From an uncultured Bacteroidales bacterium (lineage in GTDB: Bacteria > Bacteroidota > Bacteroidia > Bacteroidales > FEN-979): a stretch of DNA of 62,938 nucleotides. A program made the position numbers and the translations under genes. Where the stretch lies: NCBI GenBank assembly GCA_903929315.1, contig CAIYUC010000050.1, forward strand, positions 1 through 62,938. The letters run 5' to 3'. This document shows positions 1-62,938 of the stretch, in pieces. The notes under the pieces are model-generated. The model saw nothing but the letters and a program-made list of their open reading frames with translations. It was not told the DNA's origin and searched no databases. The stretch's first letter is position 1. Each line of letters opens with the position of its first letter.

Positions 1-6
1 CACAAT

Positions 7-34
7 CCAGCATCCAGCATCCAGCATCCAGCAT
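7..34. repeat. Tandem CCAGCAT heptamer (4 copies)
   Basis: Four perfect copies of CCAGCAT. Variants of the same sequence (GAGTATCGAGCATCCAGCATC type) recur at 864-892, 5419-5435 and 17628-17690, always at gene ends or gene breakpoints. Confidence 0.8.
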
Positions 35-57
35 CTGTTTATCAATGGGATGAACTC

Positions 58-402
58 ATGCAATACGACGAAACCATCTCCACACAAGGCCTTTGCCCGC
101 CGGGCTGGCACGTTCCTTCAGAAACTGACTGGAATTCACTTTTTGCGAATTACGTTAGCAATGCTTTTGCAGCCAGTCCGCTAAAGTATTCTGGATTTTC
201 AGGCTTTAATGCTCTTTTATATGGCGCCAGACATCTTAACAAAACCTGGGATTATCAGGGGTTTGCTACATTCTTTTGGTCATCAACTTCGCATGGAATA
301 AACAAGGCATGGGCGCATGGGATGAACGATATTGATCCGAGCGTTTCAGCCTACCCATCCTACCGGTCAAATGGTTTCTCTGTCCGTTGCCTGAAAGATT
401 AG
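58..402 (+). pseudogene. FISUMP-domain protein, C-terminal fragment
   Basis: Only the C-terminal part of a Fibrobacter-succinogenes-major-paralogous (FISUMP) domain is present. Recognisable blocks are YQWDELMQYD, GLCPPGWHVPS, FFWSSTS and the terminal [10 protein letters not shown], which match the end of the intact FISUMP lipoprotein at 32211-34214. The frame is open from position 1, but upstream of VYQWDELM it reads through four tandem CCAGCAT heptamers instead of the expected FISUMP sequence. The 5' part has therefore been replaced by, or recombined at, an interspersed repeat, unless an unusual gene runs off the left edge. FISUMP proteins are usually surface or secreted lipoproteins of unknown function. 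Family is fairly certain; status as a remnant is inferred. Confidence 0.65.
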
Positions 403-789
403 GAATATGCATGCGTTGCAAACGAGCGCAAGCAACTGCCGTAGCTTAGTAAAAACTCTTATTATCTGAATATTTACCATAATGGCACGATGACTTCGTA
501 ACACGCTCGAAAGCATCGCAACACCCTGCTCTGTGAAAGCAAATGCCAATTTTCATGTACCGCCCCATCTTGATGTTCCAAATTGGAACATCAAGTCTGC
601 AAATTCCTCCTTTGATAATTGAAACATAAAATCATCCGGAAATCGAAGAATATTCCGGTGCACAGCCTTATTCAGATCTCGTGTGCTTACCCCATATAAT
701 ATTGCTAAATCTTTGTCCAGCATTACTTTCTGATCTCTTATCAGGTAAATTTTGCTTTGGATCTTTTCCTCGGGAATCAGACTTTCCAT
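367..789 (-). pseudogene. ORF6N-domain protein interrupted by an in-frame stop
   Basis: The minus strand encodes an ORF6N domain, a DNA-binding domain found in phage and Bacteroidota accessory genes. It runs from MESLIPEEKIQSKIYLIRDQ through FPDDFMFQLSKEEFADLMFQFGTSRWGGT. A TGA stop at 553-555 then stands where the family has Arg, and the same frame continues with [23 protein letters not shown]. This is a single nonsense change, not a frameshift. The C-terminus after TKLRQLL diverges and overlaps the end of the FISUMP fragment on the other strand, so the tail also appears lost. Likely a decayed gene. Confidence 0.75.
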
Positions 790-800
790 AAATCTTTTTC

Positions 801-831
801 CATTAATCGTCCTTCCCTTTAAAAGGTGATA
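801..831 (+). repeat. Conserved bipartite motif, copy 1
   Basis: Reads CATTAATCG, an 11-nt gap, then AAAAGGTGATA. The same two blocks with a 10-nt gap occur at 2721-2750 (minus strand) and 6103-6132 (plus strand). Function unknown. Confidence 0.55.
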
Positions 832-863
832 TATAAAAACGAAATAATTTTTTCAACTTGGAA

Positions 864-892
864 CTATCGAGTATCGAGCATCCAGCATCAGC
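864..892. repeat. CATCGAGTATCGAGCATCCAGC-type interspersed repeat
   Basis: Contains ATCGAGTATCGAGCATCCAG and overlaps the stop codon of the ABC ATPase gene (888-890). It belongs to the same family as the repeats at 7-34, 5419-5435 and 17628-17690. Confidence 0.7.
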
Positions 893-2672
893 TTACTTTC
901 GGAATTGCTGCAAGCAACCGTTTGGTGTACTCACTTTGAGGATTTGAATAAATTGAATCCGCTTCCCCCATTTCCTCGATCTTCCCGTCCTTCATCACAA
1001 TCAGGCGATCGGACATAAACCTGACTACGGACAAGTCATGGGAAATGAACATATAGGTGAAATTAAAGGTTTGTTTCAGATCATTCAAGAGGTTAAGTAC
1101 CTGGGCCTGTATGGATACATCCAGTGCAGACACGGATTCATCACAGATAATCAGCTTTGGATTCACTGCCAGCACACGTGCGATGCAGATCCGCTGGCGT
1201 TGTCCTCCTGAAAATTCATGCGGGTAACGGTTGAATTGACTCTCATCAAGACCGACTTTCTCCAGGAGCTCGATAGCTTTTTCTCTTCGCTGATGTGGAT
1301 TCAAATAAAGTCCATGTACGATCATCGGTTCCATGATAGCAGAACCGCAGCTGATCCTTGGATTCAACGAGGAATAGGGATCCTGGAAGATGATCTGTAA
1401 ATGTTTACGCACATCCCTCAACTCTTTTGCCGGCATTTCTGTCAGGTTCCTGCCTTCAAAGCTAATTTTACCGGATGTCGCCCTGATTAGCCGAAGGATG
1501 GTTCTTCCCAGTGTCGTTTTCCCGCAACCGGATTCCCCAACAATTCCAAGTGTTTCACCAGGATATACTTCAAATGTCACATCATCCACCGCGCGCGTAT
1601 AACCGACCGGGGTCCCGAATAAATTGAATCTGACCGGGAAGTAAGTTTTTACCCTGCTCACCCTGAGAATGGGAGTCCCCGAATAGAGAATCCGGTGCTT
1701 TTTCGCCCGCTCCTCAACCGAAACAATATTCGCTGATGAAAAAAGATCAGGTAATCCTAAAGCCCCTCCCCCCTGGGGGAGGGGTTTGGGGTGGGGTAGA
1801 ATGATGGGGAGGGGAACAGATGCTATGAAATCATTGATGGTCGGCAATTTCTTCAGCCTCATATCTAAAGGTGGCCTGCAATTCAGCAACCCACGGGTAT
1901 AGGAGTGTTGTGGATGGGCAAATAGCGTCCTTGTTATCCCTTGCTCAACCACCTTCCCTTTATACATCACCAGCACACGGTCAGCAAAGCCGGCAACGAG
2001 TCCCAGGTCATGCGTTATGAACAGGATACTCATTCCATGTTTTTCCTGGATCTCTTTCATCAGGTCGAGGATGGTCTTTTGAACGGTAACGTCGAGTGCT
2101 GTTGTTGGCTCATCGGCAATCAGGATTTTCGGGTTACACGAAATAGCCATGGCGATCATTATGCGCTGTTTCTGACCTCCGGATAACTGATGCGGATAGG
2201 AGTGGTAAATTTCAACCGGCCCGGGGAGCTTCACTTCGTCAAATAATCCGATGACCCTTTCTTTTGCTTCCTTTTTACTAACAGGCAGATGTTGTAATAT
2301 TGCTTCTTTAACCTGCATTCCAACCGTGAATACAGGATTCAGCGACGTCATGGGTTCCTGGAAGATCATCGATATCTCCTTTCCCCGGATCTTCCTCATC
2401 TCTTTTTCTCCCAACCGGAGAAGGTCAACGATAGTTACGTTTCCGTCAGAAAATAAGATGCTCCCATGGCTGATCTCTCCCGGCGGATTCGGGATCAGGC
2501 GTAATATAGAGAGTGCAGTGACAGATTTACCCGAACCGGATTCTCCCACTAAACCTAATGTTTCTCCGGGATGAATGGAAAAAGAAACATCGGAAACCGC
2601 CGTTGTAAGGGTATTCTCATGACGGAATACCGTCGTAAGGTTCCGTACATCAAGTATTGGTTTTTCGTTCAT
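888..2672 (-). CDS. Fused oligopeptide/nickel-type ABC transporter ATPase (DppD-DppF-like)
   Basis: Cytoplasmic ATPase that powers uptake of peptides, nickel or similar solutes. Two complete nucleotide-binding domains lie in one chain. The first has Walker A GESGSGKSV, signature LSGGQKQR and Walker B ILIADEPT. The second has GESGCGKTT, FSGGQRQR and LIICDESVSALD. Each is followed by the short oligopeptide-family extension (HPQHSYTRGLL; NPQSEYTKRLL). The ATG start at 2672 (MNEKPILDVRNL) is preferred over the upstream GTG at 2726, because homology begins there. The linker between the domains contains an in-frame GC-rich palindromic repeat (encoding HPKPLPQGGG). No permease or binding-protein gene is adjacent. 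The 3' end stops inside an interspersed repeat. Confidence 0.9.
   Translation of the reverse strand: MNEKPILDVRNLTTVFRHENTLTTAVSDVSFSIHPGETLGLVGESGSGKSVTALSILRLIPNPPGEISHGSILFSDGNVTIVDLLRLGEKEMRKIRGKEISMIFQEPMTSLNPVFTVGMQVKEAILQHLPVSKKEAKERVIGLFDEVKLPGPVEIYHSYPHQLSGGQKQRIMIAMAISCNPKILIADEPTTALDVTVQKTILDLMKEIQEKHGMSILFITHDLGLVAGFADRVLVMYKGKVVEQGITRTLFAHPQHSYTRGLLNCRPPLDMRLKKLPTINDFIASVPLPIILPHPKPLPQGGGALGLPDLFSSANIVSVEERAKKHRILYSGTPILRVSRVKTYFPVRFNLFGTPVGYTRAVDDVTFEVYPGETLGIVGESGCGKTTLGRTILRLIRATSGKISFEGRNLTEMPAKELRDVRKHLQIIFQDPYSSLNPRISCGSAIMEPMIVHGLYLNPHQRREKAIELLEKVGLDESQFNRYPHEFSGGQRQRICIARVLAVNPKLIICDESVSALDVSIQAQVLNLLNDLKQTFNFTYMFISHDLSVVRFMSDRLIVMKDGKIEEMGEADSIYSNPQSEYTKRLLAAIPKVS
1763..1796. 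repeat. GC-rich palindromic repeat inserted in the ABC ATPase linker
   Basis: CCCCTCCCCCCTGGGGGAGGGG followed by TTTGGGGTGGGG. On the coding strand it reads in frame and adds proline/glycine-rich residues. A related element forms the C-terminal tail of the HdrA-GltD gene (28382-28414). Confidence 0.7.
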
Positions 2673-2720
2673 CCCGGTAAAAATACACCCCTCAAACCTA
2701 CACTTTTTTTCAACAAAAGG

Positions 2721-2750
2721 TATCACCTTTTTAAATTTTGACGATTAATG
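2721..2750 (-). repeat. Conserved bipartite motif, copy 2
   Basis: On the minus strand: CATTAATCG, 10 nt, AAAAGGTGATA. It covers the alternative GTG start of the ABC ATPase and is followed by CCTTTT, which makes an AAAAGG/CCTTTT hairpin possible. Confidence 0.55.
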
Positions 2751-2811
2751 ATAAAAATATGAGTCTTCATAGAAGTGGGTATTATTAAACTGCTGTAAGC
2801 AATATGAATTA

Positions 2812-2900
2812 CCCCGGACTTCAGTCCGGGGATGCAAACAGCTCAATAAAATAAGGGCTTTAGCCCAAAACAAAGCCCCAGGTTTTGGGCTGAAGCCCTG
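2812..2900. repeat. Cluster of REP-like palindromes
   Basis: Holds CCCCGGACTTCAGTCCGGGG (2812-2831), GGGCTTTAGCCC (2855-2866) and GGGCTGAAGCCC (2887-2898). This typical intergenic palindromic litter lies in the 400-base gene-free stretch between the ABC ATPase and the small secreted protein. A similar cluster precedes the second MITE-like copy at 62746. Confidence 0.7.
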
Positions 2901-2921
2901 GATGTAGTTAACTGTCTTAAC

Positions 2922-3085
2922 GGGGTTGTCTAATAAGTTGGAAAGTTAATGTTTCTCGCTGAGTTTCGCTGAGTTAAACGCAGAGTCACGCAAAGTTAAA
3001 ACTCTTGTTTTCAATATTCTGCGAAAATCTGCGATTAATCTGCGGAAATCTGCGAGAAAAAAAGAAACTTATTGGACACCCCCCC
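2922..3085. mobile_element. MITE-like non-coding repeat with terminal inverted repeats
   Basis: Starts GGGGTTGTCTAATAAGTTGG and ends AACTTATTGGACACCCCC. The ends are imperfect inverted repeats (GGGGTTGTCTAATAAGTT against GGGGGTGTCCAATAAGTT). The interior holds sub-repeats of TCTGCGA and CGCTGAGTT. No ORF is present. The first 122 bases are identical to 62817-62938 at the right edge of the window. The size, lack of coding capacity and inverted ends suggest a non-autonomous mobile element; no matching transposase is seen here. Confidence 0.7.
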
Positions 3086-3128
3086 GGGGGGTGAGGCAGA
3101 TTAAAAGTTGGTTCATGAATGGAATGAA

Positions 3129-3431
3129 TTATTTTAACGGCGTATTTTTTTTAGAATCTTTCCTGGCTTTTTTCATCATTATTTTTGTTTCTTTTGATTG
3201 ATTATCCATGTGTTTTTTGACTGCTTTTTCGTATTTTTCTTGCCCTTCCTTTCCTTTTTTTGCTCTCTCTCTGTTTATTTTCCTTTGATTTACTTTTGCT
3301 TCCTGAGGCTTACCAGCTTTACCGGCATATAATTGGGGAGTAAAAGGAATAATAAGACATACAAGCAAACTGATCAGGATTTTTTTCCAAAGATCGATTT
3401 TAGATGATTGTTGATGCATATAATATTTCAT
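3129..3431 (-). CDS. Small secreted lysine-rich protein, function unknown
   Basis: About 100 residues. The hydrophobic segment ILISLLVCLIIPFTPQLYA looks like a signal peptide, and the remaining 60 residues are very basic (many Lys/Arg, with Glu and Gln, low complexity). The ATG at 3431 is preferred to the TTG six bases upstream. The gene diverges from the Rieske-like lipoprotein at 3462. Short basic secreted proteins of this kind occur in Bacteroidota, but I recognise no specific family and assign no function. Confidence 0.6.
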   Translation of the reverse strand: MKYYMHQQSSKIDLWKKILISLLVCLIIPFTPQLYAGKAGKPQEAKVNQRKINRERAKKGKEGQEKYEKAVKKHMDNQSKETKIMMKKARKDSKKNTPLK

Positions 3432-3461
3432 GCTCAATGACGTTTCAATAAAAATGCTGTT

Positions 3462-3908
3462 ATGAGTACCGTTTTCAGAAGTTCATATAAAGTATTCCTG
3501 GCTTTGGGGCTCTTTTTCCTGTTACTGCCTGGTTGTTCCAAAAAATCAGAGAATGCGAATGATATCCCATACGTCCTTGTGAATTTCAGCATAAACCCTA
3601 ACTCAACCGAATACATTCACCTTAATACCGTAGATGGCTGGGAGTACCTGACAGGGGGTTATAAAGGGATTCTTGTTTTCAGAAAATCCGTAAATGAATT
3701 TGTCTCCTTTGAACGCGCCTGCCCTTACGACTGGCAAAACACCAATGCAAGAATTGTAGTTGATACATCAGGCATTACGGCATATTGTCCTGTTTGTAAA
3801 TCTAAATACATTCTTCTGGATGGCACACCCTATAGCGGGCCATCCCGTTATCCCCTAAAGCAATACCAAGCATCTTACGATGGTAATCTTCTCTATATCT
3901 ATAACTAA
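3462..3908 (+). CDS. Rieske-fold-like lipoprotein lacking the cluster histidines
   Basis: 148 residues with a lipoprotein signal peptide; the lipobox LLPGC puts the anchor Cys near residue 25. The C-terminal half resembles a Rieske [2Fe-2S] domain (FERACPYDWQNT near residue 87 and AYCPVCKSKYILLDGTP near residue 107). However, the canonical CxH...CxxH ligands are here CPY and CPVC, so both histidines are missing. It may bind no cluster, or a different one, for example through cysteines. It would be tethered to a membrane on the periplasmic side. Family assignment is by pattern only. Confidence 0.65.
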   Translation: MSTVFRSSYKVFLALGLFFLLLPGCSKKSENANDIPYVLVNFSINPNSTEYIHLNTVDGWEYLTGGYKGILVFRKSVNEFVSFERACPYDWQNTNARIVVDTSGITAYCPVCKSKYILLDGTPYSGPSRYPLKQYQASYDGNLLYIYN

Positions 3909-3928
3909 TATATTTTTATTTCTGATCA

Positions 3929-5350
3929 TCAATAGCGATAGTGTTCCGGTTTATAAGGGCCATCAGCCGGTACGCCGATATATTTAGCTTGTTCTTCTGA
4001 TAATCTGGTCAGACGCACTCCCAGTTGAGCCAGATGTAATCTTGCCACTTCTTCGTCTAATTTCTTTGGCAGACGGTAAACATCAATCTCATAATTGTTT
4101 TTCCACAGATCGAGTTGCGCCAGGGTCTGGTTGGTAAATGAATTACTCATCACAAATGAAGGATGACCTGTTGCACAACCCAGATTCACCAAACGACCTT
4201 CTGCTAAAAGGTATATCACTTTCCCGTCGGGATAAATATATTTATCGACCTGGGGTTTTATATTTACTTTCCTGATCCCCGGCCATGAGTTTAGCTGTTC
4301 AACCTGGATCTCATTATCAAAGTGACCGATATTACATACGATCGATTCATCTTTCATCATGGATAAGTGAGCTGCAGTGATAACATCTTTATTCCCGGTT
4401 GTGGTGACCCAAATGTTCCCTTCTTTAAGAGCTTCTTCAACTGTGGTCACTTCAAACCCTTCCATGGCCGCCTGCAAAGCACATATGGGGTCAATTTCCG
4501 TAACCAAAACCCTTGCGCCGTATGATTTCATTGACCGTGAACAACCTTTGCCGACATCTCCATACCCGAGTACCACAACCACTTTCCCTGCGATCATCAC
4601 GTCCGTCGCCCTTTTAATACCATCCGCAAGTGATTCACGGCACCCGTATAAATTATCGAATTTTGATTTGGTAACGGAATCGTTTACGTTAATGGCAGGG
4701 ACTAAAAGGTGTCCCTGCTCCTTCATCTGGTAAAGACGGTGAACCCCGGTCGTAGTTTCTTCCGACACCCCTTTCCATTCTTTAACAAGCTTGTGCCATC
4801 TCGTTTTATCCTCAATGTAAATATTCTTCAGCAGATTGAGAATTACATTTTCTTCCGCATTCGAACCTTTTTCTTTTAGCAGGTCAGGGTTGTCCTCTAT
4901 TTCATACCCTTTATGAATTAAAAGTGTTGCATCTCCTCCATCATCTACTACCAGATTCGGACCTTTTCCACCGGGGAAGCTCAAAGCCCTGTTGGTGCAC
5001 CACCAATATTCTTCCAACGATTCTCCTTTCCAGGCAAACACCGGTATACCTCTTGCTGCTATCGCTGCTGCGGCATGATCCTGGGTGGAAAAAATATTAC
5101 AACTTGCCCATCTTACCTCTGCCCCAAGCTCTATGAGCGTTTCAATCAAAGCTGCCGTTTGGATGGTCATATGAAGAGATCCGGTTATGCGGGCTCCTTT
5201 CAGGGGTTTTTCTGTTTTATGTTTATTGCGAATAGACATTAACCCGGGCATTTCTTTCTCCGCTATTTCAATCTCTTTTCTGCCCCAGTCAGCCAGGGTA
5301 ATATCCGCCACTTTAAATTCTACGTCTTTTTCTATTGTTATTTTTTCCAT
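3929..5350 (-). CDS. ahcY: Adenosylhomocysteinase (S-adenosylhomocysteine hydrolase)
   Basis: Cytosolic NAD-dependent enzyme that splits S-adenosylhomocysteine into adenosine and homocysteine, completing the methyl cycle with MetH and MetF encoded nearby. About 473 residues from the ATG at 5350, the usual bacterial length; a TTG nine codons upstream is rejected. Visible motifs are [13 protein letters not shown] (substrate domain), the NAD-binding [23 protein letters not shown] and the canonical C-terminal YKPEHYRY. A predicted promoter lies directly upstream on the minus strand (TACTTTTG). Confidence 0.97.
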
Positions 5351-5374
5351 TTTTTCAATTGTCTTTTTAAAATG

Positions 5375-5405
5375 CAAAAGTAAAAATTTTCCTAATATCT
5401 GGCAA
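5375..5405 (-). promoter_or_regulatory. Predicted Bacteroidota promoter of ahcY
   Basis: On the minus strand: TTG, 20 nt, TACTTTTG, matching the -33 TTG / -7 TAnnTTTG pattern at a suitable distance from the ATG at 5350. Confidence 0.5.
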
Positions 5406-5418
5406 GGAGATTGTACAG

Positions 5419-5435
5419 ATGCTCGATACTCGAGG
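5419..5435. repeat. GATGCTCGATACTCGAG interspersed repeat
   Basis: Reverse complement of the GAGTATCGAGCATC core seen at 864-892 and 17628-17690. It is followed by short CTGGTGAA direct repeats up to about 5468. Confidence 0.6.
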
Positions 5436-5531
5436 AAAAAACTGGTGAACTGGTGAAGTGGTGAGTTGACTCAGAAGGAATGCAGTAATTTAGACTGCAG
5501 TTATGCAGTCATGCAGGTATTAAGAATTCAG

Positions 5532-5786
5532 TTATTTAGAATTTTGAGAATTAATGGTTTTACCAACCTGAAACAGATATTCAGGTGCAAAATCAGCTCC
5601 ATTTTGCCATTCCAGAGTATTGAAGTGAATGGTAAACTTTCTGAAAAAATTTATATCTTTCAGAGGTTCAAATACCGGCCCCTGCAAACTTTCCTTTAAG
5701 TCTACAAGTTTGACTTCTCCTGTATTGAACTTTACTTTAACAAGATAGTCCCTCAGATATTCTGCCTCTAAAACTTCCAGAAACAT
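5532..5786 (-). CDS. DUF2442 family protein
   Basis: Small protein of about 84 residues with the DUF2442 pattern (LRDYLVKVKFNTGEVKLVDL...GPVFEPLKD...NTLEWQNGADFAPEYLF). The ATG at 5786 is preferred over a TTG two codons earlier. It directly follows the DUF4160 gene, whose stop lies at 5793-5795. DUF4160/DUF2442 pairs are common small two-gene units in bacteria and are often suspected to be toxin-antitoxin-like. That role is an inference from arrangement and size. Confidence 0.8.
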   Translation of the reverse strand: MFLEVLEAEYLRDYLVKVKFNTGEVKLVDLKESLQGPVFEPLKDINFFRKFTIHFNTLEWQNGADFAPEYLFQVGKTINSQNSK

Positions 5787-5792
5787 ATCCAA

Positions 5793-6050
5793 TTATTTTA
5801 AGGGTTCAATTTTTTGCAAAGGTACTCCATTTTGTGCCTTATTCCAAAGTAAAATTAACTCTTCCCGGTGCAATTCCATCCACTCGAATATCAATTTAAG
5901 TGCACGCTTTGGCATTTCACCATTTATTAACCCATCACTAATTGAGACAATAATCTTGTATTCATTATACCATGCATGAAAATGAGGAGGCGTATGATCA
6001 AGAAAATTCATCAGGATAATAATACCATAAAATCGGGAAATCTCAGGCAT
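5793..6050 (-). CDS. DUF4160 family protein
   Basis: 85 residues with the DUF4160 signature (MPEISRFYGIIILM...HTPPHFHAWYNEYKIIVSI...LPKRA-like segment...WMELHREELILLWNKAQNG). First gene of a two-gene unit with the DUF2442 gene. The family's function is not established. A toxin-antitoxin-like role is plausible but unproven. Confidence 0.82.
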   Translation of the reverse strand: MPEISRFYGIIILMNFLDHTPPHFHAWYNEYKIIVSISDGLINGEMPKRALKLIFEWMELHREELILLWNKAQNGVPLQKIEPLK

Positions 6051-6102
6051 AGTATGACTTTATTAATAAAATTTCTGTACTTCGCAAGAATTTTTCATCT
6101 TA

Positions 6103-6132
6103 CATTAATCGGAGAATTTTCAAAAGGTGATA
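6103..6132 (+). repeat. Conserved bipartite motif, copy 3
   Basis: CATTAATCG, 10 nt, AAAAGGTGATA. Lies between the DUF4160 gene (minus) and the phosphopantetheinyl transferase gene (plus). A weaker partial copy (AAAGGTGATA) is at 61524. Confidence 0.55.
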
Positions 6133-6238
6133 CGTTTTTATGAAATAAAATGGAGGAATTACAATCTGAATCCTTCAAGTTGAGAATTCCCGCATTCCTT
6201 TTTATTATGGAATGACCCGATAAAAAAGGTTTATGTTG

Positions 6239-6246
6239 TATTTTTG
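6239..6246 (+). promoter_or_regulatory. Predicted -7 element of the pptase-metH-metF operon
   Basis: TATTTTTG matches TAnnTTTG 31 bases before the ATG at 6277. No clear -33 TTG is seen at the ideal distance. Confidence 0.4.
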
Positions 6247-6276
6247 CGCACCCGTATATAAAAAACAGAATCTGGA

Positions 6277-6945
6277 ATGCCTCTTATTATTAAGGAAAAT
6301 ATTCCCGGCGATTGCATCCTTGGAGTATGGAAAATTGAAGAACCTGGAGAATTTTTACACCAACAATCCCGGTTGACAACAACAGAGGAGAACTATTATC
6401 ATACGCTGGTAAACCAGCTCAGGAGAAAACAATGGTTAAGCTACCACGCAATAATTGCACACCTTCTTGGAAAAGAAGGGATTGAATTAAACTATGATCC
6501 TTTTGGGAAACCCCATTTTAAGGACAAAAGCCATTTTTTATCAGTTTCTCACTCAGGAGAATATTCCGCTGTTATTCTCAGCAAAACCATTCCGGTAGGA
6601 ATTGATATCGAAAAGATCAGGGATCGCATTGAGCGGGTAAAAGACATGTTTCTTTCAAAAGAAGAATTGATTCATATCGGATCCCTGAACAGGATGGAAA
6701 AGCTTGTCATTTATTGGGGTGCAAAAGAAGCGTTATACAAGATTTATGGTAACCCGGAGCTTCTCTGTATGCAGGATATTTCGATTGAACCATTTGATTA
6801 CCTTTGCAGCGGCGAAGGTTCTACCTGTGCCTTAATAAAGAATACAAAAAAAACAGAAAAATATACTATTTTCTACAGGAAAATAGTTGATTATATGTTG
6901 GTATATGCATTTAAAATGAATAAGGGTAGAAAGCTGTATGACTGA
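6277..6945 (+). CDS. 4'-phosphopantetheinyl transferase superfamily protein
   Basis: Transfers the phosphopantetheine arm from coenzyme A to a carrier-protein serine. 222 residues. The family's Mg-binding GIDIEKI and the [12 protein letters not shown] motif (WxxKEAxxK) are both clear, with [14 protein letters not shown] upstream. The stop codon overlaps the start of metH by 8 bases, so the two genes are translationally linked. The carrier protein partner is not in the window. It could serve fatty-acid synthesis or a secondary pathway. Confidence 0.9.
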
Positions 6946-9900
6946 AAGACTTTATGATGAAATAAAAAACCGGGTTTTGGTCCTGGATGGAGCCATGGGT
7001 ACCATGATCCAGAAATATGACCTGGATGAAGAAGGTTACCGGGGCGATAGGTTTCACGATTTTCCGGTTCTTCTAAAAGGCAACAATGATCTTCTTTCAA
7101 TTACGCAACCCCATATTATCCGTGAGATCCATGATAAATATCTGCAAAATGGCGCCGATATTATTGAAACCAACACCTTCAACTCAAACCGGATATCTTT
7201 GTCGGATTACCATATGGAGTCATATGTTCATGAGATCAACTTAGCTGCTGCAGCGATTGCAAGAGAAGCGGCTGATAAATTTTCTTTTCTTACACCTGAA
7301 AAGCCTCGTTTTGTTGCCGGTTCCATCGGACCTACCAATAAAACCACTTCCTTATCTCCCGACGTAAATGACCCTGCCTTTCGTTCCGTCACTTTTGATG
7401 ATCTTTTCACCGCCTATAAGGAACAGGCAGAGGCGCTGATCGACGGCGGTGTTGATATCCTTTTGATAGAGACCATATTTGACACCCTGAATGCCAAAGC
7501 AGCACTGATCGCCATACAGAGGGTCTTTAAGGAACGCGGTATCCGGTTACCGGTTATGGTTTCAGTGACGATCACTGATGCAAGCGGCCGTACCCTTTCA
7601 GGCCAAACCCTGGAAGCATTTCTTTATTCATTTTATAATGAAGGCTTATTCTCGATCGGATTGAACTGTTCCCTCGGAGCGGCAGAATTGAGACCCTATC
7701 TTGAAGAATTATCATCAAAAGCGCCGTTTTATGTAAGTATTTATCCCAATGCAGGATTACCAAACCAGTTCGGCGAATATGATCAGACACCGTCAGAAAT
7801 GGCAGTATTGATGAAGGATTTCCTGGATAACAATTTTGCAAATATTATCGGTGGCTGTTGCGGAACAACTCCTGAACATATCCGCTTATTTGCTGAAATG
7901 GCTTCTGCATCGAAATCCCGTCACGTCCCATCACCAGTCCCCGAACTAAGACTCAGCGGACTTGAACCTCTCATCGTATTTAAAGGAAGTAACTTCATTA
8001 ATATAGGTGAGCGGACGAACGTCAGCGGTTCCAGGAAATTCGCAAAGCTGATCATGGACGAACAATACGAGGAAGCGCTGTCTGTTGCCCTGCAGCAGGT
8101 ACAAAACGGTGCACAGGTCCTCGATGTGAACATGGACGATGCCATGCTCGATTCCGAAAAAGCAATGACCCGCTTTCTCAACATGCTGGCATCCGATCCG
8201 GAAGTGTCCAAAGTCCCTGTCATGGTTGATTCATCTAAATGGTCGGTGTTGGAAGCCGGGCTTAAATGCCTTCAGGGAAAGTCTGTCGTTAATTCCATCA
8301 GCATGAAGGAAGGGGAAGAGGTTTTTAAAGATCATGCAGAAATAATTAAAAGTTATTGCGCTGCCGCAGTTATTATGGCATTCGATGAAGAAGGTCAGGC
8401 AGACTCCTTTACCAGAAAAATAGCCGTATGCGAAAGAGCTTATAATATCCTGACAAAAGAAGTCCACTTCCCTCCTGAGGATATCATCTTTGACCCCAAC
8501 ATACTGACCATAGCAACCGGTATGGATGAGCATAATAATTACGCAGTCGACTTTATTAAAGCAACCAGATGGATCAAGGAAAACCTCCCGTATGCAAAAG
8601 TAAGCGGAGGGATCAGTAATCTATCATTCTCATTCCGCGGGAACGACACAATCCGTGAAGCCATGCATTCGGCTTTCCTTTATCATGCAATCCAGGCCGG
8701 TCTGGATATGGGAATTGTAAATGCAGGGATGCTCCCCGTCTATGAAGAGATCCCTGCCGACCTCCTTAAACTTGTGGAAGATGCTATTCTTAATCGCCGG
8801 AAAGATGCCACCGACAGACTCATTCTTTATGCAGAAAAGGTAAAGACGAAGGGGAAAAAAGATGAAAAAGAAGAAGAATGGCGGTCGATGAAAGTTGACG
8901 AAAGGCTGAAATATGCTCTTCTTAAGGGTACACTAGATTACATCGATGAAGATATCGACGAAGCACGTCAGAATTATGACAAGTCATTCAGAATAATTGA
9001 AGGTCCCCTGATGGATGGCATGAATCACGTGGGAGACCTGTTCGGCTCCGGAAAAATGTTTCTGCCACAGGTGGTTAAGAGCGCCAGGGTCATGAAAAAA
9101 GCAGTTGCACGGCTGATGCCATATATCCTTGAAGAAGATAAAGTAACACCGGGAGAAATCTCTACCTCCGGGAAAATTGTTCTTGCAACCGTCAAGGGGG
9201 ATGTCCACGATATCGGGAAAAATATTGTAGGCGTGGTGATGGCATGCAATAACTATAAGGTTGTCGATCTGGGGGTCATGGTGCCTGCTGAAAAAATCCT
9301 GCAGGCTGCCAGGGAAGAAAAGGCAGATGCTATAGGTTTGAGCGGTCTGATCACTCCTTCACTGGAGGAGATGGTCCATGTGGCAAAAGAAATGCAACGT
9401 GCCGGATTGAATATACCCTTGTTGATCGGCGGGGCCACTACTTCTGAAATACACACCGCCGTGAAGATCGATGGTCATTATTCCGCTCCCGTTGTTCATG
9501 TCAAAGATGCTTCAAAAAGTATCGGTGTCCTCTCAGCGTTATTGTCACCGGATAAAAAAAAGAAGTATGCTGAAGAAATCAAGAAAAAATACCATTTGGT
9601 CCGGAAACAATATGAGACGGATAAAACAAGCCTGCAATACATCACTTTAAAGGAAGCAAGGGAGAATGCAATCAAAACAGTTTTTAACAAGGATGAAATT
9701 ATAAAGCCTCAATTTCTTGGTAATAAATATTTTTATGATTTTCCCCTGGAGGATCTGAGAGATTATATCGACTGGACATTTTTCTTTTATTCATGGAAGC
9801 TTGGTGGAAAATTTCCCGCCATACTGGAGGATCCCGTGATAGGTGAAGAAGCCCGGAAGCTATATGAGGATAGTCAAAAAATGCTGGACGAAATCATCGG

Positions 9901-10612
9901 CAAAAAAATGATCATGGCAAGGGGTGTCATTGGATTCTATCCTTGTAATTCTGTGGGGGACGATATTGAACTTTATGATACTGAATATGGAACGAAAAAA
10001 ATAATGACCCTGCACTTCCTCAGGAATCAGCAAAAAAGGGAGGACAAGACTCCGAACCGATGCCTTGCTGATTTCATCTCTCCCAAAGAGTCCGGGGTCC
10101 TGGATTATATAGGTTGTTTCGCCGTAACAGCAGGATTGGGCATTGAGGAATGGGTTGCTTATTATGAGCAGAACCTGGACGATTACAATGCGATTCTCAT
10201 TAAGATACTTTCCGACAGGCTGGCAGAAGCTTTTGCGGAACGGTTGCACCAGCTTGTCAGAAAAGAATACTGGGGATATGCTCCCGATGAAACCCTGGAC
10301 ATCCCAAGTATCTTAAAGGAAGGGTACAGGGGAATACGTCCGGCTCCCGGTTATCCGGCTTGTCCTGATCATTCCGAGAAGAAATCTTTGTTCGATCTGA
10401 TGGATGTCGAAAAAAACATTGGAATCAAGCTGACTGAGAATTATGCAATGTATCCGGCAGCATCCGTCAGCGGTTATTATTTTTCCCATCCTGATGCCCA
10501 TTATTTTACTACCGCAAAGATCAGCAGGGACCAGGTCAATGATTATGCAAAAAGGAAAAACTCCAGTATCGAACAGGTAGAAAAATTTTTGAATTTTATA
10601 TTGAATTATTAG
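6938..10612 (+). CDS. metH: Cobalamin-dependent methionine synthase
   Basis: Transfers a methyl group from methyltetrahydrofolate to homocysteine through methylcobalamin. 1224 residues, full length. The homocysteine-binding domain has zinc ligands in LNCSLGA (about residue 243) and GGCCGTT (about 304-310). The pterin domain follows ([11 protein letters not shown], about 350), then the cobalamin cap and the B12 domain with [11 protein letters not shown] (about 754, the DxHxxG cobalt ligand motif). The C-terminal AdoMet reactivation domain includes [12 protein letters not shown]. Lies between the pptase gene (8-base overlap) and metF (5-base gap), so one operon. No cobalamin riboswitch was recognised upstream. 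Confidence 0.98.
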
Positions 10613-10617
10613 GGATC

Positions 10618-11574
10618 ATGAAAGTTATCGACCATCTGAAAAATTCGAAAAAAACTCTTTTTTCATTTGAATTGCTGCCTCCTTTAAAGGGACATAACAT
10701 CAATGGTATTTATAAAACAATTGATCCCCTTCTTGAGTTTAATCCTTCGTTTATTAATATTACCTATCACCAGGAAGAAGTAGTTTATAAGAAACATGAG
10801 AGCGGTTTACTTGAAAAAAAGAGCATCAGGAAAAGACCGGGAACAGTTGCTATATCTGCTGCTATTAAATACAAGTATTCTTCCGTTGATGTTGTTCCAC
10901 ATCTGATTTGTGGCGGTTTTACGAAGGCAGATACGGAATACGCCCTTATCGATTTTCATTTCCTTGGGATCAATAATATTCTTGCCTTGCGTGGTGATGC
11001 TCCAAAATTACAACGGACATTTACACCGGAAAAAGATGGTAATTCATATGCATCCGAACTTGTGAAACAGATCACAAATATGAATAAAGGGCTGTACCTC
11101 GACGAAGAAATGGAAAATACCACACCCACTGATTTCTGCGTCGGAGTGGCCGGTTATCCTGAGAAGCATATCGAATCTCCCAACCTGAGTTCTGATCTTA
11201 TTTTCCTCAAAATGAAAGTCGATGCAGGTGCGGAATTTATCATTACCCAAATGTTCTTTGATAACGAGAAATATTTCGATTTCGTAAAAAAATGCCGGGA
11301 ACATGGGATCGTAGTTCCTATTATCCCTGGTTTAAAGCCGATAACTACCTTACACGACATCAGGGCCCTTCCACAAATTTTTAATATTGATATTCCTGAG
11401 GAACTGGTCAAAGAATTACATAAATGTAAAACCAATGAGGACGCTTTTCACGTAGGTATTGAATGGGGTATTCAACAATCCAGGGAATTGATTAAATTCG
11501 GAGTTCCGGTTTTACATTATTTCACGATCGGGATATCAGAAAACATTCGTCAGATCGCCAAAGCCGTTTTCTAA
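10618..11574 (+). CDS. metF: Methylenetetrahydrofolate reductase
   Basis: Reduces 5,10-methylene-THF to 5-methyl-THF, the methyl donor for the MetH encoded directly upstream. 318 residues with the TIM-barrel family blocks FSFELLPPLKG, SFINITYH, ALRGD, VGVAGYPEKH and FIITQMFFDNEKYF, plus the C-terminal GVPVLHYFTI. The gene starts 5 bases after the metH stop and precedes the GGGP synthase gene by 9 bases. Confidence 0.97.
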   Translation: MKVIDHLKNSKKTLFSFELLPPLKGHNINGIYKTIDPLLEFNPSFINITYHQEEVVYKKHESGLLEKKSIRKRPGTVAISAAIKYKYSSVDVVPHLICGGFTKADTEYALIDFHFLGINNILALRGDAPKLQRTFTPEKDGNSYASELVKQITNMNKGLYLDEEMENTTPTDFCVGVAGYPEKHIESPNLSSDLIFLKMKVDAGAEFIITQMFFDNEKYFDFVKKCREHGIVVPIIPGLKPITTLHDIRALPQIFNIDIPEELVKELHKCKTNEDAFHVGIEWGIQQSRELIKFGVPVLHYFTIGISENIRQIAKAVF

Positions 11575-11583
11575 AATCCATTT

Positions 11584-12321
11584 ATGAAAGATCATTCTAC
11601 GCTTTACAAAAAACTGAATGACGGTAAGAAAAAATTTGCTGTTCTTGTCGACCCGGATAAATCCACCCTTGCGAAAATTAAAAAAATTGCAACCATTTCT
11701 GAAAACTTTGCAGTGGATTTTATTTTCTATGGTGGGAGCCTCCTGACAGAGGATAATCATGAAAAGTTCATCTCCGTTTTAAAAGACTATTGCTCGATCC
11801 CGGTTATTCTGTTTCCAGGTAATTATCTTCAGATCAACAGGAAAGCTGATGGAATTTTATTACTTTCCTTGATTTCCGGCAGAAATCCAGAGATGCTCAT
11901 CGGTAAGCACGTTATCGCTGCACCTTATCTCAGATCCAGCAACCTTGAGATCATTCCAACCGGTTATATGCTGATCGAAAGCGGCAGATCTACTACTGTT
12001 TCCTATATAAGTAATACAACACCCATTCCGGCAGACAAAGAAGACATCGCTGTTTGCACAGCCATGGCCGGGGAAATGCTGGGCTTGAAGCTGATTTATA
12101 TGGATGCCGGAAGTGGAGCGATGAATCCGGTTTCTCTTTCCATGATCCAAAAGGTCAGGAAGAATATCAGCTTACCCCTGGTGATTGGAGGAGGCATTAA
12201 AACATCCGGTCAGGCGGCAGCTATTTCCCAAGCAGGAGCAGACCTCGTGGTAATAGGCAATGCCTTTGAGAATAACTCCCCCCTGATTGCTCAAATATCT
12301 GAGGCAATTCATAAATTATGA
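11584..12321 (+). CDS. Geranylgeranylglyceryl phosphate synthase family protein (PcrB/GGGPS)
   Basis: 245-residue TIM-barrel prenyltransferase that joins a polyprenyl diphosphate to sn-glycerol-1-phosphate, best known from archaeal ether-lipid synthesis and also present in Bacteroidota. Visible family motifs are VLVDPDK, FYGGSLLT, the substrate segment GYMLIESGRSTTVSYI, YMDAGSGA, VIGGGIKTSGQA and VIGNAFE. It is the last gene of the methyl-cycle operon. The chain length of its substrate cannot be read from sequence by eye. Confidence 0.93.
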   Translation: MKDHSTLYKKLNDGKKKFAVLVDPDKSTLAKIKKIATISENFAVDFIFYGGSLLTEDNHEKFISVLKDYCSIPVILFPGNYLQINRKADGILLLSLISGRNPEMLIGKHVIAAPYLRSSNLEIIPTGYMLIESGRSTTVSYISNTTPIPADKEDIAVCTAMAGEMLGLKLIYMDAGSGAMNPVSLSMIQKVRKNISLPLVIGGGIKTSGQAAAISQAGADLVVIGNAFENNSPLIAQISEAIHKL

Positions 12322-12461
12322 TGATAGCCGATATTTCTATTCCATTATATTTCTGACACTTACATCACTTTCCTTTTCCTTATCGGGGGTATCTGCATCA
12401 TTGCTACCTAAAAAATTTTAAAATTATTGAAAATATTTTTTATTTAGTCTTAATAAATGAT

Positions 12462-12469
12462 TATCTTTG
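12462..12469 (+). promoter_or_regulatory. Predicted -7 element (TATCTTTG)
   Basis: TAnnTTTG element in the 254-base gap before the repeat-containing secreted protein. Nothing else was recognised in that gap, which is very AT-rich. Confidence 0.45.
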
Positions 12470-12575
12470 CAGCGTAATTATAAAATCAATCTTTCTTGTG
12501 CTTCTATTTTAATTCTATTTACCGTGTAACTTTTTAATTATTGTTTCGTCTTATGGTCGAATTTTTAAAATAAAA

Positions 12576-13085
12576 ATGGATAAATTGAAAAGTAATACAA
12601 AAAATCAAAATAAAATGAAAACAAAAATTATCATAATAATCGCATTGCTGGCCATGAATTTAAATCTTACATTGGCAAACAAATCTTTTGTAACATATTT
12701 ACATAACCCGGTGGAGATCAAGTTAAATTCTGCAATTGTAAATTTAGCTCCGGTTACCCCGCAGGAAGCAACATTTGAAGACGGTATGGCCGTTTATGAA
12801 CAGACAAATCTGATATCGGATTTGCGCTTTATGACACCGAAAGAAGCTTATTTCATTGATATTGTACCCGAACCATTACCTAACATTTCACTTTTTGCAC
12901 CTTCCACTCCGAAAGAAGCTACCTTCGATGATGAATTGAATTGTGGAACTGTTATCTGTAATGATCTGTTGAAAAGCCTTGCACCCACTGCTCCGAAGGA
13001 AGCGGACTTTAACAATTGTTCTACGTTTAGTGGTAAGGATAGGAACAACCTTTCACCTGAACCAGATAGAGTAACATGTGATTAA
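12576..13085 (+). CDS. Secreted protein with four P-x-EA-x-F repeats, function unknown
   Basis: About 169 residues, or about 156 if translation starts at the internal ATG at 12615 (MKTKIIIIIALLAMNL), which makes a better signal peptide. The mature part contains four copies of a short motif: LAPVTPQEATFED, RFMTPKEAYFID, FAPSTPKEATFDD and LAPTAPKEADFNN, spaced about 26-36 residues apart. The protein is otherwise low in recognisable features and has a few cysteines near the end. A rho-independent terminator follows at 13141-13165. I do not recognise a family. The regular repeats suggest a surface or periplasmic binding role, which is only a guess. Confidence 0.7.
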   Translation: MDKLKSNTKNQNKMKTKIIIIIALLAMNLNLTLANKSFVTYLHNPVEIKLNSAIVNLAPVTPQEATFEDGMAVYEQTNLISDLRFMTPKEAYFIDIVPEPLPNISLFAPSTPKEATFDDELNCGTVICNDLLKSLAPTAPKEADFNNCSTFSGKDRNNLSPEPDRVTCD

Positions 13086-13140
13086 CAAGACCTATTAACC
13101 TCACTATATTTTCTTTCGGGCTCCGTTCCGGAATCATTGA

Positions 13141-13165
13141 AAAGTCCGCCAAAAGCGGACTTTTT
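13141..13165 (+). terminator. Rho-independent terminator
   Basis: AAAGTCCGC / CAAAA / GCGGACTTTTT: 8-9 bp GC-rich stem followed by a T run, 55 bases after the stop of the repeat-containing protein gene. Confidence 0.85.
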
Positions 13166-13235
13166 ATTATGCAACTGGCATGGCAATGATGCGTTAATTT
13201 ACGAACTGCAAAATGCAAATAGCGGAAAGCGATTA

Positions 13236-13601
13236 TTAATTTTGTTCTTTTAATAATAAATCGTTTATGGTTTGCTTCATCGAATCTTTCGGTAAAGCTC
13301 CGACTGCCATTTGAGGCTGCCCATTTTTTGGACAGAAAAGGATCGAAGGAATGCTTCTGATTCCAAAAGCCGAGGCAAGTTCCTGTTCAGCTTCGGTATC
13401 TATCTTGAAGATATTGATTTTACCGGAATACTCTTTCGAAAGTTCTTCGAGAATTGGTGCTACCATTTTACAAGGTCCGCACCAATCGGCATAAAAATCA
13501 ATAATACAAGGCAGATCGCCTTCATATTTCCATTCCTTATTAACTTCATAATTGAAGACCTTATCGAGAAATGTCTGTTTTGTCAAGTGTTCAAGAGCCA
13601 T
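13236..13601 (-). CDS. Thioredoxin
   Basis: 121 residues, cytosolic (no signal peptide). Active site DWCGPCK near residue 41, preceded by the strand CIIDFYA, with the cis-proline loop RSIPS near residue 79. The N-terminal extension with VNKEWKYEGDLP is shared with the thioredoxins at 13662-14144 and 61906-62319, so the three form one local subfamily. It reduces protein disulfides or persulfides. Its partner is not defined by context. Confidence 0.93.
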   Translation of the reverse strand: MALEHLTKQTFLDKVFNYEVNKEWKYEGDLPCIIDFYADWCGPCKMVAPILEELSKEYSGKINIFKIDTEAEQELASAFGIRSIPSILFCPKNGQPQMAVGALPKDSMKQTINDLLLKEQN

Positions 13602-13661
13602 AGAATGATTATTAAATTGTTAAACAATGTAAAATTTTATCTGAATGAATTACTGCAACTA

Positions 13662-14144
13662 TTAGTTACTTTCTTGAGCTTTTATAAGCAGTGATTGAAT
13701 TTGTTGAATATATCCCTCTTTATTGGAAAGGCCTACCGACATCTGTGGCTTGCCATTCGCCGGAATATAAAGAAGGGCCGGGATCGACTGGATATTAAAT
13801 GTCTGAGATAGTTCCCTCTCCTGGTCTATGTTTATTTTGTAAAATGTTACCTTACCTTTATACTGTGTGGCCAGCTCTTCCATGATCGGAGCAACCATTT
13901 TACAAGGCCTGCACCAGTCTGCATAAAAATCAATAATACATGGCTGGTTTCCTTCAAAAACCCAGTCATTAGGATTTTTCTGGTAATTATAAACCAGTTT
14001 CTTAAACAATTCAGTGTTTATTTGATTGACAACACCCGCCTTTATCTCATTTGTGGTGGTTTCTGTTTTATTACCATCAACACTGTTGCATGAGTTAAAG
14101 ACCATAATAAAAAGAGCAAAAACAAGAACTGATGATTTTTTCAT
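13662..14144 (-). CDS. Membrane-anchored thioredoxin-like lipoprotein
   Basis: 160 residues. The N-terminal signal peptide ends in FNSC, a lipobox (Cys near residue 19), followed by a thioredoxin fold with active site DWCRPCK and cis-proline loop QSIPA. Exported and lipid-anchored, it would work on the periplasmic side. It lies 60 bases upstream of the cytosolic thioredoxin gene, in the same direction. A CAAAGATA element (TATCTTTG on the minus strand) at 14172 is a plausible promoter. Confidence 0.9.
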   Translation of the reverse strand: MKKSSVLVFALFIMVFNSCNSVDGNKTETTTNEIKAGVVNQINTELFKKLVYNYQKNPNDWVFEGNQPCIIDFYADWCRPCKMVAPIMEELATQYKGKVTFYKINIDQERELSQTFNIQSIPALLYIPANGKPQMSVGLSNKEGYIQQIQSLLIKAQESN

Positions 14145-14171
14145 GAGAAAGTCAAATTAAAGATTTCGATG

Positions 14172-14179
14172 CAAAGATA
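14172..14179 (-). promoter_or_regulatory. Predicted -7 element for the two thioredoxin genes
   Basis: TATCTTTG on the minus strand, 28 bases before the start at 14144. Confidence 0.45.
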
Positions 14180-14223
14180 AAACTATTTTTTTAATTAAAT
14201 CGCTTAAATATCACTATTTTTTT

Positions 14224-14231
14224 TAACTTTG
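14224..14231 (+). promoter_or_regulatory. Predicted -7 element (TAACTTTG)
   Basis: TAnnTTTG element about 90 bases before the zinc-ribbon protein gene at 14324. Confidence 0.4.
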
Positions 14232-14323
14232 CAGAATATATTAAACTCAGACCATGGGATAAAAATCATGAAACATCAGTGTTTATCTATATTATTTTCT
14301 GAAATCCGTCTGTATAAAGTAAT

Positions 14324-14743
14324 ATGAAAATAAAATTTGACAAACTTGAAATCAAATCCTTCAACTCAAAGGAATCCTGTTTGCAATTAATTGCTGACCA
14401 GAAGTGGGCTGAAGGATATACATGCCGGAATTGCGGAAACACTAATTTTTGCATTGGTAAAACCCCATATTCCCGACGTTGTACGCGTTGCAAGCATGAA
14501 GAGTCTGCTACTTCACATACCATTTTTCATCATTGCAGGATAGAACTTCCCGAGGCTTTCAGAATCATGTATATGGTATGCAATGATCCAGGTATATCTA
14601 CGTATGAATTGTCCCGGCAAATGGAACTTCGCCAGATGACCTGCTGGAAACTTAAAAGTAAACTAATGGAATGCATCAAAGAAAGAGGAGAAATTGACAT
14701 TTTGTTTGAAGGCGAGAAGATAAATGATCCGTTAATTGGTTGA
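14324..14743 (+). CDS. Orphan IS1595-type transposase zinc ribbon with HTH-like tail
   Basis: 139 residues. The N-terminal half is the zinc ribbon seen at the start of IS1595-family transposases: CRNCGNTN (about residue 36) and CTRCKHEESATSHTIFHHC (about 55-75). It is followed by the helical segment SRQMELRQMTCWKLKSKLMECI. The DDE catalytic domain that normally follows is absent; the gene ends at 14743 and the sequence beyond does not restore it. It is either a transposase remnant or a domesticated DNA-binding protein. No terminal inverted repeats were found around it. Confidence 0.75.
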   Translation: MKIKFDKLEIKSFNSKESCLQLIADQKWAEGYTCRNCGNTNFCIGKTPYSRRCTRCKHEESATSHTIFHHCRIELPEAFRIMYMVCNDPGISTYELSRQMELRQMTCWKLKSKLMECIKERGEIDILFEGEKINDPLIG

Positions 14744-14821
14744 TTAATTAATATTTGGACATTATTAATTACTTTTGATAAGCATTAAAGCCTGAAAGTG
14801 ATAACCCTTAAACTGTAAATC

Positions 14822-15835
14822 ATGATTGCCCTGATTTTTATTTTCGGATTTTTTTTTGGAGCCATTTTGCAATACGCAAAACTGAATAAATATAACACCA
14901 TCAGCGGTTTGGCAATACTGGAAAATTTTGCCGTTGCCAAAACAATTGCCGTTGCAATCGGCTTTGGAGCAATCTTGTTGAGTATAGAAATAGGCTTAGG
15001 CTTTGCCACGTATCATGTAAAGCCACTTATTCTGGGTGGAATTGTGTTTGGAGGGTTGATATTCGGTTCGGGAATGGCTATCCTGGGATATTGCCCGGGA
15101 ACTCTTCCTATTTCACTGGGAGAAGGCTCATTGGATGCATTGATTGGAATTATAGGTGGTATAGCTGGCGGAGTTGTCTACACGATTATATTGCCGTCAA
15201 TACATGGGGTTTTAGGCCCTGACTTGGGGAATATCTCTTTAAAATCGCTGGTAGGAGAAAATGCGGTTTTGTTTTATCTGCTTGTTTTCGTTGTAGCAAG
15301 TTTATTTATCGGAATTTCATTCTGGATTCATAAAAAAGAAAAAGCGAAAGACTTAAAATGGCTGGTTTCCGGTATTGCATTGGCAATCCTTACTCCGATC
15401 GTATTTTTAACTGCATTGACAAACAGGGTAATCGGGGCTTCAACATTTTATCCATATTTCGGTGATTTAATAACCGGAACAACCGGAAATAGCTACTTCG
15501 ACAAAATAAAAGAGCCGGGTCAGTGGGAAATGGTATTTTTAGCTGGTGCCTTCTTTTCAGGATTGATCCTGTCTCTCATCAGAAAAGACTTTAAATTTGT
15601 CTTGATTCATGACAACTGGAAAAAACACAAAGGCAATTCTGCCTATAAACGAATAATATGGGCCTTTATCGGAGGATTTATTTTAATTATAGGAGCAAGA
15701 ATGGCCGGTGGATGCACAAGCGGACATATAATTTCCGGGGGAATGCAACTTGCTGTAAGTAGCCTGACATTTGCGATCTTTGTATTTGCAGGACTTTTGA
15801 TTACCGGTAAATTATTTTATCAATCAAGAAAATAA
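14822..15835 (+). CDS. YeeE/YedE family sulfur-compound transporter
   Basis: 337-residue polytopic inner-membrane protein with about nine to ten hydrophobic segments. The family's conserved cysteines lie in GYCPGT (about residue 90) and GGCTSGH (about 300), in both halves of an internal duplication. Characterised relatives import thiosulfate. This agrees with the sulfur-carrier genes downstream, although no TusA-like gene is directly adjacent. Substrate is inferred from family. Confidence 0.9.
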   Translation: MIALIFIFGFFFGAILQYAKLNKYNTISGLAILENFAVAKTIAVAIGFGAILLSIEIGLGFATYHVKPLILGGIVFGGLIFGSGMAILGYCPGTLPISLGEGSLDALIGIIGGIAGGVVYTIILPSIHGVLGPDLGNISLKSLVGENAVLFYLLVFVVASLFIGISFWIHKKEKAKDLKWLVSGIALAILTPIVFLTALTNRVIGASTFYPYFGDLITGTTGNSYFDKIKEPGQWEMVFLAGAFFSGLILSLIRKDFKFVLIHDNWKKHKGNSAYKRIIWAFIGGFILIIGARMAGGCTSGHIISGGMQLAVSSLTFAIFVFAGLLITGKLFYQSRK

Positions 15836-16011
15836 TCCAACTTCTGGTTATTTTTGAATAGAAACGTGTTTCTTAAAAGTACATAGTAAGGGAAGAGATT
15901 GGAATGCCCTAATGATGTTATTCGAAAGATTACCTTTGCCACTTTAGAGTTGATCCCCTAAGTCTGTCTGAAGTTAAGTTTCGAAAAATGTATAACGAAA
16001 AATGAGATAGA

Positions 16012-16698
16012 ATGAAAAACAATGAGAGAGTTGTTTACGGAATTATAATCACGATCGTAATTTTCCTTATTGCAAACATTATTGGCAGCAAAGTTCACCT
16101 GGGAATCAATTTTATTGCTCCAAGTTTTGTGACTCATACTATTATGCTAATGCTTTCTATTTTCGGAATTATTCTTTTGAAGAACAAATTGACTTATAGA
16201 ATTTCTCTTCCAAAATTTAAAACCATACTGAAACCAATTGTGTTTGCAATAGTATTAACAATCGCGATCAACATAATAATGACAATTGTAACAAAATTAG
16301 CAGGCGGAAAAGTGGAAGTACATCCATTATTTTCAAAAATGAATCCTTTACAGGTTTTCCTTTTCATCTTTATTTATGCAAGTATTGCGGAAGAAATGTT
16401 ATTTCGGGGATTTCTCCTGAATTTCTTAAAACCATTAAAGCAAAAGGGAATCCCTCTTTTCAATAGGATAATAAGCCTGTCTGCTATTATAAGTGCAATA
16501 ATGTTTGGACTGGCACATTTGGTTTTGATAAGGACAGGTGTGAGTCCTCTTTTCTTATTGAGAGTGGTCGTTTTTGCAACATGTTTGGGATTACTGGCAG
16601 GTTATTATCAGGAAAAGTATGACAATAATTCATACGCAATCATTGTTCATATGGCAGGAAATTCTCTTGCAGTGATTGCCGCATTCTCAATGAGTTAA
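16012..16698 (+). CDS. CPBP family intramembrane metalloprotease (CAAX protease-like)
   Basis: 228 residues with about six to eight transmembrane segments. The family signature is present: EEMLFRGFLLNF (EExxxR, about residue 127), FGLAHLV and HMAGNS (HxxxN). It is thought to cleave membrane peptides. It is followed after 3 bases by an ICMT-like methyltransferase gene, an arrangement that recalls CAAX-type processing enzymes. A prenylated bacterial substrate is not implied. A TACCTTTG element at 15931 may be the promoter. Confidence 0.9.
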   Translation: MKNNERVVYGIIITIVIFLIANIIGSKVHLGINFIAPSFVTHTIMLMLSIFGIILLKNKLTYRISLPKFKTILKPIVFAIVLTIAINIIMTIVTKLAGGKVEVHPLFSKMNPLQVFLFIFIYASIAEEMLFRGFLLNFLKPLKQKGIPLFNRIISLSAIISAIMFGLAHLVLIRTGVSPLFLLRVVVFATCLGLLAGYYQEKYDNNSYAIIVHMAGNSLAVIAAFSMS

Positions 16699-16701
16699 AT
16701 T

Positions 16702-17169
16702 ATGGAATCAACAAACAAAACAAGTCAGGACAGAGCTTCAAAAATAGGGTCGATAGTTGTTTTCGGACTAGCGGTGTTAGGTCTTGTATTCCTGGTTTAC
16801 AAAAGAGAGTTATTCTCAACCCATCCGGTTGGAATAACCGTTCAGGTTTTTGCTGCAGGATTAATGGTTTGGGCGCGGATCACATTTGGAACCCGAAGCT
16901 TCCATGCTGTGGCCAATACTACAGAAGGCAAACTGGTAACAAATGGTCCTTATCGATTTCTGAGACATCCGATATATGCAGCGGTCATTTATTTTGTTTG
17001 GGCTGGTGTTTTGTCACACCCATTTATAGATGCGATTGCAGCAGCTGTTTTGATCAGTGTGTGTCTAATCGTGCGAATGTTAATAGAGGAAAAGTTCTTA
17101 TTGGTGGTTTACGAAGAATACAGTGTTTACTCTAAGCGTACATATCGATTAATACCGTTTCTTTTTTAA
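16702..17169 (+). CDS. Isoprenylcysteine carboxyl methyltransferase-like membrane protein
   Basis: 155 residues, with four or so hydrophobic helices and the SAM-binding C-terminal motif of the ICMT/PEMT fold: GPYRFLRHPIYAA (about residue 77) and a later EEKFLLVVYEEYSVYSKRTYRLIPF. Such bacterial proteins methylate small substrates or lipids at the membrane. The precise substrate is unknown. Probably co-transcribed with the CPBP protease gene. Confidence 0.88.
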   Translation: MESTNKTSQDRASKIGSIVVFGLAVLGLVFLVYKRELFSTHPVGITVQVFAAGLMVWARITFGTRSFHAVANTTEGKLVTNGPYRFLRHPIYAAVIYFVWAGVLSHPFIDAIAAAVLISVCLIVRMLIEEKFLLVVYEEYSVYSKRTYRLIPFLF

Positions 17170-17280
17170 TGAGAATGCTTGATGTCTGCATAGACCTGAA
17201 CAAGCCATCAACCGTCAAGCTGAGCAAAACGGACGATGAAAAAGGTTACTGTTTATGAACTTAATAACGACGATCAAACT

Positions 17281-17622
17281 TTACAACTCCTGCTGCCCGA
17301 ATGGCATTTGCTGGCCATGTGCAGACAAAAGACTTTGACCAATATCTATTGCATTTGGTTTTTGTTCTTCCTCCTCCTCCGTCTCAATATCCTCCGTATG
17401 TTTCGGCATAAACCATCGTTGAGCGATGAATGTCGGGATTACGGCACTTGCAATCACCACACCTATTAAGAGGGAGTATTGTACCTGGTTAATATAACCG
17501 GCATTATAGCCAAAGAGACTTGAAATGGTGCCGAATGTCAGTCCGGTGCTCATCAGTAGCGTTGTATAGGTGTATCCTTTTGGAATGTATTTTTTAGCAA
17601 AATAAAAGACCCCGGCAATCAC
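17281..17622 (-). pseudogene. Cation:proton antiporter, C-terminal remnant
   Basis: 113 codons resembling the last two transmembrane segments and tail of a CPA-type antiporter (TGLTFGTISSLFGYNAGYI and VIASAVIPTFIAQRWFMP, then an acidic tail). The N-terminal 10 or so transmembrane segments are missing. Immediately upstream is a stop codon and then the GAGTATC(A/G)AGCATCCAG interspersed repeat (17628-17690), so the gene was truncated at the repeat. Confidence 0.75.
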
Positions 17623-17627
17623 TCACA

Positions 17628-17690
17628 CATCGAGTATCAAGCATCCAGTGTAATTTAGCTGGCATCCGGCATCTGGCATCTGTTTTCCCA
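17628..17690. repeat. Interspersed repeat with ATCGAGTATCAAGCATCCAG and GGCATC units
   Basis: ATCGAGTATCAAGCATCCAG followed by several GGCATC(C/T) units. It sits exactly where the antiporter coding sequence stops. The rest of 17623-17797 has no gene I can support. Confidence 0.65.
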
Positions 17691-17797
17691 CCAGCTTTAT
17701 TCCTGGGATCAAGAAAGTAATTGAATTCCTGAAATCATCCTTCGATGCAAGCATCGCTGATGTCCAGACTGATTGCTTTTATTGTGACCGTGAAGGA

Positions 17798-18499
17798 TTA
17801 TCCGTTTTGGCTTATCTGTTCCAATAAATCCACATTAACAATTGTTATGGACCGGCCTTTAAGGTCTATTATTCCTTCAGACTTGAATTTTATAAGAACC
17901 CTCGTTGCACTTTCTCTTGAAACACCAATGAGATCTGCAAATTCCTGACGGGGAAAGGGTAACTCGAATTGAGTTGTTTCGTATATAATTCTTGAAAAGT
18001 ACAAGAGTGCATCTGCAACACGACCAAATATCTTCTTCTGCGACTGGTGTAAAAAACGATTGAAGTTGTTCAGGTTATCGCGACTTGTTGAAACGAGGAT
18101 CTCATATGCAAAATTCCCATTCATCTTGATTAGATTATTAAACATACTAATATCAATATAACATATTGTGCAATCTTCAAGCGCAGCATAGGAATAGTGG
18201 TTTATCCGGTCTCCAAATAAGGAAGGTAATCCCAAATAGGTGTGCTTCTTGACTATTTGTAGAATTTGTTCCTTTTCTCCCGAATGTTTGATATACTCCT
18301 TTGCTAAGCCAGTCTTTAAATAAATAATATGAGAGGTTAAAGAACCTTCATGTAAAATTACTTCTCCTTTTTTTAAAAAACTTTCATGGCTGTTTGCATT
18401 CACCAGCCCCAACTCCTGAACGTTAAGCACCGCTGCAGCACATGAAATATCTTTACAATCGTGGCAAGAGGTATCTTTTTTAATCACGTCATCTAACAT
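17798..18499 (-). CDS. Crp/Fnr family transcriptional regulator (cysteine-rich N-terminus)
   Basis: 233 residues: cyclic-nucleotide-binding-type beta-roll, dimer helix and winged helix. The N-terminus carries CHDCKDISC (residues about 12-20), and ALEDCTICYIDI lies in the beta-roll. This resembles the four-cysteine oxygen-sensing [4Fe-4S] layout of FNR. The recognition helix GVSRESATRVL has R-E-x-x-x-R as in CRP, which reads TGTGA half-sites and agrees with the TTGTGA-N6-TCACAA sites in this window. Its upstream region holds a palindromic site plus 22-bp-phased half-sites, so it may regulate itself and the divergent NifX-like gene. The sensory ligand is inferred. Confidence 0.92.
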   Translation of the reverse strand: MLDDVIKKDTSCHDCKDISCAAAVLNVQELGLVNANSHESFLKKGEVILHEGSLTSHIIYLKTGLAKEYIKHSGEKEQILQIVKKHTYLGLPSLFGDRINHYSYAALEDCTICYIDISMFNNLIKMNGNFAYEILVSTSRDNLNNFNRFLHQSQKKIFGRVADALLYFSRIIYETTQFELPFPRQEFADLIGVSRESATRVLIKFKSEGIIDLKGRSITIVNVDLLEQISQNG

Positions 18500-18569
18500 A
18501 TTGGGTTGAATTATATTATATGATCAATTGTCTATGAGTATGCAAAGTTGCAAAAAATATACAATCCCG

Positions 18570-18654
18570 AATGTGTTTATTGTCACATTATTAATTTAAT
18601 ATAATCACATTCAATATAAGCAATTATCACATTATAAAATGGGAAGAATCACAA
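18570..18654. promoter_or_regulatory. Crp/Fnr-type site with four TCACA half-sites at 22-bp spacing
   Basis: AATGTGTTTATTGTCACATT (18570-18589) is a TGTGt-N6-TCACA palindrome. TCACAT/TCACAA then recurs at 18583, 18605, 18627 and 18649, exactly 22 bp apart, in the 238-base gap between the regulator and the NifX-like gene. Confidence 0.65.
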
Positions 18655-18685
18655 CAATTTACTCATATTCAACAATTAAGATGTC

Positions 18686-18693
18686 TAATTTTG
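18686..18693 (+). promoter_or_regulatory. Predicted -7 element (TAATTTTG)
   Basis: TAnnTTTG element 45 bases before the start at 18738. The last 22-bp-phased half-site ends 31 bases upstream of it. Confidence 0.45.
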
Positions 18694-18737
18694 AATTCTT
18701 AAATCTGCGAATAAAATTGACTTAAACGGGAAAAGAA

Positions 18738-19079
18738 ATGAAAATAGCAATTCCAACAGAAGATGGATTAACTGTAAATCAGAATTTCAAACCAGCAAAG
18801 GGTTTTCTGGTATCAACCATTCAATTAGGTGAGGTTGTTCAGCAGGAAATGAGATGGAATTTATATAACGACATTATGACCTCAGAGGACGGCTATTATA
18901 ATAATCTTGTAGATTGTGATAAAGTGATCGTCAAGGAAATCGATTGTAATCAAAGCGATTATCTTCAATTGAAGAAAAAAGAAGTGATAAAAACCAGGGA
19001 AACGATAATTACCAAAGTACTCATACAATATTTAAATTTTTATTTACAGAAAGATACCAATACTTGTTGTTGCCCATGA
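18738..19079 (+). CDS. NifX/dinitrogenase cofactor-like protein with cysteine tail
   Basis: 113 residues of the NifX/NifB-C-terminal (dinitrogenase Fe-Mo cofactor biosynthesis) fold, starting MKIAIPTEDGL. It is a clear paralogue of the protein at 31622-31951 (shared GFLV-T, RWNL, TS-DG, N-DCD-VIV pattern). It ends in CCCP, adding three adjacent cysteines. The fold binds metal-sulfur clusters in nitrogenase maturation, but no nif genes are visible. Here it heads the sulfur island and may carry or insert a cluster or metal. Function is inferred. Confidence 0.8.
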   Translation: MKIAIPTEDGLTVNQNFKPAKGFLVSTIQLGEVVQQEMRWNLYNDIMTSEDGYYNNLVDCDKVIVKEIDCNQSDYLQLKKKEVIKTRETIITKVLIQYLNFYLQKDTNTCCCP

Positions 19080-19210
19080 TGATACGGGAATTTCCCCTTA
19101 CCCTGATTCATCATTTCTTTTAAACAATATTTCTCAATTCATATGATTCAAACTAATCGATGCTGCCTCTCCTAAAAGATACGAATCATAAAATTTATTC
19201 CAGGGACATT

Positions 19211-20677
19211 ATGAACCTTGAAGAATACTTCAAGGTGTTCCGGGAAAATACGATTGGTTACAATCATCGTTATCAAACACCTTATGGCCGGAAAACAATG
19301 CTCTATGCGGATTGGATCGCCAGTGGCAGGCTATATCTTCCGATAGAAAAAAAGATACTAAATTCCATCGGGCCATTCATTGGGAATACACATACAGAAA
19401 CCAGTGAAAATGGCAAATTGATGACCCAGGCATATCAATTGGCACATCAGAAAATTAAAGATCACGTGAATGCCGGAAACGGCGATGTCATTCTTACCAC
19501 AGGTTTTGGAATGACCGGAGCGATAGTGAAATTTCAACGTATTTTAGGGCTGAAAGTATGCGGTGAGATATCACACCATAAATGCCTGAAGGAATCCGAA
19601 AAACCCGTTGTTTTTGTTACCCACATGGAGCATCACTCCAACCAGACGACATGGTATGAGACTTCTGCAGATGTTGTCGTCATTGAACCAGGAAAGGACT
19701 TGCTGGTAGATCTTAATAAACTTGAAGAAGCATTAATAAAATTTAAGGATCATAAGAGAAAAATAGGGTCTTTTACTGCGTGTTCCAATGTTACCGGCAT
19801 CCGGACGCCTTATCATGAAATGGCACGATTGATGCATGAATATGATGGATTAGCATTTGTTGATTTTGCTGCTTCCGCACCCTACGATGAAATTAATATA
19901 CATCCTGATGATCCACTTGAAAAGCTTGATGCAATCTTTTTTTCACCCCATAAATTTCTGGGAGGACCTGGAGCATCGGGTGTTTTAGTGTTTGATTCTT
20001 CCCTGTATAATAATAAAACCCCTGATCAGCCCGGAGGTGGAACCGTTGACTGGACAAATCCGTGGGGCGAGTATAAATATATTGATAATATTGAAATTCG
20101 TGAAGACGGCGGTACTCCAGGGTTTCTGCAAGCAATAAGAACAGCATTATCGCTGGAATTGAAAAATCAAATGGGGGTTGATCCAATCCGCCAGCGCGAA
20201 AACGAACTCAACTCTTTAGCTTTTTCTGAATTACGAAAAGTTTCTGATTTGCATATATTGGCCAATAATGTTGAGAACAGACTTGGAGTTATTTCCTTTT
20301 ACATTGATTCAATCCATTATAATCTTATCGTAAAACTGCTCAGTGATCGGTTTGGAATTCAGGTTAGAGGGGGATGCGTATGTGCAGGTACATATGGACA
20401 CTATTTACTCAATGTCAGTTATGATAAGTCGAAAAAGATCACCGATAAGATCAATCTTGGAGATTTATCTGAAAAACCTGGATGGGTAAGGCTTTCCATT
20501 CATCCAACCATGAAAGATGAAGAATTGCATTACATCGTCGATGCCTTAAAACAAATACAAAAGAATCAACTGGAATGGGGGAAAGACTATACCTATAATA
20601 AAAACACCAACGAGTTTAGATATAACAAGAGCACCGATGGTACAAAAGTTGAATCGTGGTTTAAATTGGATTCATGA
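19211..20677 (+). CDS. Class V aminotransferase, cysteine desulfurase-like
   Basis: About 488 residues from the ATG at 19211 (MNLEEYFKVF); an upstream ATG at 19160 is possible. PLP-dependent fold with FFSPHKFLGGPGASG (the PLP lysine, about residue 250) and TEEYADxx-like blocks (SFTACSNVTGIRTPYHEM, LAFVDFAASAPYD). The segment RGGCVCAGTYGH near the C-terminus supplies cysteines where desulfurases have their catalytic loop. It is longer than IscS/SufS (about 400 residues). Likely releases sulfur from cysteine or a related thiol and feeds the DsrC/TusA carriers encoded downstream. Confidence 0.85.
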   Translation: MNLEEYFKVFRENTIGYNHRYQTPYGRKTMLYADWIASGRLYLPIEKKILNSIGPFIGNTHTETSENGKLMTQAYQLAHQKIKDHVNAGNGDVILTTGFGMTGAIVKFQRILGLKVCGEISHHKCLKESEKPVVFVTHMEHHSNQTTWYETSADVVVIEPGKDLLVDLNKLEEALIKFKDHKRKIGSFTACSNVTGIRTPYHEMARLMHEYDGLAFVDFAASAPYDEINIHPDDPLEKLDAIFFSPHKFLGGPGASGVLVFDSSLYNNKTPDQPGGGTVDWTNPWGEYKYIDNIEIREDGGTPGFLQAIRTALSLELKNQMGVDPIRQRENELNSLAFSELRKVSDLHILANNVENRLGVISFYIDSIHYNLIVKLLSDRFGIQVRGGCVCAGTYGHYLLNVSYDKSKKITDKINLGDLSEKPGWVRLSIHPTMKDEELHYIVDALKQIQKNQLEWGKDYTYNKNTNEFRYNKSTDGTKVESWFKLDS

Positions 20678-20713
20678 TTCAATTATTCAACATACTTATA
20701 ATATAAACTAATT

Positions 20714-21031
20714 ATGGCGACACTTGAAATTGAAGGGAAAGTTTTTAATGTTGATGGTGATGGTTTTTTATCCACCCCAGAGCTCTGGAATGAAGAGGTG
20801 GCCAAACTTTTTGCAAAATATGATGGTATTGCAGAGATGAATGAAAAGCATTGGTCCATCGTAAAAATTATTCGAAGGAACTGGGAGGAAAAGGGTATGG
20901 CTCCCATGATCCGCACCATTTGCCAGGAAACCGGAGTAAAGCTTCGTGAAATTTATGAATTATTCCCCCTTGGCCCTGCACGTGGTGCATGCAGGATTGC
21001 AGGATTGCCGAAACCTGATGGGTGTGTTTAA
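20714..21031 (+). CDS. dsrC: DsrC (TusE/DsrC family, both redox cysteines present)
   Basis: 105 residues with the family blocks DGDGFL, WNEEVAKLFA, WSIVKIIRRNWEEKG and IYELFPLGPARGACRIAGLPKP. The C-terminal arm has two cysteines separated by exactly ten residues (C-R...G-C-V), the layout of true DsrC that forms a trisulfide; TusE-type relatives keep only the last cysteine. Directly followed by DsrM-like and DsrK-like genes. In sulfate reducers DsrC is the substrate of DsrMKJOP. Here no dsrAB is visible, so its persulfide donor must be another enzyme, perhaps TusA/DsrE2. Confidence 0.93.
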   Translation: MATLEIEGKVFNVDGDGFLSTPELWNEEVAKLFAKYDGIAEMNEKHWSIVKIIRRNWEEKGMAPMIRTICQETGVKLREIYELFPLGPARGACRIAGLPKPDGCV

Positions 21032-21045
21032 TTAATTTTTAATGG

Positions 21046-21690
21046 ATGTATTGGTATCACTGGATTACGTTGGGATCACTCGGGATTTGTTTTGCCAATT
21101 CTTTAGTTCATTTTCTTCGTCTTATCAGATTGGGGAAACCCATGGATTATTCATCTCCTGCCGGAAAGATTATTCCTTCCATTCAATATTCATTCACCGG
21201 GGCTATGAACCCTGTAAAGAAAGAATCGGCTTTTTTGCATTTACCCACATATTTCGCAGGTATTATTTATCACCTTGGAACCTTCTTATCGATTTTGATG
21301 TTTTTCCTCATTTGGTCAGATCTCCCTTTACAAGATATTTTAATTTATTCAATAGTTTCTTTTCTTTTGATCTCCTTTTCCTGCGGTATAGGCATCCTGA
21401 TAAAACGGTTGTTAAAAAAAGGGCTGCGTGATCTTTCCAACCCGGATGATTATTTATCGAACCTACTGGTTACTGGATTCCAACTGATGACAGGAATTGT
21501 ACTCCTTTGGAATCAGGCATATCCTGCTTATTTTATTCTTTCTAGTTTGTTGTTATTATATTTTCCCCTCAGCAAATTGAAACATGCCATTTATTTCTTT
21601 GCAGCCCGCTATCATCTTGGATTTTTCTTTGGTTGGCGGGGAATCTGGCCACCAAAAAAATTAGAAAGGAATGGCGGATGGGAGAATTGA
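21046..21690 (+). CDS. DsrM/HdrE/NarI-like membrane cytochrome b subunit
   Basis: 214 residues with about five transmembrane segments and histidines at helix positions (HFLRLIRLGKP, LPTYFAGIIYHLGTFLSIL, LKHAIYFFAARYHLGFFFGW), as in b-heme subunits that exchange electrons with quinone. It starts 14 bases after dsrC and overlaps the following DsrK-like gene by 13 bases, so the two products probably form a complex. The ATG at 21046 gives the membrane frame; the ATG at 21042 opens an unrelated frame. Confidence 0.83.
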   Translation: MYWYHWITLGSLGICFANSLVHFLRLIRLGKPMDYSSPAGKIIPSIQYSFTGAMNPVKKESAFLHLPTYFAGIIYHLGTFLSILMFFLIWSDLPLQDILIYSIVSFLLISFSCGIGILIKRLLKKGLRDLSNPDDYLSNLLVTGFQLMTGIVLLWNQAYPAYFILSSLLLLYFPLSKLKHAIYFFAARYHLGFFFGWRGIWPPKKLERNGGWEN

Positions 21691-22985
21691 ACAAAGAACA
21701 AATCAGAAAAGGCCTTCAAGTATTTCAGAACCTTTCAGATAGTAAACTTATCACACATCTGAATAGCTGTGTTCATTGTGGTCTGTGCGCTGAAAGCTGC
21801 ATCTATTACCTGGCCACTAAGGAAAATCGCTTTACTCCTGCCCGTAAGGTTGATATCGTTGCATCGATTTATCGCCGATATCATACAATTACAGGAAAAT
21901 TTTTGCCCGGGCTGATCAATGCACGTGAACTAAACGAAGAAACGACTGACGAAATGGTTGACTTGCTGTTTGGTGCATGCACCATGTGCGGCCGATGTAC
22001 AATGCATTGTTCCATTGGCGTCGATATAGAATACCTGGTCAGGGTTGGTCGTACGATGCTTTCCAATATGGGGATGGTGCCGGCTACACTACAATCCACA
22101 GTAAATGCCGCTGTCGAAACCGGGAATAACATGAGCATCCCTAATGATGAATTCATTGCAACATTAAAGTGGATGGAAGAGGAACTTATTGATGAAGTGA
22201 ATAATCCAAATGCCAAAATACCGGTTAATGAATCGGGGAAAAGGATCCTTTACACACTGAATCCCAGGGAACCGAAATTCTTCCCACTTTCCATCTCTGC
22301 CATGGCAAAGATTTTTTTTGCTGCAGGTGAAAGCTGGACATTGTCTACTCAAATGTATGATGTAACCAACTATGCATATTTCTCAGGTAACCCGGATGAA
22401 GCCAGATTGATTGCTCTCCGTCTTTGGAATGAGATGGGAAACCTGAATGCCCAAACACTGGTATTGGCTGAATGTGGTCATGGTTCCAGGGCTTTTCGAT
22501 GGGAGGCCCCGAATTATCTGCAGGAACATTTCCCGTTTGAAGTTAAAACTTCAGTGGAATGTATTGCTGACTATATTCGTGAAGGGAAGATCCACCTTGA
22601 TCCTGAAAAAATCAAAGATGTTGTGACTTTGCATGATCCATGCAACCTGGTCAGAAGCGGCGGGATTATACATGAACAGCGTTATATCCTGAATCGGTTT
22701 ATCGCCAATTTTGTGGAGATGACCCCCCATGGCATCGATAATTATTGTTGCGGTGGTGGGGGTGGACAATTGTCTATGAGTGAATACAATGAGCGCCGGA
22801 TGAAAATCGCAGAGATCAAAGCCAGACAAATACGGAATACGGGTGCAAGTGTGGTCGTTACACCATGCCATAATTGTGTTGATCAACTTAACCAGATCAA
22901 TGTTTTCTTTAAACTAGGTGTAAGAATAAAAACCCTGGCGGAAATTGTGGCCGATGCCTTGATCTTAGATACTGAATCCCCATAA
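21678..22985 (+). CDS. DsrK/HdrD-like iron-sulfur protein (CCG domains)
   Basis: About 435 residues from the ATG at 21678 (MGELNKEQ). N-terminal two [4Fe-4S] ferredoxin motifs: CVHCGLCAESC (about residue 31) and CTMCGRCTMHC (about 100). C-terminal cysteine-rich CCG region: HDPCNLVRSGG, NYCCGGGGG and TPCHNCVDQL, which in HdrB/HdrD/DsrK binds the non-cubane or special cluster that cleaves disulfides. Together with the DsrM-like subunit it forms a minimal DsrMK-type unit able to move electrons between quinone and a DsrC trisulfide. It is the only CCG-domain protein in the window. Confidence 0.9.
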   Translation: MGELNKEQIRKGLQVFQNLSDSKLITHLNSCVHCGLCAESCIYYLATKENRFTPARKVDIVASIYRRYHTITGKFLPGLINARELNEETTDEMVDLLFGACTMCGRCTMHCSIGVDIEYLVRVGRTMLSNMGMVPATLQSTVNAAVETGNNMSIPNDEFIATLKWMEEELIDEVNNPNAKIPVNESGKRILYTLNPREPKFFPLSISAMAKIFFAAGESWTLSTQMYDVTNYAYFSGNPDEARLIALRLWNEMGNLNAQTLVLAECGHGSRAFRWEAPNYLQEHFPFEVKTSVECIADYIREGKIHLDPEKIKDVVTLHDPCNLVRSGGIIHEQRYILNRFIANFVEMTPHGIDNYCCGGGGGQLSMSEYNERRMKIAEIKARQIRNTGASVVVTPCHNCVDQLNQINVFFKLGVRIKTLAEIVADALILDTESP

Positions 22986-23013
22986 ACATCTTGTAACTGA
23001 CACTATACCCAGC

Positions 23014-24174
23014 ATGAGTAACTTGATTTACCTCGACAATTCTGCTACTACCTTTCCAAAGCCGGACGTAGTATATGATTTTATGATTGACTTCTACCGA
23101 AAACACGGAGTTAATCCAGGACGATCAGGTTTTGATGCAGCCATTGAAACCGAAGAAGTCGTGCATGATACCCGGAAAATGCTTACAGAATTATTTAATG
23201 GAGATGATCCCAACCGTTTAACCTTTAGTTATAATGCCAGCGATTCCCTGAACATGATCCTGCAGGGTTTGGCTGAACCAGGCGACCATGTGATCACTAC
23301 GATGCTGGAACATAATTCTGTTTTGCGGCCATTGTATTACCTGGAGTTTAACAAGATTATCACAGTTACGCATATCCCCTTCGATAAGCATGGATATGTT
23401 AATCCTGGTGATTTTAAAAAAGCCCTTCGTAAGAATACAAAGATGGTTGTTGTAAATCATTGTTCCAATGTTATTGGTACTATACAACCACTTACTGAAA
23501 TTGGAAAAATTTGTAAGGAGGCCGGGGTTAATTTTGTGGTCGACAGCAGCCAGAGTGCAGGTACAATTCCCATCGATATAAAAGCAATGGGAATAGATGT
23601 ACTGGTCTTTACAGGCCATAAATGCCTTATGGGTCCAACGGGAATCGGAGGCTCCTATGTAATGGAGGGAGTGCCTGTTCGTATTACCCGATTTGGTGGG
23701 ACAGGTGTTCGATCGGCTCAGAAGAGCCATCTTGAAGAGTTCCCCTATCGATTAGAATGCGGGACATTAAATATTATGGGAGTTGCAGGTTTAAATGCTG
23801 GTATAAAATGGGTACTGGAGCAAGGCATCGATAATCTCCACCAAAAAGAGATCATGCTTTGGGACCGGCTGAGAAAAGGCATTCAGAATATTGGGAATGT
23901 CATAACTTATTGTGCCGAAAGCAGTGAGAATCAAAACCCGGTTCTTAGTCTTAACATCAAAGGGTTTGAGTCGGGAGATGTGGGAACTATGCTCGATGTT
24001 GATTATAATATCGCATGTCGCACAGGATTACAATGCGCTCCTTTAGTTCATGCCGGATTGTTAACAGATAAGATACATGGTACCGTTCGTCTGAGTGTGG
24101 GCCCTTTCAATACCGAAGAACATATTGATGCTGCAATTCAGGCAATTGATGAAATCGCTTCAATTCGCAGGTAA
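23014..24174 (+). CDS. Cysteine desulfurase (NifS-like, class V aminotransferase)
   Basis: 386 residues. PLP motifs include YLDNSATTFPKP at the N-terminus, VNHCSNVIGTIQP, VDSSQSAGTIPID and FTGHKCLMGPTGIGG (PLP lysine, about residue 205). The catalytic-cysteine loop CRTGLQCAPLVH lies near residue 330. This is a full-length desulfurase that loads persulfide sulfur. It is the last gene before module A and starts 28 bases after the DsrK-like gene. Confidence 0.92.
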   Translation: MSNLIYLDNSATTFPKPDVVYDFMIDFYRKHGVNPGRSGFDAAIETEEVVHDTRKMLTELFNGDDPNRLTFSYNASDSLNMILQGLAEPGDHVITTMLEHNSVLRPLYYLEFNKIITVTHIPFDKHGYVNPGDFKKALRKNTKMVVVNHCSNVIGTIQPLTEIGKICKEAGVNFVVDSSQSAGTIPIDIKAMGIDVLVFTGHKCLMGPTGIGGSYVMEGVPVRITRFGGTGVRSAQKSHLEEFPYRLECGTLNIMGVAGLNAGIKWVLEQGIDNLHQKEIMLWDRLRKGIQNIGNVITYCAESSENQNPVLSLNIKGFESGDVGTMLDVDYNIACRTGLQCAPLVHAGLLTDKIHGTVRLSVGPFNTEEHIDAAIQAIDEIASIRR

Positions 24175-24181
24175 ATATTGT

Positions 24182-24221
24182 TTGTGATTAATATCACAAC
24201 TATTTGTGAAAACATTCACAG
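24182..24221. promoter_or_regulatory. Two tandem Crp/Fnr-type sites ahead of module A
   Basis: TTGTGATTAATATCACAA (24182-24199) and TTGTGAAAACATTCACAG (24204-24221), both TTGTGA-N6-TCACA(A/G), with starts exactly 22 bp apart. Located between the desulfurase stop and the DsrE2-like gene. Confidence 0.75.
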
Positions 24222-24252
24222 GTCAGTCTTCTCTTTGCAACCTTCACTAAAT

Positions 24253-24260
24253 TATCTTTG
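24253..24260 (+). promoter_or_regulatory. Predicted -7 element of module A (TATCTTTG)
   Basis: TAnnTTTG element 44 bases before the start at 24304 and 31 bases downstream of the second Crp/Fnr-type site. Confidence 0.55.
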
Positions 24261-24303
24261 CCACAGAAAACATTTATATATATACATATAAACTTTATAT
24301 ATT

Positions 24304-24849
24304 ATGAGTCTCGAGATTGATAAACAAATCCAGGAATTAAAAGAACAAGTGTCAAAACTGGAAAAAGGCACAAAAGATCAATTATCTATGGTCGTCTTCT
24401 CAGGTGACCTGGACAAGATATTAGCAGCTATGATAATTGCCACAGGTGCTGCCGCATTCGACATGAAAGTGAAACTCTTTTTCACATTCTGGGCAACTGC
24501 TGCACTAAGAGATCCCAAAAAGAGTGTAAAGGGAAAACATATCATGGCGAAGATGTTTGGCATGATGTTACCAAAAGGAAGTGGAAGGTTAAAACTTTCC
24601 AAGATGAACATGTGTGGCATGGGAACTTCGATGATGAAAGGGCTGATGAAAAAGAACAAAGTAGCATCCCTTGAAGAAATGTTTTCAACCGCCGGTGAGC
24701 TTGGGATCGATATAAATATTTGCGAAATGTCGATGAATCTGATGGGATTTAAAAAAGAAGAAATGATAGATTATCCCAATCTTGCAATCTGCGGTGTGGC
24801 AACTTTCCTTTCGGATGCGCAGGAAAGTAAAATACAATTATTCATATAA
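24304..24849 (+). CDS. DsrE2-like (DsrE/F/DrsH) sulfur-transfer protein, module A
   Basis: 181 residues. An N-terminal helical, coiled-coil-like segment (IQELKEQVSKLEKG) is followed by the DsrE-type fold (LSMVVFSGDLDKILAAMIIATGAAAFDMKVKLFFTF as family blocks). A conserved cysteine lies in INICEMSM (about residue 140), the position at which DsrE2 proteins carry a persulfide. The immediately following tusA gene is the classic partner. First gene of module A. Confidence 0.9.
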   Translation: MSLEIDKQIQELKEQVSKLEKGTKDQLSMVVFSGDLDKILAAMIIATGAAAFDMKVKLFFTFWATAALRDPKKSVKGKHIMAKMFGMMLPKGSGRLKLSKMNMCGMGTSMMKGLMKKNKVASLEEMFSTAGELGIDINICEMSMNLMGFKKEEMIDYPNLAICGVATFLSDAQESKIQLFI

Positions 24850-24863
24850 AAAACGTGAAAAAT

Positions 24864-25115
24864 ATGACAAGTGAAGAGTTAAAAAGTCTGAAATCAAACA
24901 AAGTGGTAGATGCACGCGGCACAGCTTGTCCCGGCCCATTATTAGCCGCAAAAAAAGCAATAGGTGAGATTGAATCCGGAGAGATTATGGAAATCTTTTC
25001 TTCGGATGAGGGAACGAAAAACGATATTCCGAAATGGTGTCAGAAGATGACCCATGAATTCCTTGGAATAGTCGAAGAAGACAGCTATTCAAGATTGTTT
25101 TTAAAAAAAGCATAA
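24864..25115 (+). CDS. tusA: TusA sulfur carrier protein, module A
   Basis: About 83 residues from the ATG at 24864; a GTG nine bases upstream is also possible. The family core DARGTACPGPLLAAKKAI holds the single persulfide-carrying cysteine in CPGP. An additional cysteine is present in KWCQKMT, absent from the module B copy. Soluble cytosolic carrier of sulfane sulfur, placed between the DsrE2-like and MvhD-like genes. Confidence 0.95.
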   Translation: MTSEELKSLKSNKVVDARGTACPGPLLAAKKAIGEIESGEIMEIFSSDEGTKNDIPKWCQKMTHEFLGIVEEDSYSRLFLKKA

Positions 25116-25249
25116 TAAATGGTCTTTTGTAGCTGACCGGTATCTGTAAAGTTTCATTTTATTATCTTTCAATTAAAACCAGAGACCCATAAGAACCAGG
25201 TCTCATTAAAAGATATTGTCTGATTGTTACAATATAAATTCCTTCTATC

Positions 25250-25648
25250 ATGGAAACCAAAAACACCCGACCTAAAATACTGGTCTTTTCCACCGATAAA
25301 ATTTCCGATCCCGGAATTGACCAGGCCGGATTGCGAAAAATACATTATTCCCCTGCAGTTTATGTTATCAGCTTGCCCTGTTCTTCTGGGATCAAGCCAA
25401 GGTGGATATTGCATGCTTTCAAACAGGGATTTGACGGAGTTTTTATTGCAGCTGACGGACATGAATGTTCATACAGTCCGAAATGTCCGGAATACACCAA
25501 CCAGATCATTGAAGAATCACAGCGCCTGATGAGGGAAAATGGCATAAGTCCAAAACGGATCCGTATGGCTGCAATTTGCTCAGTCTGTGCTGAGTCATTT
25601 GCTAACCATATGGCAAATTTTAGTAAAATATTAGCTGAACTGGAATGA
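25250..25648 (+). CDS. MvhD-like iron-sulfur protein with altered cysteine set, module A
   Basis: 132 residues aligning with the MvhD/FlpD fold that links HdrA to an electron donor. The N-terminal CxxC of canonical MvhD (as in CNWCSYTG of 59694-60119) is replaced by STDKISDPG. A new CSVC pair appears near residue 115 (AICSVCAESF). PCSSGIKPRWILHAF and HECSYSPKC match the central canonical cysteines. The end overlaps the HdrA-GltD start by 4 bases (ATGA). It probably docks on HdrA, but its cluster binding must differ from hydrogenase-linked MvhD. Confidence 0.85.
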   Translation: METKNTRPKILVFSTDKISDPGIDQAGLRKIHYSPAVYVISLPCSSGIKPRWILHAFKQGFDGVFIAADGHECSYSPKCPEYTNQIIEESQRLMRENGISPKRIRMAAICSVCAESFANHMANFSKILAELE

Positions 25649-28431
25649 CAAAGAATAACCAAATTTACGATTCCCTGGTTATCGGAGGAGGGATCGCCGG
25701 ACAGGAAGCGGCTTTGAACCTCGCCAATATGGATTACAAAGTGTTGATGGTCGAAAAAGGTCTTTCCATCGGTGGGAAAATGATACAATTAAGCAAGGTA
25801 TTTCCAACCCTCGATTGTGCAGCTTGTATCACTACACCTAAAATGTCGGAAACTGCACGGCATCCAAATATCACGGTTTTACTGAGCAGTGAGATTGAAA
25901 GTATACAAAAGGGAAATGGACAATTCCAGGTAGAAATAGCAAAACACCCCCGTTATGTGATTCCTGAAGCATGCACCGGATGCCAGGAATGCGAGCAAGC
26001 CTGCCCTGAAGTAAGACCGGATGAATACAATCAAATGCTTGCCGGGCGTAAAGTTGCTTACATTCCATTTAGCCTGGCAAATCCACGTATTGCCGTGATT
26101 GACAGGCAAAATGAATCAGCCCCTTGTATCTCTGCATGTCCGGGAGGAGTAAAACCATATGGATATATATCATTGGTAAGGAATGGCCAATATGAAGAAG
26201 CCATGAAAATCCATATGGAAGACGCTCCTCTTCCTGGCAGCCTTGGCAGAGCCTGCTATGCACCATGCGAGGGAGAATGTACCCGTGGCAGTCTGGAAGC
26301 GCCGGTTGATATCCGCCGGATAAAAAGGTTTTTTGCAGAAGATTATTATTCAAAACACCCTGAACCGCCAGCGATTATAATTGAAAAAAAATCCGGTAAA
26401 AGAGTTGCTATCGTTGGATCCGGGCCTGCAGGTCTCACAGCAGCTTATTTTCTTGCGTTAAAAGGACACCAGGTAAAAATCTTTGAAGCAGCGCCGGAAT
26501 TAGGTGGAATGTTAAAACTGACTCTACCTGAATACCGGTTACCGAACAGCGTTGTTGACAGGGATATTCAAAACATACTTTCACTTGGAGTTGAACACGA
26601 GGTCAACCGCAAGATTGTTCATCTTGAAGATCTTAAAAAAGAGGGATTTGATACTTTGTTCGTTTCAGTAGGTACTCATGAAACTACTCCCATGAAAATC
26701 GAAGGATCAAACCTACAGGGTATTGTCTCTTGTCTGGATTTTCTTCGTGAATCCAAAATCGGAAAAAAAACCGATTTGACGCGTAAAAGAGTGATGGTGA
26801 TTGGTGGTGGTAATACTGCAATGGATGCTTCTCGGACTGCTATCAGGCTTGGAGCTGCATCGGTAAAAATTATTTACCGGAGAAGCAGGGAAGAAATGCC
26901 TGCCTGGAAAGTGGAATTGCGCGAAGCAGAAGAAGAAGGTGTTAAAATCGATATGCTGTGTAATCCGGTAAAATTCATTGGCGAAAACGGAATCATTAAA
27001 AAAGCTGAACTGATCAGGATGAAATTAGGCAAACCTGATGAGAGCGGCAGAAAAACCCCTGTCGAAATCAAAGGTTCAGAGTATTCAGAAGAGGTTGACT
27101 TTGTCATTGAGGCCATTGGATTACAACCAACGACTTCCATCTTCAAAAACGAACTGGAGCTTGCCAAAAATGGCAGAATAAAAGTCAATTCAAAAACGCT
27201 TCAAACTACCACTCCCTGGATCTTTGCAGGAGGAGACTCTGTAACCGGATCCACTACGATCATTGAAGCCGTCGGACAGGGGAAAAAAGCCGCTTTGTAC
27301 ATCGACAAATATCTTAATAATGAAAATCCTGAAGATTTTGAGTTCGGCGATAAACTAGCTGCTATCGATAAGAAGGTGATCCTGAGCCGTGGTACTATTT
27401 TACACCGGCCTGCATTGGATGATAATTTGCGGCCGGTTGAAGAAAGAATCAGGGATTTTGAAGATATTGAGCGCACCTTTACAGAAGTTCAGGTCAAACA
27501 AAGTACCGACCGTTGCCTGGATTGCAGCAATTGCCGTGAATGTCATCAGTGCATCACTGCTTGCCCTGCAAATGCAATCGATTTCTCACAAAAAGAGGAG
27601 AAAATCTTAGCCAAAGCAAGCAGCATCATTGTTTCCTCCGGCTTTAATCTATTCAACCCGGATGGAAAACCGCAATATGGTTCTGCAAAATACGCCAATG
27701 TAATTGATTCACTACAGATGGACCGGCTGATCGCACCCACACGTCCGTTTAACAATGTCTTACGTCCGGGTGACGGGAAGGTACCTGGAAATATTGCGTA
27801 TGTCCTCTGCACTGGTTCACGTGATTCGAGCCTGGAGAATTACCGGTCATGTAACATGGCAAGCGCCAACAACCCAATCTGCTCACAAATCTGTTGCATG
27901 TATTCAATTAAACAAGCCCAGCTTTTGATGGGAGCCTTGCCAATGGCTGATATTACTATTTATTACATAGATATTCGGGCTTTCGGTAAAGGATATGAAG
28001 AGTTTTACCAGCAATCGAATTCGATGGGCGTCAACTTTGTGAAAGGAAAAGTGGCAAGGATCCGGGAAGAAGACAAAAGCGGCGATCTGATCCTGCGATT
28101 TGAGAATATAGAAACCGGACAGGTGAAAGAGGTTAAGCATGACCTGGTGGTATTGTCCGTTGGTGTTCAGCCAAACAATGAAATTGTAAAGGCTTTTAAG
28201 GGTGCGCTTCTTGAAATGGATGAATTCAGTTTCATTAAACAAGTTGATGTATTAATGAGCCCTTCCAAAACAACAATAGAGGGTGTCTTTGTTGCCGGCA
28301 CTGCTGCCGGTCCAATGGATATCCCCGATTCCATACTTTCGGCCGGTTGTGCTGCCTCGGAGGTTGCAGCCTATCTTAATGCCCCACCCCAACCCTCCCC
28401 TTTCGGGGAGGGAGCGGTTATGGCTCAATAA
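25645..28431 (+). CDS. HdrA-like flavoprotein with an inserted GltD-type NAD(P)H domain, module A
   Basis: 928 residues. Residues 1-152 are the HdrA N-terminal part: FAD motif VIGGGIAGQEAAL, conserved FPTLDCAACITTPK, and ferredoxin cysteines CTGCQECEQACP. Residues about 155-610 are a GltD/NfnB-type unit: [4Fe-4S] cysteines, FAD motif VGSGPAGLTAAY (about 255) and NAD(P)H-binding VIGGGNTAMDASRTA (about 385), ending IFAGGDSVTGSTTI. From residue 620 HdrA resumes (CLDCSNCRECHQCITACP, LCTGSRD, ICSQICCMYSIKQAQ). The module B paralogue (43855-45198) has the same HdrA halves joined without this insertion. The C-terminal tail NAPPQPSPFGEGA is encoded by a GC-rich palindromic repeat. Likely couples NAD(P)H to quinone or sulfur electrons. 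Confidence 0.93.
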   Translation: MTKNNQIYDSLVIGGGIAGQEAALNLANMDYKVLMVEKGLSIGGKMIQLSKVFPTLDCAACITTPKMSETARHPNITVLLSSEIESIQKGNGQFQVEIAKHPRYVIPEACTGCQECEQACPEVRPDEYNQMLAGRKVAYIPFSLANPRIAVIDRQNESAPCISACPGGVKPYGYISLVRNGQYEEAMKIHMEDAPLPGSLGRACYAPCEGECTRGSLEAPVDIRRIKRFFAEDYYSKHPEPPAIIIEKKSGKRVAIVGSGPAGLTAAYFLALKGHQVKIFEAAPELGGMLKLTLPEYRLPNSVVDRDIQNILSLGVEHEVNRKIVHLEDLKKEGFDTLFVSVGTHETTPMKIEGSNLQGIVSCLDFLRESKIGKKTDLTRKRVMVIGGGNTAMDASRTAIRLGAASVKIIYRRSREEMPAWKVELREAEEEGVKIDMLCNPVKFIGENGIIKKAELIRMKLGKPDESGRKTPVEIKGSEYSEEVDFVIEAIGLQPTTSIFKNELELAKNGRIKVNSKTLQTTTPWIFAGGDSVTGSTTIIEAVGQGKKAALYIDKYLNNENPEDFEFGDKLAAIDKKVILSRGTILHRPALDDNLRPVEERIRDFEDIERTFTEVQVKQSTDRCLDCSNCRECHQCITACPANAIDFSQKEEKILAKASSIIVSSGFNLFNPDGKPQYGSAKYANVIDSLQMDRLIAPTRPFNNVLRPGDGKVPGNIAYVLCTGSRDSSLENYRSCNMASANNPICSQICCMYSIKQAQLLMGALPMADITIYYIDIRAFGKGYEEFYQQSNSMGVNFVKGKVARIREEDKSGDLILRFENIETGQVKEVKHDLVVLSVGVQPNNEIVKAFKGALLEMDEFSFIKQVDVLMSPSKTTIEGVFVAGTAAGPMDIPDSILSAGCAASEVAAYLNAPPQPSPFGEGAVMAQ
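28382..28414. repeat. GC-rich palindromic repeat forming the HdrA-GltD C-terminus
   Basis: CCCCACCCCAACCCTCCCC, TTTC, GGGGAGGGA. Same type as 1763-1796, again read in frame; it supplies the last residues of the protein. Confidence 0.65.
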
Positions 28432-28437
28432 ATTTAT

Positions 28438-30441
28438 ATGGAAGAGAAACAGAAAAAAGAACGAATAGGAGTTTATATCTGCCATTGTGGCGGAAACATC
28501 TCTGATTACGTGGACGTGTCTAAAATCAAAGACATTGTGAAAACTGAAAAAGGGGTGATAGTATCTAAGAATGTCATGTTTGCTTGTGCTGATTCCAATC
28601 AGAAGGAGATGATCAGGGATATACAGGATGAAAAACTTGACGGTATTGTTGTAGCCTCCTGTTCACCCAAACTCCATTTGCATACTTTCCGCAATGTTGC
28701 CCAGAGAGCCGGGATAAATCAATATAATTACACCCAGGTGAACATTCGTGAACAATGTTCATGGGCTCATTCCGACACCCCCATGGAAGCAAGTATAAAA
28801 GCAGCAGGACTCATCCGTGCAGGCATAAACAAAGTCGTAAATTCCGAAGCCCTTGAAAATATTGAAGTTTCATCCACCAGGGCAGTTGTCATCATTGGAG
28901 CTGGCATTTCCGGAATGCGTGCCGCCATTGACCTGGCTAAAATGGGTAACCAGGTGTACCTGATTGAAAAGAAGAGTAACTTAGGAGGGCATGTAGCAAA
29001 ATGGGGTGAGCTTTACATCACACAACAAACAGGAAAGAACATCATTGCAAGTCTTACAAAAGAAATTAAAAAGTCACCAAATATTACAGTTTTCACTCTT
29101 GCAAACGTCGAAAAAGTTTCAGGCAGTATTGGTAATTTTATTGTCGAAGTTAAAACCGGGAATGAAATCCTGAACCTGAAATCAGGAGCTATCCTTGTCA
29201 CGACCGGATTTGATTCTTACATACCAAAGGAAGGTGAATTTGGTTACAAGAACTACCCGTCTGTAATAACACTTCCGGAATTCAGAGAACTGATCGAGAA
29301 TAGCAAGGAAACCCTGGTTTACAATAATCATAAGGTAAACAGTATTGCATACATTTATTGTGTAGGCATGAGACAGACCAAGGGAGAGAATAAATATTGT
29401 TCGCGGGTATGTTGCACCACGGCCATTCATAATTCCTTGCTAATTCATGAAAAATTCAAGAATATCAATACATATCATCTTTATCGGGATATACGTACTT
29501 ATGGCAAGCAGGAAATTCTATATGAACGTTCATCGAAGAACGGAGATATTTATCTGAAATATGAAGAAAAAACGCCACCTGTCGTAGAGGAAACTAATGG
29601 CAAACTCCTTGTAAAAATTAAAGATGAGCTTACCAAACGAAAGGATCTGGAGCTTGAGACTGATCTGGTGGTTCTTGTCACCGGGATGGTTCCGCGTAGT
29701 GATAGTTCACAGATTTCCGGAAAATTAAAGATCCCTGTCGGAAATGATAAATTCTTCAATGAAATACATCCAAAATTAAGACCTGTTGAAACTGTCATCA
29801 ATGGTGTATTTATAGGTGGTTCCTGCCAGGGACCGAAAAATATTTCAGAATCTGTTCAATCCTCACTGTCGGCTGCAGTCAAGATCAATGCTCTTACAAA
29901 AAACCCGACAATTCTGCTTGAACCCATTATTGCCCGGATCAATTTTGAAGCCTGCGTCTGGTGTGGGAAATGCGCTGAAGTATGTGAATACGACGCTATT
30001 CATCCACTGGAAATGCGGGACAAGGTTGTGGCATCGGTGAATGAAGCTGTCTGCAAGGGTTGCGGCATTTGTACCCCAATTTGCCCAATCGACGCCATCG
30101 ACATTGCTCAGTATTCCAATGCTGAGGTCGAAGGGATGATCGATGGATTTATGGAAACGGTTGTATTTGATAATACCGGAGGAAATGTTTCAGCTTTTGA
30201 AACGGGCGAAGGCACCAGGATGAAGGATATGCCTCAAATCTGGCGCAGAATAGCGGATTCTCTTGAAATTGATCCAAAAACGATTCCTGCTTTAGCTAAG
30301 GAACTCCAACTGAATCCTGAGCTCATTACCTATCACCTTATGACCATGAACAAATATAATATTGTTGAAGCCGATGGGATGGATGATTCGGACGAATACT
30401 ATGTCTATAAACTGAAAAACCTGCAGCATGTCGAAAATTGA
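28438..30441 (+). CDS. Second HdrA-like (QmoB-like) flavoprotein with fused C-terminal domain, module A
   Basis: 667 residues. The N-terminal HdrA accessory domain (IGVYICHCGGNISDYVDV, ASCSPKLHLHTFRNV, NIREQCSWAH) is followed by the FAD domain (VIIGAGISGMRAAIDLA, about residue 150). Then come the YCVGMRQ and CSRVCCTTA cysteine region and a two-cluster ferredoxin (CVWCGKCAEVC; CKGCGICTPIC). A final ~100-residue helical domain ends DSDEYYVYKLKN. Relative to the module B paralogue it lacks an ~85-residue internal ferredoxin insert and has fused what is a separate gene there (47175-47447). Overlaps the next gene by 14 bases. Confidence 0.9.
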   Translation: MEEKQKKERIGVYICHCGGNISDYVDVSKIKDIVKTEKGVIVSKNVMFACADSNQKEMIRDIQDEKLDGIVVASCSPKLHLHTFRNVAQRAGINQYNYTQVNIREQCSWAHSDTPMEASIKAAGLIRAGINKVVNSEALENIEVSSTRAVVIIGAGISGMRAAIDLAKMGNQVYLIEKKSNLGGHVAKWGELYITQQTGKNIIASLTKEIKKSPNITVFTLANVEKVSGSIGNFIVEVKTGNEILNLKSGAILVTTGFDSYIPKEGEFGYKNYPSVITLPEFRELIENSKETLVYNNHKVNSIAYIYCVGMRQTKGENKYCSRVCCTTAIHNSLLIHEKFKNINTYHLYRDIRTYGKQEILYERSSKNGDIYLKYEEKTPPVVEETNGKLLVKIKDELTKRKDLELETDLVVLVTGMVPRSDSSQISGKLKIPVGNDKFFNEIHPKLRPVETVINGVFIGGSCQGPKNISESVQSSLSAAVKINALTKNPTILLEPIIARINFEACVWCGKCAEVCEYDAIHPLEMRDKVVASVNEAVCKGCGICTPICPIDAIDIAQYSNAEVEGMIDGFMETVVFDNTGGNVSAFETGEGTRMKDMPQIWRRIADSLEIDPKTIPALAKELQLNPELITYHLMTMNKYNIVEADGMDDSDEYYVYKLKNLQHVEN

Positions 30442-31552
30442 TCCTGAATTTGCATCGGAAATAAAAAAATACGGCGCCAGGGATTTCAGTGCCTGTTTTA
30501 ACTGTGGTAATTGCACAGCTGTCTGCGGTCTCACTGATAAAAGCGTGAATTATCCCCGCATGTTCCTTCGTTATGGAATGCTTGGACTGCAGGAAGAGAT
30601 CCTGCAAAGCAAGGAAATCTGGCTATGTTATTCTTGCGGTGAATGCTCAGAAACCTGTCCCCGACAAGCCGGTCCAGGCGATTATATGGCGGCCCTTCGT
30701 CGTTATGCAATCGCCAGTTATGAACCTACCGGTCTGACAAAGCTGATCTTTAAAAGTAATCCCGCGTTTATCCTCTTTACAATTTTCCTTTCTGTGCTGC
30801 TTGGATTCTTCCTCTTCACACTGAAACCCGATCATGAAGTTTCCCGGTGGCTTTTTACTATCATCCCTTATGCAGTTATCCATAACATTGGACTGATCAT
30901 TTTTGGTGTCACTGGAATTTCCGTTATATGGGGTTTGTTGACGATGTTCTTAAAACTTTCAAAGGATACCGTGAAAAAAGATAAATCTAAAAGCAATTTT
31001 TGGAAATCATTGAAAGAAGTAATGAATGAACTTGCAACCATGAAACGCTACAAAACCTGTGATAAGGAAGAAGATTCCTATTGGCAGAGCAAGCCAGCCG
31101 CTGTTCAGCCCTGGTTTGTGCATTGGTCAATAATGTGGGGTTTTATCGGTTTGCTTGTAGCTACGGTTCTGGATTTTATGGTAAAAGATCCCGCAACAGA
31201 CATCTGGTGGCCCAGCCGTATCCTGGGAACAATTGCAGGGTTATTCCTTATCTATGGAACTACCCTGGCTGTAACATACCATATGACCCGGGTGACCAAG
31301 GCCTATGATAAGACCCGGCTGGCAGACTGGATGTTCCTGTTTTTCCTTTGGATTGCAGGGATAACTGGATTTTGGTTAGAAATTTCTGTTGCCTTTCAGG
31401 CAGATTATCTGACAAATCACATCATTTTCCTCATCCACACTATCATTTCCATGGAACTGGTGTTACTTTTTGCATTTTCAAAATTTGCCCATGCAGTATA
31501 CAGACCGCTTGCTTTGTTTTTTTATTTTAAATACAACAAGGACAAAAACTGA
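30428..31552 (+). CDS. QmoC-like protein: HdrC ferredoxin fused to b-type membrane domain, module A
   Basis: 374 residues. The N-terminus has two [4Fe-4S] motifs, CFNCGNCTAVCGL (about residue 23) and CYSCGECSETCPRQA (about 67). The C-terminal ~260 residues have five to six transmembrane helices with histidines (IPYAVIHNIGL, WFVHWSIMWGFIGLL, VTYHMTRVTK, IIFLIHTIISMEL, FAHAVYRPLAL). This HdrC-HdrE fusion defines QmoC, the quinone-interacting subunit. It anchors the two HdrA-like proteins to the membrane and exchanges electrons with menaquinone. Confidence 0.93.
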   Translation: MSKIDPEFASEIKKYGARDFSACFNCGNCTAVCGLTDKSVNYPRMFLRYGMLGLQEEILQSKEIWLCYSCGECSETCPRQAGPGDYMAALRRYAIASYEPTGLTKLIFKSNPAFILFTIFLSVLLGFFLFTLKPDHEVSRWLFTIIPYAVIHNIGLIIFGVTGISVIWGLLTMFLKLSKDTVKKDKSKSNFWKSLKEVMNELATMKRYKTCDKEEDSYWQSKPAAVQPWFVHWSIMWGFIGLLVATVLDFMVKDPATDIWWPSRILGTIAGLFLIYGTTLAVTYHMTRVTKAYDKTRLADWMFLFFLWIAGITGFWLEISVAFQADYLTNHIIFLIHTIISMELVLLFAFSKFAHAVYRPLALFFYFKYNKDKN

Positions 31553-31621
31553 TTTGCAGTTTTGAAGAGTGCTGTTCATCTTAAAATTTCACGAAAACAT
31601 GAAGCCATGGGAAATAAAACA

Positions 31622-31951
31622 ATGAAAGTTGCTATACCAACTGATGACGGGTTGATCGTTGGGGAGCAATGCAGGTGTTCCAGGGGCTTTCTCGTGGCAA
31701 CCGTGAAATCAGGAAAGATCGTTCACAAGGAACTGCGATGGAATTTACTCAGTGAGATCCTGACCTCGGATGACGGATTATTTTATAACCTTTGTGATTG
31801 TGATGTCGTAATCGTAAATCAAATCGGCGAGGTACACAGCGAACAACTGAAAGCTAAAAAAAAGAAGATCATCCGGACTGATGAAACAAATGTTGGCAAA
31901 GCATTTATCAACTTTCTGAGCAATAATCATAGCCTGGCTGATATAAAATAA
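31622..31951 (+). CDS. NifX-like protein of module A
   Basis: About 109 residues from the ATG at 31622 (MKVAIPTDDGL); ATGs at 31607 and 31562 are in frame. Dinitrogenase-cofactor fold, close paralogue of 18738-19079. Conserved pattern RGFLVATVKSGKIVHKELRWNL and CDCDVVIV. It carries CRCSRG and CDCD cysteines that could bind metal. Last gene of module A; module B has no equivalent. The following 259 bases (31952-32210) are very AT-rich with no recognised feature. Confidence 0.8.
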   Translation: MKVAIPTDDGLIVGEQCRCSRGFLVATVKSGKIVHKELRWNLLSEILTSDDGLFYNLCDCDVVIVNQIGEVHSEQLKAKKKKIIRTDETNVGKAFINFLSNNHSLADIK

Positions 31952-32210
31952 AAAAGACCCGTTGTTAACATTTTTCATTTAATTTTAACATATTTATAAT
32001 CGGATAGAAATAGTCAGGAAAATCTATACAAAAACTTTTCTTTAATATTCATTTTCAATTTAATGTGAAATAAATAACAAAATATAGCAATTCAACATTT
32101 TACCCTATATTACAAAACCAGCGACTATGAAAAAACATTTCCTTGAAAATTGATCAACGTAATCTATAAATAGAATCCTTCAACTTGTCAAGAACTCTAA
32201 ATTAATTTGT

Positions 32211-34214
32211 ATGAAAAAAATTTACTGGATTTCCCTTTCGCTCCTGATCGTTTTTACGGCATGTAAAAAAAAGAGCGACGATAACAACAACACAGGTTGG
32301 ACGGCTGAGGATCAAACCTTTTATAACAATGTAATTGCTTTACAGGATAAGGCGGGTGAAAACTGGGCCACCTGGTCACAAACCATGGATTCGCTGGAAG
32401 CCATCAATAAATTGCAGCAATTTTTCCAAAGCGATCCCTCGGTGACATCTGCCACGATTGGCAGCCAGGGCATAACGGTACAGTATACGAATGGCATGCG
32501 GGGAGGCATTTTCCTTAACCCGGAAGATGCCCCTGGCGGTGGCAAACTTAACATGGGCTATTTCCCACAAATGCCCTATTCACCCTTAAATGTAAAATCC
32601 CTCGTGAACAATAAAAAAGTAATTATGATTAATCCGACTTACTGGGAACGGTCAGAGTATGCCGCCCCACTCATTCAGTACTACCTCGTTAATTGCTTCC
32701 CCAAAGTAGGATTTGACTTCCCGATTCATTATCTTAACTGGACAGGCACATTGGACCTTTTTACAAAACTTTCAGGCTATGGGATCATCCATATTTATTC
32801 CCACGGATGGGCATGGCCGCAAGAAAAAAACATTTCGGAGGTTTATTTGCTTACCGGGGAAAGCGCAAGTGATGAATCTACCAAGAAATATGGGAATGAC
32901 ATTAAAAATGGAAATATCTTAATTAGCCATACAAAGGTAAATAGTTCAGAGTCGGCCAACGTATATTGGATTTCCGAGAAATTCATCGCCTCTCACAATG
33001 ACTTCAGCAAGGATACAGTGCTGTTTTACGGGGGATTTTGTTACAGTTTTTTAGGGGGATGGGACCAACTGTATAAAACATTCGCTAAAGGTTCATATTT
33101 TGGTTTTGACTGGTTTGTCTGGACCGACATGAATGTCAATTGGGCCAAATCTCTGATCGATAGTTTATGTGATACTGTAAGAAGACCACCATACAATCCT
33201 GAAAAATGGATGACCGGGCCAACCCCTGCGAAATCATATTATGACAACGAAGCTAAAAAAACTGTTCATATTGAATATGTGGGTGATGCCACCCTGACTT
33301 TATGGAAAGATTCTGCTAAAGTTGTAACCAATCCCATAACAAATATCACCTCAACAACTGCTACCGGCGGAGGAAATGTAAAATCTGATGGTGGTTTCTC
33401 CGTAACAGCGAGGGGGGTATGCTGGAATAACTCATCCAATCCCACAGCTGCCGGCAGCCATACCACCGATGGCAGTGGTACCGGCAGTTTTACAAGCAAT
33501 ATCACCGGCCTGACCCCAAACACTCCATATTATGTCAGGGCTTATGCCACCAATAGTAAAGGGACGATGTATGGGAGGGAGGTGAGCTTTACCACCACGA
33601 TTGGAACCTGCCCGGGAATCCCCACTGTTAATTATGGCGGTCAAACCTATAATACCGTTCAAATCGGAACCCAATGCTGGTTAAAGGAAAACCTGAACAT
33701 CGGAACCATGATAACCGGCGCAACAACATCAACCAACAATGGAATAATTGAGAAGTACTGTTATAACAATGACGAGTCAAATTGTGCTGTTTATGGAGGC
33801 TTATATCAATGGAATGAGATGATGCAGTATGATACAACAGAGGGAGCCCAGGGAATATGTCCTGAGGGCTGGCATCTTCCAACCTATGCCGAATGGACGA
33901 TGCTCAGGACCTATTTAGGCGACAGTATAGCCGGAGGGAAGATGAAAGAAGCAGGTTTAACTCATTGGGCTTCGCCCAATTACAGGGCAACCAATGAAAG
34001 CGGGTTTACAGGTCTTCCGGGCGGTTTGAGGAACAACCAAGGTGGCGTTTTCAACAATCTTACCTACGAAGGCTATTTCTGGTCGTCGAAGTCGTCGTCG
34101 TATCCCGATCCGAACGACGCGCAGAGCTGGTTTCTCGACTACAATAACAAATTCGCAATGAGGGTCAGCGCCTATAATGACTATGGTTATTCGGTCCGCT
34201 GTGTTAAGGATTAG
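32211..34214 (+). CDS. Large lipoprotein with fibronectin-like and FISUMP domains
   Basis: 667 residues. Lipoprotein signal peptide with FTACKKK (Cys about residue 18). Residues about 30-370 are an unclassified domain with some protease-like features (GIIHIYSHGWAW, DTVLFYGGFCYS), but I cannot assign it. Residues about 385-465 form a fibronectin-like repeat (TSTTATGGGNV, ARGVCWNNSSNPT, GLTPNTPYYVRAYATNS). Residues about 470-667 are FISUMP (YGGLYQWNEMMQYD, GICPEGWHLPT, GYFWSSKSSS, YSVRCVKD). Probably cell-surface. The segment near 34081-34130 is richer in GC than its surroundings. Confidence 0.88.
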   Translation: MKKIYWISLSLLIVFTACKKKSDDNNNTGWTAEDQTFYNNVIALQDKAGENWATWSQTMDSLEAINKLQQFFQSDPSVTSATIGSQGITVQYTNGMRGGIFLNPEDAPGGGKLNMGYFPQMPYSPLNVKSLVNNKKVIMINPTYWERSEYAAPLIQYYLVNCFPKVGFDFPIHYLNWTGTLDLFTKLSGYGIIHIYSHGWAWPQEKNISEVYLLTGESASDESTKKYGNDIKNGNILISHTKVNSSESANVYWISEKFIASHNDFSKDTVLFYGGFCYSFLGGWDQLYKTFAKGSYFGFDWFVWTDMNVNWAKSLIDSLCDTVRRPPYNPEKWMTGPTPAKSYYDNEAKKTVHIEYVGDATLTLWKDSAKVVTNPITNITSTTATGGGNVKSDGGFSVTARGVCWNNSSNPTAAGSHTTDGSGTGSFTSNITGLTPNTPYYVRAYATNSKGTMYGREVSFTTTIGTCPGIPTVNYGGQTYNTVQIGTQCWLKENLNIGTMITGATTSTNNGIIEKYCYNNDESNCAVYGGLYQWNEMMQYDTTEGAQGICPEGWHLPTYAEWTMLRTYLGDSIAGGKMKEAGLTHWASPNYRATNESGFTGLPGGLRNNQGGVFNNLTYEGYFWSSKSSSYPDPNDAQSWFLDYNNKFAMRVSAYNDYGYSVRCVKD

Positions 34215-34238
34215 GGTGAGCCATAAACGCAAAGTGAA

Positions 34239-34270
34239 TTGACACTTTTTTGTGGTTTATCGTATTTTTG
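34239..34270 (+). promoter_or_regulatory. Predicted Bacteroidota promoter (TTG-N21-TATTTTTG)
   Basis: TTG at 34239 and TATTTTTG at 34263-34270, matching the -33/-7 pattern; about 100 bases upstream of the ArsF-like gene. Confidence 0.55.
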
Positions 34271-34367
34271 TTGCAGATTTATTTATGGATGCTTACTTTC
34301 CGACACAAAAAATAAAGTTGATATGTTAATAAATTGGATAATAGATAGATAAAATAATTTTGGTGAA

Positions 34368-34790
34368 ATGAAGACTTTACTATTGTTGATTTTATTACTC
34401 TTATGTGCTGACCTTGCAGTGGTCAATGCACAAAATAAGGTTCCTGCGAATAACAAAACCAGGGTAGAAGTTTATTACTTCCATCCCACAGAACGCTGTC
34501 CGATCGATCAGGCCATCGAAGAGAATACAAGAAAATTGATGCAAACGGATTTTGCAAAAGAAATAAAAGACGGAACGATAAAATTCCAGGTTCTCAATAC
34601 TGAGGATAAAGCCAATGCAAAAATCGTATCGAAATTTGATATTAATGCTCAGGCTTTGTACGTGGTGAAACTTGACAAAGGAAAAGAGATTAAAAACGAC
34701 CTCACCAATTTCGCTTTTTCGAATGGCCAATCCAATCCTTTAAAGTTCAAATACAGGTTGAAGGATGAAATCGGGAAGGCTTTAAAATAA
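34368..34790 (+). CDS. Secreted thioredoxin-fold-like protein, ArsF family
   Basis: 140 residues with a signal peptide (LLLLILLLLCADLAVVNA). The mature part begins VEVYYFHPTERCPID, which resembles the nitrophenyl nitroreductase subunit ArsF family, where this position usually carries CxxC. Here the second cysteine is replaced (CPID), leaving one cysteine, so a thiol-disulfide role of the normal type is doubtful. No partner genes of that family are adjacent. Family call is by pattern and moderately sure. Confidence 0.6.
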   Translation: MKTLLLLILLLLCADLAVVNAQNKVPANNKTRVEVYYFHPTERCPIDQAIEENTRKLMQTDFAKEIKDGTIKFQVLNTEDKANAKIVSKFDINAQALYVVKLDKGKEIKNDLTNFAFSNGQSNPLKFKYRLKDEIGKALK

Positions 34791-34848
34791 TTCCGAGTAG
34801 GCCAAGTTTGATTAGATATTGCAAAAATCTGAAACGAAACTTCTATAG

Positions 34849-35743
34849 TTAGCCTTTGGGCTGTCTTATCATTGCTTTATCCTTGCAAACATCAAATTCC
34901 ACCTGAAGGGTTGTATGGGTAATACGGAATTTTTTTCTTAATATTCCCTCAACTTCTTTCAGTAATTTACTGGATTCACTCAACAAAAGATCATCTGAGG
35001 TTTCAATACAGGATGTCATGATCCTGGAGTCGCCAACAATGAACATGATGGATATTCCGGATCATTGGATGTTCTTCAAGAAAAATTTTGATCTCATCCA
35101 AATGGAGATTTTCGGGCGTGCTTTGCATAAGGATATCGATGGATTCACGCAAGATATTATATGCCTGAATGATAATCACGATACTGATGATAAGCGTTAA
35201 CAAAGGGTCAATCCATAAGACCTTTGTATAATAGATAAGCAAGGCGCCTCCAATAACTGCCACCGAAGATAATGTGTCGCCCAGCAGATGTACATAGGCT
35301 GCTTTAATATTCAGGTTTTTATTCGAGTCACGTTGCAGAAACAACATGGAGATCAGGTTTGCGATCAGCCCGATAATTGCAATAATAAGCATCAGGGTTG
35401 ACCGGACGGGTTCCGGATGAAGAAATCGCAGGATGCCCTCGTAAATAAGATAAAGGGAAATCGCCGTCAGAACCGATGCATTAATGAATGCCGAAAGTAT
35501 CTCAAATCGTTTAAAACCGAAGGTGCGTCTGGCATCGGGTTTTCTACCACTGAAATTATTCGCCAACCAGGCAAGTATCAAAGCAAGGGTATCACTCAGG
35601 TTATGAATAGCATCTGAAACCAGCGCAAGGCTATTGGAAAAAATCCCACCGACAATCTCAACCAGTGTAATCAACCCATTCAGCAGGATAGTGATAAATA
35701 CTCTGCCTGAAGGATTTTCAAGATTATGTGAATAATTTCCCAT
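34849..35743 (-). pseudogene. CDF-family cation efflux transporter (CzcD/ZitB-like), frameshifted
   Basis: The main frame (35743 to 35003) encodes the six-helix CDF membrane domain with metal-site residues in LVSDAIHNLSD and AAYVHLLGDTLSS, then ends prematurely after HHVHCWRLQDHDILY. The rest of the cytoplasmic domain (SDDLLLSESSKLLKEVEGIL...ITHTTLQVEFDVC) continues in another frame from about 35026 to 34849. A few residues at the join also appear missing. Either a recently frameshifted pseudogene or a sequence error. The intact protein would export Zn/Co/Cd/Fe. Confidence 0.85.
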
Positions 35744-35756
35744 ATCACGTATACTT

Positions 35757-36371
35757 CTATCTGTATGCCGTAACTAAAAAAACCGGATACTCCTTTGTTT
35801 TTTCCGCAGAAACCTCTTTACGGATAACGAAGCATGATTCAACTTTACTGTTGTGAAAACCTTGTTGAAGGATAATAGCAGTCAGCTTCTCCGGGTCAAA
35901 TCCACGGTGTACATTCATATCACCATCATGAAAAGAGCCATCCTCCTGGTAAAGGTCAGCAATTGCCAATATTCCTCCGGGCGTCAATAAATGGTAGAAT
36001 TTCTTGAAGATGGCATTTATATCCTTTATATGATGCAATACCATTTGGCTATAAATGATATCGAATGGATTACCATTGTATTCATCCATTTCAAGATTCA
36101 AGAACAATGTTTTGAATTTCGAATGTTCACCTGTCTCCATCTTTTGTTCAGCCATATTCAGCATTTCCCTGGAGCTATCTACCAGAGTAATCTCAGAAAA
36201 CCAGTCCTTCAGGTAAAAACTGAGTAGCCCTGTACCGGCTCCAAACTCCATAGCTTTCATGTTTGGTCTGAACGGAATCATTTTCTGCAGTTGGCCGGCA
36301 ACAGCAATTGTCCGTTCAAGATGCATCTTGTTTTTATCCCATTCTAGTGCTTTTTGATCGAATTCGTTCAT
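35757..36371 (-). CDS. SAM-dependent class I methyltransferase
   Basis: 204 residues. Motif I MEFGAGTGLLSFYL (about residue 41), motif II ITLVDSSREMLNMA, then FDIIYSQMVLHHIKD and LLTPGGILAIADLY. This is the Methyltransf_11/UbiE-type fold. The substrate is unknown. It lies between a NifX-like gene and the CDF gene on the same strand, probably in the operon that starts at 37374. Confidence 0.9.
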   Translation of the reverse strand: MNEFDQKALEWDKNKMHLERTIAVAGQLQKMIPFRPNMKAMEFGAGTGLLSFYLKDWFSEITLVDSSREMLNMAEQKMETGEHSKFKTLFLNLEMDEYNGNPFDIIYSQMVLHHIKDINAIFKKFYHLLTPGGILAIADLYQEDGSFHDGDMNVHRGFDPEKLTAIILQQGFHNSKVESCFVIRKEVSAEKTKEYPVFLVTAYR

Positions 36372-36383
36372 ACAGTTCCTTCA

Positions 36384-36785
36384 TTATTCATGATGGATGC
36401 AAGCTTCCTTATCACTGATCAATTTATCCGCTAAAAACAGCTCAACAGCTTTACGGGTTTCCATCTGAGTGGTGTTATAGATCTTTTTACCGGCGTTGGT
36501 AAGGTCGTCCACTAACCGGCGTCCCATACCTCCTGCAATTACCACTTCACAATCATTCAATGCATTCAATATTCTATTGTGAGAATGTTGGGCATGTTCC
36601 TCATGCTCAGCACCATGATGCTGATGGTTCTGATGCTGCCCTAATGCATGACCGGTAAAGTTGTTGAGTCGATACTCCTGATTGACAATCTGACCGTCTG
36701 CAACCTCAAAAATTGTAAATCCTAACGTTCTTCCAAAATGTTGACATAAATAGGTTCCTTCGTCACTGGGAATCGCGATTTTCAT
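36384..36785 (-). CDS. NifX/dinitrogenase cofactor-like protein with His-rich insert
   Basis: 133 residues starting MKIAIPSDEGTYLCQHFGRT, the common standalone dinitrogenase iron-molybdenum cofactor family. A histidine-rich stretch (HQNHQHHGAEHEEHAQHSH, about residues 51-70) and a terminal CIHHE suggest metal binding. Overlaps the DUF134 gene upstream by 23 bases. DUF134 regulators are frequently next to NifX-like genes. Confidence 0.88.
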   Translation of the reverse strand: MKIAIPSDEGTYLCQHFGRTLGFTIFEVADGQIVNQEYRLNNFTGHALGQHQNHQHHGAEHEEHAQHSHNRILNALNDCEVVIAGGMGRRLVDDLTNAGKKIYNTTQMETRKAVELFLADKLISDKEACIHHE

Positions 36786-37374
36786 TTTTTATTCCTTTCT
36801 TTTTAAGATATAATTGATGATGATAACTGTTTTCCCTGATCATTTTTTTTCCACATTGGGGACAAACACTTTCCCTACATGGCACGCCCGGCTGATGAGG
36901 GATCTTTGTATTGCAATGGAGGCAAATACAAAAGCCGGGACCGTCTTCCTGTTTTTGTTGATCCATTTTAATTGATTTTTTTGATAATGGTCTGATTTTA
37001 TCTGATTTGCAATATGAGCATGAAACCATTTCTTTTTCGCTGATCAGCAGTTTATGACATGCTTCACAGCGGTACCAGAACTCGTTAGTATGATAATCGC
37101 CTCCTTCGATAAAAATAGCTTTACCATCTACGAAAGCTTCAGCAATGGTCCTGCGGGCTTTTTCGTAAATCCGTGTCAGGGTCGGACGCGATACCGCCAT
37201 CTCACGGGCTGCCTCCAGCTGGGTCATGCCCATATAATCCAATAGCCGGATAACTTCATATTCTTCGAAAAACAGAATAACCGGCTCAAGATCGGAGATC
37301 GGAATCCCAAATGGCTTGAATCCCTCCATTAAGGGAGGATTGGTTACATTACGTTTTCTCTTTGGTCGTGGCAT
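36763..37374 (-). CDS. DUF134 DNA-binding protein with C-terminal zinc ribbons
   Basis: 203 residues. N-terminal DUF134 helix-turn-helix domain, sigma-factor region-4-like (EEYEVIRLLDYMGMTQLEAA, MAVSRPTLTRIYEKARRTI). The C-terminal half carries two zinc-ribbon-like cysteine sets (CEACHKLL...CSYC and CICLHC...CPQCGKK), beyond the usual ~100-residue DUF134 length. Likely a transcriptional regulator. A TGAACATAAGTTCA palindrome lies 26 bases upstream and recurs ahead of neighbouring genes, which makes it the best in-window candidate for that operator's binding protein. Confidence 0.88.
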   Translation of the reverse strand: MPRPKRKRNVTNPPLMEGFKPFGIPISDLEPVILFFEEYEVIRLLDYMGMTQLEAAREMAVSRPTLTRIYEKARRTIAEAFVDGKAIFIEGGDYHTNEFWYRCEACHKLLISEKEMVSCSYCKSDKIRPLSKKSIKMDQQKQEDGPGFCICLHCNTKIPHQPGVPCRESVCPQCGKKMIRENSYHHQLYLKKKGIKNENRDSQ

Positions 37375-37399
37375 TATACTACAAGATAAATAATATTTA

Positions 37400-37413
37400 T
37401 GAACATAAGTTCA
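37400..37413. promoter_or_regulatory. TGAAC-N4-GTTCA operator upstream of the DUF134 gene
   Basis: TGAACATAAGTTCA; overlaps the stop codon of the thioesterase gene and sits 26 bases before the DUF134 start. Sister sites at 38402-38415 and 40621-40634. Confidence 0.6.
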
Positions 37414-37812
37414 ATGAGCATTCCGACTTAAAGGAACAGGAGATAATTCGTCATTGCAGGAAGCAAAGACAAAATCCGCCTCCATCATTCTTTCGCGGCG
37501 TTGAGAATACATATCCTCAGAAAAAACTTCAACTTTAATAAATAATTTGACATTCCCGGTCTTTACGATTTTACCGACAATTTCAAGAATAGTATTCGGT
37601 AAAATGGGTTTTAAAAAGCGGATATTCCCAATCTTTACGGTGATCATACGCTGACGGGTATACCGGGTTGCAGTTATAAAGGCCACCTCATCCAGCCATT
37701 GCATGGCTTCTCCCCCGAAAAATGTTCCATTGGAATTAAGGTGTTTGGGAAATACTACCTTGAATTGCTGCGTTTGAAAGATATTATCCGGAATATTACT
37801 TTTGTTTGTCAA
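37411..37812 (-). CDS. Acyl-CoA thioesterase (hotdog fold)
   Basis: 133 residues with the cytosolic acyl-CoA hydrolase pattern: KVVFPKHLNSNGTFFGGEAMQWLDEVAFITATRY and the second strand pair VKIGNIRFLKPILPNTILEI. The N-terminal HLNSNGTFFGG loop is the active-site region of this family. Overlaps the upstream NifX-like gene by 4 bases (ATGA). Physiological acyl-CoA unknown. Confidence 0.9.
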   Translation of the reverse strand: MTNKSNIPDNIFQTQQFKVVFPKHLNSNGTFFGGEAMQWLDEVAFITATRYTRQRMITVKIGNIRFLKPILPNTILEIVGKIVKTGNVKLFIKVEVFSEDMYSQRRERMMEADFVFASCNDELSPVPLSRNAH

Positions 37813-38147
37813 AGCTCAGATATTATTTGCTTTCTCTTAATAATGCGAATGATATCTCCGACTGTTTTGCTGCAATCGGTAAGCAAGGTCATCTTAATAT
37901 CATGATTCACCATTTCCTGCTGAACTCTTGTGCCAAAGTTCGCTGAGATAATATGTTTAACGTCCTTCGCAATCAAACACTCCAATATTGCCTCGCCGGC
38001 GCACTCCTTTTTTTCCTTGTCACAGTTTTCGAAAATTTCAATGGTATCTGTTTCATCATCATAAATATGGAAGAAACAACACCTTCCAAAGTGACAGGCA
38101 ACAGGAGAGGTCAGGTCTTTATCCTGGCCAGAAATAGCTGTTTTCAT
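37809..38147 (-). CDS. NifX/dinitrogenase cofactor-like protein
   Basis: 112 residues starting MKTAISGQDKDLTSPVACHFGRC, with CAGEAILECLIAKDVKHIISANFG. Typical standalone member of the dinitrogenase iron-molybdenum cofactor family. Lies 12 bases after the DUF5320 gene, a frequent neighbour of this family. No nitrogenase is visible. A general metal or iron-sulfur handling role is likely but unproven. Confidence 0.85.
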   Translation of the reverse strand: MKTAISGQDKDLTSPVACHFGRCCFFHIYDDETDTIEIFENCDKEKKECAGEAILECLIAKDVKHIISANFGTRVQQEMVNHDIKMTLLTDCSKTVGDIIRIIKRKQIISEL

Positions 38148-38158
38148 AAGATGGTTTT

Positions 38159-38356
38159 TTAAAGTTTATTTTCACCGTATTGTAACCTTCGTCCTTTTCC
38201 CTTACCCCCTCCCGATTTCCGTTTTAATCCCATTCCTTTTCCTAATTGAAATTCCTGAGAATCAGCAGTCGTTTCAGCAGGTTTCCTGCAACTGCCTAAG
38301 CCTCTTCCGGTGCGGGTACCTTTACCCTCAGGACCGGTGTGGTTCATCTGTGGCAT
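38159..38356 (-). CDS. DUF5320 family small protein
   Basis: 65 residues, glycine- and arginine-rich: GPEGKGTRTGRGLGSC matches the DUF5320 N-terminal signature (GPxGxGxxTGRGxGxC). Low complexity, probably disordered, with a single cysteine. First gene of the minus-strand group. The promoter element CAAAAGTA at 38376-38383 (TACTTTTG on the minus strand) lies 20 bases upstream. Confidence 0.8.
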   Translation of the reverse strand: MPQMNHTGPEGKGTRTGRGLGSCRKPAETTADSQEFQLGKGMGLKRKSGGGKGKGRRLQYGENKL

Positions 38357-38375
38357 AATCTTTTAATTTTTTTTA

Positions 38376-38424
38376 CAAAAGTACAACAAATTTTATCATT
38401 ATGAACAAATGTTCATTACTTTTG
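38376..38424. promoter_or_regulatory. Divergent promoters flanking a TGAAC-N4-GTTCA operator
   Basis: The minus-strand -7 TACTTTTG (38376-38383) serves the DUF5320 gene. The plus-strand -7 TACTTTTG (38417-38424) serves the DUF4405 gene. Between them lies ATGAACAAATGTTCAT (38401-38416), placed to overlap both -33 regions. Confidence 0.65.
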
Positions 38425-38469
38425 TAAACAATTTTAATAGGTACCTCAATAAGGTATAAAAATAACATT

Positions 38470-39180
38470 ATGAAAAAATCGACACTAAATTTTTTAATAA
38501 ATGCTCTAATGTTCCTATGTATGTCAGCTATCGCCGGCATTGGATTCTTAATGAAATATATATTGATTCCCGGACAAGAAAGATGGATTAAATATGGGAG
38601 TAATGTTGGACTTTATTTATTTGGACTGGACAGACATGAATGGGGTACTATTCATCTAATAATTGGATTTATTTTACTTAGCCTATTAGTATTGCATATT
38701 ATTTTGCATTGGAATGCTATTTTAAATATTTATAATAAGTTATTTAAAATAAAAACTGTCAAAATTATCATAGCCATATTATTCATCATTATTTCAGCTA
38801 TTTTGATTTTTATTCCTTTTGTAATAACTCCTGATGTAATTGAAAGTGAGCGTGGGCAAGGAAGACATGGGACTATATATAATGAAAGTCCAAAATCAGA
38901 AAATAACAGTATATCTTTGAATAAGGAAAAAATCCATTATTATGACACCTCCCTGGAAAAGCATAAGCATTCTAATCCATTAATTGAAGTAAAAGGCTTT
39001 ATGACACTTGCTGAAGTATCAAAAAAATACAATGTCCCGTCGGAAATCATAAAAATTAAACTTAATATTCCAAATTCTGTTTCAGATAACCAAAAATTTG
39101 GTTTGTTAAGAAATAAATATGATTTTACTATGAGTGATGTGGAAAAAATAATTGATGAATACAATACAAAAAGAAAATAA
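38470..39180 (+). CDS. DUF4405 membrane protein
   Basis: 236 residues. Three to four transmembrane segments: LNFLINALMFLCMSAIAGIG, WGTIHLIIGFILLSLLVLHIILHWNAI and VKIIIAILFIIISAILIFI. Histidines in HEWGTIHLIIG and LHIILHW suggest heme b ligation, as in DUF4405/cytochrome-b561-like proteins. The soluble C-terminus (GFMTLAEVSKKYNVPSEIIK...) is a conserved tail. Probably a membrane redox protein. Partner unknown. Confidence 0.8.
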   Translation: MKKSTLNFLINALMFLCMSAIAGIGFLMKYILIPGQERWIKYGSNVGLYLFGLDRHEWGTIHLIIGFILLSLLVLHIILHWNAILNIYNKLFKIKTVKIIIAILFIIISAILIFIPFVITPDVIESERGQGRHGTIYNESPKSENNSISLNKEKIHYYDTSLEKHKHSNPLIEVKGFMTLAEVSKKYNVPSEIIKIKLNIPNSVSDNQKFGLLRNKYDFTMSDVEKIIDEYNTKRK

Positions 39181-39310
39181 ACTAGTTTGGCAACATGCCG
39201 TCAACTGCAACAAAGCTAATGCAAAGTTGCTTAAAAAAGGCGCTGCTTTTGCTGCGTTTGCCGTCGAAGCGAAAGTGCTTGGGATGCTAATTTACAAATA
39301 TCTATGAATT

Positions 39311-39754
39311 ATGGAAAAAGTAAAGATTGGTATTATTATTTGTGACCGGTATCATAGTTGTGTAGGGGGAAAATGTTTCAAAGCTGCTCAAAACCGCGAA
39401 GGTGCATTCTCTATTTATAAAAACCAGGAAGTGGAGGTAGCTGGCTTTACAACCTGTGGCGGTTGTCCGGGTGGGAACATTGAATATGCCCCAGAGGAAA
39501 TGAAGAAAAACGGGGTTACGCATATCCATTTTGCCACCGGATTTATTGTAGGTTATCCACCCTGTCCTTATATGGAATCCTTTGAACAGTTCATTACAGA
39601 AAAATATGGGATGAAGGTTGTTTTTGGCACTCATCCAATTCCACAAAAATATTTTATCACACACAACAAACTCAAGACCTGGGAAAAACCTTTTTTTAAG
39701 AAAATTATTCAACCTACAATAACCAATGAACAAACGCGACTAAACTACGATTAA
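39311..39754 (+). CDS. CGGC-domain protein
   Basis: 147 residues. Contains IGIIICDRYHSCVGGKCFKAA and FTTCGGCPGGNIEYAPEEM, the cysteine pattern of the CGGC domain, proposed to bind metal. No signal peptide. Followed after 15 bases by the Mrp-like ATPase. The 130 bases before it hold no clear feature. Confidence 0.85.
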   Translation: MEKVKIGIIICDRYHSCVGGKCFKAAQNREGAFSIYKNQEVEVAGFTTCGGCPGGNIEYAPEEMKKNGVTHIHFATGFIVGYPPCPYMESFEQFITEKYGMKVVFGTHPIPQKYFITHNKLKTWEKPFFKKIIQPTITNEQTRLNYD

Positions 39755-39769
39755 TATAAACAGATTACT

Positions 39770-40579
39770 ATGAGTCAACTTTTTGAAAAAATCCCCATGG
39801 AAGGGGTTAAAAATATTATCGTCATTGCTTCCGGAAAAGGCGGCGTGGGAAAATCAACGGTTGCCGCTAACCTCGCCATTGCTTTTGCACGTAACGGCCT
39901 GAGAACTGCCTTGGTGGATGCCGATATTTATGGGCCAACTATTCCGAAAATGTTTGGACTGGAAAACGAAAGGCCTGATGTGACCTCTTTCGGTGATAAA
40001 GAGATGATGTTTCCGATTGAGAAGTATGGTGTGAAGATAATGTCGATAGGGTTCTTTGTCGCTCCAAACCAATCTTTAATTTGGCGTGGACCGATGGCGT
40101 CCAATGCCATGACACAATTATTTGAAAACACACAATGGGGAGAGATTGATTACATGGTAGTAGATTTCCCTCCAGGCACAGGAGATATTCAACTCACTTC
40201 CGTTCAAAAACTGAACCTGACCGGGGCTATTATTGTTACCACTCCGCAGGAAATCGCCCTGAATGATGTTCGTAAAGCTGCTTCCATGTTCACAAATCCA
40301 GATATTAATGTTCCAATCTTAGGTGTTATTGAGAATATGTCGTGGTTTACTCCTGCAAAACACCCGGATGAAAAGTATTTTATTTTTGGAAAGGATGGCG
40401 GCCAAAAAATTGCATCTGAATATCATACTCAACTGCTCGGACAATTACCTCTGGTAATTGAAGTGGGCGAAGCTGCAGAACATGGTAAGAGTATTTTCAG
40501 TCAAAGCAATAAAGAAGTTGTATCTGTATTTGAAAATATTGCCAGGAAATTAATTGGTTACCCTGAAACACAACAATGA
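39770..40579 (+). CDS. Mrp/NBP35 family iron-sulfur carrier ATPase
   Basis: 269 residues with the deviant Walker A of the family, SGKGGVGKSTVAANLA (about residue 23), VDADIYGPTIPKMFG, WRGPMASNAM and VVDFPPGTGDIQLT. The C-terminal CxxC seen in some NBP35 proteins is not present. Thought to bind and transfer [4Fe-4S] clusters, which fits the exceptional density of Fe-S proteins in this region. Confidence 0.93.
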   Translation: MSQLFEKIPMEGVKNIIVIASGKGGVGKSTVAANLAIAFARNGLRTALVDADIYGPTIPKMFGLENERPDVTSFGDKEMMFPIEKYGVKIMSIGFFVAPNQSLIWRGPMASNAMTQLFENTQWGEIDYMVVDFPPGTGDIQLTSVQKLNLTGAIIVTTPQEIALNDVRKAASMFTNPDINVPILGVIENMSWFTPAKHPDEKYFIFGKDGGQKIASEYHTQLLGQLPLVIEVGEAAEHGKSIFSQSNKEVVSVFENIARKLIGYPETQQ

Positions 40580-40617
40580 TTACTTTCTAATGAACTGCAA
40601 AATAAGATAAATTTGCA

Positions 40618-40643
40618 TTATGAACAAATGTTCATTATTTTTG
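40618..40643 (+). promoter_or_regulatory. TGAAC-N4-GTTCA operator next to a -7 element
   Basis: ATTATGAACAAATGTTCAT is immediately followed by TATTTTTG (40636-40643). The arrangement is nearly base-for-base the same as at 38398-38424. Confidence 0.65.
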
Positions 40644-40683
40644 CAAATTATAAATCCTATTGTATAACTTAACAGTTACTAAC

Positions 40684-41865
40684 ATGAATCTTGAAGATGC
40701 AGGCTTTTCCACAAAGTTAATCCATGCCGGAGAAATTGAAGATCAATTCGGAAGCGCTACAGTACCAATTTACCAAACCTCAACTTTTCGCTTTAAAAGT
40801 GCGCAACACGGAGCCGATTGCTTTTCAGGTGCAAGCGATGGCTATATTTATACCAGGATTGCAAATCCGACCATCCGTGCATTAGAACAAAACATTGCCG
40901 CCCTGGAAAATGGATTCGGTGGAATAGCCACCAGTTCCGGGATGGCGGCCATTACCAGTGTTTACATGGCACTGTTAAATGGAGGAGATCACATCATCAG
41001 TACCGCTGCGGTTTATGGACCGGCACGGGGCGTCCTGGAACAGGATTTTGCCCGTTTTCAGGTTGAAGCATCGTTTGTCAATACCGCGGATATTGAGGAA
41101 ATTAAAAAGGCAATCCAGCCAAACAGCAAAGTGCTTTACATTGAGACACCTGCAAATCCCACGATGGAAATTACAGACATCGCTGCTTGCGCTGTAATTG
41201 CCAAGGAACATGGACTGGTGTTGGTCGTGGATAATACGTTTTGCACTCCCTATCTGCAAAAACCATTGGATCTTGGGGCAGATGTCGTGCTTCATTCCGT
41301 TACTAAGTTCATCAATGGTCACGCCGATATTGTAGGTGGGATTATCATTACTAAAGAATCTGTTTTGTACAAAAAAATCCGTCATTGCATGGTGTATATG
41401 GGGTGCAATATGGATCCACACCAGGCATATATGGTTTTAAGGGGTGTAAAGACATTGTCAGTGCGAATCGATCGTAATCAGGATAATGCAATTAAAGTGG
41501 CAGCTTTTCTTGAGACCCATCCGAAAGTTTCCTGGATTAAGTACCCCGGATTAGCCTCTCATCCACAATTTGAATTGGCGAAGCGACAGATGTCAGGACC
41601 CGGTTCAATTATCAGCTTTGGATTGAAGGGTGGCCTTGAAGCAGGCAGAAAGCTTATGGATAATGTACATTTGGCAGTTCTTGCTGTTTCATTGGGAGGT
41701 GTAGAATCGCTGATCCAGCATCCGGCCTCTATGACACATGCTGGCATTTCAGTAGAAGATAAGCAAGAAGCAGGAATTACCGACGACCTTGTCAGGTTTT
41801 CAGTGGGAATTGAAAATGCTGAGAATATCATCAATGATTTGAGACAGGCGTTGGAGAAAGTCTGA
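40684..41865 (+). CDS. Cys/Met metabolism PLP-dependent enzyme (methionine gamma-lyase / cystathionine gamma-synthase family)
   Basis: About 393 residues from the ATG at 40684; the TTG at 40660 is rejected. Family blocks are TVPIYQTSTFRF, ARIANPT-like YTRIANPTIRALE, SSGMAAI, VVDNTFCTPYLQKP and the PLP lysine in LHSVTKFINGHADIVGG (about residue 205). The active-site loop reads YGPARG, where methionine gamma-lyases have YGCT. The cysteine of true lyases is thus absent, and O-acetylhomoserine sulfhydrylase or cystathionine synthase/lyase activity is equally possible. A TGAAC-N4-GTTCA operator and TATTTTTG precede it. Confidence 0.9.
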   Translation: MNLEDAGFSTKLIHAGEIEDQFGSATVPIYQTSTFRFKSAQHGADCFSGASDGYIYTRIANPTIRALEQNIAALENGFGGIATSSGMAAITSVYMALLNGGDHIISTAAVYGPARGVLEQDFARFQVEASFVNTADIEEIKKAIQPNSKVLYIETPANPTMEITDIAACAVIAKEHGLVLVVDNTFCTPYLQKPLDLGADVVLHSVTKFINGHADIVGGIIITKESVLYKKIRHCMVYMGCNMDPHQAYMVLRGVKTLSVRIDRNQDNAIKVAAFLETHPKVSWIKYPGLASHPQFELAKRQMSGPGSIISFGLKGGLEAGRKLMDNVHLAVLAVSLGGVESLIQHPASMTHAGISVEDKQEAGITDDLVRFSVGIENAENIINDLRQALEKV

Positions 41866-41903
41866 AAAGGATATGAAATGCAATGATTGGTTTTTCGTCG
41901 ATT

Positions 41904-42584
41904 TCATCCGTGCATGCTGATCATTATGAGCCTGTCAGGATTGACAAGGGTGACGACTTTCCCTTTCATTTCAATAAGATGGTCTTCTTGAAATTCTTTA
42001 AGCATTCTGGAAACAGTTTCTCTGGTAGTGCCTATCAGGTCACCGAACTCACCGCGGTCTATCGGTAGCCTGAAGGTTTCATCCATATATATTTCGCTAG
42101 AAAAGAAAAGGAGTGTATCGGCAACCAGCCCGGGTATGTGCTTTTGCGACCGGTAAACACATCGCCGGTATTGCAGGAGCTCATTTTTACAAAGGTGAAT
42201 AATGATTTCGTAGGCAAACTTTCCGTTCCGGTCAATTAACATTTTGAAAGTATTGATGTCGATAAAGCAGGCAATGGAATCTTCCAGAGCAGAAACAGAA
42301 TAATGGTTGACCTTATCCACGAGTGTCGTAGGGATCCCTAAATATGCCGGGGCTTTAATAATATTCAGGATCTGATTTTTGTGATTCCATTCCATAGATG
42401 TTTTGACAAGGCCATCTTTCAGGTAAATGATATTTGAAGACAAAGAATCCTGTTTGATAATGACCTCTCCTTTTTTGAATGATGCTTCTGCACAATTTTC
42501 GCCCAATATTCGCAACTGGGACTCATCAAGATGGCCGACAGCTGCGGATTTGATATCGCAGGTTAAACATTTCTCTTTAATCAT
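41904..42584 (-). CDS. Crp/Fnr family transcriptional regulator (second copy)
   Basis: 226 residues, paralogue of 17798-18499. The N-terminus has CLTCDIKSAA (two cysteines), a further cysteine lies in NCAEASF, and SIACFIDI matches the FNR core cysteine position. The recognition helix GTTRETVSRML has the CRP-like R-E-x-x-x-R. Divergent from module B, with a TTGTGA-N6-TCACgt site between them. Likely a redox or gas-responsive regulator of module B and possibly of the whole set. Confidence 0.92.
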   Translation of the reverse strand: MIKEKCLTCDIKSAAVGHLDESQLRILGENCAEASFKKGEVIIKQDSLSSNIIYLKDGLVKTSMEWNHKNQILNIIKAPAYLGIPTTLVDKVNHYSVSALEDSIACFIDINTFKMLIDRNGKFAYEIIIHLCKNELLQYRRCVYRSQKHIPGLVADTLLFFSSEIYMDETFRLPIDRGEFGDLIGTTRETVSRMLKEFQEDHLIEMKGKVVTLVNPDRLIMISMHG

Positions 42585-42616
42585 AAACTTTTTACTGTTT
42601 AATTCTTAGCTGATAT

Positions 42617-42634
42617 TTGTGAGTATGCTCACGT
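42617..42634. promoter_or_regulatory. Crp/Fnr-type site ahead of module B
   Basis: TTGTGAGTATGCTCACGT: TTGTGA-N6-TCAC, last two bases deviate. Lies between the second Crp/Fnr gene (minus) and the DsrE2-like gene (plus). No good TAnnTTTG element was found nearby. Confidence 0.6.
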
Positions 42635-42749
42635 TTTTTCTTAATAAGGATCATATTATATATTAACGCACTCAATGACTCAATCATTATCTGTTAATTT
42701 CTTAACAGCTAATTTAGCAAAAAAATTAATTACTTTAAAATTAAAAAAT

Positions 42750-43166
42750 ATGGCAAAGAAAATGACAATAGCTCTCTATACCGGGAGCTTTGATAAACTA
42801 ACTGCAACAGGTGTCATTATCAATGGTGCCGTTGCCGATGATCTGGATGTAGAGATCTATGTATTGCTCATGGGAGCTAATGCATTTAAGAAAGAAAATA
42901 TCGGGAAAACAGACCACATGGCCGAACTGGCTGATAAAAAAGAGGAGTTCATCGCTTCTTTGAAGCAGCTAAAGGTCTCCACCTGGATGGAATTCTTCAA
43001 ACAGGCAAAAGAGATGGGTAATGTAAAGATCTATATCTGTGGACTGGCCGGAAAGATATGGAACGGCCTTGTGCTGGAAGATTTCAACGAACTGGCAGAT
43101 GATATTTGCGGAATCGGTGAATATATTGCTTCAGCCCAGACTGCAGATGTTAACTTATTCATTTAA
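42750..43166 (+). CDS. DsrE2-like sulfur-transfer protein, module B
   Basis: About 138 residues from the ATG at 42750 (MAKKMTIALYTGSFDKL); the longer frame from 42675 has an unlikely Lys/Leu-rich leader. DsrE-type fold with the conserved cysteine in IYICGLAGKIW (about residue 95) at the persulfide position, plus a second Cys in DDICGIG. Shorter than the module A copy, lacking its N-terminal helix. Followed by tusA. Confidence 0.88.
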   Translation: MAKKMTIALYTGSFDKLTATGVIINGAVADDLDVEIYVLLMGANAFKKENIGKTDHMAELADKKEEFIASLKQLKVSTWMEFFKQAKEMGNVKIYICGLAGKIWNGLVLEDFNELADDICGIGEYIASAQTADVNLFI

Positions 43167-43182
43167 CTTGATTCATACTGCA

Positions 43183-43431
43183 ATGAACACAGAAGAATTA
43201 AAAAAACTGAAACTGGATAAAGTGGTGGATGCCAGGGGCACTGCCTGTCCCGGACCCCTGATGGCCACAAAAAAAGCCATTGGAGAGATGAAGCCCGGTG
43301 AGATTATCGAGGTGCTATCCTCCGATCCGGGTACCAAAAGAGATATTCCCAAATGGGCCGTTAAGAAGGGTTTTGAATATCTGGGGGATATTCTTGAAGA
43401 CGGATATTTCCGTTTATACATAAAGAAATAG
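43183..43431 (+). CDS. tusA: TusA sulfur carrier protein, module B
   Basis: 82 residues. Core VVDARGTACPGPLMATKKAIGE with the CPGP persulfide cysteine as the only cysteine. Very similar to the module A copy, including EELKKLK and GTKRDIPKW. The start at 43183 follows the DsrE2-like stop by 16 bases. Confidence 0.95.
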   Translation: MNTEELKKLKLDKVVDARGTACPGPLMATKKAIGEMKPGEIIEVLSSDPGTKRDIPKWAVKKGFEYLGDILEDGYFRLYIKK

Positions 43432-43441
43432 CAACCATAGG

Positions 43442-43858
43442 ATGACCATGGATAAGGATCCTCCTAAAATACTTGTTTTTTCTACGGAAAAGATTTCCGA
43501 TCCGGCCCTGGATCTGGCAGGGTTGATGAAACTACACTATCCACCGACTGTTCATGCGGTTGTTGTTCCCTGTTCCAGTTCGGTTCGTCCAAGCTGGATC
43601 ATGCATGCATTTGAATGCGGATTTGCGGGAGTTTTTATAGCCGCCGACGGATCTGACTGTCCTTACGGCGAAACATGCATAGAGAAGACCGCAAAGATTG
43701 TCGAAATGACCCATGTTATGATGCGGGAAAAAGGAATTCCGACCGAAAATTTGAAAATGGCCGCCGTTTGTTCGGTATGTGCAGAACTTTTTGTCAACCA
43801 GATGAAACTGTTTGCCGGCGAACTTGCTGACAAACGGCCAATGCAATATGAACAATGA
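43442..43858 (+). CDS. MvhD-like iron-sulfur protein with altered cysteine set, module B
   Basis: 138 residues. Paralogue of 25250-25648 with the same changes: the N-terminal CxxC is replaced by STEKISDPALDLAG. PCSSSVRPSWIMHAF and SDCPYGETC are kept, and CSVC is present at about residue 119. Shares four bases (ATGA) with the following HdrA gene, so co-translated. Presumed electron-transfer adaptor for HdrA. Confidence 0.85.
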   Translation: MTMDKDPPKILVFSTEKISDPALDLAGLMKLHYPPTVHAVVVPCSSSVRPSWIMHAFECGFAGVFIAADGSDCPYGETCIEKTAKIVEMTHVMMREKGIPTENLKMAAVCSVCAELFVNQMKLFAGELADKRPMQYEQ

Positions 43859-45198
43859 CTGATAACATCAGGAGTGCTTCCCGAAAAGAAGCAGATGCTC
43901 TCATAATGGGCGGAGGGATTGCAGGGCTTGAATCTGCTCTCAACCTTGCCAATATGGGTTTTCAAGTTATTATTGTGGAAAAGGATCTTTCCATCGGCGG
44001 AAGGATGATCCACCTGAGTAAGGTGTTTCCTACCCTCGACTGTTCGGCATGTATTACCACTCCAAAAGTTTCCGAAACAGCACGCCATCCAAACATAAAG
44101 ATCCTTAACAATAGCGAGGTGAAACATGTTTCAAGGGATGAGAATGGTTTTTACCGGGCAGTCATTGAACAAAAACCGCGGTATGTCATTGATTCCCTTT
44201 GCACCGGTTGCCAGGATTGTGAAGAAGCCTGCCCTGTGGTTGTGAAAGATGAGTATCAATATAATCTGGTTGGCCGTAAGGCAGCTTTTATCCCCTTCAG
44301 CATTGCCAGTCCCCGCATTGCTGCCATTGATCTGGATAACTGTATTCTATGCGGCGCTTGCGAGAAAGCGTGTGGCCCCGGAGCTATTGACTTTGGTCAG
44401 GAAACTCAGATAACGGAGATTACTGTCAAAACCATAATTGTCGCAACCGGGTTCAAACTTTTTGATCCCGACCGGATTACACGGTATGGTGGAGGAAAAT
44501 TCAAAAATGTGATCACCGCTATGCAAATGGAAAGGCAACTTGTACCCACACGCCCGTTCAATACAGTTCTGAGGCCGGGTGATGGAAAAGTACCTGACAA
44601 GATCGCTTATGTGCTCTGTGCCGGATCGCGGGATGTTACGGTAGATAACCCGATTTGCTCACAGATCTGTTGCATGTATTCCATCAAACAGGCTCAGTTG
44701 ATCCTTGGAGCAGTAGCCATGGCCGATGTTACGATCTATTTCCTGCATGTAAGGGCATTCGGGAAAGGGTTCGATGAATTTTATCAGCAGGCTAAAATGA
44801 TGGATGTGCAGTTTATCAAGGGCAAAGTCGGACGGATAAAAGAAATGGAAAACGGAGATCTGATGATCCGCTATGAGGATATCGCTTCAGGGCAGGTCAA
44901 GGAGACACAACATGATATGGTTGTGCTTTCGGTGGGGATTTTACCAAACATGGGGATTGAAGAGTTGTTCGAAGTTGATAAGATTAAGCTTGATCCGTTC
45001 AATTTTTACAATCAGCCGAATGAAATGACCGATCCGTTCAAATCCAACCTGTCAGGTGTATTCATCGCCGGTACCTCTTCCGGCCCGATGGACATCCCAG
45101 ATTCCATTCTTTCGGCTGGAGCTGCCGCCTCCCAAGCCGCCAAATACATGAAGAAGTCCCAGGTAAACGTTTCCACAAGAGCCACAACAACTGTCTGA
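43855..45198 (+). CDS. HdrA/QmoA-like flavoprotein, module B
   Basis: 447 residues, an uninterrupted short HdrA (QmoA size). FAD motif IMGGGIAGLESALNLA at the N-terminus, FPTLDCSACITTPKVSE, then two ferredoxin cysteine sets (CTGCQDCEEACP; CILCGACEKACGPGAI). VLCAGSRD, ICSQICCMYSIKQAQ and the C-terminal GVFIAGTSSGPMDIPDSILSAGAAA follow. Aligns end to end with the outer halves of the module A HdrA-GltD protein. One base separates it from the next gene. Confidence 0.94.
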   Translation: MTDNIRSASRKEADALIMGGGIAGLESALNLANMGFQVIIVEKDLSIGGRMIHLSKVFPTLDCSACITTPKVSETARHPNIKILNNSEVKHVSRDENGFYRAVIEQKPRYVIDSLCTGCQDCEEACPVVVKDEYQYNLVGRKAAFIPFSIASPRIAAIDLDNCILCGACEKACGPGAIDFGQETQITEITVKTIIVATGFKLFDPDRITRYGGGKFKNVITAMQMERQLVPTRPFNTVLRPGDGKVPDKIAYVLCAGSRDVTVDNPICSQICCMYSIKQAQLILGAVAMADVTIYFLHVRAFGKGFDEFYQQAKMMDVQFIKGKVGRIKEMENGDLMIRYEDIASGQVKETQHDMVVLSVGILPNMGIEELFEVDKIKLDPFNFYNQPNEMTDPFKSNLSGVFIAGTSSGPMDIPDSILSAGAAASQAAKYMKKSQVNVSTRATTTV

Positions 45199-45199
45199 A

Positions 45200-47149
45200 A
45201 TGACGAACGAACCAAACTTTATAGAAAAAAGGATCGGCGTTTACATCTGTCAGTGCGGATCAAATATATCGGATTATGTGGATGTGGAAAAAGTCCGGGA
45301 AGAGATCAGCAGGGAAAAAGGGGTGTCACTTGCAAAGGTTACCATGTTTGCCTGTGCAGATTCGGCACAAAAGGAGATTGTCGCAGACATTCAGAACGAA
45401 CCCCTGGATGCGATCGTCATAGCGTCCTGCTCCCCGAAACTTCATCTGAACACATTCCGTGGTGTTGCCGAACGGGGAGGATTGAATCCTTACAATTATG
45501 TCCAGGTTAACATCCGGGAACAGGATTCATGGGCTCACTCAGACAAGCCCGCCCAGGCTACCTTGAAAGCCATTCATTTGATCCGCGCAGGCATTGCCAA
45601 AGTTAGCCTTTCCGAAGCCCTGACACCTATGACGATCCCGGCCGAGAATTCAGTTGCAATTGTAGGCGCCGGAGTGACCGGAATGAGAGCGGCCATTGAA
45701 CTGGCTGACCTGGGTGTCAATGTTCATCTCATAGAACGGGAGCATTTTGTCGGGGGCAGGGTTGCACAATGGGGAAAAATGTCGATGACAAACCAAACCG
45801 GGGAAGAGATCATCACGGAACTGTATCATGAAGTGAAAAAACGTGAATCCATAAGGGTTTACACAGGGGCCGATATCATCGCCTCAAAAGGAAGCATCGG
45901 GAATTTCAATATCCAGGTAAAGATACAACCCAGGTATGTTGAACCACCCTGTGATCCGGAGTCATTTAAAAATGCCATTGAAGCTTGTCCGGTCGAAGTG
46001 TATGATGAGTTTAACTTTAATCTCACAAAGCGGAAGGCAATTTTTTTTAACTACCACAGTGAATTTCCTGCCTTGCCGGTTGTTGATATGGCAACCTGTA
46101 CCCGTTGCGGGGAATGTCTGAAATATTGCCATGGAATCCGCCTGGACCAACAGGAACAGGTAATCGATCTTCATGTCGGTTCCACCTTCCTGGCTACCGG
46201 TTTTAATCCTTACGAACCGAAAACCGGAGAATTCGGTTATCAGGAACATCCGGATGTTATAACACTTCAACAGTTAAAACGCATACTGGAACTGACAAAA
46301 GGGGAATTCCGGTTCAGGAATAAAAAAATCGAACGGGTAGCCTTTATCTATTGTGTCGGCAGCCGCCAGGTTGAAGGAGAGAATAAATATTGTGCCCGAT
46401 ATTGCTGTACTTCCGCTATTCATGCTGCACTTCAGCTCAGGAAAGATCTTAATGTTCCCTTTATATATCATATCAACAAAGGGATCAGGACCTATGGCAA
46501 GCAGGAAATATTGTATGAGCAGTCTTCCACTTCAGGAGATATTTTTCTGCAATTCGTGGAAGATGATCCACCGGTTGTGGAAACGTTTAACGATCATTTA
46601 AAAATCACTGTCAATGATCTGCTTACTGCAAACATGGAAGTCACAGTGAAGGCCGACCTTGTGGTTTTAGTCACCGGTATGGTTCCCCGTCTAAACCAGG
46701 AGTTGAACAGCATCCTTAAGATACCTTTAGGGAAGGACCATTTTTATAATGAAATCCATCCGAAATTACGACCTGTAGAAACAGTGATCGATGGTCTGAT
46801 CATTGCAGGTTGCTGCCAGGGACCAAGGAATATTGCCGAATCAGCCAGTTCGGCACTGGCTGCAGTCTCCAAAGTTTATTCCATACTTAATCACGGAGAA
46901 ATTCAGCTGGAACCGACTTTGGCAATTGTGAACCCTGGTGCCTGCGAATGGTGCGGACAATGCCTGGTGGCTTGTCCTTTTGATGCGATTGAAAGAGTAG
47001 AGACGGAAAAAGGACCCGTTGCCAGGATCATTGAATCAAACTGCAAAGGTTGCGGGATGTGTACTCCTGTTTGTCAGACAGAAGCCATCGATATCAAGGG
47101 TTATACCAATCATGAGGTCAGAAGCATGATTGAAGCAATGAGTGGTTAA
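45200..47149 (+). CDS. Second HdrA-like (QmoB-like) flavoprotein, module B
   Basis: 649 residues. HdrA accessory N-terminus (IGVYICQCGSNISDYVDV), FAD motif VAIVGAGVTGMRAAIELA (about residue 150), and an internal insert with CTRCGECLKYC (about residues 245-330) that the module A paralogue lacks. Then YCVGSRQ, CARYCCTSA and a C-terminal double ferredoxin (CEWCGQCLVACP; CKGCGMCTPVC). The C-terminal helical domain fused in module A is the next, separate gene here. Confidence 0.92.
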   Translation: MTNEPNFIEKRIGVYICQCGSNISDYVDVEKVREEISREKGVSLAKVTMFACADSAQKEIVADIQNEPLDAIVIASCSPKLHLNTFRGVAERGGLNPYNYVQVNIREQDSWAHSDKPAQATLKAIHLIRAGIAKVSLSEALTPMTIPAENSVAIVGAGVTGMRAAIELADLGVNVHLIEREHFVGGRVAQWGKMSMTNQTGEEIITELYHEVKKRESIRVYTGADIIASKGSIGNFNIQVKIQPRYVEPPCDPESFKNAIEACPVEVYDEFNFNLTKRKAIFFNYHSEFPALPVVDMATCTRCGECLKYCHGIRLDQQEQVIDLHVGSTFLATGFNPYEPKTGEFGYQEHPDVITLQQLKRILELTKGEFRFRNKKIERVAFIYCVGSRQVEGENKYCARYCCTSAIHAALQLRKDLNVPFIYHINKGIRTYGKQEILYEQSSTSGDIFLQFVEDDPPVVETFNDHLKITVNDLLTANMEVTVKADLVVLVTGMVPRLNQELNSILKIPLGKDHFYNEIHPKLRPVETVIDGLIIAGCCQGPRNIAESASSALAAVSKVYSILNHGEIQLEPTLAIVNPGACEWCGQCLVACPFDAIERVETEKGPVARIIESNCKGCGMCTPVCQTEAIDIKGYTNHEVRSMIEAMSG

Positions 47150-47174
47150 AAGATATAAGAAAGAACCTTCATAC

Positions 47175-47447
47175 ATGGATAGAAAGACCATTGAAATTAT
47201 CAAAAAAAAATGGATAATTCCTGATGCTGTCAAACAACATCATAAGGATTATCTTCAACTGAGAAAGCAGATAAGGCAGGTCTTGAAAGAGGAGCCTGAG
47301 ACAATTCCCGGAATCGCAATAAAGACAGGGATTCCGTCTGATCAGGTGCTCTTTGTGGTTATGACTATGCGTAAATACAATGAAGTGGAAACAGGAGAAC
47401 TGGACGATATGGATGAGTATTATTTTTATAAACTGAAAGAAAAATGA
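47175..47447 (+). CDS. Small helical protein, free-standing version of the module A QmoB-like C-terminal domain
   Basis: About 90 residues from the ATG at 47175; a GTG at 47142 is in frame. The ending EVETGELDDMDEYYFYKLKEK matches the end of 28438-30441 (IVEADGMDDSDEYYVYKLKN), and VVMTMRKYNEV matches LMTMNKYNIV. The segment ETIPGIAIKTGIPSDQVLFVVMTM looks like a winged-helix-type domain. Overlaps the QmoC-like start by 4 bases. Function unknown; probably a structural or regulatory part of the complex. Confidence 0.8.
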   Translation: MDRKTIEIIKKKWIIPDAVKQHHKDYLQLRKQIRQVLKEEPETIPGIAIKTGIPSDQVLFVVMTMRKYNEVETGELDDMDEYYFYKLKEK

Positions 47448-48580
47448 GTGAGCTGAATCCGCAGTTTGCTAGGGAAATTTCAAAATATGGCGCCAGTCAT
47501 TTCAATGCCTGTTATAATTGCGGGAATTGCACTGCAGTTTGTAATCTGTCGGAGCAGCACGCCAACTTTCCCAGGATGTTTATCCGATATGGGATATTGG
47601 GTGAAAAGGAAAAAATCTTAAACAGCAAAGAGATCTGGCTGTGTTATGCCTGTGGCGACTGTTCTGAATCTTGCCCGCGCCAGGCTTATCCTGGAGAGTA
47701 CATGGCTGCTTTACGCCGGTACACTATTGCGAATGCAGAGAAAACGGGGTTGGCCCGGCTGATCTTTACCAACAATCCATGGGCGATTTTTATAACCTTG
47801 CTGATCGCATTTATATTGGGCTTGACGATTCTCACCATCAAACCTGATGAAACCATTGCAAGATGGCTATTTGCCTTTATTCCATATGAGGTGATCCACA
47901 ACCTGGGGTTAGCGGTTTTTGTTCTGACTGGTATTACAGCCGGAGCAGGGATTTATACATTGGTCAGAAGTCTGATGAAAAAAGATGCGTCTGATCCTGC
48001 TGCAGTTGAAAGGAAGTTCTCGTTTTCAAGGACTATTCTTGCATTAAAAAAAGTCAGCATTGAACTGGCCACAATGAAACGCCACCAAACCTGCGATACT
48101 GAAGATGATTCCTATTGGAAACACAAGCTATGGCTGATAAAGCCGTGGTTTGTGCATTGGAGTATCATGTGGGGATTTATTGGGCTTCTGATTGCCACCA
48201 TCCTTGATTTTATCTTTAAAGACCCGGCTACCGTTATGTGGCTGCCTTCACGGATCCTTGGAACACTGACCGGTATCCTGCTGATATACGGGACGACGAT
48301 GGCTGTTATTTACCGGCTGACCAAACCGACGAAAAGCTATGCAGACATCAAACTGGCCGACTGGACCTTCCTTCTATTTTTATGGATAGCTGGATTTACA
48401 GGTTTCTGGCTGGAGATAGCGGTTATGTCAGGATGGAATAACCTGATTACCCAGATTGTATTTCTGATCCATACTGTAATATCAATGGAACTAATCCTCC
48501 TTTTTGCATTCTCTAAATTCGCCCATGCTTTGTACCGGCCACTGGCCCTTTATTTCTATTATTACCGTCAATATGAATAG
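47444..48580 (+). CDS. QmoC-like protein: HdrC ferredoxin fused to b-type membrane domain, module B
   Basis: 378 residues. Two [4Fe-4S] motifs, CYNCGNCTAVCNL and CYACGDCSESCPRQA, then a membrane domain with histidine-bearing helices (IPYEVIHNLGLAVF, WFVHWSIMWGFIGLL, IVFLIHTVISMEL, FAHALYRPLALY). Highly similar to the module A copy throughout, so the two modules arose by duplication. Likely exchanges electrons with menaquinone. Confidence 0.93.
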   Translation: MSELNPQFAREISKYGASHFNACYNCGNCTAVCNLSEQHANFPRMFIRYGILGEKEKILNSKEIWLCYACGDCSESCPRQAYPGEYMAALRRYTIANAEKTGLARLIFTNNPWAIFITLLIAFILGLTILTIKPDETIARWLFAFIPYEVIHNLGLAVFVLTGITAGAGIYTLVRSLMKKDASDPAAVERKFSFSRTILALKKVSIELATMKRHQTCDTEDDSYWKHKLWLIKPWFVHWSIMWGFIGLLIATILDFIFKDPATVMWLPSRILGTLTGILLIYGTTMAVIYRLTKPTKSYADIKLADWTFLLFLWIAGFTGFWLEIAVMSGWNNLITQIVFLIHTVISMELILLFAFSKFAHALYRPLALYFYYYRQYE

Positions 48581-48603
48581 GATGTAGTTTTTTGAACTAA
48601 ATT

Positions 48604-49176
48604 ATGCACTTCTCTGGTTTTGATATATCTCTGTTAAGCTGGCTAAACCATCATCTCATTCCTTATTCTGTTCCGGTTTTACGAATAATTTCATATACAA
48701 CTACTTTTATAAGTATTGCATTAGTATTGATGGTATTAATAACATCAATTGTAAAAAAATCGAGATCAATACGCAAACAGTTTTTTGTACTTGCATCAGT
48801 ATTAATCCTTGTTGCAATTGTAAGTCAGGGATTGAAAACATTTATTTACCGGGAGAGACCATTTAAAACCTATCTCTTTATTGAAAAATTATCTGAAGGA
48901 GGGGGTTCGTCCTTCCCTTCCGGACATACATTGGAAGCATTTGCTATAGCAACATCACTATCACTATTGTTTGCAAAGAAGAAAATAGTGATCCCTGTTT
49001 ATTTGTGGGCAATGCTAGTGGCCTATTCACGCATGGCGTTGGGCGTACATTACCCAAGTGATGTATTGGCTGGTGTTATTATCGGGTCTTTTATTGGCTG
49101 GAGTGTCCCATGGATCTTTAACAGATTCACCACCAATAGGAAAATCAATAATCCAATGTCACAATCCGACCTCTGA
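48604..49176 (+). CDS. PAP2-family phosphatase
   Basis: 190 residues with about five to six transmembrane helices and the acid-phosphatase motifs KTFIYRERPFKT (KxxxxxxRP), SSFPSGHT (PSGH) and YSRMALGVHYPSDVLAG (SRxxxxxHxxxD). Membrane lipid phosphatase, for example on phosphatidate or undecaprenyl diphosphate. It follows module B by 23 bases but has no obvious link to it. Confidence 0.92.
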   Translation: MHFSGFDISLLSWLNHHLIPYSVPVLRIISYTTTFISIALVLMVLITSIVKKSRSIRKQFFVLASVLILVAIVSQGLKTFIYRERPFKTYLFIEKLSEGGGSSFPSGHTLEAFAIATSLSLLFAKKKIVIPVYLWAMLVAYSRMALGVHYPSDVLAGVIIGSFIGWSVPWIFNRFTTNRKINNPMSQSDL

Positions 49177-49238
49177 TAAAGTTGAAGAATTTATCCTTTT
49201 CGGCGATGATGATCCCGGGGCGTAAGTATTCGGGCTTA

Positions 49239-50105
49239 TTAAACCGGCAAAATAAGACAAGATGGACCACCTTTCCCTTTGATGAACTATGATAAGTCGA
49301 GGGAATGGATTCGATATCCCTTTTGTTTAAGGATATCTATTGCAGTGGTATTCGTTTTTTCTGCAATAACTTTATAATTCCCTAGAGATATTACATTACC
49401 GGTAACAAAGTTATCTCCTGGCACTTCAATTCGATTAAAGCCATCGAAAAAATTTATCGGGAAAATCCTCTTACAGCATAAAACATCATCAGGGGAAAGG
49501 AGACTCATGGCGCCACCAAGATGTAAAAATGGTTCAGGTACTGTGATTGACCTGACTTCGAAATTCATGGCATTTAAAATTGCTGATATCTGATTTACAC
49601 CTTCCTCATTTGTTCTCTTCGAAAGGCCCACAAAAGCAACAGTGCCTGCTAAGATCACATCCCCACCTTCAACTGTTCCATTACCTGATATACTTCCGGC
49701 TCTTTTTATCCCCAGTGATTCTAACTGCTGCGCCATCCAATCTTCTTCTCCTCTTCTTGAGTCCAGTCCCATTCTTAATTTGACAAATCCTTCAGGTGTT
49801 ACAAACGATGTATCACGGGTAAAAACAGAATTTGGATGGCCGGGAAGTTCAGGAATCCGAATCACTTCGCGTCCGGATTCGGAAATAACTGATCTCAAAT
49901 TTTCATGCTGCTTTAATGCTTTAGTAAGATCTGCAGGTTGAATGATATTATGAAGTTTTCTATCGTTAACCGTAAAATATTCAATTATTGGTGGACAGAT
50001 AACAACGCGTTTAATCAAGGGGTCATCAGTTCTAAGCACATCTTTTATTTTTAATTCTATCTTTGCAACATTACAGAAAAAACACGAAATCATGAAACAA
50101 ATCAT
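49239..50105 (-). pseudogene. DDAH/arginine-deiminase-like hydrolase with amber stop before the catalytic Cys
   Basis: The frame from 50105 to the TAG at 49287-49289 encodes a DDAH-type amidinotransferase fold: VVICPPIIEYFTV, HPNSVFTRDTSFV, EGGDVILAG and LHLGGAMSLL (substrate and catalytic His region). It stops at HSLDLS. Reading through the TAG gives FIKGKGGPSCLILPV and a TAA at 49239-49241, which restores the family's C-terminus including the catalytic cysteine. A Glu codon probably became TAG. The truncated product should be inactive. The true start may be the GTG at 50039, since the upstream ATG region overlaps a divergent gene and its promoter. Confidence 0.75.
50058..50065 (+). promoter_or_regulatory. 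Predicted -7 element (TATCTTTG) of the secreted DsrE-like gene
   Basis: TAnnTTTG element 27 bases before the start at 50092. Confidence 0.5.
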
Positions 50106-50511
50106 TTTTTTTCTCTTATGTCTGTTTCCTTTCTTTGCAATCAGTCAAACCAATTGTATTTCAAAGAAGGATTCAAATGCGAATACTAAGCTAAAAATCG
50201 GAATGGTCATTTATTCAAATGACGCGGAGACAGTTTGGAATGCCTTCAGATTTGGAAATTTTGCACTCGGCGAAGGGGATACGGTTAAAGTTTTTTTATT
50301 GGGGAAAGGGGTTGAATCCGAGTCACTGGACAATGACAAGTTTAAGGTAACCGACCAGATAAAACGATTTATTGAAAACGGCGGAAAAATATTTGCATGC
50401 GGTACATGTCTTACAACCAGGAAAATGGAAGGTTCTAAGATGTGTCCTCTGTCCACAATGCATGATATGTACGAAATCATTAAGTGGAGCAATAAAGTAA
50501 TGACATTCTGA
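50092..50511 (+). CDS. Secreted DsrE-family protein
   Basis: 139 residues. Signal peptide (IIFFLLCLFPFFAISQ) followed by a DsrE-like fold: LKIGMVIYSNDAETVWNAFRFGNFAL and VFLLGKGVESESL. The cysteine motif GKIFACGTCLTTRKM (about residue 101) matches the KIxxCGxC site of DsrE proteins. Export puts it in the periplasm, unlike the DsrE2 proteins of modules A and B. It is convergent with the histidine kinase gene of module C. Possibly handles periplasmic sulfane sulfur. Confidence 0.85.
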   Translation: MKQIIFFLLCLFPFFAISQTNCISKKDSNANTKLKIGMVIYSNDAETVWNAFRFGNFALGEGDTVKVFLLGKGVESESLDNDKFKVTDQIKRFIENGGKIFACGTCLTTRKMEGSKMCPLSTMHDMYEIIKWSNKVMTF

Positions 50512-50524
50512 AAAAACATAGAAC

Positions 50525-51865
50525 CTAATCAATCAAATTCGGGTTTTTAGGAAGTGTAAAAGTGAATTTGGTCCAGACACCTACCTCACTGTTAACCCAG
50601 ATCCTGCCTTTATGGTTTTCAACGATTTGTTTTACTATTGAAAGTCCCAATCCCGATCCGGTTCTTATATCTTTAGGCACATTGCTTGCCCTGTAAAATT
50701 CATCAAAAACCTTTATTATTTCTTCTTTGGGAATTCCAATTCCGGAATCTGATATCTCAGTCACAATATGGTCAGGACGGTTTCTTACAGATAATTCAAT
50801 ACGTCCATTTGGAAGGGTGTATTTAACAGCATTCAACAACAGGTTGGAATACAGCTCCTCGATTGTGAATGGATCACCGGTTATTGTTTGAATATTATTA
50901 TCGAAAAAAATAGTAAATTCAATTGATTTATCTTGAGCAAGAATCTGAACAGATGACACGACTTTGGCAATCAGATCTTTTAATAAGAACTCTTCAAATT
51001 CGGTGTCGTGTTTCAATCGTTTTTTTGTCAGATTCAAAAGATCTTTGACGAAATTGGCGAGCAATTCCGTTCGCTCAAAAGCACGGTTTACAAATTCGTC
51101 TTGTTTTTCATTCAATGACCCGACTACTGTGGACCGGATTACTTCCAGGCAACTGAGGATGGCCCCAAGGTGACCTTTTATATCATGCGTGACACGGAGA
51201 ACATATTCATTTTTCAATTTGTCTTTTTTCTCCAGTTCATCGTTGGTCTTCACATAGTTCTCTTCAATTTTGATAGACCTGGAAACGATGAGATGTGTCA
51301 GATTTACCAGAATTAAAGAGGTGATGATGAAAATAAAACCGCTTCCATAAATAAAAAATTTGTTCTGATACAAATCATGATTGATAAAACCCTCCAGATG
51401 ACAATGAGGAATTATGGAAGAACATTCAAGAAATACTAACAGGGCAACCAATATGAGTGCAAAAGTGGTATGCAGATAACTTCCAAAAGTTGAAAATATG
51501 GAGCTTGCGATAATCATGTGCAGGAAGAAAAAGATAATCATAGGATTCTCTATGCCTCCTGAAAAGTGAAGAATCAAGGTCAAAATAATCAGGTCTGTTA
51601 TGATTTGGAAATGAATATCCTGTTTGATTCTAATAATAACCCTGGTTCCCTCTTTAAGGATGATTCGTTTCAGGATGAATAAATGAAGGCAATTTAAAAC
51701 AATGAGGATAAGGGAAATATAATATATAGGAATATCGTGAATGGTAACTTTAAAGAAGTTTTTGACAACATAGGTCGAAACAATCAGCGTGAATATAGCA
51801 ATCCACCTGATCCGGATGAACCGTTTTGCAAACAAAACATGCGCTGGGACCAGTTTAGCATCCAT
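50525..51865 (-). CDS. Membrane sensor histidine kinase
   Basis: 446 residues. About six N-terminal transmembrane helices without an obvious extracellular sensor domain. Then the HisKA H-box RVTHDIKGHLGAIL, N-box LLLNAVKYT, G1 ISDSGIGIPKEE and G2 GSGLGLSIVKQIVENHKG. Last gene of the minus-strand module C group, after a receiver protein. Probably senses a membrane or redox state for the hydrogenase/Hdr genes. No DNA-binding response regulator is adjacent. Confidence 0.93.
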   Translation of the reverse strand: MDAKLVPAHVLFAKRFIRIRWIAIFTLIVSTYVVKNFFKVTIHDIPIYYISLILIVLNCLHLFILKRIILKEGTRVIIRIKQDIHFQIITDLIILTLILHFSGGIENPMIIFFFLHMIIASSIFSTFGSYLHTTFALILVALLVFLECSSIIPHCHLEGFINHDLYQNKFFIYGSGFIFIITSLILVNLTHLIVSRSIKIEENYVKTNDELEKKDKLKNEYVLRVTHDIKGHLGAILSCLEVIRSTVVGSLNEKQDEFVNRAFERTELLANFVKDLLNLTKKRLKHDTEFEEFLLKDLIAKVVSSVQILAQDKSIEFTIFFDNNIQTITGDPFTIEELYSNLLLNAVKYTLPNGRIELSVRNRPDHIVTEISDSGIGIPKEEIIKVFDEFYRASNVPKDIRTGSGLGLSIVKQIVENHKGRIWVNSEVGVWTKFTFTLPKNPNLID

Positions 51866-51986
51866 ATATAAATCTCTTCTACCCGTGTTTAAATGAGGCG
51901 AGCCAACATGAGTATTCCACTGATCAATTCTTTGATCCCAGAATATTTATTGACAGAGGAATTTATTAAAATGGAATAACAACAGA

Positions 51987-52391
51987 TCATTCTTTTAGTA
52001 AATCCTGTATCATTTTCACCAGAACCAGCGGGTCAATTGGTTTATCCTGAAAGTGAACATTGGGCAGCATCTCTTCATCTTCGACACCGGAGATTAAATT
52101 TACACCCAATTGATCAATCATACCTGTCAATAAAATTATCGGCATCTTTTTGTAGGCTGGTTCCTGTTTGATCACATGCAACAGATTATATCCCTCAAGA
52201 TCTGTATTCATCATCACGTCAAGGACCAATAAATCAGGTTTTTCATTTTTAAGATTAGTGTATCCATCTTTACCGTCGGAAGAAGTGATCACATCAAAAC
52301 CTTTGCTTTCAAGCATAACCTGAAATGAGCGAAGAAGATCCTGATCATCATCAATTAATAAAATCTTGTTTTTCATACTCATATAATTCAT
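51987..52391 (-). CDS. Single-domain response regulator (receiver)
   Basis: About 130 residues. Receiver fold with acidic pocket LLIDDDQDLL, phospho-acceptor Asp in LLVLDVMMN (about residue 58), Thr in ILLTGM and Lys in FQDKPIDP. No output domain, so it acts by protein contact or phosphorelay. In-frame ATGs at 52391, 52382 and 52376 are all possible starts. Lies between the HdrA-like gene and the kinase. Confidence 0.92.
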   Translation of the reverse strand: MNYMSMKNKILLIDDDQDLLRSFQVMLESKGFDVITSSDGKDGYTNLKNEKPDLLVLDVMMNTDLEGYNLLHVIKQEPAYKKMPIILLTGMIDQLGVNLISGVEDEEMLPNVHFQDKPIDPLVLVKMIQDLLKE

Positions 52392-52419
52392 TGAAAATTA
52401 ATACTGAAAATGAATACAA

Positions 52420-54171
52420 CTATGGTTCAACGTACTGAATTGTCTGGGTCAGCCCATCGATCTCGGATAAAACCTGTGAGTCGGTAAAATGCCGCCCCTT
52501 GATTGCAGCCGAAGGACAAGCTGCCACGCAGACACCGCAAGCTTTGCAAAGGGCGCTGATGATATGGCTGTGACCTTCTTTTTCGTTGAATTCGATAGCG
52601 CTGTAAGGGCATAATTTGTTACAAAACCGGCAACCGGAGCAGATATCTTCATTGACTTCGGAATAGACTGCGTCCACTTCGATCTTACCCTTTGAAATTT
52701 TAGCCAGAATACGGGCTGCTGCTGCCCGTGCCTGGGCTACGGTATCCGGAATGTCCTTAGGAGCGACACAGGTTCCTGCAATAAAAATTCCATCCGTGGT
52801 GGTAGCTACCGGTTCAAGCTTGGGATGACTTTCGATGAACCATCCGTCTTTATCCTGGCTGATATTTACAAGACGAGCCACCTCAGCGGAATCCGGACGG
52901 GATTCCATACCAACCATCAGGACTATCAGGTCGGCGGGAATCTCAATTAATTCTCCGGATAATTTCTCATTGACTTCAATGAGCATTTCACAATCGTCTT
53001 TTGGACCTGCCCTGTGAATGACCGGCCTGTCATTTTTTTCGTACATCAGGAATAGTGTTTTTGCTTCTGATGAACGAAGGTAAAAATCTTCGTGACCTTT
53101 CCCAAAAGCATGCATGTCGATATAGACATCGGAAATATAGCATTTGGGATTAGCAGATTTAATCTCATGAGCATACTTCAATGCTGTCATGCAACACACC
53201 CTGGAACAATAGGTATGAAATTCCTGGCTTCGGCTGCCTACGCAATGGATAATAGCAACGTACTGGGGTATCTTACCTTCCTTGGTTTCAATACGACCGG
53301 CACGGATCATTTTTTCCAGTTCAAAGGAGGTAATGACATTGGGAAGTTTCCCGTATCCATAATGAGTAATGCGGGAGGCATCAAACTCTTTATATCCCGT
53401 ACATACTATGACATTACCTATATGGACCTCAGTAGGATCATGATTTGTGCCTGATTTACCATTTTGTTTCTGGATCGTTGCAGTAAAGTTACCAATATAT
53501 CCACTCAGGTTTATCACTTTCGATTCAAAATAGACCTTAATGTGCTTATTGTCCCTGATACGGGTCAAACGTTCCGTTAAAAGATCACGTGCAGAATATA
53601 AGTACGGGGCAGTAAGATCAACGCGTGCGATGTTACCTCCCAACTGCTCATTCTTTTCTACAAGATGTACAGAATGGCCGGCATCAGCCAATTCCAGGGC
53701 TGCAGTCATACCTGCAATACCTCCTCCGATGACTAACACATTTGGAGACATATCGACGGTCATACTTTCCAGTGGTTCGTGAAGTTCCACTTTCCAGATG
53801 GCAGCAAGGGTCATCGCCATTGCTTTTTCCGTCGCCTCTTTTGTATCATCATGAACCCAACTGCATTGTTCACGGATGTTTGCCATTTCGAACAAATATT
53901 GATTGAGGCCGGCAGTTCTCAGGGCGCTGCGGAATGTCCGTTCGTGCATACTTGGACTGCAGGCGGCTACGACGACCCGGTTAAGCTGGTTTTCTTTTAT
54001 ATCCTGTACAATCATCTCCTGGCCCGGGTTGGAGCACATGTATTTGTATGTCCTGACGAGCGTAACGTTAGGAAGTCCGGAAACGAATTTCGCAACAGCT
54101 TCCACGTCAACTATTTTGGCAATATTTGTTCCGCACATACATATGTATACTCCGATTCTGCAATTTTTCAT
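52420..54171 (-). CDS. HdrA-like (QmoB-like) flavoprotein, module C
   Basis: 583 residues. HdrA N-terminal domain (IGVYICMCGTNIAKIVDV, ACSPSMHERTFRSAL, NIREQCSWVH), FAD motif VIGGGIAGMTAALELADAG (about residue 150), then HCVGSRSQ and CSRVCCMTALKYA. C-terminal double ferredoxin CSGCRFCNKLCPYSAI and CKACGVCVAACPSAAI. The last structural gene of module C, 10 bases after the QmoC-like gene. Confidence 0.93.
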   Translation of the reverse strand: MKNCRIGVYICMCGTNIAKIVDVEAVAKFVSGLPNVTLVRTYKYMCSNPGQEMIVQDIKENQLNRVVVAACSPSMHERTFRSALRTAGLNQYLFEMANIREQCSWVHDDTKEATEKAMAMTLAAIWKVELHEPLESMTVDMSPNVLVIGGGIAGMTAALELADAGHSVHLVEKNEQLGGNIARVDLTAPYLYSARDLLTERLTRIRDNKHIKVYFESKVINLSGYIGNFTATIQKQNGKSGTNHDPTEVHIGNVIVCTGYKEFDASRITHYGYGKLPNVITSFELEKMIRAGRIETKEGKIPQYVAIIHCVGSRSQEFHTYCSRVCCMTALKYAHEIKSANPKCYISDVYIDMHAFGKGHEDFYLRSSEAKTLFLMYEKNDRPVIHRAGPKDDCEMLIEVNEKLSGELIEIPADLIVLMVGMESRPDSAEVARLVNISQDKDGWFIESHPKLEPVATTTDGIFIAGTCVAPKDIPDTVAQARAAAARILAKISKGKIEVDAVYSEVNEDICSGCRFCNKLCPYSAIEFNEKEGHSHIISALCKACGVCVAACPSAAIKGRHFTDSQVLSEIDGLTQTIQYVEP

Positions 54172-54181
54172 GGTTGCCTTT

Positions 54182-55339
54182 TTACTTGATGGATACGGAA
54201 TTGGATTTTAATAAACTCTCCCGACTGGTTATTGCATCTCTGCGGATGGCGGCAAAATACATTGCCAGGGGGCGATAGACAAGATGTGCCCACTTGCTGA
54301 ACGGCATCCTCAGCAACCATGGGACAACGCACATCAAATGTGCAATATAGGTGATATTTGCCAATTCATACAAACCGGTCCGGTGAAAAATATGTTGAGC
54401 GATACCGGTCAGAACGATGAAAAACAACAGGACAACAAAAACCCAATCGGTACCATGTGACTTCTTGTATTGTTCGTATGTTTTATTTAACCGGCTCCGG
54501 ATAAAATAAATGGTGCCGGTGACCAACCCGATGGTGGCAATGTATCCGAAAATATGTACCTGCCACTGAATGGCCGGTCCTGATTGTAATCTTTCAATAA
54601 ATACCATCACGAGTACAAGCATGATAACATATCCCAGCATCAATCCAAGGTGGATGATCCAGGGCATGAAAATTTTCGGGTCACGTTTACTTTCACATTC
54701 TGAGTAACGTTTCTGGGTAAAGAAATGCCAGGGAAGCAGGTACAATTCTTTAAGATAGAGCCACCAGGGCACAGGTATCTTTGTTCCCTTTATCATTGTG
54801 AAGTACCACATCCGGAAAGCATTTATAGCAAGAAATATCAAGAGTAGGGAGCCCAGCGTCAGGTCGAATTCATGGATGAATGAACTTGACAAAAATGCAC
54901 CTTCTCCATCATAAATGTGAAAATTCCCCATGGAATAACCATAATATAACAAGAATACACCGGTTAACAAAGCGAAACAAATAATTGTAATAACTTCGGT
55001 CATTCTGGATTTGAAAAATTGTTTGGCAATCCCGGTAAAATCATAACGGGAAATAAGCCATCGCCGGAGACTCATCATTGTTTCGCCGGGGGCTGCCTCA
55101 CGAGGACATTGTTCCGAGCATTGACCACAGTAATAGCATAACCATGGTTCAAGAGTGGTTTCAATTTTCCGTTCCAATCCCATTTGCAACTGGCGCATTG
55201 ATTTACGAGGGAACTTATATACCTCATCGGCATGTGGACAAACGGTTGAACAATCACCACAGTGATAACATAATTGTACGTCTTCGGCTCCAAAAAGAAC
55301 CAGATCATTAATAAACCTGGGATTAACTCTGATTGACAT
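54182..55339 (-). CDS. QmoC-like protein: HdrC ferredoxin fused to membrane domain, module C
   Basis: 385 residues from the ATG at 55339, which has a perfect AGGAGG Shine-Dalgarno 6 bases upstream; the upstream part of the frame overlaps the preceding HdrA gene and is rejected. Ferredoxin motifs CYHCGDCSTVCPHAD (about residue 24) and CYYCGQCSEQCPREA (about 69). Six or so transmembrane helices with histidines (IIHLGLMLGYVIML, FIHEFDLTLGSLLL, YIAHLMCVVPWLLR, WAHLVYRPLAMY). Anchors module C to the quinone pool. Confidence 0.93.
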   Translation of the reverse strand: MSIRVNPRFINDLVLFGAEDVQLCYHCGDCSTVCPHADEVYKFPRKSMRQLQMGLERKIETTLEPWLCYYCGQCSEQCPREAAPGETMMSLRRWLISRYDFTGIAKQFFKSRMTEVITIICFALLTGVFLLYYGYSMGNFHIYDGEGAFLSSSFIHEFDLTLGSLLLIFLAINAFRMWYFTMIKGTKIPVPWWLYLKELYLLPWHFFTQKRYSECESKRDPKIFMPWIIHLGLMLGYVIMLVLVMVFIERLQSGPAIQWQVHIFGYIATIGLVTGTIYFIRSRLNKTYEQYKKSHGTDWVFVVLLFFIVLTGIAQHIFHRTGLYELANITYIAHLMCVVPWLLRMPFSKWAHLVYRPLAMYFAAIRRDAITSRESLLKSNSVSIK

Positions 55340-57152
55340 AATGACCTCCTGATAAAGTGTGAATATTTTTTGCCCTGGTTTCGATCTCATTGAGAGAAAG
55401 ACTGCTCAAATGACCAACTCCTTTTCCACTTGTTATCGTGCGTAAAACTCCGGCAGCCACAGCCGCGGCTTGAGCCACAGTATCGGGGATATCTTTTGGT
55501 CCCTGACACATTCCAGCCACATAAATGCATCCTTTTTCTGTATCAGTCGGGCTGCCGTTATAATCCAGCTCGGAGAACCAGCCGTCAGAGTCTCTTGTTA
55601 TCCCCAATATTCTGCTGAGTTCTTCATTACCGGACGCCGGGATCAAACCTACTGCCAGAATTACCATGTCAACCTGAAATTCAACCATTTTATCATTTAT
55701 GATATCTTCTCCACGAACGACCATTTGTCCATTATTCATAGTCACAAAAGCGGAATGTCCACGAACAACGAATGTTCCCTCCTGTTTGATCCGTTCGGCA
55801 AACTCTTCATATCCTTTTCCAAAGGCTCTCATATCGATATAGAATTCATAACAATTGGCATTTGGTATTTTCTCTTTGATCAAATGGGCGAATTTAAGAG
55901 AATACATGCAACAGACACGGGAACAATAAGCATTGTATTTTTTGTTTCGTGAACCAACACAATGAATAATAGCCACATTTCTGGGAGGCACGCCATCGGG
56001 TGAGAAGAACCATTCTTCCTGCTGTGTACGCTTATTGAAACGCTTGGTCTTGGTAACAATCTTCCCACCGGTAAAACCCGAAGCGTTGGTCAATCGTTCG
56101 AATTCAAGTGACGTTAATACATCAGGATAAACCCCATAACCATACTGCTCTATTTTCCCCACATCAAGAAGTTCATAACCGGTCGCCAACACGATATTAC
56201 CTACTTCAATGTCAATGATTTTGTCAATTTCATCAAGATTAATACATTCCTTAGGGCATTTGTTTACGCAAACACCACATTTTTTTCCTCCTGACAAAAC
56301 GTAAGTGCAGTTTTTTTCATCGATCAGGAAGGCGTTAGGAACAGCCTGGGGAAAAGGGATATAAACCGCTTTACGTAAAGATATTTTCGCATCAAATTCA
56401 CTTTCTACCTTAACCGGACACACATCAACACAAAGTCCGCAGGATACGCATGATTTTACGTCGATGCGTCGTGCGCGCTGGTGAATTTTTGCACGGTAAG
56501 AACCAGGTTTACCGGTTACTTCCGTGACATTTGAATTTGTTAACAGGTGTATCATTTCGTGTTGCCCTACTGAAACCATTTTTGGGGTCAGGATACAGGC
56601 AGCGCAATCAAGGGTAGGAAAAGTTTTATCGAACATTGCCATATGACCGCCGATTGTACCGGTCTGCTCAACCAGGTAAACTTGCTTTCCTGCGTTGGCA
56701 ATCTCTAGGGCAGCCTGGATTCCGGCAATGCCTGCACCGATGACCAGAGTAGAATGATTGACTGGATTTCCTGCTGGTATTGCCACGAGTGAGAAGGGAA
56801 CCGCCATGCTGGCACATGCAATGACAGCCTTGGCCCTGTCCTGCGCAAATTCACCACTTGCTCCGCGCTCCTTGAACGAAGCAAGCTGTATTTCATCAGT
56901 GTTACCCCCGGCCAGAGCCATGGCTTTTGTAAAAACTGGTTTGAAGTAGCCAGGCATATCTCCGGCAATGACGACCCTCTCCAGACTCTTCATTTTGATC
57001 AGATCTGTCAGAACATTCACCTCAATACGAGCTGCTGTGCCCAGAATCTGAACAAATTCGACTCCCGGAAGGTTTGCCGTATATTTGGCTATTGCATCAA
57101 CATTAAGGTTTTTGCCATTCTCAACCTGGCAGAAAAAAACTCCGGTTCGCAT
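55323..57152 (-). CDS. hdrA: HdrA-like flavoprotein with degenerate N-terminal domain, module C
   Basis: 609 residues. The first ~130 residues align with the HdrA accessory domain but lack its CxCG signature (GVFFCQVENGKNLNVDAI). FAD motif LVIGAGIAGIQAALEIANAG (about 136), FPTLDCAACILTPKMV, ferredoxin sets CVSCGLCVDVCP and CGVCVNKCPKECI. Then HCVGSRNKK, CSRVCCMYSLKFAH and AGMCQGPKDIPDTVAQA. An AGGAGG Shine-Dalgarno precedes the ATG. The likely hub between MvhD-hydrogenase and the QmoB/QmoC-like proteins. Confidence 0.93.
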   Translation of the reverse strand: MRTGVFFCQVENGKNLNVDAIAKYTANLPGVEFVQILGTAARIEVNVLTDLIKMKSLERVVIAGDMPGYFKPVFTKAMALAGGNTDEIQLASFKERGASGEFAQDRAKAVIACASMAVPFSLVAIPAGNPVNHSTLVIGAGIAGIQAALEIANAGKQVYLVEQTGTIGGHMAMFDKTFPTLDCAACILTPKMVSVGQHEMIHLLTNSNVTEVTGKPGSYRAKIHQRARRIDVKSCVSCGLCVDVCPVKVESEFDAKISLRKAVYIPFPQAVPNAFLIDEKNCTYVLSGGKKCGVCVNKCPKECINLDEIDKIIDIEVGNIVLATGYELLDVGKIEQYGYGVYPDVLTSLEFERLTNASGFTGGKIVTKTKRFNKRTQQEEWFFSPDGVPPRNVAIIHCVGSRNKKYNAYCSRVCCMYSLKFAHLIKEKIPNANCYEFYIDMRAFGKGYEEFAERIKQEGTFVVRGHSAFVTMNNGQMVVRGEDIINDKMVEFQVDMVILAVGLIPASGNEELSRILGITRDSDGWFSELDYNGSPTDTEKGCIYVAGMCQGPKDIPDTVAQAAAVAAGVLRTITSGKGVGHLSSLSLNEIETRAKNIHTLSGGHYVNQS

Positions 57153-57232
57153 ATATCCTCCTGATTTAGCTGTTTTAAAACGTTAGGGATCAAAAGATCT
57201 GTTTCCCCGATTAACAATTAAAAGTAACTTCA

Positions 57233-58708
57233 TCATTTAACCTGTTTGGTCCTGGTCACCTGTTGCAATAATTTTCCTTCAGGGTCCCGGATATTCACCA
57301 CCATTGGCATTTCACCAGGAAGACTGTGTGTAGCGCAGGAAAAACATGGATCATAAGCCCTGAAGGCCATCTCGATCATGTTAAGAATACCATCCGTCAC
57401 TTCAACGCCTTTTTTAATCAATCCCTGGGCGGCCTTTTTGATTGACATGGTGATGGCAGCATTATTGTTTGTAGTTCCGACAATGATGTTGACTTTAGTT
57501 ACGATACCCTTATTATCCGTCCAGTAATGGTGTGTCAGAGTACCTCTCTGGGCTTCCACGATCCCTACTCCTTCACCCGGGATAATACCCAGTGGTGCAC
57601 GGAGTTCTTTACCAGTAATATCATCGTCCAGTGCCAGTTCCAGGCAATGTTCGGCAGAATAGAGTAATTCCACAAGTCTTGCCCAATGCATTGCCATGGT
57701 GGCATGGATGGGTTTACCCCCAAGTGTGCTGTACATGCGTTCGTATTCCTTTTGAGCCAAGGGTGTAGCCATGCCATCAGACGCATTGAGTCGTGATAAA
57801 GGTGTGGCATGATAAACACCGGAATCTTGTCCGTCAACGAAACCTTTCCAGCCAATCTTTTTCAGGTAAGGAAACTTCAGATAAGTCCATGGTTCAACCC
57901 TTTCAGCAATATATTCACGATATTCAAAGGGAGAATATTTATATAACTCCTTGCCATCCGTATCGACTACCCTGACTTTGCCGTCATAAAAGTTCACCTT
58001 GTTGTTCGCGTCCACAAGTCCCATTGAATGCAGTTTCAATGAGTATGGCCCATTTACAATCAAGTCGACATAATCTTTATTGGATAGTACAATATCATTG
58101 AATACTTTGAGCGTGAATTGAGCGAAACCGATAAAGCCTTTTGCTTTCTCGATAATATCATCGCGTTCCGGTTCCGTAAGTCCCTTTCTAACGCCACCAG
58201 GAATGTTCATGACAACAAAGGTCTGATGTCCACCAAGCAAAGCCTGTATCTCCTGGGCTTTTCGACGCTGTTTAATAACTTCAGTTCCGATTTCGACTCC
58301 AACTTTTCCTATAACACCCAATATATTTCTTTCCGCCTTTGACGCCTGAGGTCCAACAACAAAATCGGGTGCTGCAAGGGCATAAAAATGTGCGATATGA
58401 CTATGCACGAAATGTGCCATATAAAAAAGTTCTCTCAACTTTTTGGCAGTGGGAGGAGGTTCGACTCCAAAGACAGCATCTACCGCTTTCCCTGATGCCA
58501 TATGATGGCAGCCAGGGCAAACACCGCATATTTTAGCGACTATTGCCGGAAGTTCTTCTACGGGTCTCCCTTCACAGAATTTTTCAAATCCCCTGAGTTC
58601 AGGAACCTGGAAATATACATTGTTGACGTCCCCTTCCCCGTTCAGAAAAATTTCAATCTTGCCATGACCTTCCAGCCTGGTTATCGGATCTATGGTGATT
58701 CTTCTCAT
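57233..58708 (-). CDS. mvhA: [NiFe] hydrogenase large subunit (group 3/MvhA-like)
   Basis: 491 residues. The N-terminal nickel-site motif ICGVCPGCHHM (about residue 60) and C-terminal DPCFSCATH (about 452) supply all four cysteines of the NiFe site. MRRITIDPITRLEGHGKIEI is the typical N-terminus. About 30 residues follow the terminal CATH, where relatives carry a cleaved or short tail. Oxidises H2 or produces it, together with the small subunit, and passes electrons to MvhD. No maturation genes are in the window. Overlaps the small-subunit gene by 4 bases. Confidence 0.95.
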   Translation of the reverse strand: MRRITIDPITRLEGHGKIEIFLNGEGDVNNVYFQVPELRGFEKFCEGRPVEELPAIVAKICGVCPGCHHMASGKAVDAVFGVEPPPTAKKLRELFYMAHFVHSHIAHFYALAAPDFVVGPQASKAERNILGVIGKVGVEIGTEVIKQRRKAQEIQALLGGHQTFVVMNIPGGVRKGLTEPERDDIIEKAKGFIGFAQFTLKVFNDIVLSNKDYVDLIVNGPYSLKLHSMGLVDANNKVNFYDGKVRVVDTDGKELYKYSPFEYREYIAERVEPWTYLKFPYLKKIGWKGFVDGQDSGVYHATPLSRLNASDGMATPLAQKEYERMYSTLGGKPIHATMAMHWARLVELLYSAEHCLELALDDDITGKELRAPLGIIPGEGVGIVEAQRGTLTHHYWTDNKGIVTKVNIIVGTTNNNAAITMSIKKAAQGLIKKGVEVTDGILNMIEMAFRAYDPCFSCATHSLPGEMPMVVNIRDPEGKLLQQVTRTKQVK

Positions 58709-59679
58709 AATAATTTTCTCCGTATTATTGCAGAAGGCAAACTAAAACGATAGAATGTCCCTGCAGGGTCAACCACATCGCTAATGATCTTTTCCAATTC
58801 ATCGGGTTCTTTTGTATCGATAATACTGGCTATTGCTGACATCATTTTTGTTCCAGGGTCAGTAACATCGGCTGTTGGTCCATAGCACCCACGACACGGG
58901 GCATTCCCTTTAATACAGCGATATCCACACCCTGACCTGGTAGCAGGTCCCATACACAATACACCCTGTTCCATAAAACAAGATTCACCGTCATCATTAA
59001 TTTCCCAGGGTCTGTAAAACTTCCTGATGAGTTTATTCTCGGTTTTCTTCCGTGTACATTCATCGCATTGGGCTTTGGTACCAGCGCCGACCACCGAACC
59101 TTTCGGTGGAAGCTCTGCTCCTGTGACAATAGCTAAAAAGACTTCCAGCAGTCTTTCTGTTTGAGGAGGACAGCCCGGAAGATAATAATCCACATCCACT
59201 ACTTTGTTAAGAGGTCGTACATCATTAAAAAAGACCGGGATCTCAAGGGTGCCTTCCGGTACCTCGTATTTATGCTGTGGCCTTATTTTTTCAGGATTAA
59301 TGGTAGATTCACTTTCTTCATATACTCTTTTGAATATTTCTTCTCCGGTAAAGAAATTTGCAAGGCCTGGAATACCACCAAGATGTGAGCAACTGCCATA
59401 AGCGACAAGTATCTTGGTTTTTTTTCTAAGAAGTTTGGCCATGTATTCGTTTTCACTGTTCCTTATTGCTCCGTTGAAAAGTGTGACATCGATATGCCCA
59501 TCAGGCATCTCTTCCACATCTTTATACTTGAAGTCCAGAGCAATAGGCCAGAAAACGAGGTCGGCAGCGGCAACTACATCAAAGAGTTTTTCATGTACAT
59601 CGAGTACGGAAACACAGCATCCTCCGCAAGCTGCAGCCCAGTAAATAGCCAGTTTAAGTTTAGGTTTTTGCTCGTTCAT
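58705..59679 (-). CDS. mvhG: [NiFe] hydrogenase small subunit (MvhG-like)
   Basis: About 324 residues from the ATG at 59679 (MNEQKPKLKLAIYW); the frame upstream runs into the MvhD gene and is rejected. Proximal-cluster motif AACGGCCVSVLD, GSCSHLGGIPG and LPGCPPQTERLL, then medial/distal clusters CDECTRKK, CFMEQGVLCMGPATRSGCGYRC and CRGCYGP. No Tat signal, so cytoplasmic, as in group 3 enzymes. Confidence 0.94.
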   Translation of the reverse strand: MNEQKPKLKLAIYWAAACGGCCVSVLDVHEKLFDVVAAADLVFWPIALDFKYKDVEEMPDGHIDVTLFNGAIRNSENEYMAKLLRKKTKILVAYGSCSHLGGIPGLANFFTGEEIFKRVYEESESTINPEKIRPQHKYEVPEGTLEIPVFFNDVRPLNKVVDVDYYLPGCPPQTERLLEVFLAIVTGAELPPKGSVVGAGTKAQCDECTRKKTENKLIRKFYRPWEINDDGESCFMEQGVLCMGPATRSGCGYRCIKGNAPCRGCYGPTADVTDPGTKMMSAIASIIDTKEPDELEKIISDVVDPAGTFYRFSLPSAIIRRKLL

Positions 59680-59693
59680 GATTAAGAATTTGT

Positions 59694-60119
59694 TTATGTC
59701 AAATTTTCCATGGTTTCTTTGATCTTGCACGGTCCGAGTTCAGTGATCGTTTCCGTGAAACTGTCAATCAGTTCAGCATATTGTTTCCCTTCGCTTGCAC
59801 TGATCCACTCCAGTTTCAGTCTTTCCGTTTCAATGCCCATCTGCTGGATGTATTTTTGCAACAGGTGATACCTTCGCATGCAGCGATAATTACCTTCCTG
59901 GTAATGACAGTCTCCGGGATGACAACCGCATAAAAGAACCCCATCGGCGCCCCGCCGGAAGGCTCTGAGAACAAAGGTAGGGTCAATGCGGCCAGAACAC
60001 ATTACCCGGATTGCCCGTACATTGGGTTTATACTTCAGACGTGCAGTTCCGGCAAGGTCTGCACCGGTATAAGAACACCAATTGCACAGAAATGCAATTA
60101 TTTGAGGTTTGAATTTCAT
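59694..60119 (-). CDS. mvhD: Canonical MvhD (hydrogenase-Hdr electron-transfer subunit)
   Basis: 141 residues with the full MvhD cysteine set: FLCNWCSYTGADLAG, RVMCSGRIDPTFVLRAF, LLCGCHPGDCHYQEGNYRC. Binds a [2Fe-2S] cluster and hands electrons from the hydrogenase to HdrA. First gene of module C, preceded by a GGAG Shine-Dalgarno-like sequence. Contrasts with the MvhD-like proteins of modules A and B, which lack the N-terminal CxxC. Confidence 0.95.
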   Translation of the reverse strand: MKFKPQIIAFLCNWCSYTGADLAGTARLKYKPNVRAIRVMCSGRIDPTFVLRAFRRGADGVLLCGCHPGDCHYQEGNYRCMRRYHLLQKYIQQMGIETERLKLEWISASEGKQYAELIDSFTETITELGPCKIKETMENLT

Positions 60120-60275
60120 ATTACTTGATCTCCTCTATTATAGGTATATAACTACACTACTTGAAATTCAATCTGAAAAAAATTGTTCACCTGGAAAATA
60201 CCTGACCGCCTGGAAGATCATCAAAAAGAAGAGCAGAATGAAGTTCTACAAGAAATTACTGATTTTATATTGCAA

Positions 60276-60316
60276 CAAATATAAACATAAAATGTACTTT
60301 GTGAATATTTTCACAA
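60276..60316 (-). promoter_or_regulatory. Crp/Fnr-type site and -7 element of module C
   Basis: TTGTGAATATTTTCACAA (60299-60316), a perfect TTGTGA-N6-TCACAA. On the minus strand it is followed by TATATTTG (60276-60283). The site centre lies roughly 37-40 bases before the expected start of transcription, a position usual for activation. The remainder of 60120-60406 has no other recognised feature. Confidence 0.7.
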
Positions 60317-60406
60317 TATTTTTTTGCCTATGCCAATGATCTCTTCTCAATATAGTATAAATGTATGTTTAACCGCTTCTCCCCACATTAAATATTCGTA
60401 CTGTTT

Positions 60407-60645
60407 GTGCAGTGCTTATTCTCCTCCTATGCAGCATTACCCAATCAAAACACACCTCAGGGATATTATAATATTGAACGGATGCTACGATCTGTGATAG
60501 TAAAAGGTGGGAAAGTAAAAATCTGTGGTTCCTGTGCAAAAGCACTTGGTATCAAAGATCTCAAACGATCGAAGGAGACGAACTCAGTACCATGAAGGAG
60601 TTAGTGCATTGGACACCGGATAGCGATAAAACGCTGACATTCTGA
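60407..60645 (+). pseudogene. DsrE-family protein, 5'-truncated and frameshifted
   Basis: The first frame encodes ALPNQNTPQGYYNIERML and GGKVKICGSCAKALGIKDL, the second half of a typical ~115-residue cytosolic DsrE protein with its CGSC site. It then shifts: the conserved end (TIEGDELSTMKELVHWTPDS-DKTLTF) continues in a different frame to the TGA at 60643-60645. The N-terminal half is not found upstream. A decayed relative of the DsrE-type sulfur carriers. Confidence 0.75.
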
Positions 60646-60666
60646 AAAATTATTAAAGAGGAAGGA

Positions 60667-61053
60667 TTAATCAGCAACTCCTGCCTGTTTTGAAAAAATC
60701 ATTCTTAACGCAACCAGAATCAATAGAATTCCAAAAATCTTTTTCATCAGGTTTTCAGGAATTTTCAGCGCGAGTATAGACCCGAAATATCCTCCAATCA
60801 TGAAAGCCATTGCTATAATTATTGCATACCAGATATTTACTTCACCCGCTTTGTAATAATTGTAAGCGGCAAAGAGGCCAATGGGCGGCAACATAATTGC
60901 CACACTCGTTCCTTGTGCAGTGTGCTGATCTACTCCCAGAAAATAAACCAATGCAGGGATCATGATAATGGCACCGCCAACACCGAACATTCCTCCAAAC
61001 ACCCCGGCCATCAAACCAATAATGACCAGAATTATTATCGTTGTTAAATTCAT
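60667..61053 (-). CDS. TauE/SafE family transporter, half-size
   Basis: About 128 residues from the ATG at 61053 (MNLTTIIILVIIG), with four transmembrane helices. The family motif GGMFGVGGAIIMIPALVYFLG occurs once, followed by QGTSVAIMLPPIG. Full-length TauE/SafE proteins have two such halves, so this would act as a homodimer or with a partner. The family exports sulfite or organosulfonates. It is downstream of the DUF302 gene. Confidence 0.88.
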   Translation of the reverse strand: MNLTTIIILVIIGLMAGVFGGMFGVGGAIIMIPALVYFLGVDQHTAQGTSVAIMLPPIGLFAAYNYYKAGEVNIWYAIIIAMAFMIGGYFGSILALKIPENLMKKIFGILLILVALRMIFSKQAGVAD

Positions 61054-61066
61054 TTTCTTACCCGTT

Positions 61067-61453
61067 TTATAAAGACTCAATGACACGTTTTAACTTTTCT
61101 GTTATCTCTAAAGCTATTGATTCAAGACCAATATTCTGAATGGCCATCATTGAAGCAACCGGGTTGACTGCAGAAACTTCTGTCTTTCCGCTTCCCTGGT
61201 CAATGACAATAACATTGCAGGGAAGCATAGTGCCGATCTTGTCTTCGGCCTGCAATGCCCTGTATGCATGCGACGGACTGCAGGCACCGAGTATCAGGTA
61301 CTTTTTAAAATCCACTCCAAGCTTTTCCTTAATCTTTGATTGGATATCGATCTCCGAAATAATCCCAAAACCCTCTTTCTTCAGGGATTCAGTTATAAGC
61401 TGAACGGCATCATCAAACGAGGCATCCAACGTTTTACTAAAATAATATTCCAT
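61067..61453 (-). CDS. DUF302 family protein
   Basis: About 128 residues from the ATG at 61453 (MEYYFSKTLDASFDDA). DUF302 pattern: LITESLKKEGFGIISEIDIQSKIKEKLG, LGACSPSHAYRALQAEDKIGTMLPCNVIV and VSAVNPVASM. Cysteines in GACSPSHA and LPCN are conserved in the family and may bind sulfur or metal. Often found next to TauE and thioredoxin genes in sulfur-handling operons. Confidence 0.9.
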   Translation of the reverse strand: MEYYFSKTLDASFDDAVQLITESLKKEGFGIISEIDIQSKIKEKLGVDFKKYLILGACSPSHAYRALQAEDKIGTMLPCNVIVIDQGSGKTEVSAVNPVASMMAIQNIGLESIALEITEKLKRVIESL

Positions 61454-61558
61454 ACATTTTTTCTTTTTAGTGATCCTTGTTTTCTTTATAAATAACAAGA
61501 ACCACAAAATTAATAATAATAAAGGTGATATTTATGCGCTTTATTCAAAAAACTTTTT

Positions 61559-61566
61559 TACCTTTG
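61559..61566 (+). promoter_or_regulatory. Predicted -7 element (TACCTTTG)
   Basis: TAnnTTTG element 22 bases before the DUF6132 gene at 61588. Confidence 0.5.
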
Positions 61567-61587
61567 CAGCATTAAATATTTTTAGCG

Positions 61588-61827
61588 ATGGATCAATCTT
61601 GCGAAATTAAGAAGAAACCAAAGACATTTAAGGAGTTTATAAAGTCCTCCTTTTTCCTGAGACCCTTTTTAGGCATCGTTCTCGGTGGACTTGCAGGGTA
61701 CTTCTATTATCATTTTATTGGATGTGCTTCAGGATCCTGCACCATCACCAGCAATCCATACCTGAGCATAATAGGAGGCGGCTTTCTGGGATTCTTCATC
61801 TTAAACAGTCCCTGCAGTAAATGCTAA
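61588..61827 (+). CDS. DUF6132 family small membrane protein
   Basis: 79 residues. A transmembrane segment FLGIVLGGLAGYFYYHFIGC, then the family's SGSCTITSNPYLSIIGGGFLGFF, and a C-terminal CSKC. Four cysteines in total. Unknown function; commonly next to rhodanese, thioredoxin and TauE genes in Bacteroidota. Confidence 0.85.
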   Translation: MDQSCEIKKKPKTFKEFIKSSFFLRPFLGIVLGGLAGYFYYHFIGCASGSCTITSNPYLSIIGGGFLGFFILNSPCSKC

Positions 61828-61905
61828 AGTTCAGTTGTGAAGAAAATGCTATCAGTCATTAAACTTGTTATTCCATTTGACCCTTAAACAACAAATTATC
61901 AAGAG

Positions 61906-62319
61906 ATGAAAACAAATAACGTAAATGTAGTGCATCTTAATAAAAGAGAATTCAAAGAAAAAATCTTTGATTATTCGCTCAGCAAAGAATGGAAATATAA
62001 AGGGGATATGCCTGCAGTCATTGATTTCTATGCAGACTGGTGTGCACCATGTAAAATGGTTTCCCCTATACTTGATGATCTTTCAGTTGAATTTGCCGGA
62101 AAAGTAAAAGTTTATAAGGTAAACACGGAAAAAGATCCGGAAGTTTCAAAAGCTTTTGGAGTTTCAAGTATACCAACCATGCTATTTATTGCGCAGACGG
62201 GCAAACCTATTGTCGTCAGGGGAGCACAATCACGGCAATCACTAAAAAGTAATATTGAAAGGATCTTACCTAAAGAAGAAAAACGCTTTCTTGAGAAATT
62301 GGTATCTTTCAAGTGGTAA
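61906..62319 (+). CDS. Thioredoxin
   Basis: 137 residues. Active site DWCAPCK (about residue 45) after AVIDFYA, and cis-proline loop SSIPT. The N-terminal segment LSKEWKYKGDMP resembles 13236-13601. Cytosolic. The C-terminal tail after EEKRFLEKL is slightly longer than usual. Groups with DUF6132, TauE and DUF302 genes, suggesting a sulfur-related reductant. Confidence 0.92.
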   Translation: MKTNNVNVVHLNKREFKEKIFDYSLSKEWKYKGDMPAVIDFYADWCAPCKMVSPILDDLSVEFAGKVKVYKVNTEKDPEVSKAFGVSSIPTMLFIAQTGKPIVVRGAQSRQSLKSNIERILPKEEKRFLEKLVSFKW

Positions 62320-62362
62320 GTGCCACATAAAAAGTTAATATAAACATCTAAAACCGAATAGT

Positions 62363-62722
62363 ATGTTACAGACGAATTTAAAACACATTCTGACAGCGGA
62401 TGAACATAAGAAGTTCATCGAAGAAAATGAAAACGTAATGATCTGCTGCGGCCGGATGGGCCCCATGTGCACACCTGTCTATAGTGCCATGAAATCCCTT
62501 GAAGGTAAATATAAACAAATTAAATTTGTGGACATGGAATTTGACAGCCCTGAATCACATGTGATCAGGAATGCCCCCGAATGCAAAGGTTTTATGGGAT
62601 TACCTTTTACAGTTTATTATAAAAAAGGGAAACTTGTCAAGGCAACCACCTCGATTCAATCAACAGAGCAAATCAGTTCCATATTGAATAACTATTTTCC
62701 CGATCCATCACAAACATCCTGA
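62363..62722 (+). CDS. Thioredoxin-fold protein with unusual CxxxxxC motif
   Basis: 119 residues. Thioredoxin-like order of strands: VMICCGRMGPMCTPVYSAM (active-site region, about residue 29), IKFVDMEFDSPES and GLPFTVYYKKGKLV (cis-proline loop). In place of CxxC the active-site region reads CCGRMGPMC, with five residues between the second and third Cys. It may be a persulfide carrier or metal-binding variant rather than a reductant. Confidence 0.8.
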   Translation: MLQTNLKHILTADEHKKFIEENENVMICCGRMGPMCTPVYSAMKSLEGKYKQIKFVDMEFDSPESHVIRNAPECKGFMGLPFTVYYKKGKLVKATTSIQSTEQISSILNNYFPDPSQTS

Positions 62723-62745
62723 ATCGTAATCAAATGGTATGAACC

Positions 62746-62790
62746 CCAGGGCAGAGCCCTGGACCCGAATTCCGGGGCAAGCCCCGGGGA
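62746..62790. repeat. REP-like palindromes
   Basis: CCAGGGCAGAGCCCTGG (62746-62762) and CCGGGGCAAGCCCCGG (62772-62787), in the same position relative to the MITE-like copy as the palindromes at 2812-2900. Confidence 0.65.
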
Positions 62791-62816
62791 ATTAACCAAG
62801 CACCTCACCCCCTTCT

Positions 62817-62938
62817 GGGGTTGTCTAATAAGTTGGAAAGTTAATGTTTCTCGCTGAGTTTCGCTGAGTTAAACGCAGAGTCACGCAAAGTTAAAACTCT
62901 TGTTTTCAATATTCTGCGAAAATCTGCGATTAATCTGC
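62817..62938. mobile_element. MITE-like repeat, second copy (runs off the window)
   Basis: 122 bases identical to 2922-3043, beginning with the same GGGGTTGTCTAATAAGTTGG terminus, and cut by the window edge. Confidence 0.8.

Follow-up and report, generated by a model that had tools for sequence, protein, structure and literature searches.

A short HdrL with an inserted GltD-like NADPH unit, encoded in a Qmo-like locus with sulfur carriers in an uncultured Bacteroidales bacterium

Results

The window, that is, the whole stretch of 62,938 nucleotides that was analyzed, encodes an HdrA polypeptide split by a GltD-like NADPH unit, hereafter called HdrL, in a single open reading frame with the coordinates and length given in the original prediction (Table 1). 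Genes for a sulfurtransferase, a sulfur carrier, and MvhD precede it, and genes for a second HdrA and a QmoC-like subunit follow.

Table 1. Features of the HdrL locus and related features of the window
Feature	Position	Strand	Basis
HmcE-like membrane protein, outside conserved core	21046..21690	+	weak match, 27.3 bits (cut-off 275)
TmcB/HmcF/DsrK-like CCG protein, outside conserved core	21633..22985	+	profile matches
DsrE2-like sulfurtransferase	24304..24849	+	Pfam DrsE_2
TusA sulfur carrier, CPGP motif	24855..25115	+	Pfam TusA in homologues
MvhD (FlpD)	25250..25648	+	profile match
Split HdrA (HdrL), 928 aa	25645-28431	+	single ORF without internal stop
HdrA N-terminal half, residues 1-153	25645..26103	+	alignment; structural match to archaeal HdrA
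Inserted GltD-like NADPH unit, residues ~154-628	26104..27528	+	Pfam, PRK12771, alignment, structural match
K227, aligned to StnC K170	26323..26325	+	K in 71/71
FAD motif GSGPAG of insert, residues 258-263	26416..26433	+	
GGGNTAMD, residues 387-394, GxGxxA-type Rossmann of insert	26803..26826	+	GGGN, A392, D394 in 71/71
YRR, residues 411-413, invariant	26875..26883	+	
Cys-rich junction C624, C627, C630, C633, C636, C640	27514..27564	+	
HdrA C-terminal half, residues 629-928, with K756 and D693	27529..28428	+	archaeal HdrA alignment
Second HdrA (QmoB-like), H at flavin-lysine position	28438..30441	+	second HdrA in 68/68 loci
QmoC-like subunit, HdrC-type ferredoxin part plus membrane part	30428..31552	+	qmoC model
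Unsplit HdrA paralogue, module B, 447 aa	43855..45198	+	alignment, tree
Response regulator, not MvhD	51987-52391		
Module C MvhD	59694-60119		

The original prediction placed a complete GltD-like unit at residues ~155-610, inside the HdrA ferredoxin region, and our analysis agrees apart from a longer C-terminal extent. Pfam matches fall at residues 158-234 (Fer4_20) and 253-546 (Pyr_redox_2), the GltD-like model PRK12771 covers residues 155-651, the HdrA2 model matches the C-terminal side, and archaeal HdrA aligns to residues 10-155 and 625-910. In a pairwise alignment with the module B copy, the extra stretch runs from residue ~153 to ~628. The N-terminal half carries the FAD Rossmann motif GGGIAG, C58/C61, and the first ferredoxin motif (C110-C120), and the insertion site lies between this motif and C630-C640, the two Cys motifs of the HdrA ferredoxin domain. 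At the junction, the RCLxC pair of the GltD unit runs into the second HdrA ferredoxin motif. HdrL is a short core of the A6 type, without the N-terminal Fe-S and C-terminal ferredoxin domains, and its structural model matches archaeal HdrA only over ~143-574 (archaeal numbering).

A chimeric assembly of two genes is ruled out by homologues that read in one frame in assemblies made independently, one of them from a genome of the same genus, at 90% identity. Both junctions lie in a single frame in 75 of the 80 related loci kept: in 70, the homologue is full length and in one frame, and a further 5 (L014, L058, L061, L079, and L083), though partial, span both junctions. The remaining 5 (L042, L069, L076, L087, and L051) are uninformative on this point owing to contig ends or a frame break. 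The short HdrL loci are labeled Bacteroidota and several further phyla; residue tallies below cover 71 short HdrLs, and neighbor counts use only loci with room on the contig.

Within the insert, GGGN, A392, D394, and YRR, the last of which we take to be the NADP phosphate contact, are unchanged in 71/71 sequences. Judged by these residues, the NAD(P)H site is probably functional, so that neither of the two cases named in the original prediction as refuting it, a chimeric gene or non-functional site residues, applies. The GGGNxA form of the second Rossmann motif suggests an NADP(H)-type site and hence NADP specificity. On the HdrA side, K756 corresponds to the flavin lysine K409 of archaeal HdrA and is a lysine in all 71 sequences, while position 693 (archaeal E356) is acidic throughout (D in 64/71, E in 7/71). 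Both are counterparts of residues of the bifurcating HdrA flavin, and the HdrA flavin of HdrL may accordingly bifurcate; the prevalence of Asp over the archaeal Glu counts against this. All 21 tabulated cysteines are likewise invariant (71/71).

K227 aligns with StnC K170, which one of the Stn states shows beside the 4Fe-4S cluster nearest the FAD. NfnB has a Glu in place of this Lys; the StnC flavin was reported to be non-bifurcating, and in a second Stn state the Lys contact is mostly gone and C114 is found instead (PMC10482914). The C114 equivalent in the HdrL family is P (40/71) or A (31/71) and never Cys. R298, aligned with NfnB R201 and StnC R239, the Arg near FAD N5 that both proteins possess, is kept in 71/71. 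Because K227 is the StnC-type Lys and not the NfnB Glu, we suggest that the insert is non-bifurcating and feeds electrons from NADPH linearly to the HdrA flavin, where any bifurcation would more likely take place.

The structure predicted for the 928-residue protein alone, without ligands (pLDDT 85.4, pTM 0.80), fits the proposed architecture. It matches HdrA 5odi_A over residues 7-916, across the insert (Z 40.6, rmsd 2.4, 418 aligned), and NfnABC 9bov_A over residues 154-640 (Z 47.5, rmsd 2.0, 477 aligned); the match to NfnB 4ylf_B has a Z of 37.5 at 42% identity. In the model, one chain thus holds an intact HdrA fold plus an intact NADPH unit, both of which would be expected to bind their cofactors, with pLDDT values below 50 in HdrA segments 57-59, 698-702, 727-745, and 779-782. 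The highest-scoring solved relatives of the insert are the GltD domains of StnC and NfnABC (8oh5, 9bov, and 9n5u). Since identity to the Stn/NfnABC domain is 38-41%, identity does not separate these families from NfnB, and the Stn-type reading is based instead on score, coverage, and the Lys.

The gene neighborhood is strongly conserved. MvhD lies directly upstream of HdrL in 73/74 loci, the lone miss being L051, whose HdrL frame is broken and in which MvhD is listed upstream of the first piece. TusA is found upstream in 70/70 loci and DsrE2 nearby in 43/47, being absent nearby in 4/47; in L073, a DsrE2-like gene lies 8.3 kb upstream, beyond the counted interval. A second HdrA follows in 68/68 loci (one frame per locus, overlap allowed; 60/68 by a stricter count without overlap), with H (49), Y (11), Q (4), N (2), F (1), or S (1) but never K (0/68) at the flavin-lysine position. 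HdrL is further followed by a full-size QmoC in 52/62 loci and by HdrC plus HdrB in 9/62. The QmoC-like subunit scores 193.8 bits with the qmoC model, under the cut-off of 300, and matches nitrate reductase gamma weakly, with a score that does not reach the cut-off. The CCG protein is a possible candidate for a disulfide or persulfide site and occurs upstream in 7/58 loci; as the Bacteroidota core mostly lacks HdrB as well, no persulfide site is identified in that core. A YedE/TsuA-like transporter is encoded elsewhere in the window. No NfnA-like ORF was found among the 10 ORFs scanned by Pfam, and neither dsrA nor aprA had a match in the 98.5% complete genome, although none of 14 control genomes passed those cut-offs either. 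Sulfate or sulfite reduction was set aside on the lack of dsrA and aprA matches.

The original prediction had also used the module B copy to date the insertion. The existence of the unsplit paralogue is confirmed, but its position within the split clade means that it does not date the insertion. Trees were built without archaeal type III sequences, the HdrA-part tree comprising 34 of the 71 short HdrLs, 6 unsplit rows, 3 long forms, and 9 other HdrAs. Short HdrLs and unsplit rows form a clade with support of 100/100, and the node placing the unsplit rows inside the short HdrLs has 90/89, not starred; a constraint holding the 34 short HdrLs together cost 17.55 log units (AU p 0.0167, in a test chosen after the tree was seen). 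As the simplest reading, module B as a pre-insertion state is rejected by this nesting, and the paralogue may have lost its insert. Its second ferredoxin motif looks canonical (CGPGAIDF), so recombinational replacement rather than plain loss is possible, as is repeated gain of the insert. A single origin of all GltD insertions is rejected by the positions of L149, L150, and L151. The HdrA parts and the inserts of L150 and L151 both lie away from the short forms, their grouping in the insert tree being flagged as two long branches meeting, and in L149 (Aminicenantes) the insert groups within the short-form clade (98/97) but sits on a different HdrA. On this phylogenetic evidence, one HdrA ferredoxin site received GltD/NADPH units more than once.

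Discussion

The HdrA-GltD architecture is already published, as HdrL in 2009 (PMC2702500), as HdrA9-11 in 2022 (PMC9012536), and as type III HdrA in 2025 (PMC12054007), so that the fusion was known from certain archaea and sulfate reducers, its direction and partners being left open there. Our literature search found no account that places a short bacterial HdrL in a conserved locus of the order TusA-MvhD-HdrL-HdrA-(QmoC or HdrC-HdrB), which in most cases also has DsrE2. HdrA and GltD are likewise joined in one chain, with mvhD adjoining, in the HdrL of Desulfobacterium autotrophicum (PMC2702500) and in the HdrL-like HdrA of Desulfurivibrio dismutans (PMC12142623). The former is called a large form, some members containing selenocysteine, and HdrL1 is followed by dsrABC (PMC2702500), while the HdrL-like HdrA of D. 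dismutans adjoins formate dehydrogenase and Wood-Ljungdahl genes (PMC12142623). Compared by description only, the present protein differs in its 928 residues and its TusA, DsrE2, QmoB-like, and QmoC-like neighbors; an NADH binding site is ascribed to HdrL, and the nucleotide site present here has a motif that reads as NADP type.

The HdrA9-11 and type III proteins of ANME-1 and Bathyarchaeota have a GltD/NfnB unit in the HdrA ferredoxin domain, as here (PMC12054007, PMC9012536). Class A9 is described there as an A6 core, short like that of the present HdrL, with the insert added, and NADPH is suggested for the archaeal insert-bearing HdrA (PMC9012536). For the nine archaeal type III sequences, PMC12054007 proposes NAD(H) from a GXGXXG motif. 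Our family is bacterial, with GGGNxA and a sulfur-carrier locus; in the present insert, the FAD motif reads GSGPAG and the second Rossmann motif GGGNxA.

Among biochemically known systems, StnC and NfnABC share with HdrL the Lys at the proximal-cluster position and the RCLxC stretch after the GltD part, whereas there the GltD domain is fused to a NuoG-like part and, as described for Stn, works with a HydBC-like module, and the second-state ligand C114 has no counterpart in HdrL. NfnB has the same GltD-type NADPH-FAD domain, but its proximal-cluster Glu and its NfnA partner were not found here. QmoABC resembles the locus in having two HdrA-type subunits and a QmoC membrane subunit in equal order, ours being QmoC-like and below the model cut-off; MvhD and TusA set our locus apart, as does the missing aprA match in the genome. 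With methanogen HdrABC (5odc and relatives), HdrL shares the HdrA fold, Fe-S motifs, flavin lysine, and MvhD, but it bears an NADPH unit in the ferredoxin arm and is without the terminal domains. Finally, Dred_1325-1330 of Desulfotomaculum reducens, detected as protein, comprises a large HdrA with putative NADH-binding domains, a second HdrA, HdrBC, and MvhD, with formate dehydrogenase as a neighbor and, in the text available, no sulfur carrier named (PMC4759654).

Our working hypothesis, which we hold with about even confidence, is that short-form HdrL belongs to an Hdr/Qmo-type complex that is coupled to NADP(H) and connected with persulfide carriers and menaquinone. The original prediction is supported in that the two flavin sites, the HdrA one and the NAD(P)H one, lie on a single chain encoded among Qmo-like genes and genes for sulfur carriers. 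Among HdrA subunits, HdrL would fall in the Qmo size class, with a complete NADP(H)-FAD-Fe/S unit set into its ferredoxin arm; in methanogen HdrABC, this arm is the low-potential exit to ferredoxin. The inserted FAD, probably non-bifurcating, would exchange hydride with NADP(H), and electrons would reach the HdrA flavin by a linear path, over two 4Fe-4S clusters of GltD type and then over the HdrA ferredoxin clusters. From there, they would travel through the second HdrA, a putative QmoB-like relay without the flavin lysine, to QmoC and presumably menaquinone or, in a soluble form, to HdrC-HdrB. MvhD would be a third electron port, and sulfane sulfur would be supplied or taken by TusA, usually with DsrE2. 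The likely net reaction couples NADP(H) with persulfide sulfur and menaquinone at the HdrA flavin; bifurcation or confurcation, the direction, and the sulfur substrate are what we infer for such a complex. Against a sulfur role, TusA and DsrE2 may have no more in common with the complex than the operon, and DsrE2 is absent nearby in 4/47 loci.

A simple non-bifurcating NADPH:quinone oxidoreductase, passing electrons from the insert through HdrA and the QmoB-like protein to QmoC with MvhD and TusA as accessory or regulatory proteins, would account for the Stn-like Lys, the full-size QmoC of 52 loci, and the uniform lack of the flavin lysine in the second HdrA. We consider it somewhat unlikely given the invariant K756 and the retention of MvhD and TusA, and it leaves the 9 HdrC-HdrB loci unexplained by a quinone route. 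It is unlikely, and we offer it tentatively, that the locus encodes a further class of Hdr machine, membrane-bound and with flavin-based bifurcation or confurcation, in which protein-bound persulfide is the mid-, NADP(H) the low-, and menaquinone the high-potential couple, with NADPH-tied sulfur respiration in Bacteroidota without detected Dsr/Apr. The S0/HS- couple lies near -270 mV. An oxidative route like that of sHdr, for which the lipoate-binding protein LbpA is the marker, would oxidize sulfane sulfur from TusA and send the electrons to quinone and NADP+. It would fit the TusA and DsrE2 neighbors, the transporter in the window, and the TusA and DsrE-type proteins that, in the available text of PMC6067878, also adjoin Hdr-like sulfur-oxidizing clusters; we regard it as quite improbable in view of the scarcity of HdrB in the Bacteroidota core. 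Two-site bifurcation at the inserted and HdrA flavins, as proposed for ANME-1 HdrA-NfnB (PMC9012536), could draw on the homology of the insert to NfnB and on R298, but the StnC-type Lys and the lack of an NfnA-like gene among the ORFs scanned make it most unlikely.

The NADP(H)-coupled complex that we favor would be an Hdr complex tied to sulfur carriers in an organism whose genome gave no match to dsrA or aprA, and cultured Bacillota (Desulfotruncus and Desulfotomaculum) offer material for tests of the short HdrL locus.

Architecture of the split HdrA

The original prediction that HdrA is interrupted by a GltD-type unit in HdrL, the 928-residue protein of module A, is borne out by profile matches and by alignment with the unsplit 447-residue HdrA of module B, which agree. 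Profile searches found a Fer4_20 plus Pyr_redox_2 unit flanked on either side by HdrA sequence: residues 155-651 match a GltD-like model and residues 10-155 and 625-910 match archaeal HdrA, while the stretch that is extra relative to the module B paralogue runs from residue ~153 to ~628. The insert separates Cys motif 1 (C110-C120) from Cys motif 2 (C630-C640) of the HdrA ferredoxin domain.

The AlphaFold2 model of HdrL, with our 71-row homologue alignment as input, has a pLDDT of 85.4, short HdrA segments falling below 50, and a pTM of 0.80. Residues 7-916 of the model superpose on HdrA 5odi_A (Z 40.6, 418 aligned, rmsd 2.4) and residues 154-640 on NfnABC 9bov_A (Z 47.5, 477 aligned, rmsd 2.0); structural relatives were also searched with Foldseek. 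A single HdrL chain is thus predicted by the model to hold both units, HdrA and NADPH, complete.

In the same alignment, C58, C61, C110, C113, C116, C120, C161, C165, C204, C208 and C212, as well as C624, C627, C630, C633, C636, C640, C722, C746, C750 and C751, are Cys in 71/71 rows. GGGN, A392, D394 and Y411-R412-R413 are likewise invariant and constitute, judged from sequence, an NADP-type signature, in which we take YRR (411-413) to serve the NADP phosphate. HdrL K756, invariant too, aligns with archaeal HdrA K409, and position 693, equivalent to E356, is D in 64 rows and E in 7; K409 and E356 are named as key residues in PMC12054007.

The top-scoring solved relatives of the insert (9bov, 9n5u and 8oh5) are of the NfnABC/StnABC type, which exceeds NfnB in score and coverage, identity being undiscriminating (38-41% versus 42%). 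According to PMC10482914, the StnC flavin is non-bifurcating, K170 apparently ligates the FAD-proximal cluster in one Stn state, C114 takes over in the other, and NfnB has Glu in place of K170. In our alignment K170 is matched by HdrL K227, a lysine in 71/71 rows, whereas P or A fills the place of C114 throughout the 71 rows. We infer that NADPH feed through the insert is probably linear.

Distribution and gene neighborhood

Our scan of genome contigs gave 451 related stretches, and all locus counts refer to the best 80, the part of the family closest to the query. A full-length homologue lies in one frame in 70 of the 80, a partial one covers both junctions in 5 further loci, and the other 5 are uninformative. 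By record title, Bacteroidota account for 64/80; the remaining 16 are Bacillota (5, four being named strains), Aminicenantes (3), bacteria without phylum label (3), and Acidobacteria, Zixibacteria, LCP-89, Spirochaetes and Deltaproteobacteria (1 each). At E 1e-150, HdrL matches occur in 21/43 genomes of the query's own family, fragments counted, and in 6/198 of its order; at the stricter E 1e-250, the sole match among 395 genomes drawn from the phylum is the query's own genome.

Among loci long enough to show the neighbor in question, TusA is upstream in 70/70, MvhD immediately upstream in 73/74, and DsrE2 nearby in 43/47 (none at L065, L068, L073 and L086). A second HdrA follows HdrL in 68/68; where the flavin lysine would stand, it has H in 49 loci, Y in 11, Q in 4, N in 2, F in 1 and S in 1, and K in 0/68. 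A full-size QmoC-like protein closes the module in 52/62 loci, and HdrC plus HdrB close it in 9/62 (all 5 Bacillota, L078, L086 and the Bacteroidales L063 and L064), 1/62 being assigned neither ending. In 7/58 the upstream genes include one for a TmcB-like CCG protein. Domain content of the module was checked in two example loci, L085 and L070. Separately, a homologue of the 505-residue PLP enzyme occurs upstream in 12/58 loci having >5 kb upstream.

Features of the window and of related loci (L085, L149-L151)
Feature	Position	Strand	Remarks
YedE/TsuA-like transporter	14822-15835		Pfam Sulf_transp above cut-off; TsuA model below cut-off
Small proteins near Hdr genes	18738-19079, 31562-31951, 36384-36785		presumably of the NifX/NafY kind
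PLP enzymes upstream of Hdr genes	19160-20677, 23014-24174		cysteine desulfurase relatives
HdrL	25645-28431	plus	928-aa ORF
QmoB-like, module A	28438-30441		C-terminal extension
Methionine gamma-lyase-like gene	40660-41865		by module B
Module B	42675-48580		DsrE2-like (Pfam only), TusA, MvhD, unsplit HdrA, QmoB-like, 101-aa ORF, QmoC; operon type of module A minus NADPH insert
Module C	52420-60119	minus	NiFe hydrogenase large and small subunits, MvhD, two HdrAs, QmoC-like
Small ORF, Desulfotruncus	L085:14429-14680		weak HTH matches, below cut-off
Long HdrL	L149:5812-9249		1146-aa frame; GltD at same site
Long HdrL	L150:4793-9256		1488-aa frame; GltD at same site
Long HdrL	L151:6148-10572		1475-aa frame; GltD at same site

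Module C has its hydrogenase ahead of a similar set, where modules A and B have TusA and a DsrE2-like gene. Its hydrogenase subunits and MvhD find Vhu or HdrA2 as best models, all below cut-offs, and both HdrAs have the flavin lysine; it reads as a putative hydrogen-fed Hdr-Qmo-like set. In module B and Desulfotruncus a separate small ORF stands where the QmoB-like protein of module A has its extension; extension and ORF may be one element, joined to QmoB in one case and encoded on its own in the other. An MvhD-like ORF adjoins each long HdrL, and the L150 and L151 frames continue into a second HdrA.

This architecture is in print: HdrL was named in 2009 (PMC2702500), an ANME-1 insertion appeared in 2022 (PMC9012536), and type III HdrA (PMC12054007) and an HdrL-like HdrA of Desulfurivibrio dismutans (PMC12142623) followed in 2025; in Desulfotomaculum reducens, protein-level detection is reported for a large HdrA that has putative NADH-binding domains (PMC4759654). 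Within the passages of open-licence PMC papers that our searches covered, we found no description of the TusA-DsrE2-MvhD-HdrL-Qmo locus.

Evolution of the insertion

In the HdrA-part tree (52 rows), short HdrLs (the ~928-residue form) and unsplit module B orthologues form a joint clade (100/100), the latter nesting among Bacteroidota HdrLs (that side 99/97; nearest node 90/89, unstarred). The 34 short HdrLs as one clade were rejected (AU p 0.0167). In the GltD tree (40 rows), the 34 short-form inserts and that of L149 form one clade (100/100), with the L150 and L151 inserts outside; the HdrA part of L149 is placed elsewhere than the short HdrLs. The simplest reading is that the short form acquired GltD once, long ago, that module B lost it or had it replaced, that L149 received its insert by transfer, and that L150/L151 gained theirs in at least one independent event. 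For archaea, PMC12054007 describes two separate insertions.

Proposed mechanism

We propose that NADP(H) would act at the GltD-like insert, persulfide carriers would take part in the chemistry of the HdrL complex, MvhD would serve as electron port, and quinone would be reached via QmoC. The S0/HS- couple lies at -270 mV. The menaquinone potential is given as -74 mV in a published abstract, and in-cell potentials as -370 mV for NADPH and -280 mV for NADH in PMC10482914. Taking -370 mV for NADPH, the two arms average ~-220 mV. Because this mean is fairly near the S0/HS- couple, the HdrL complex may, on these potentials, run in either direction.
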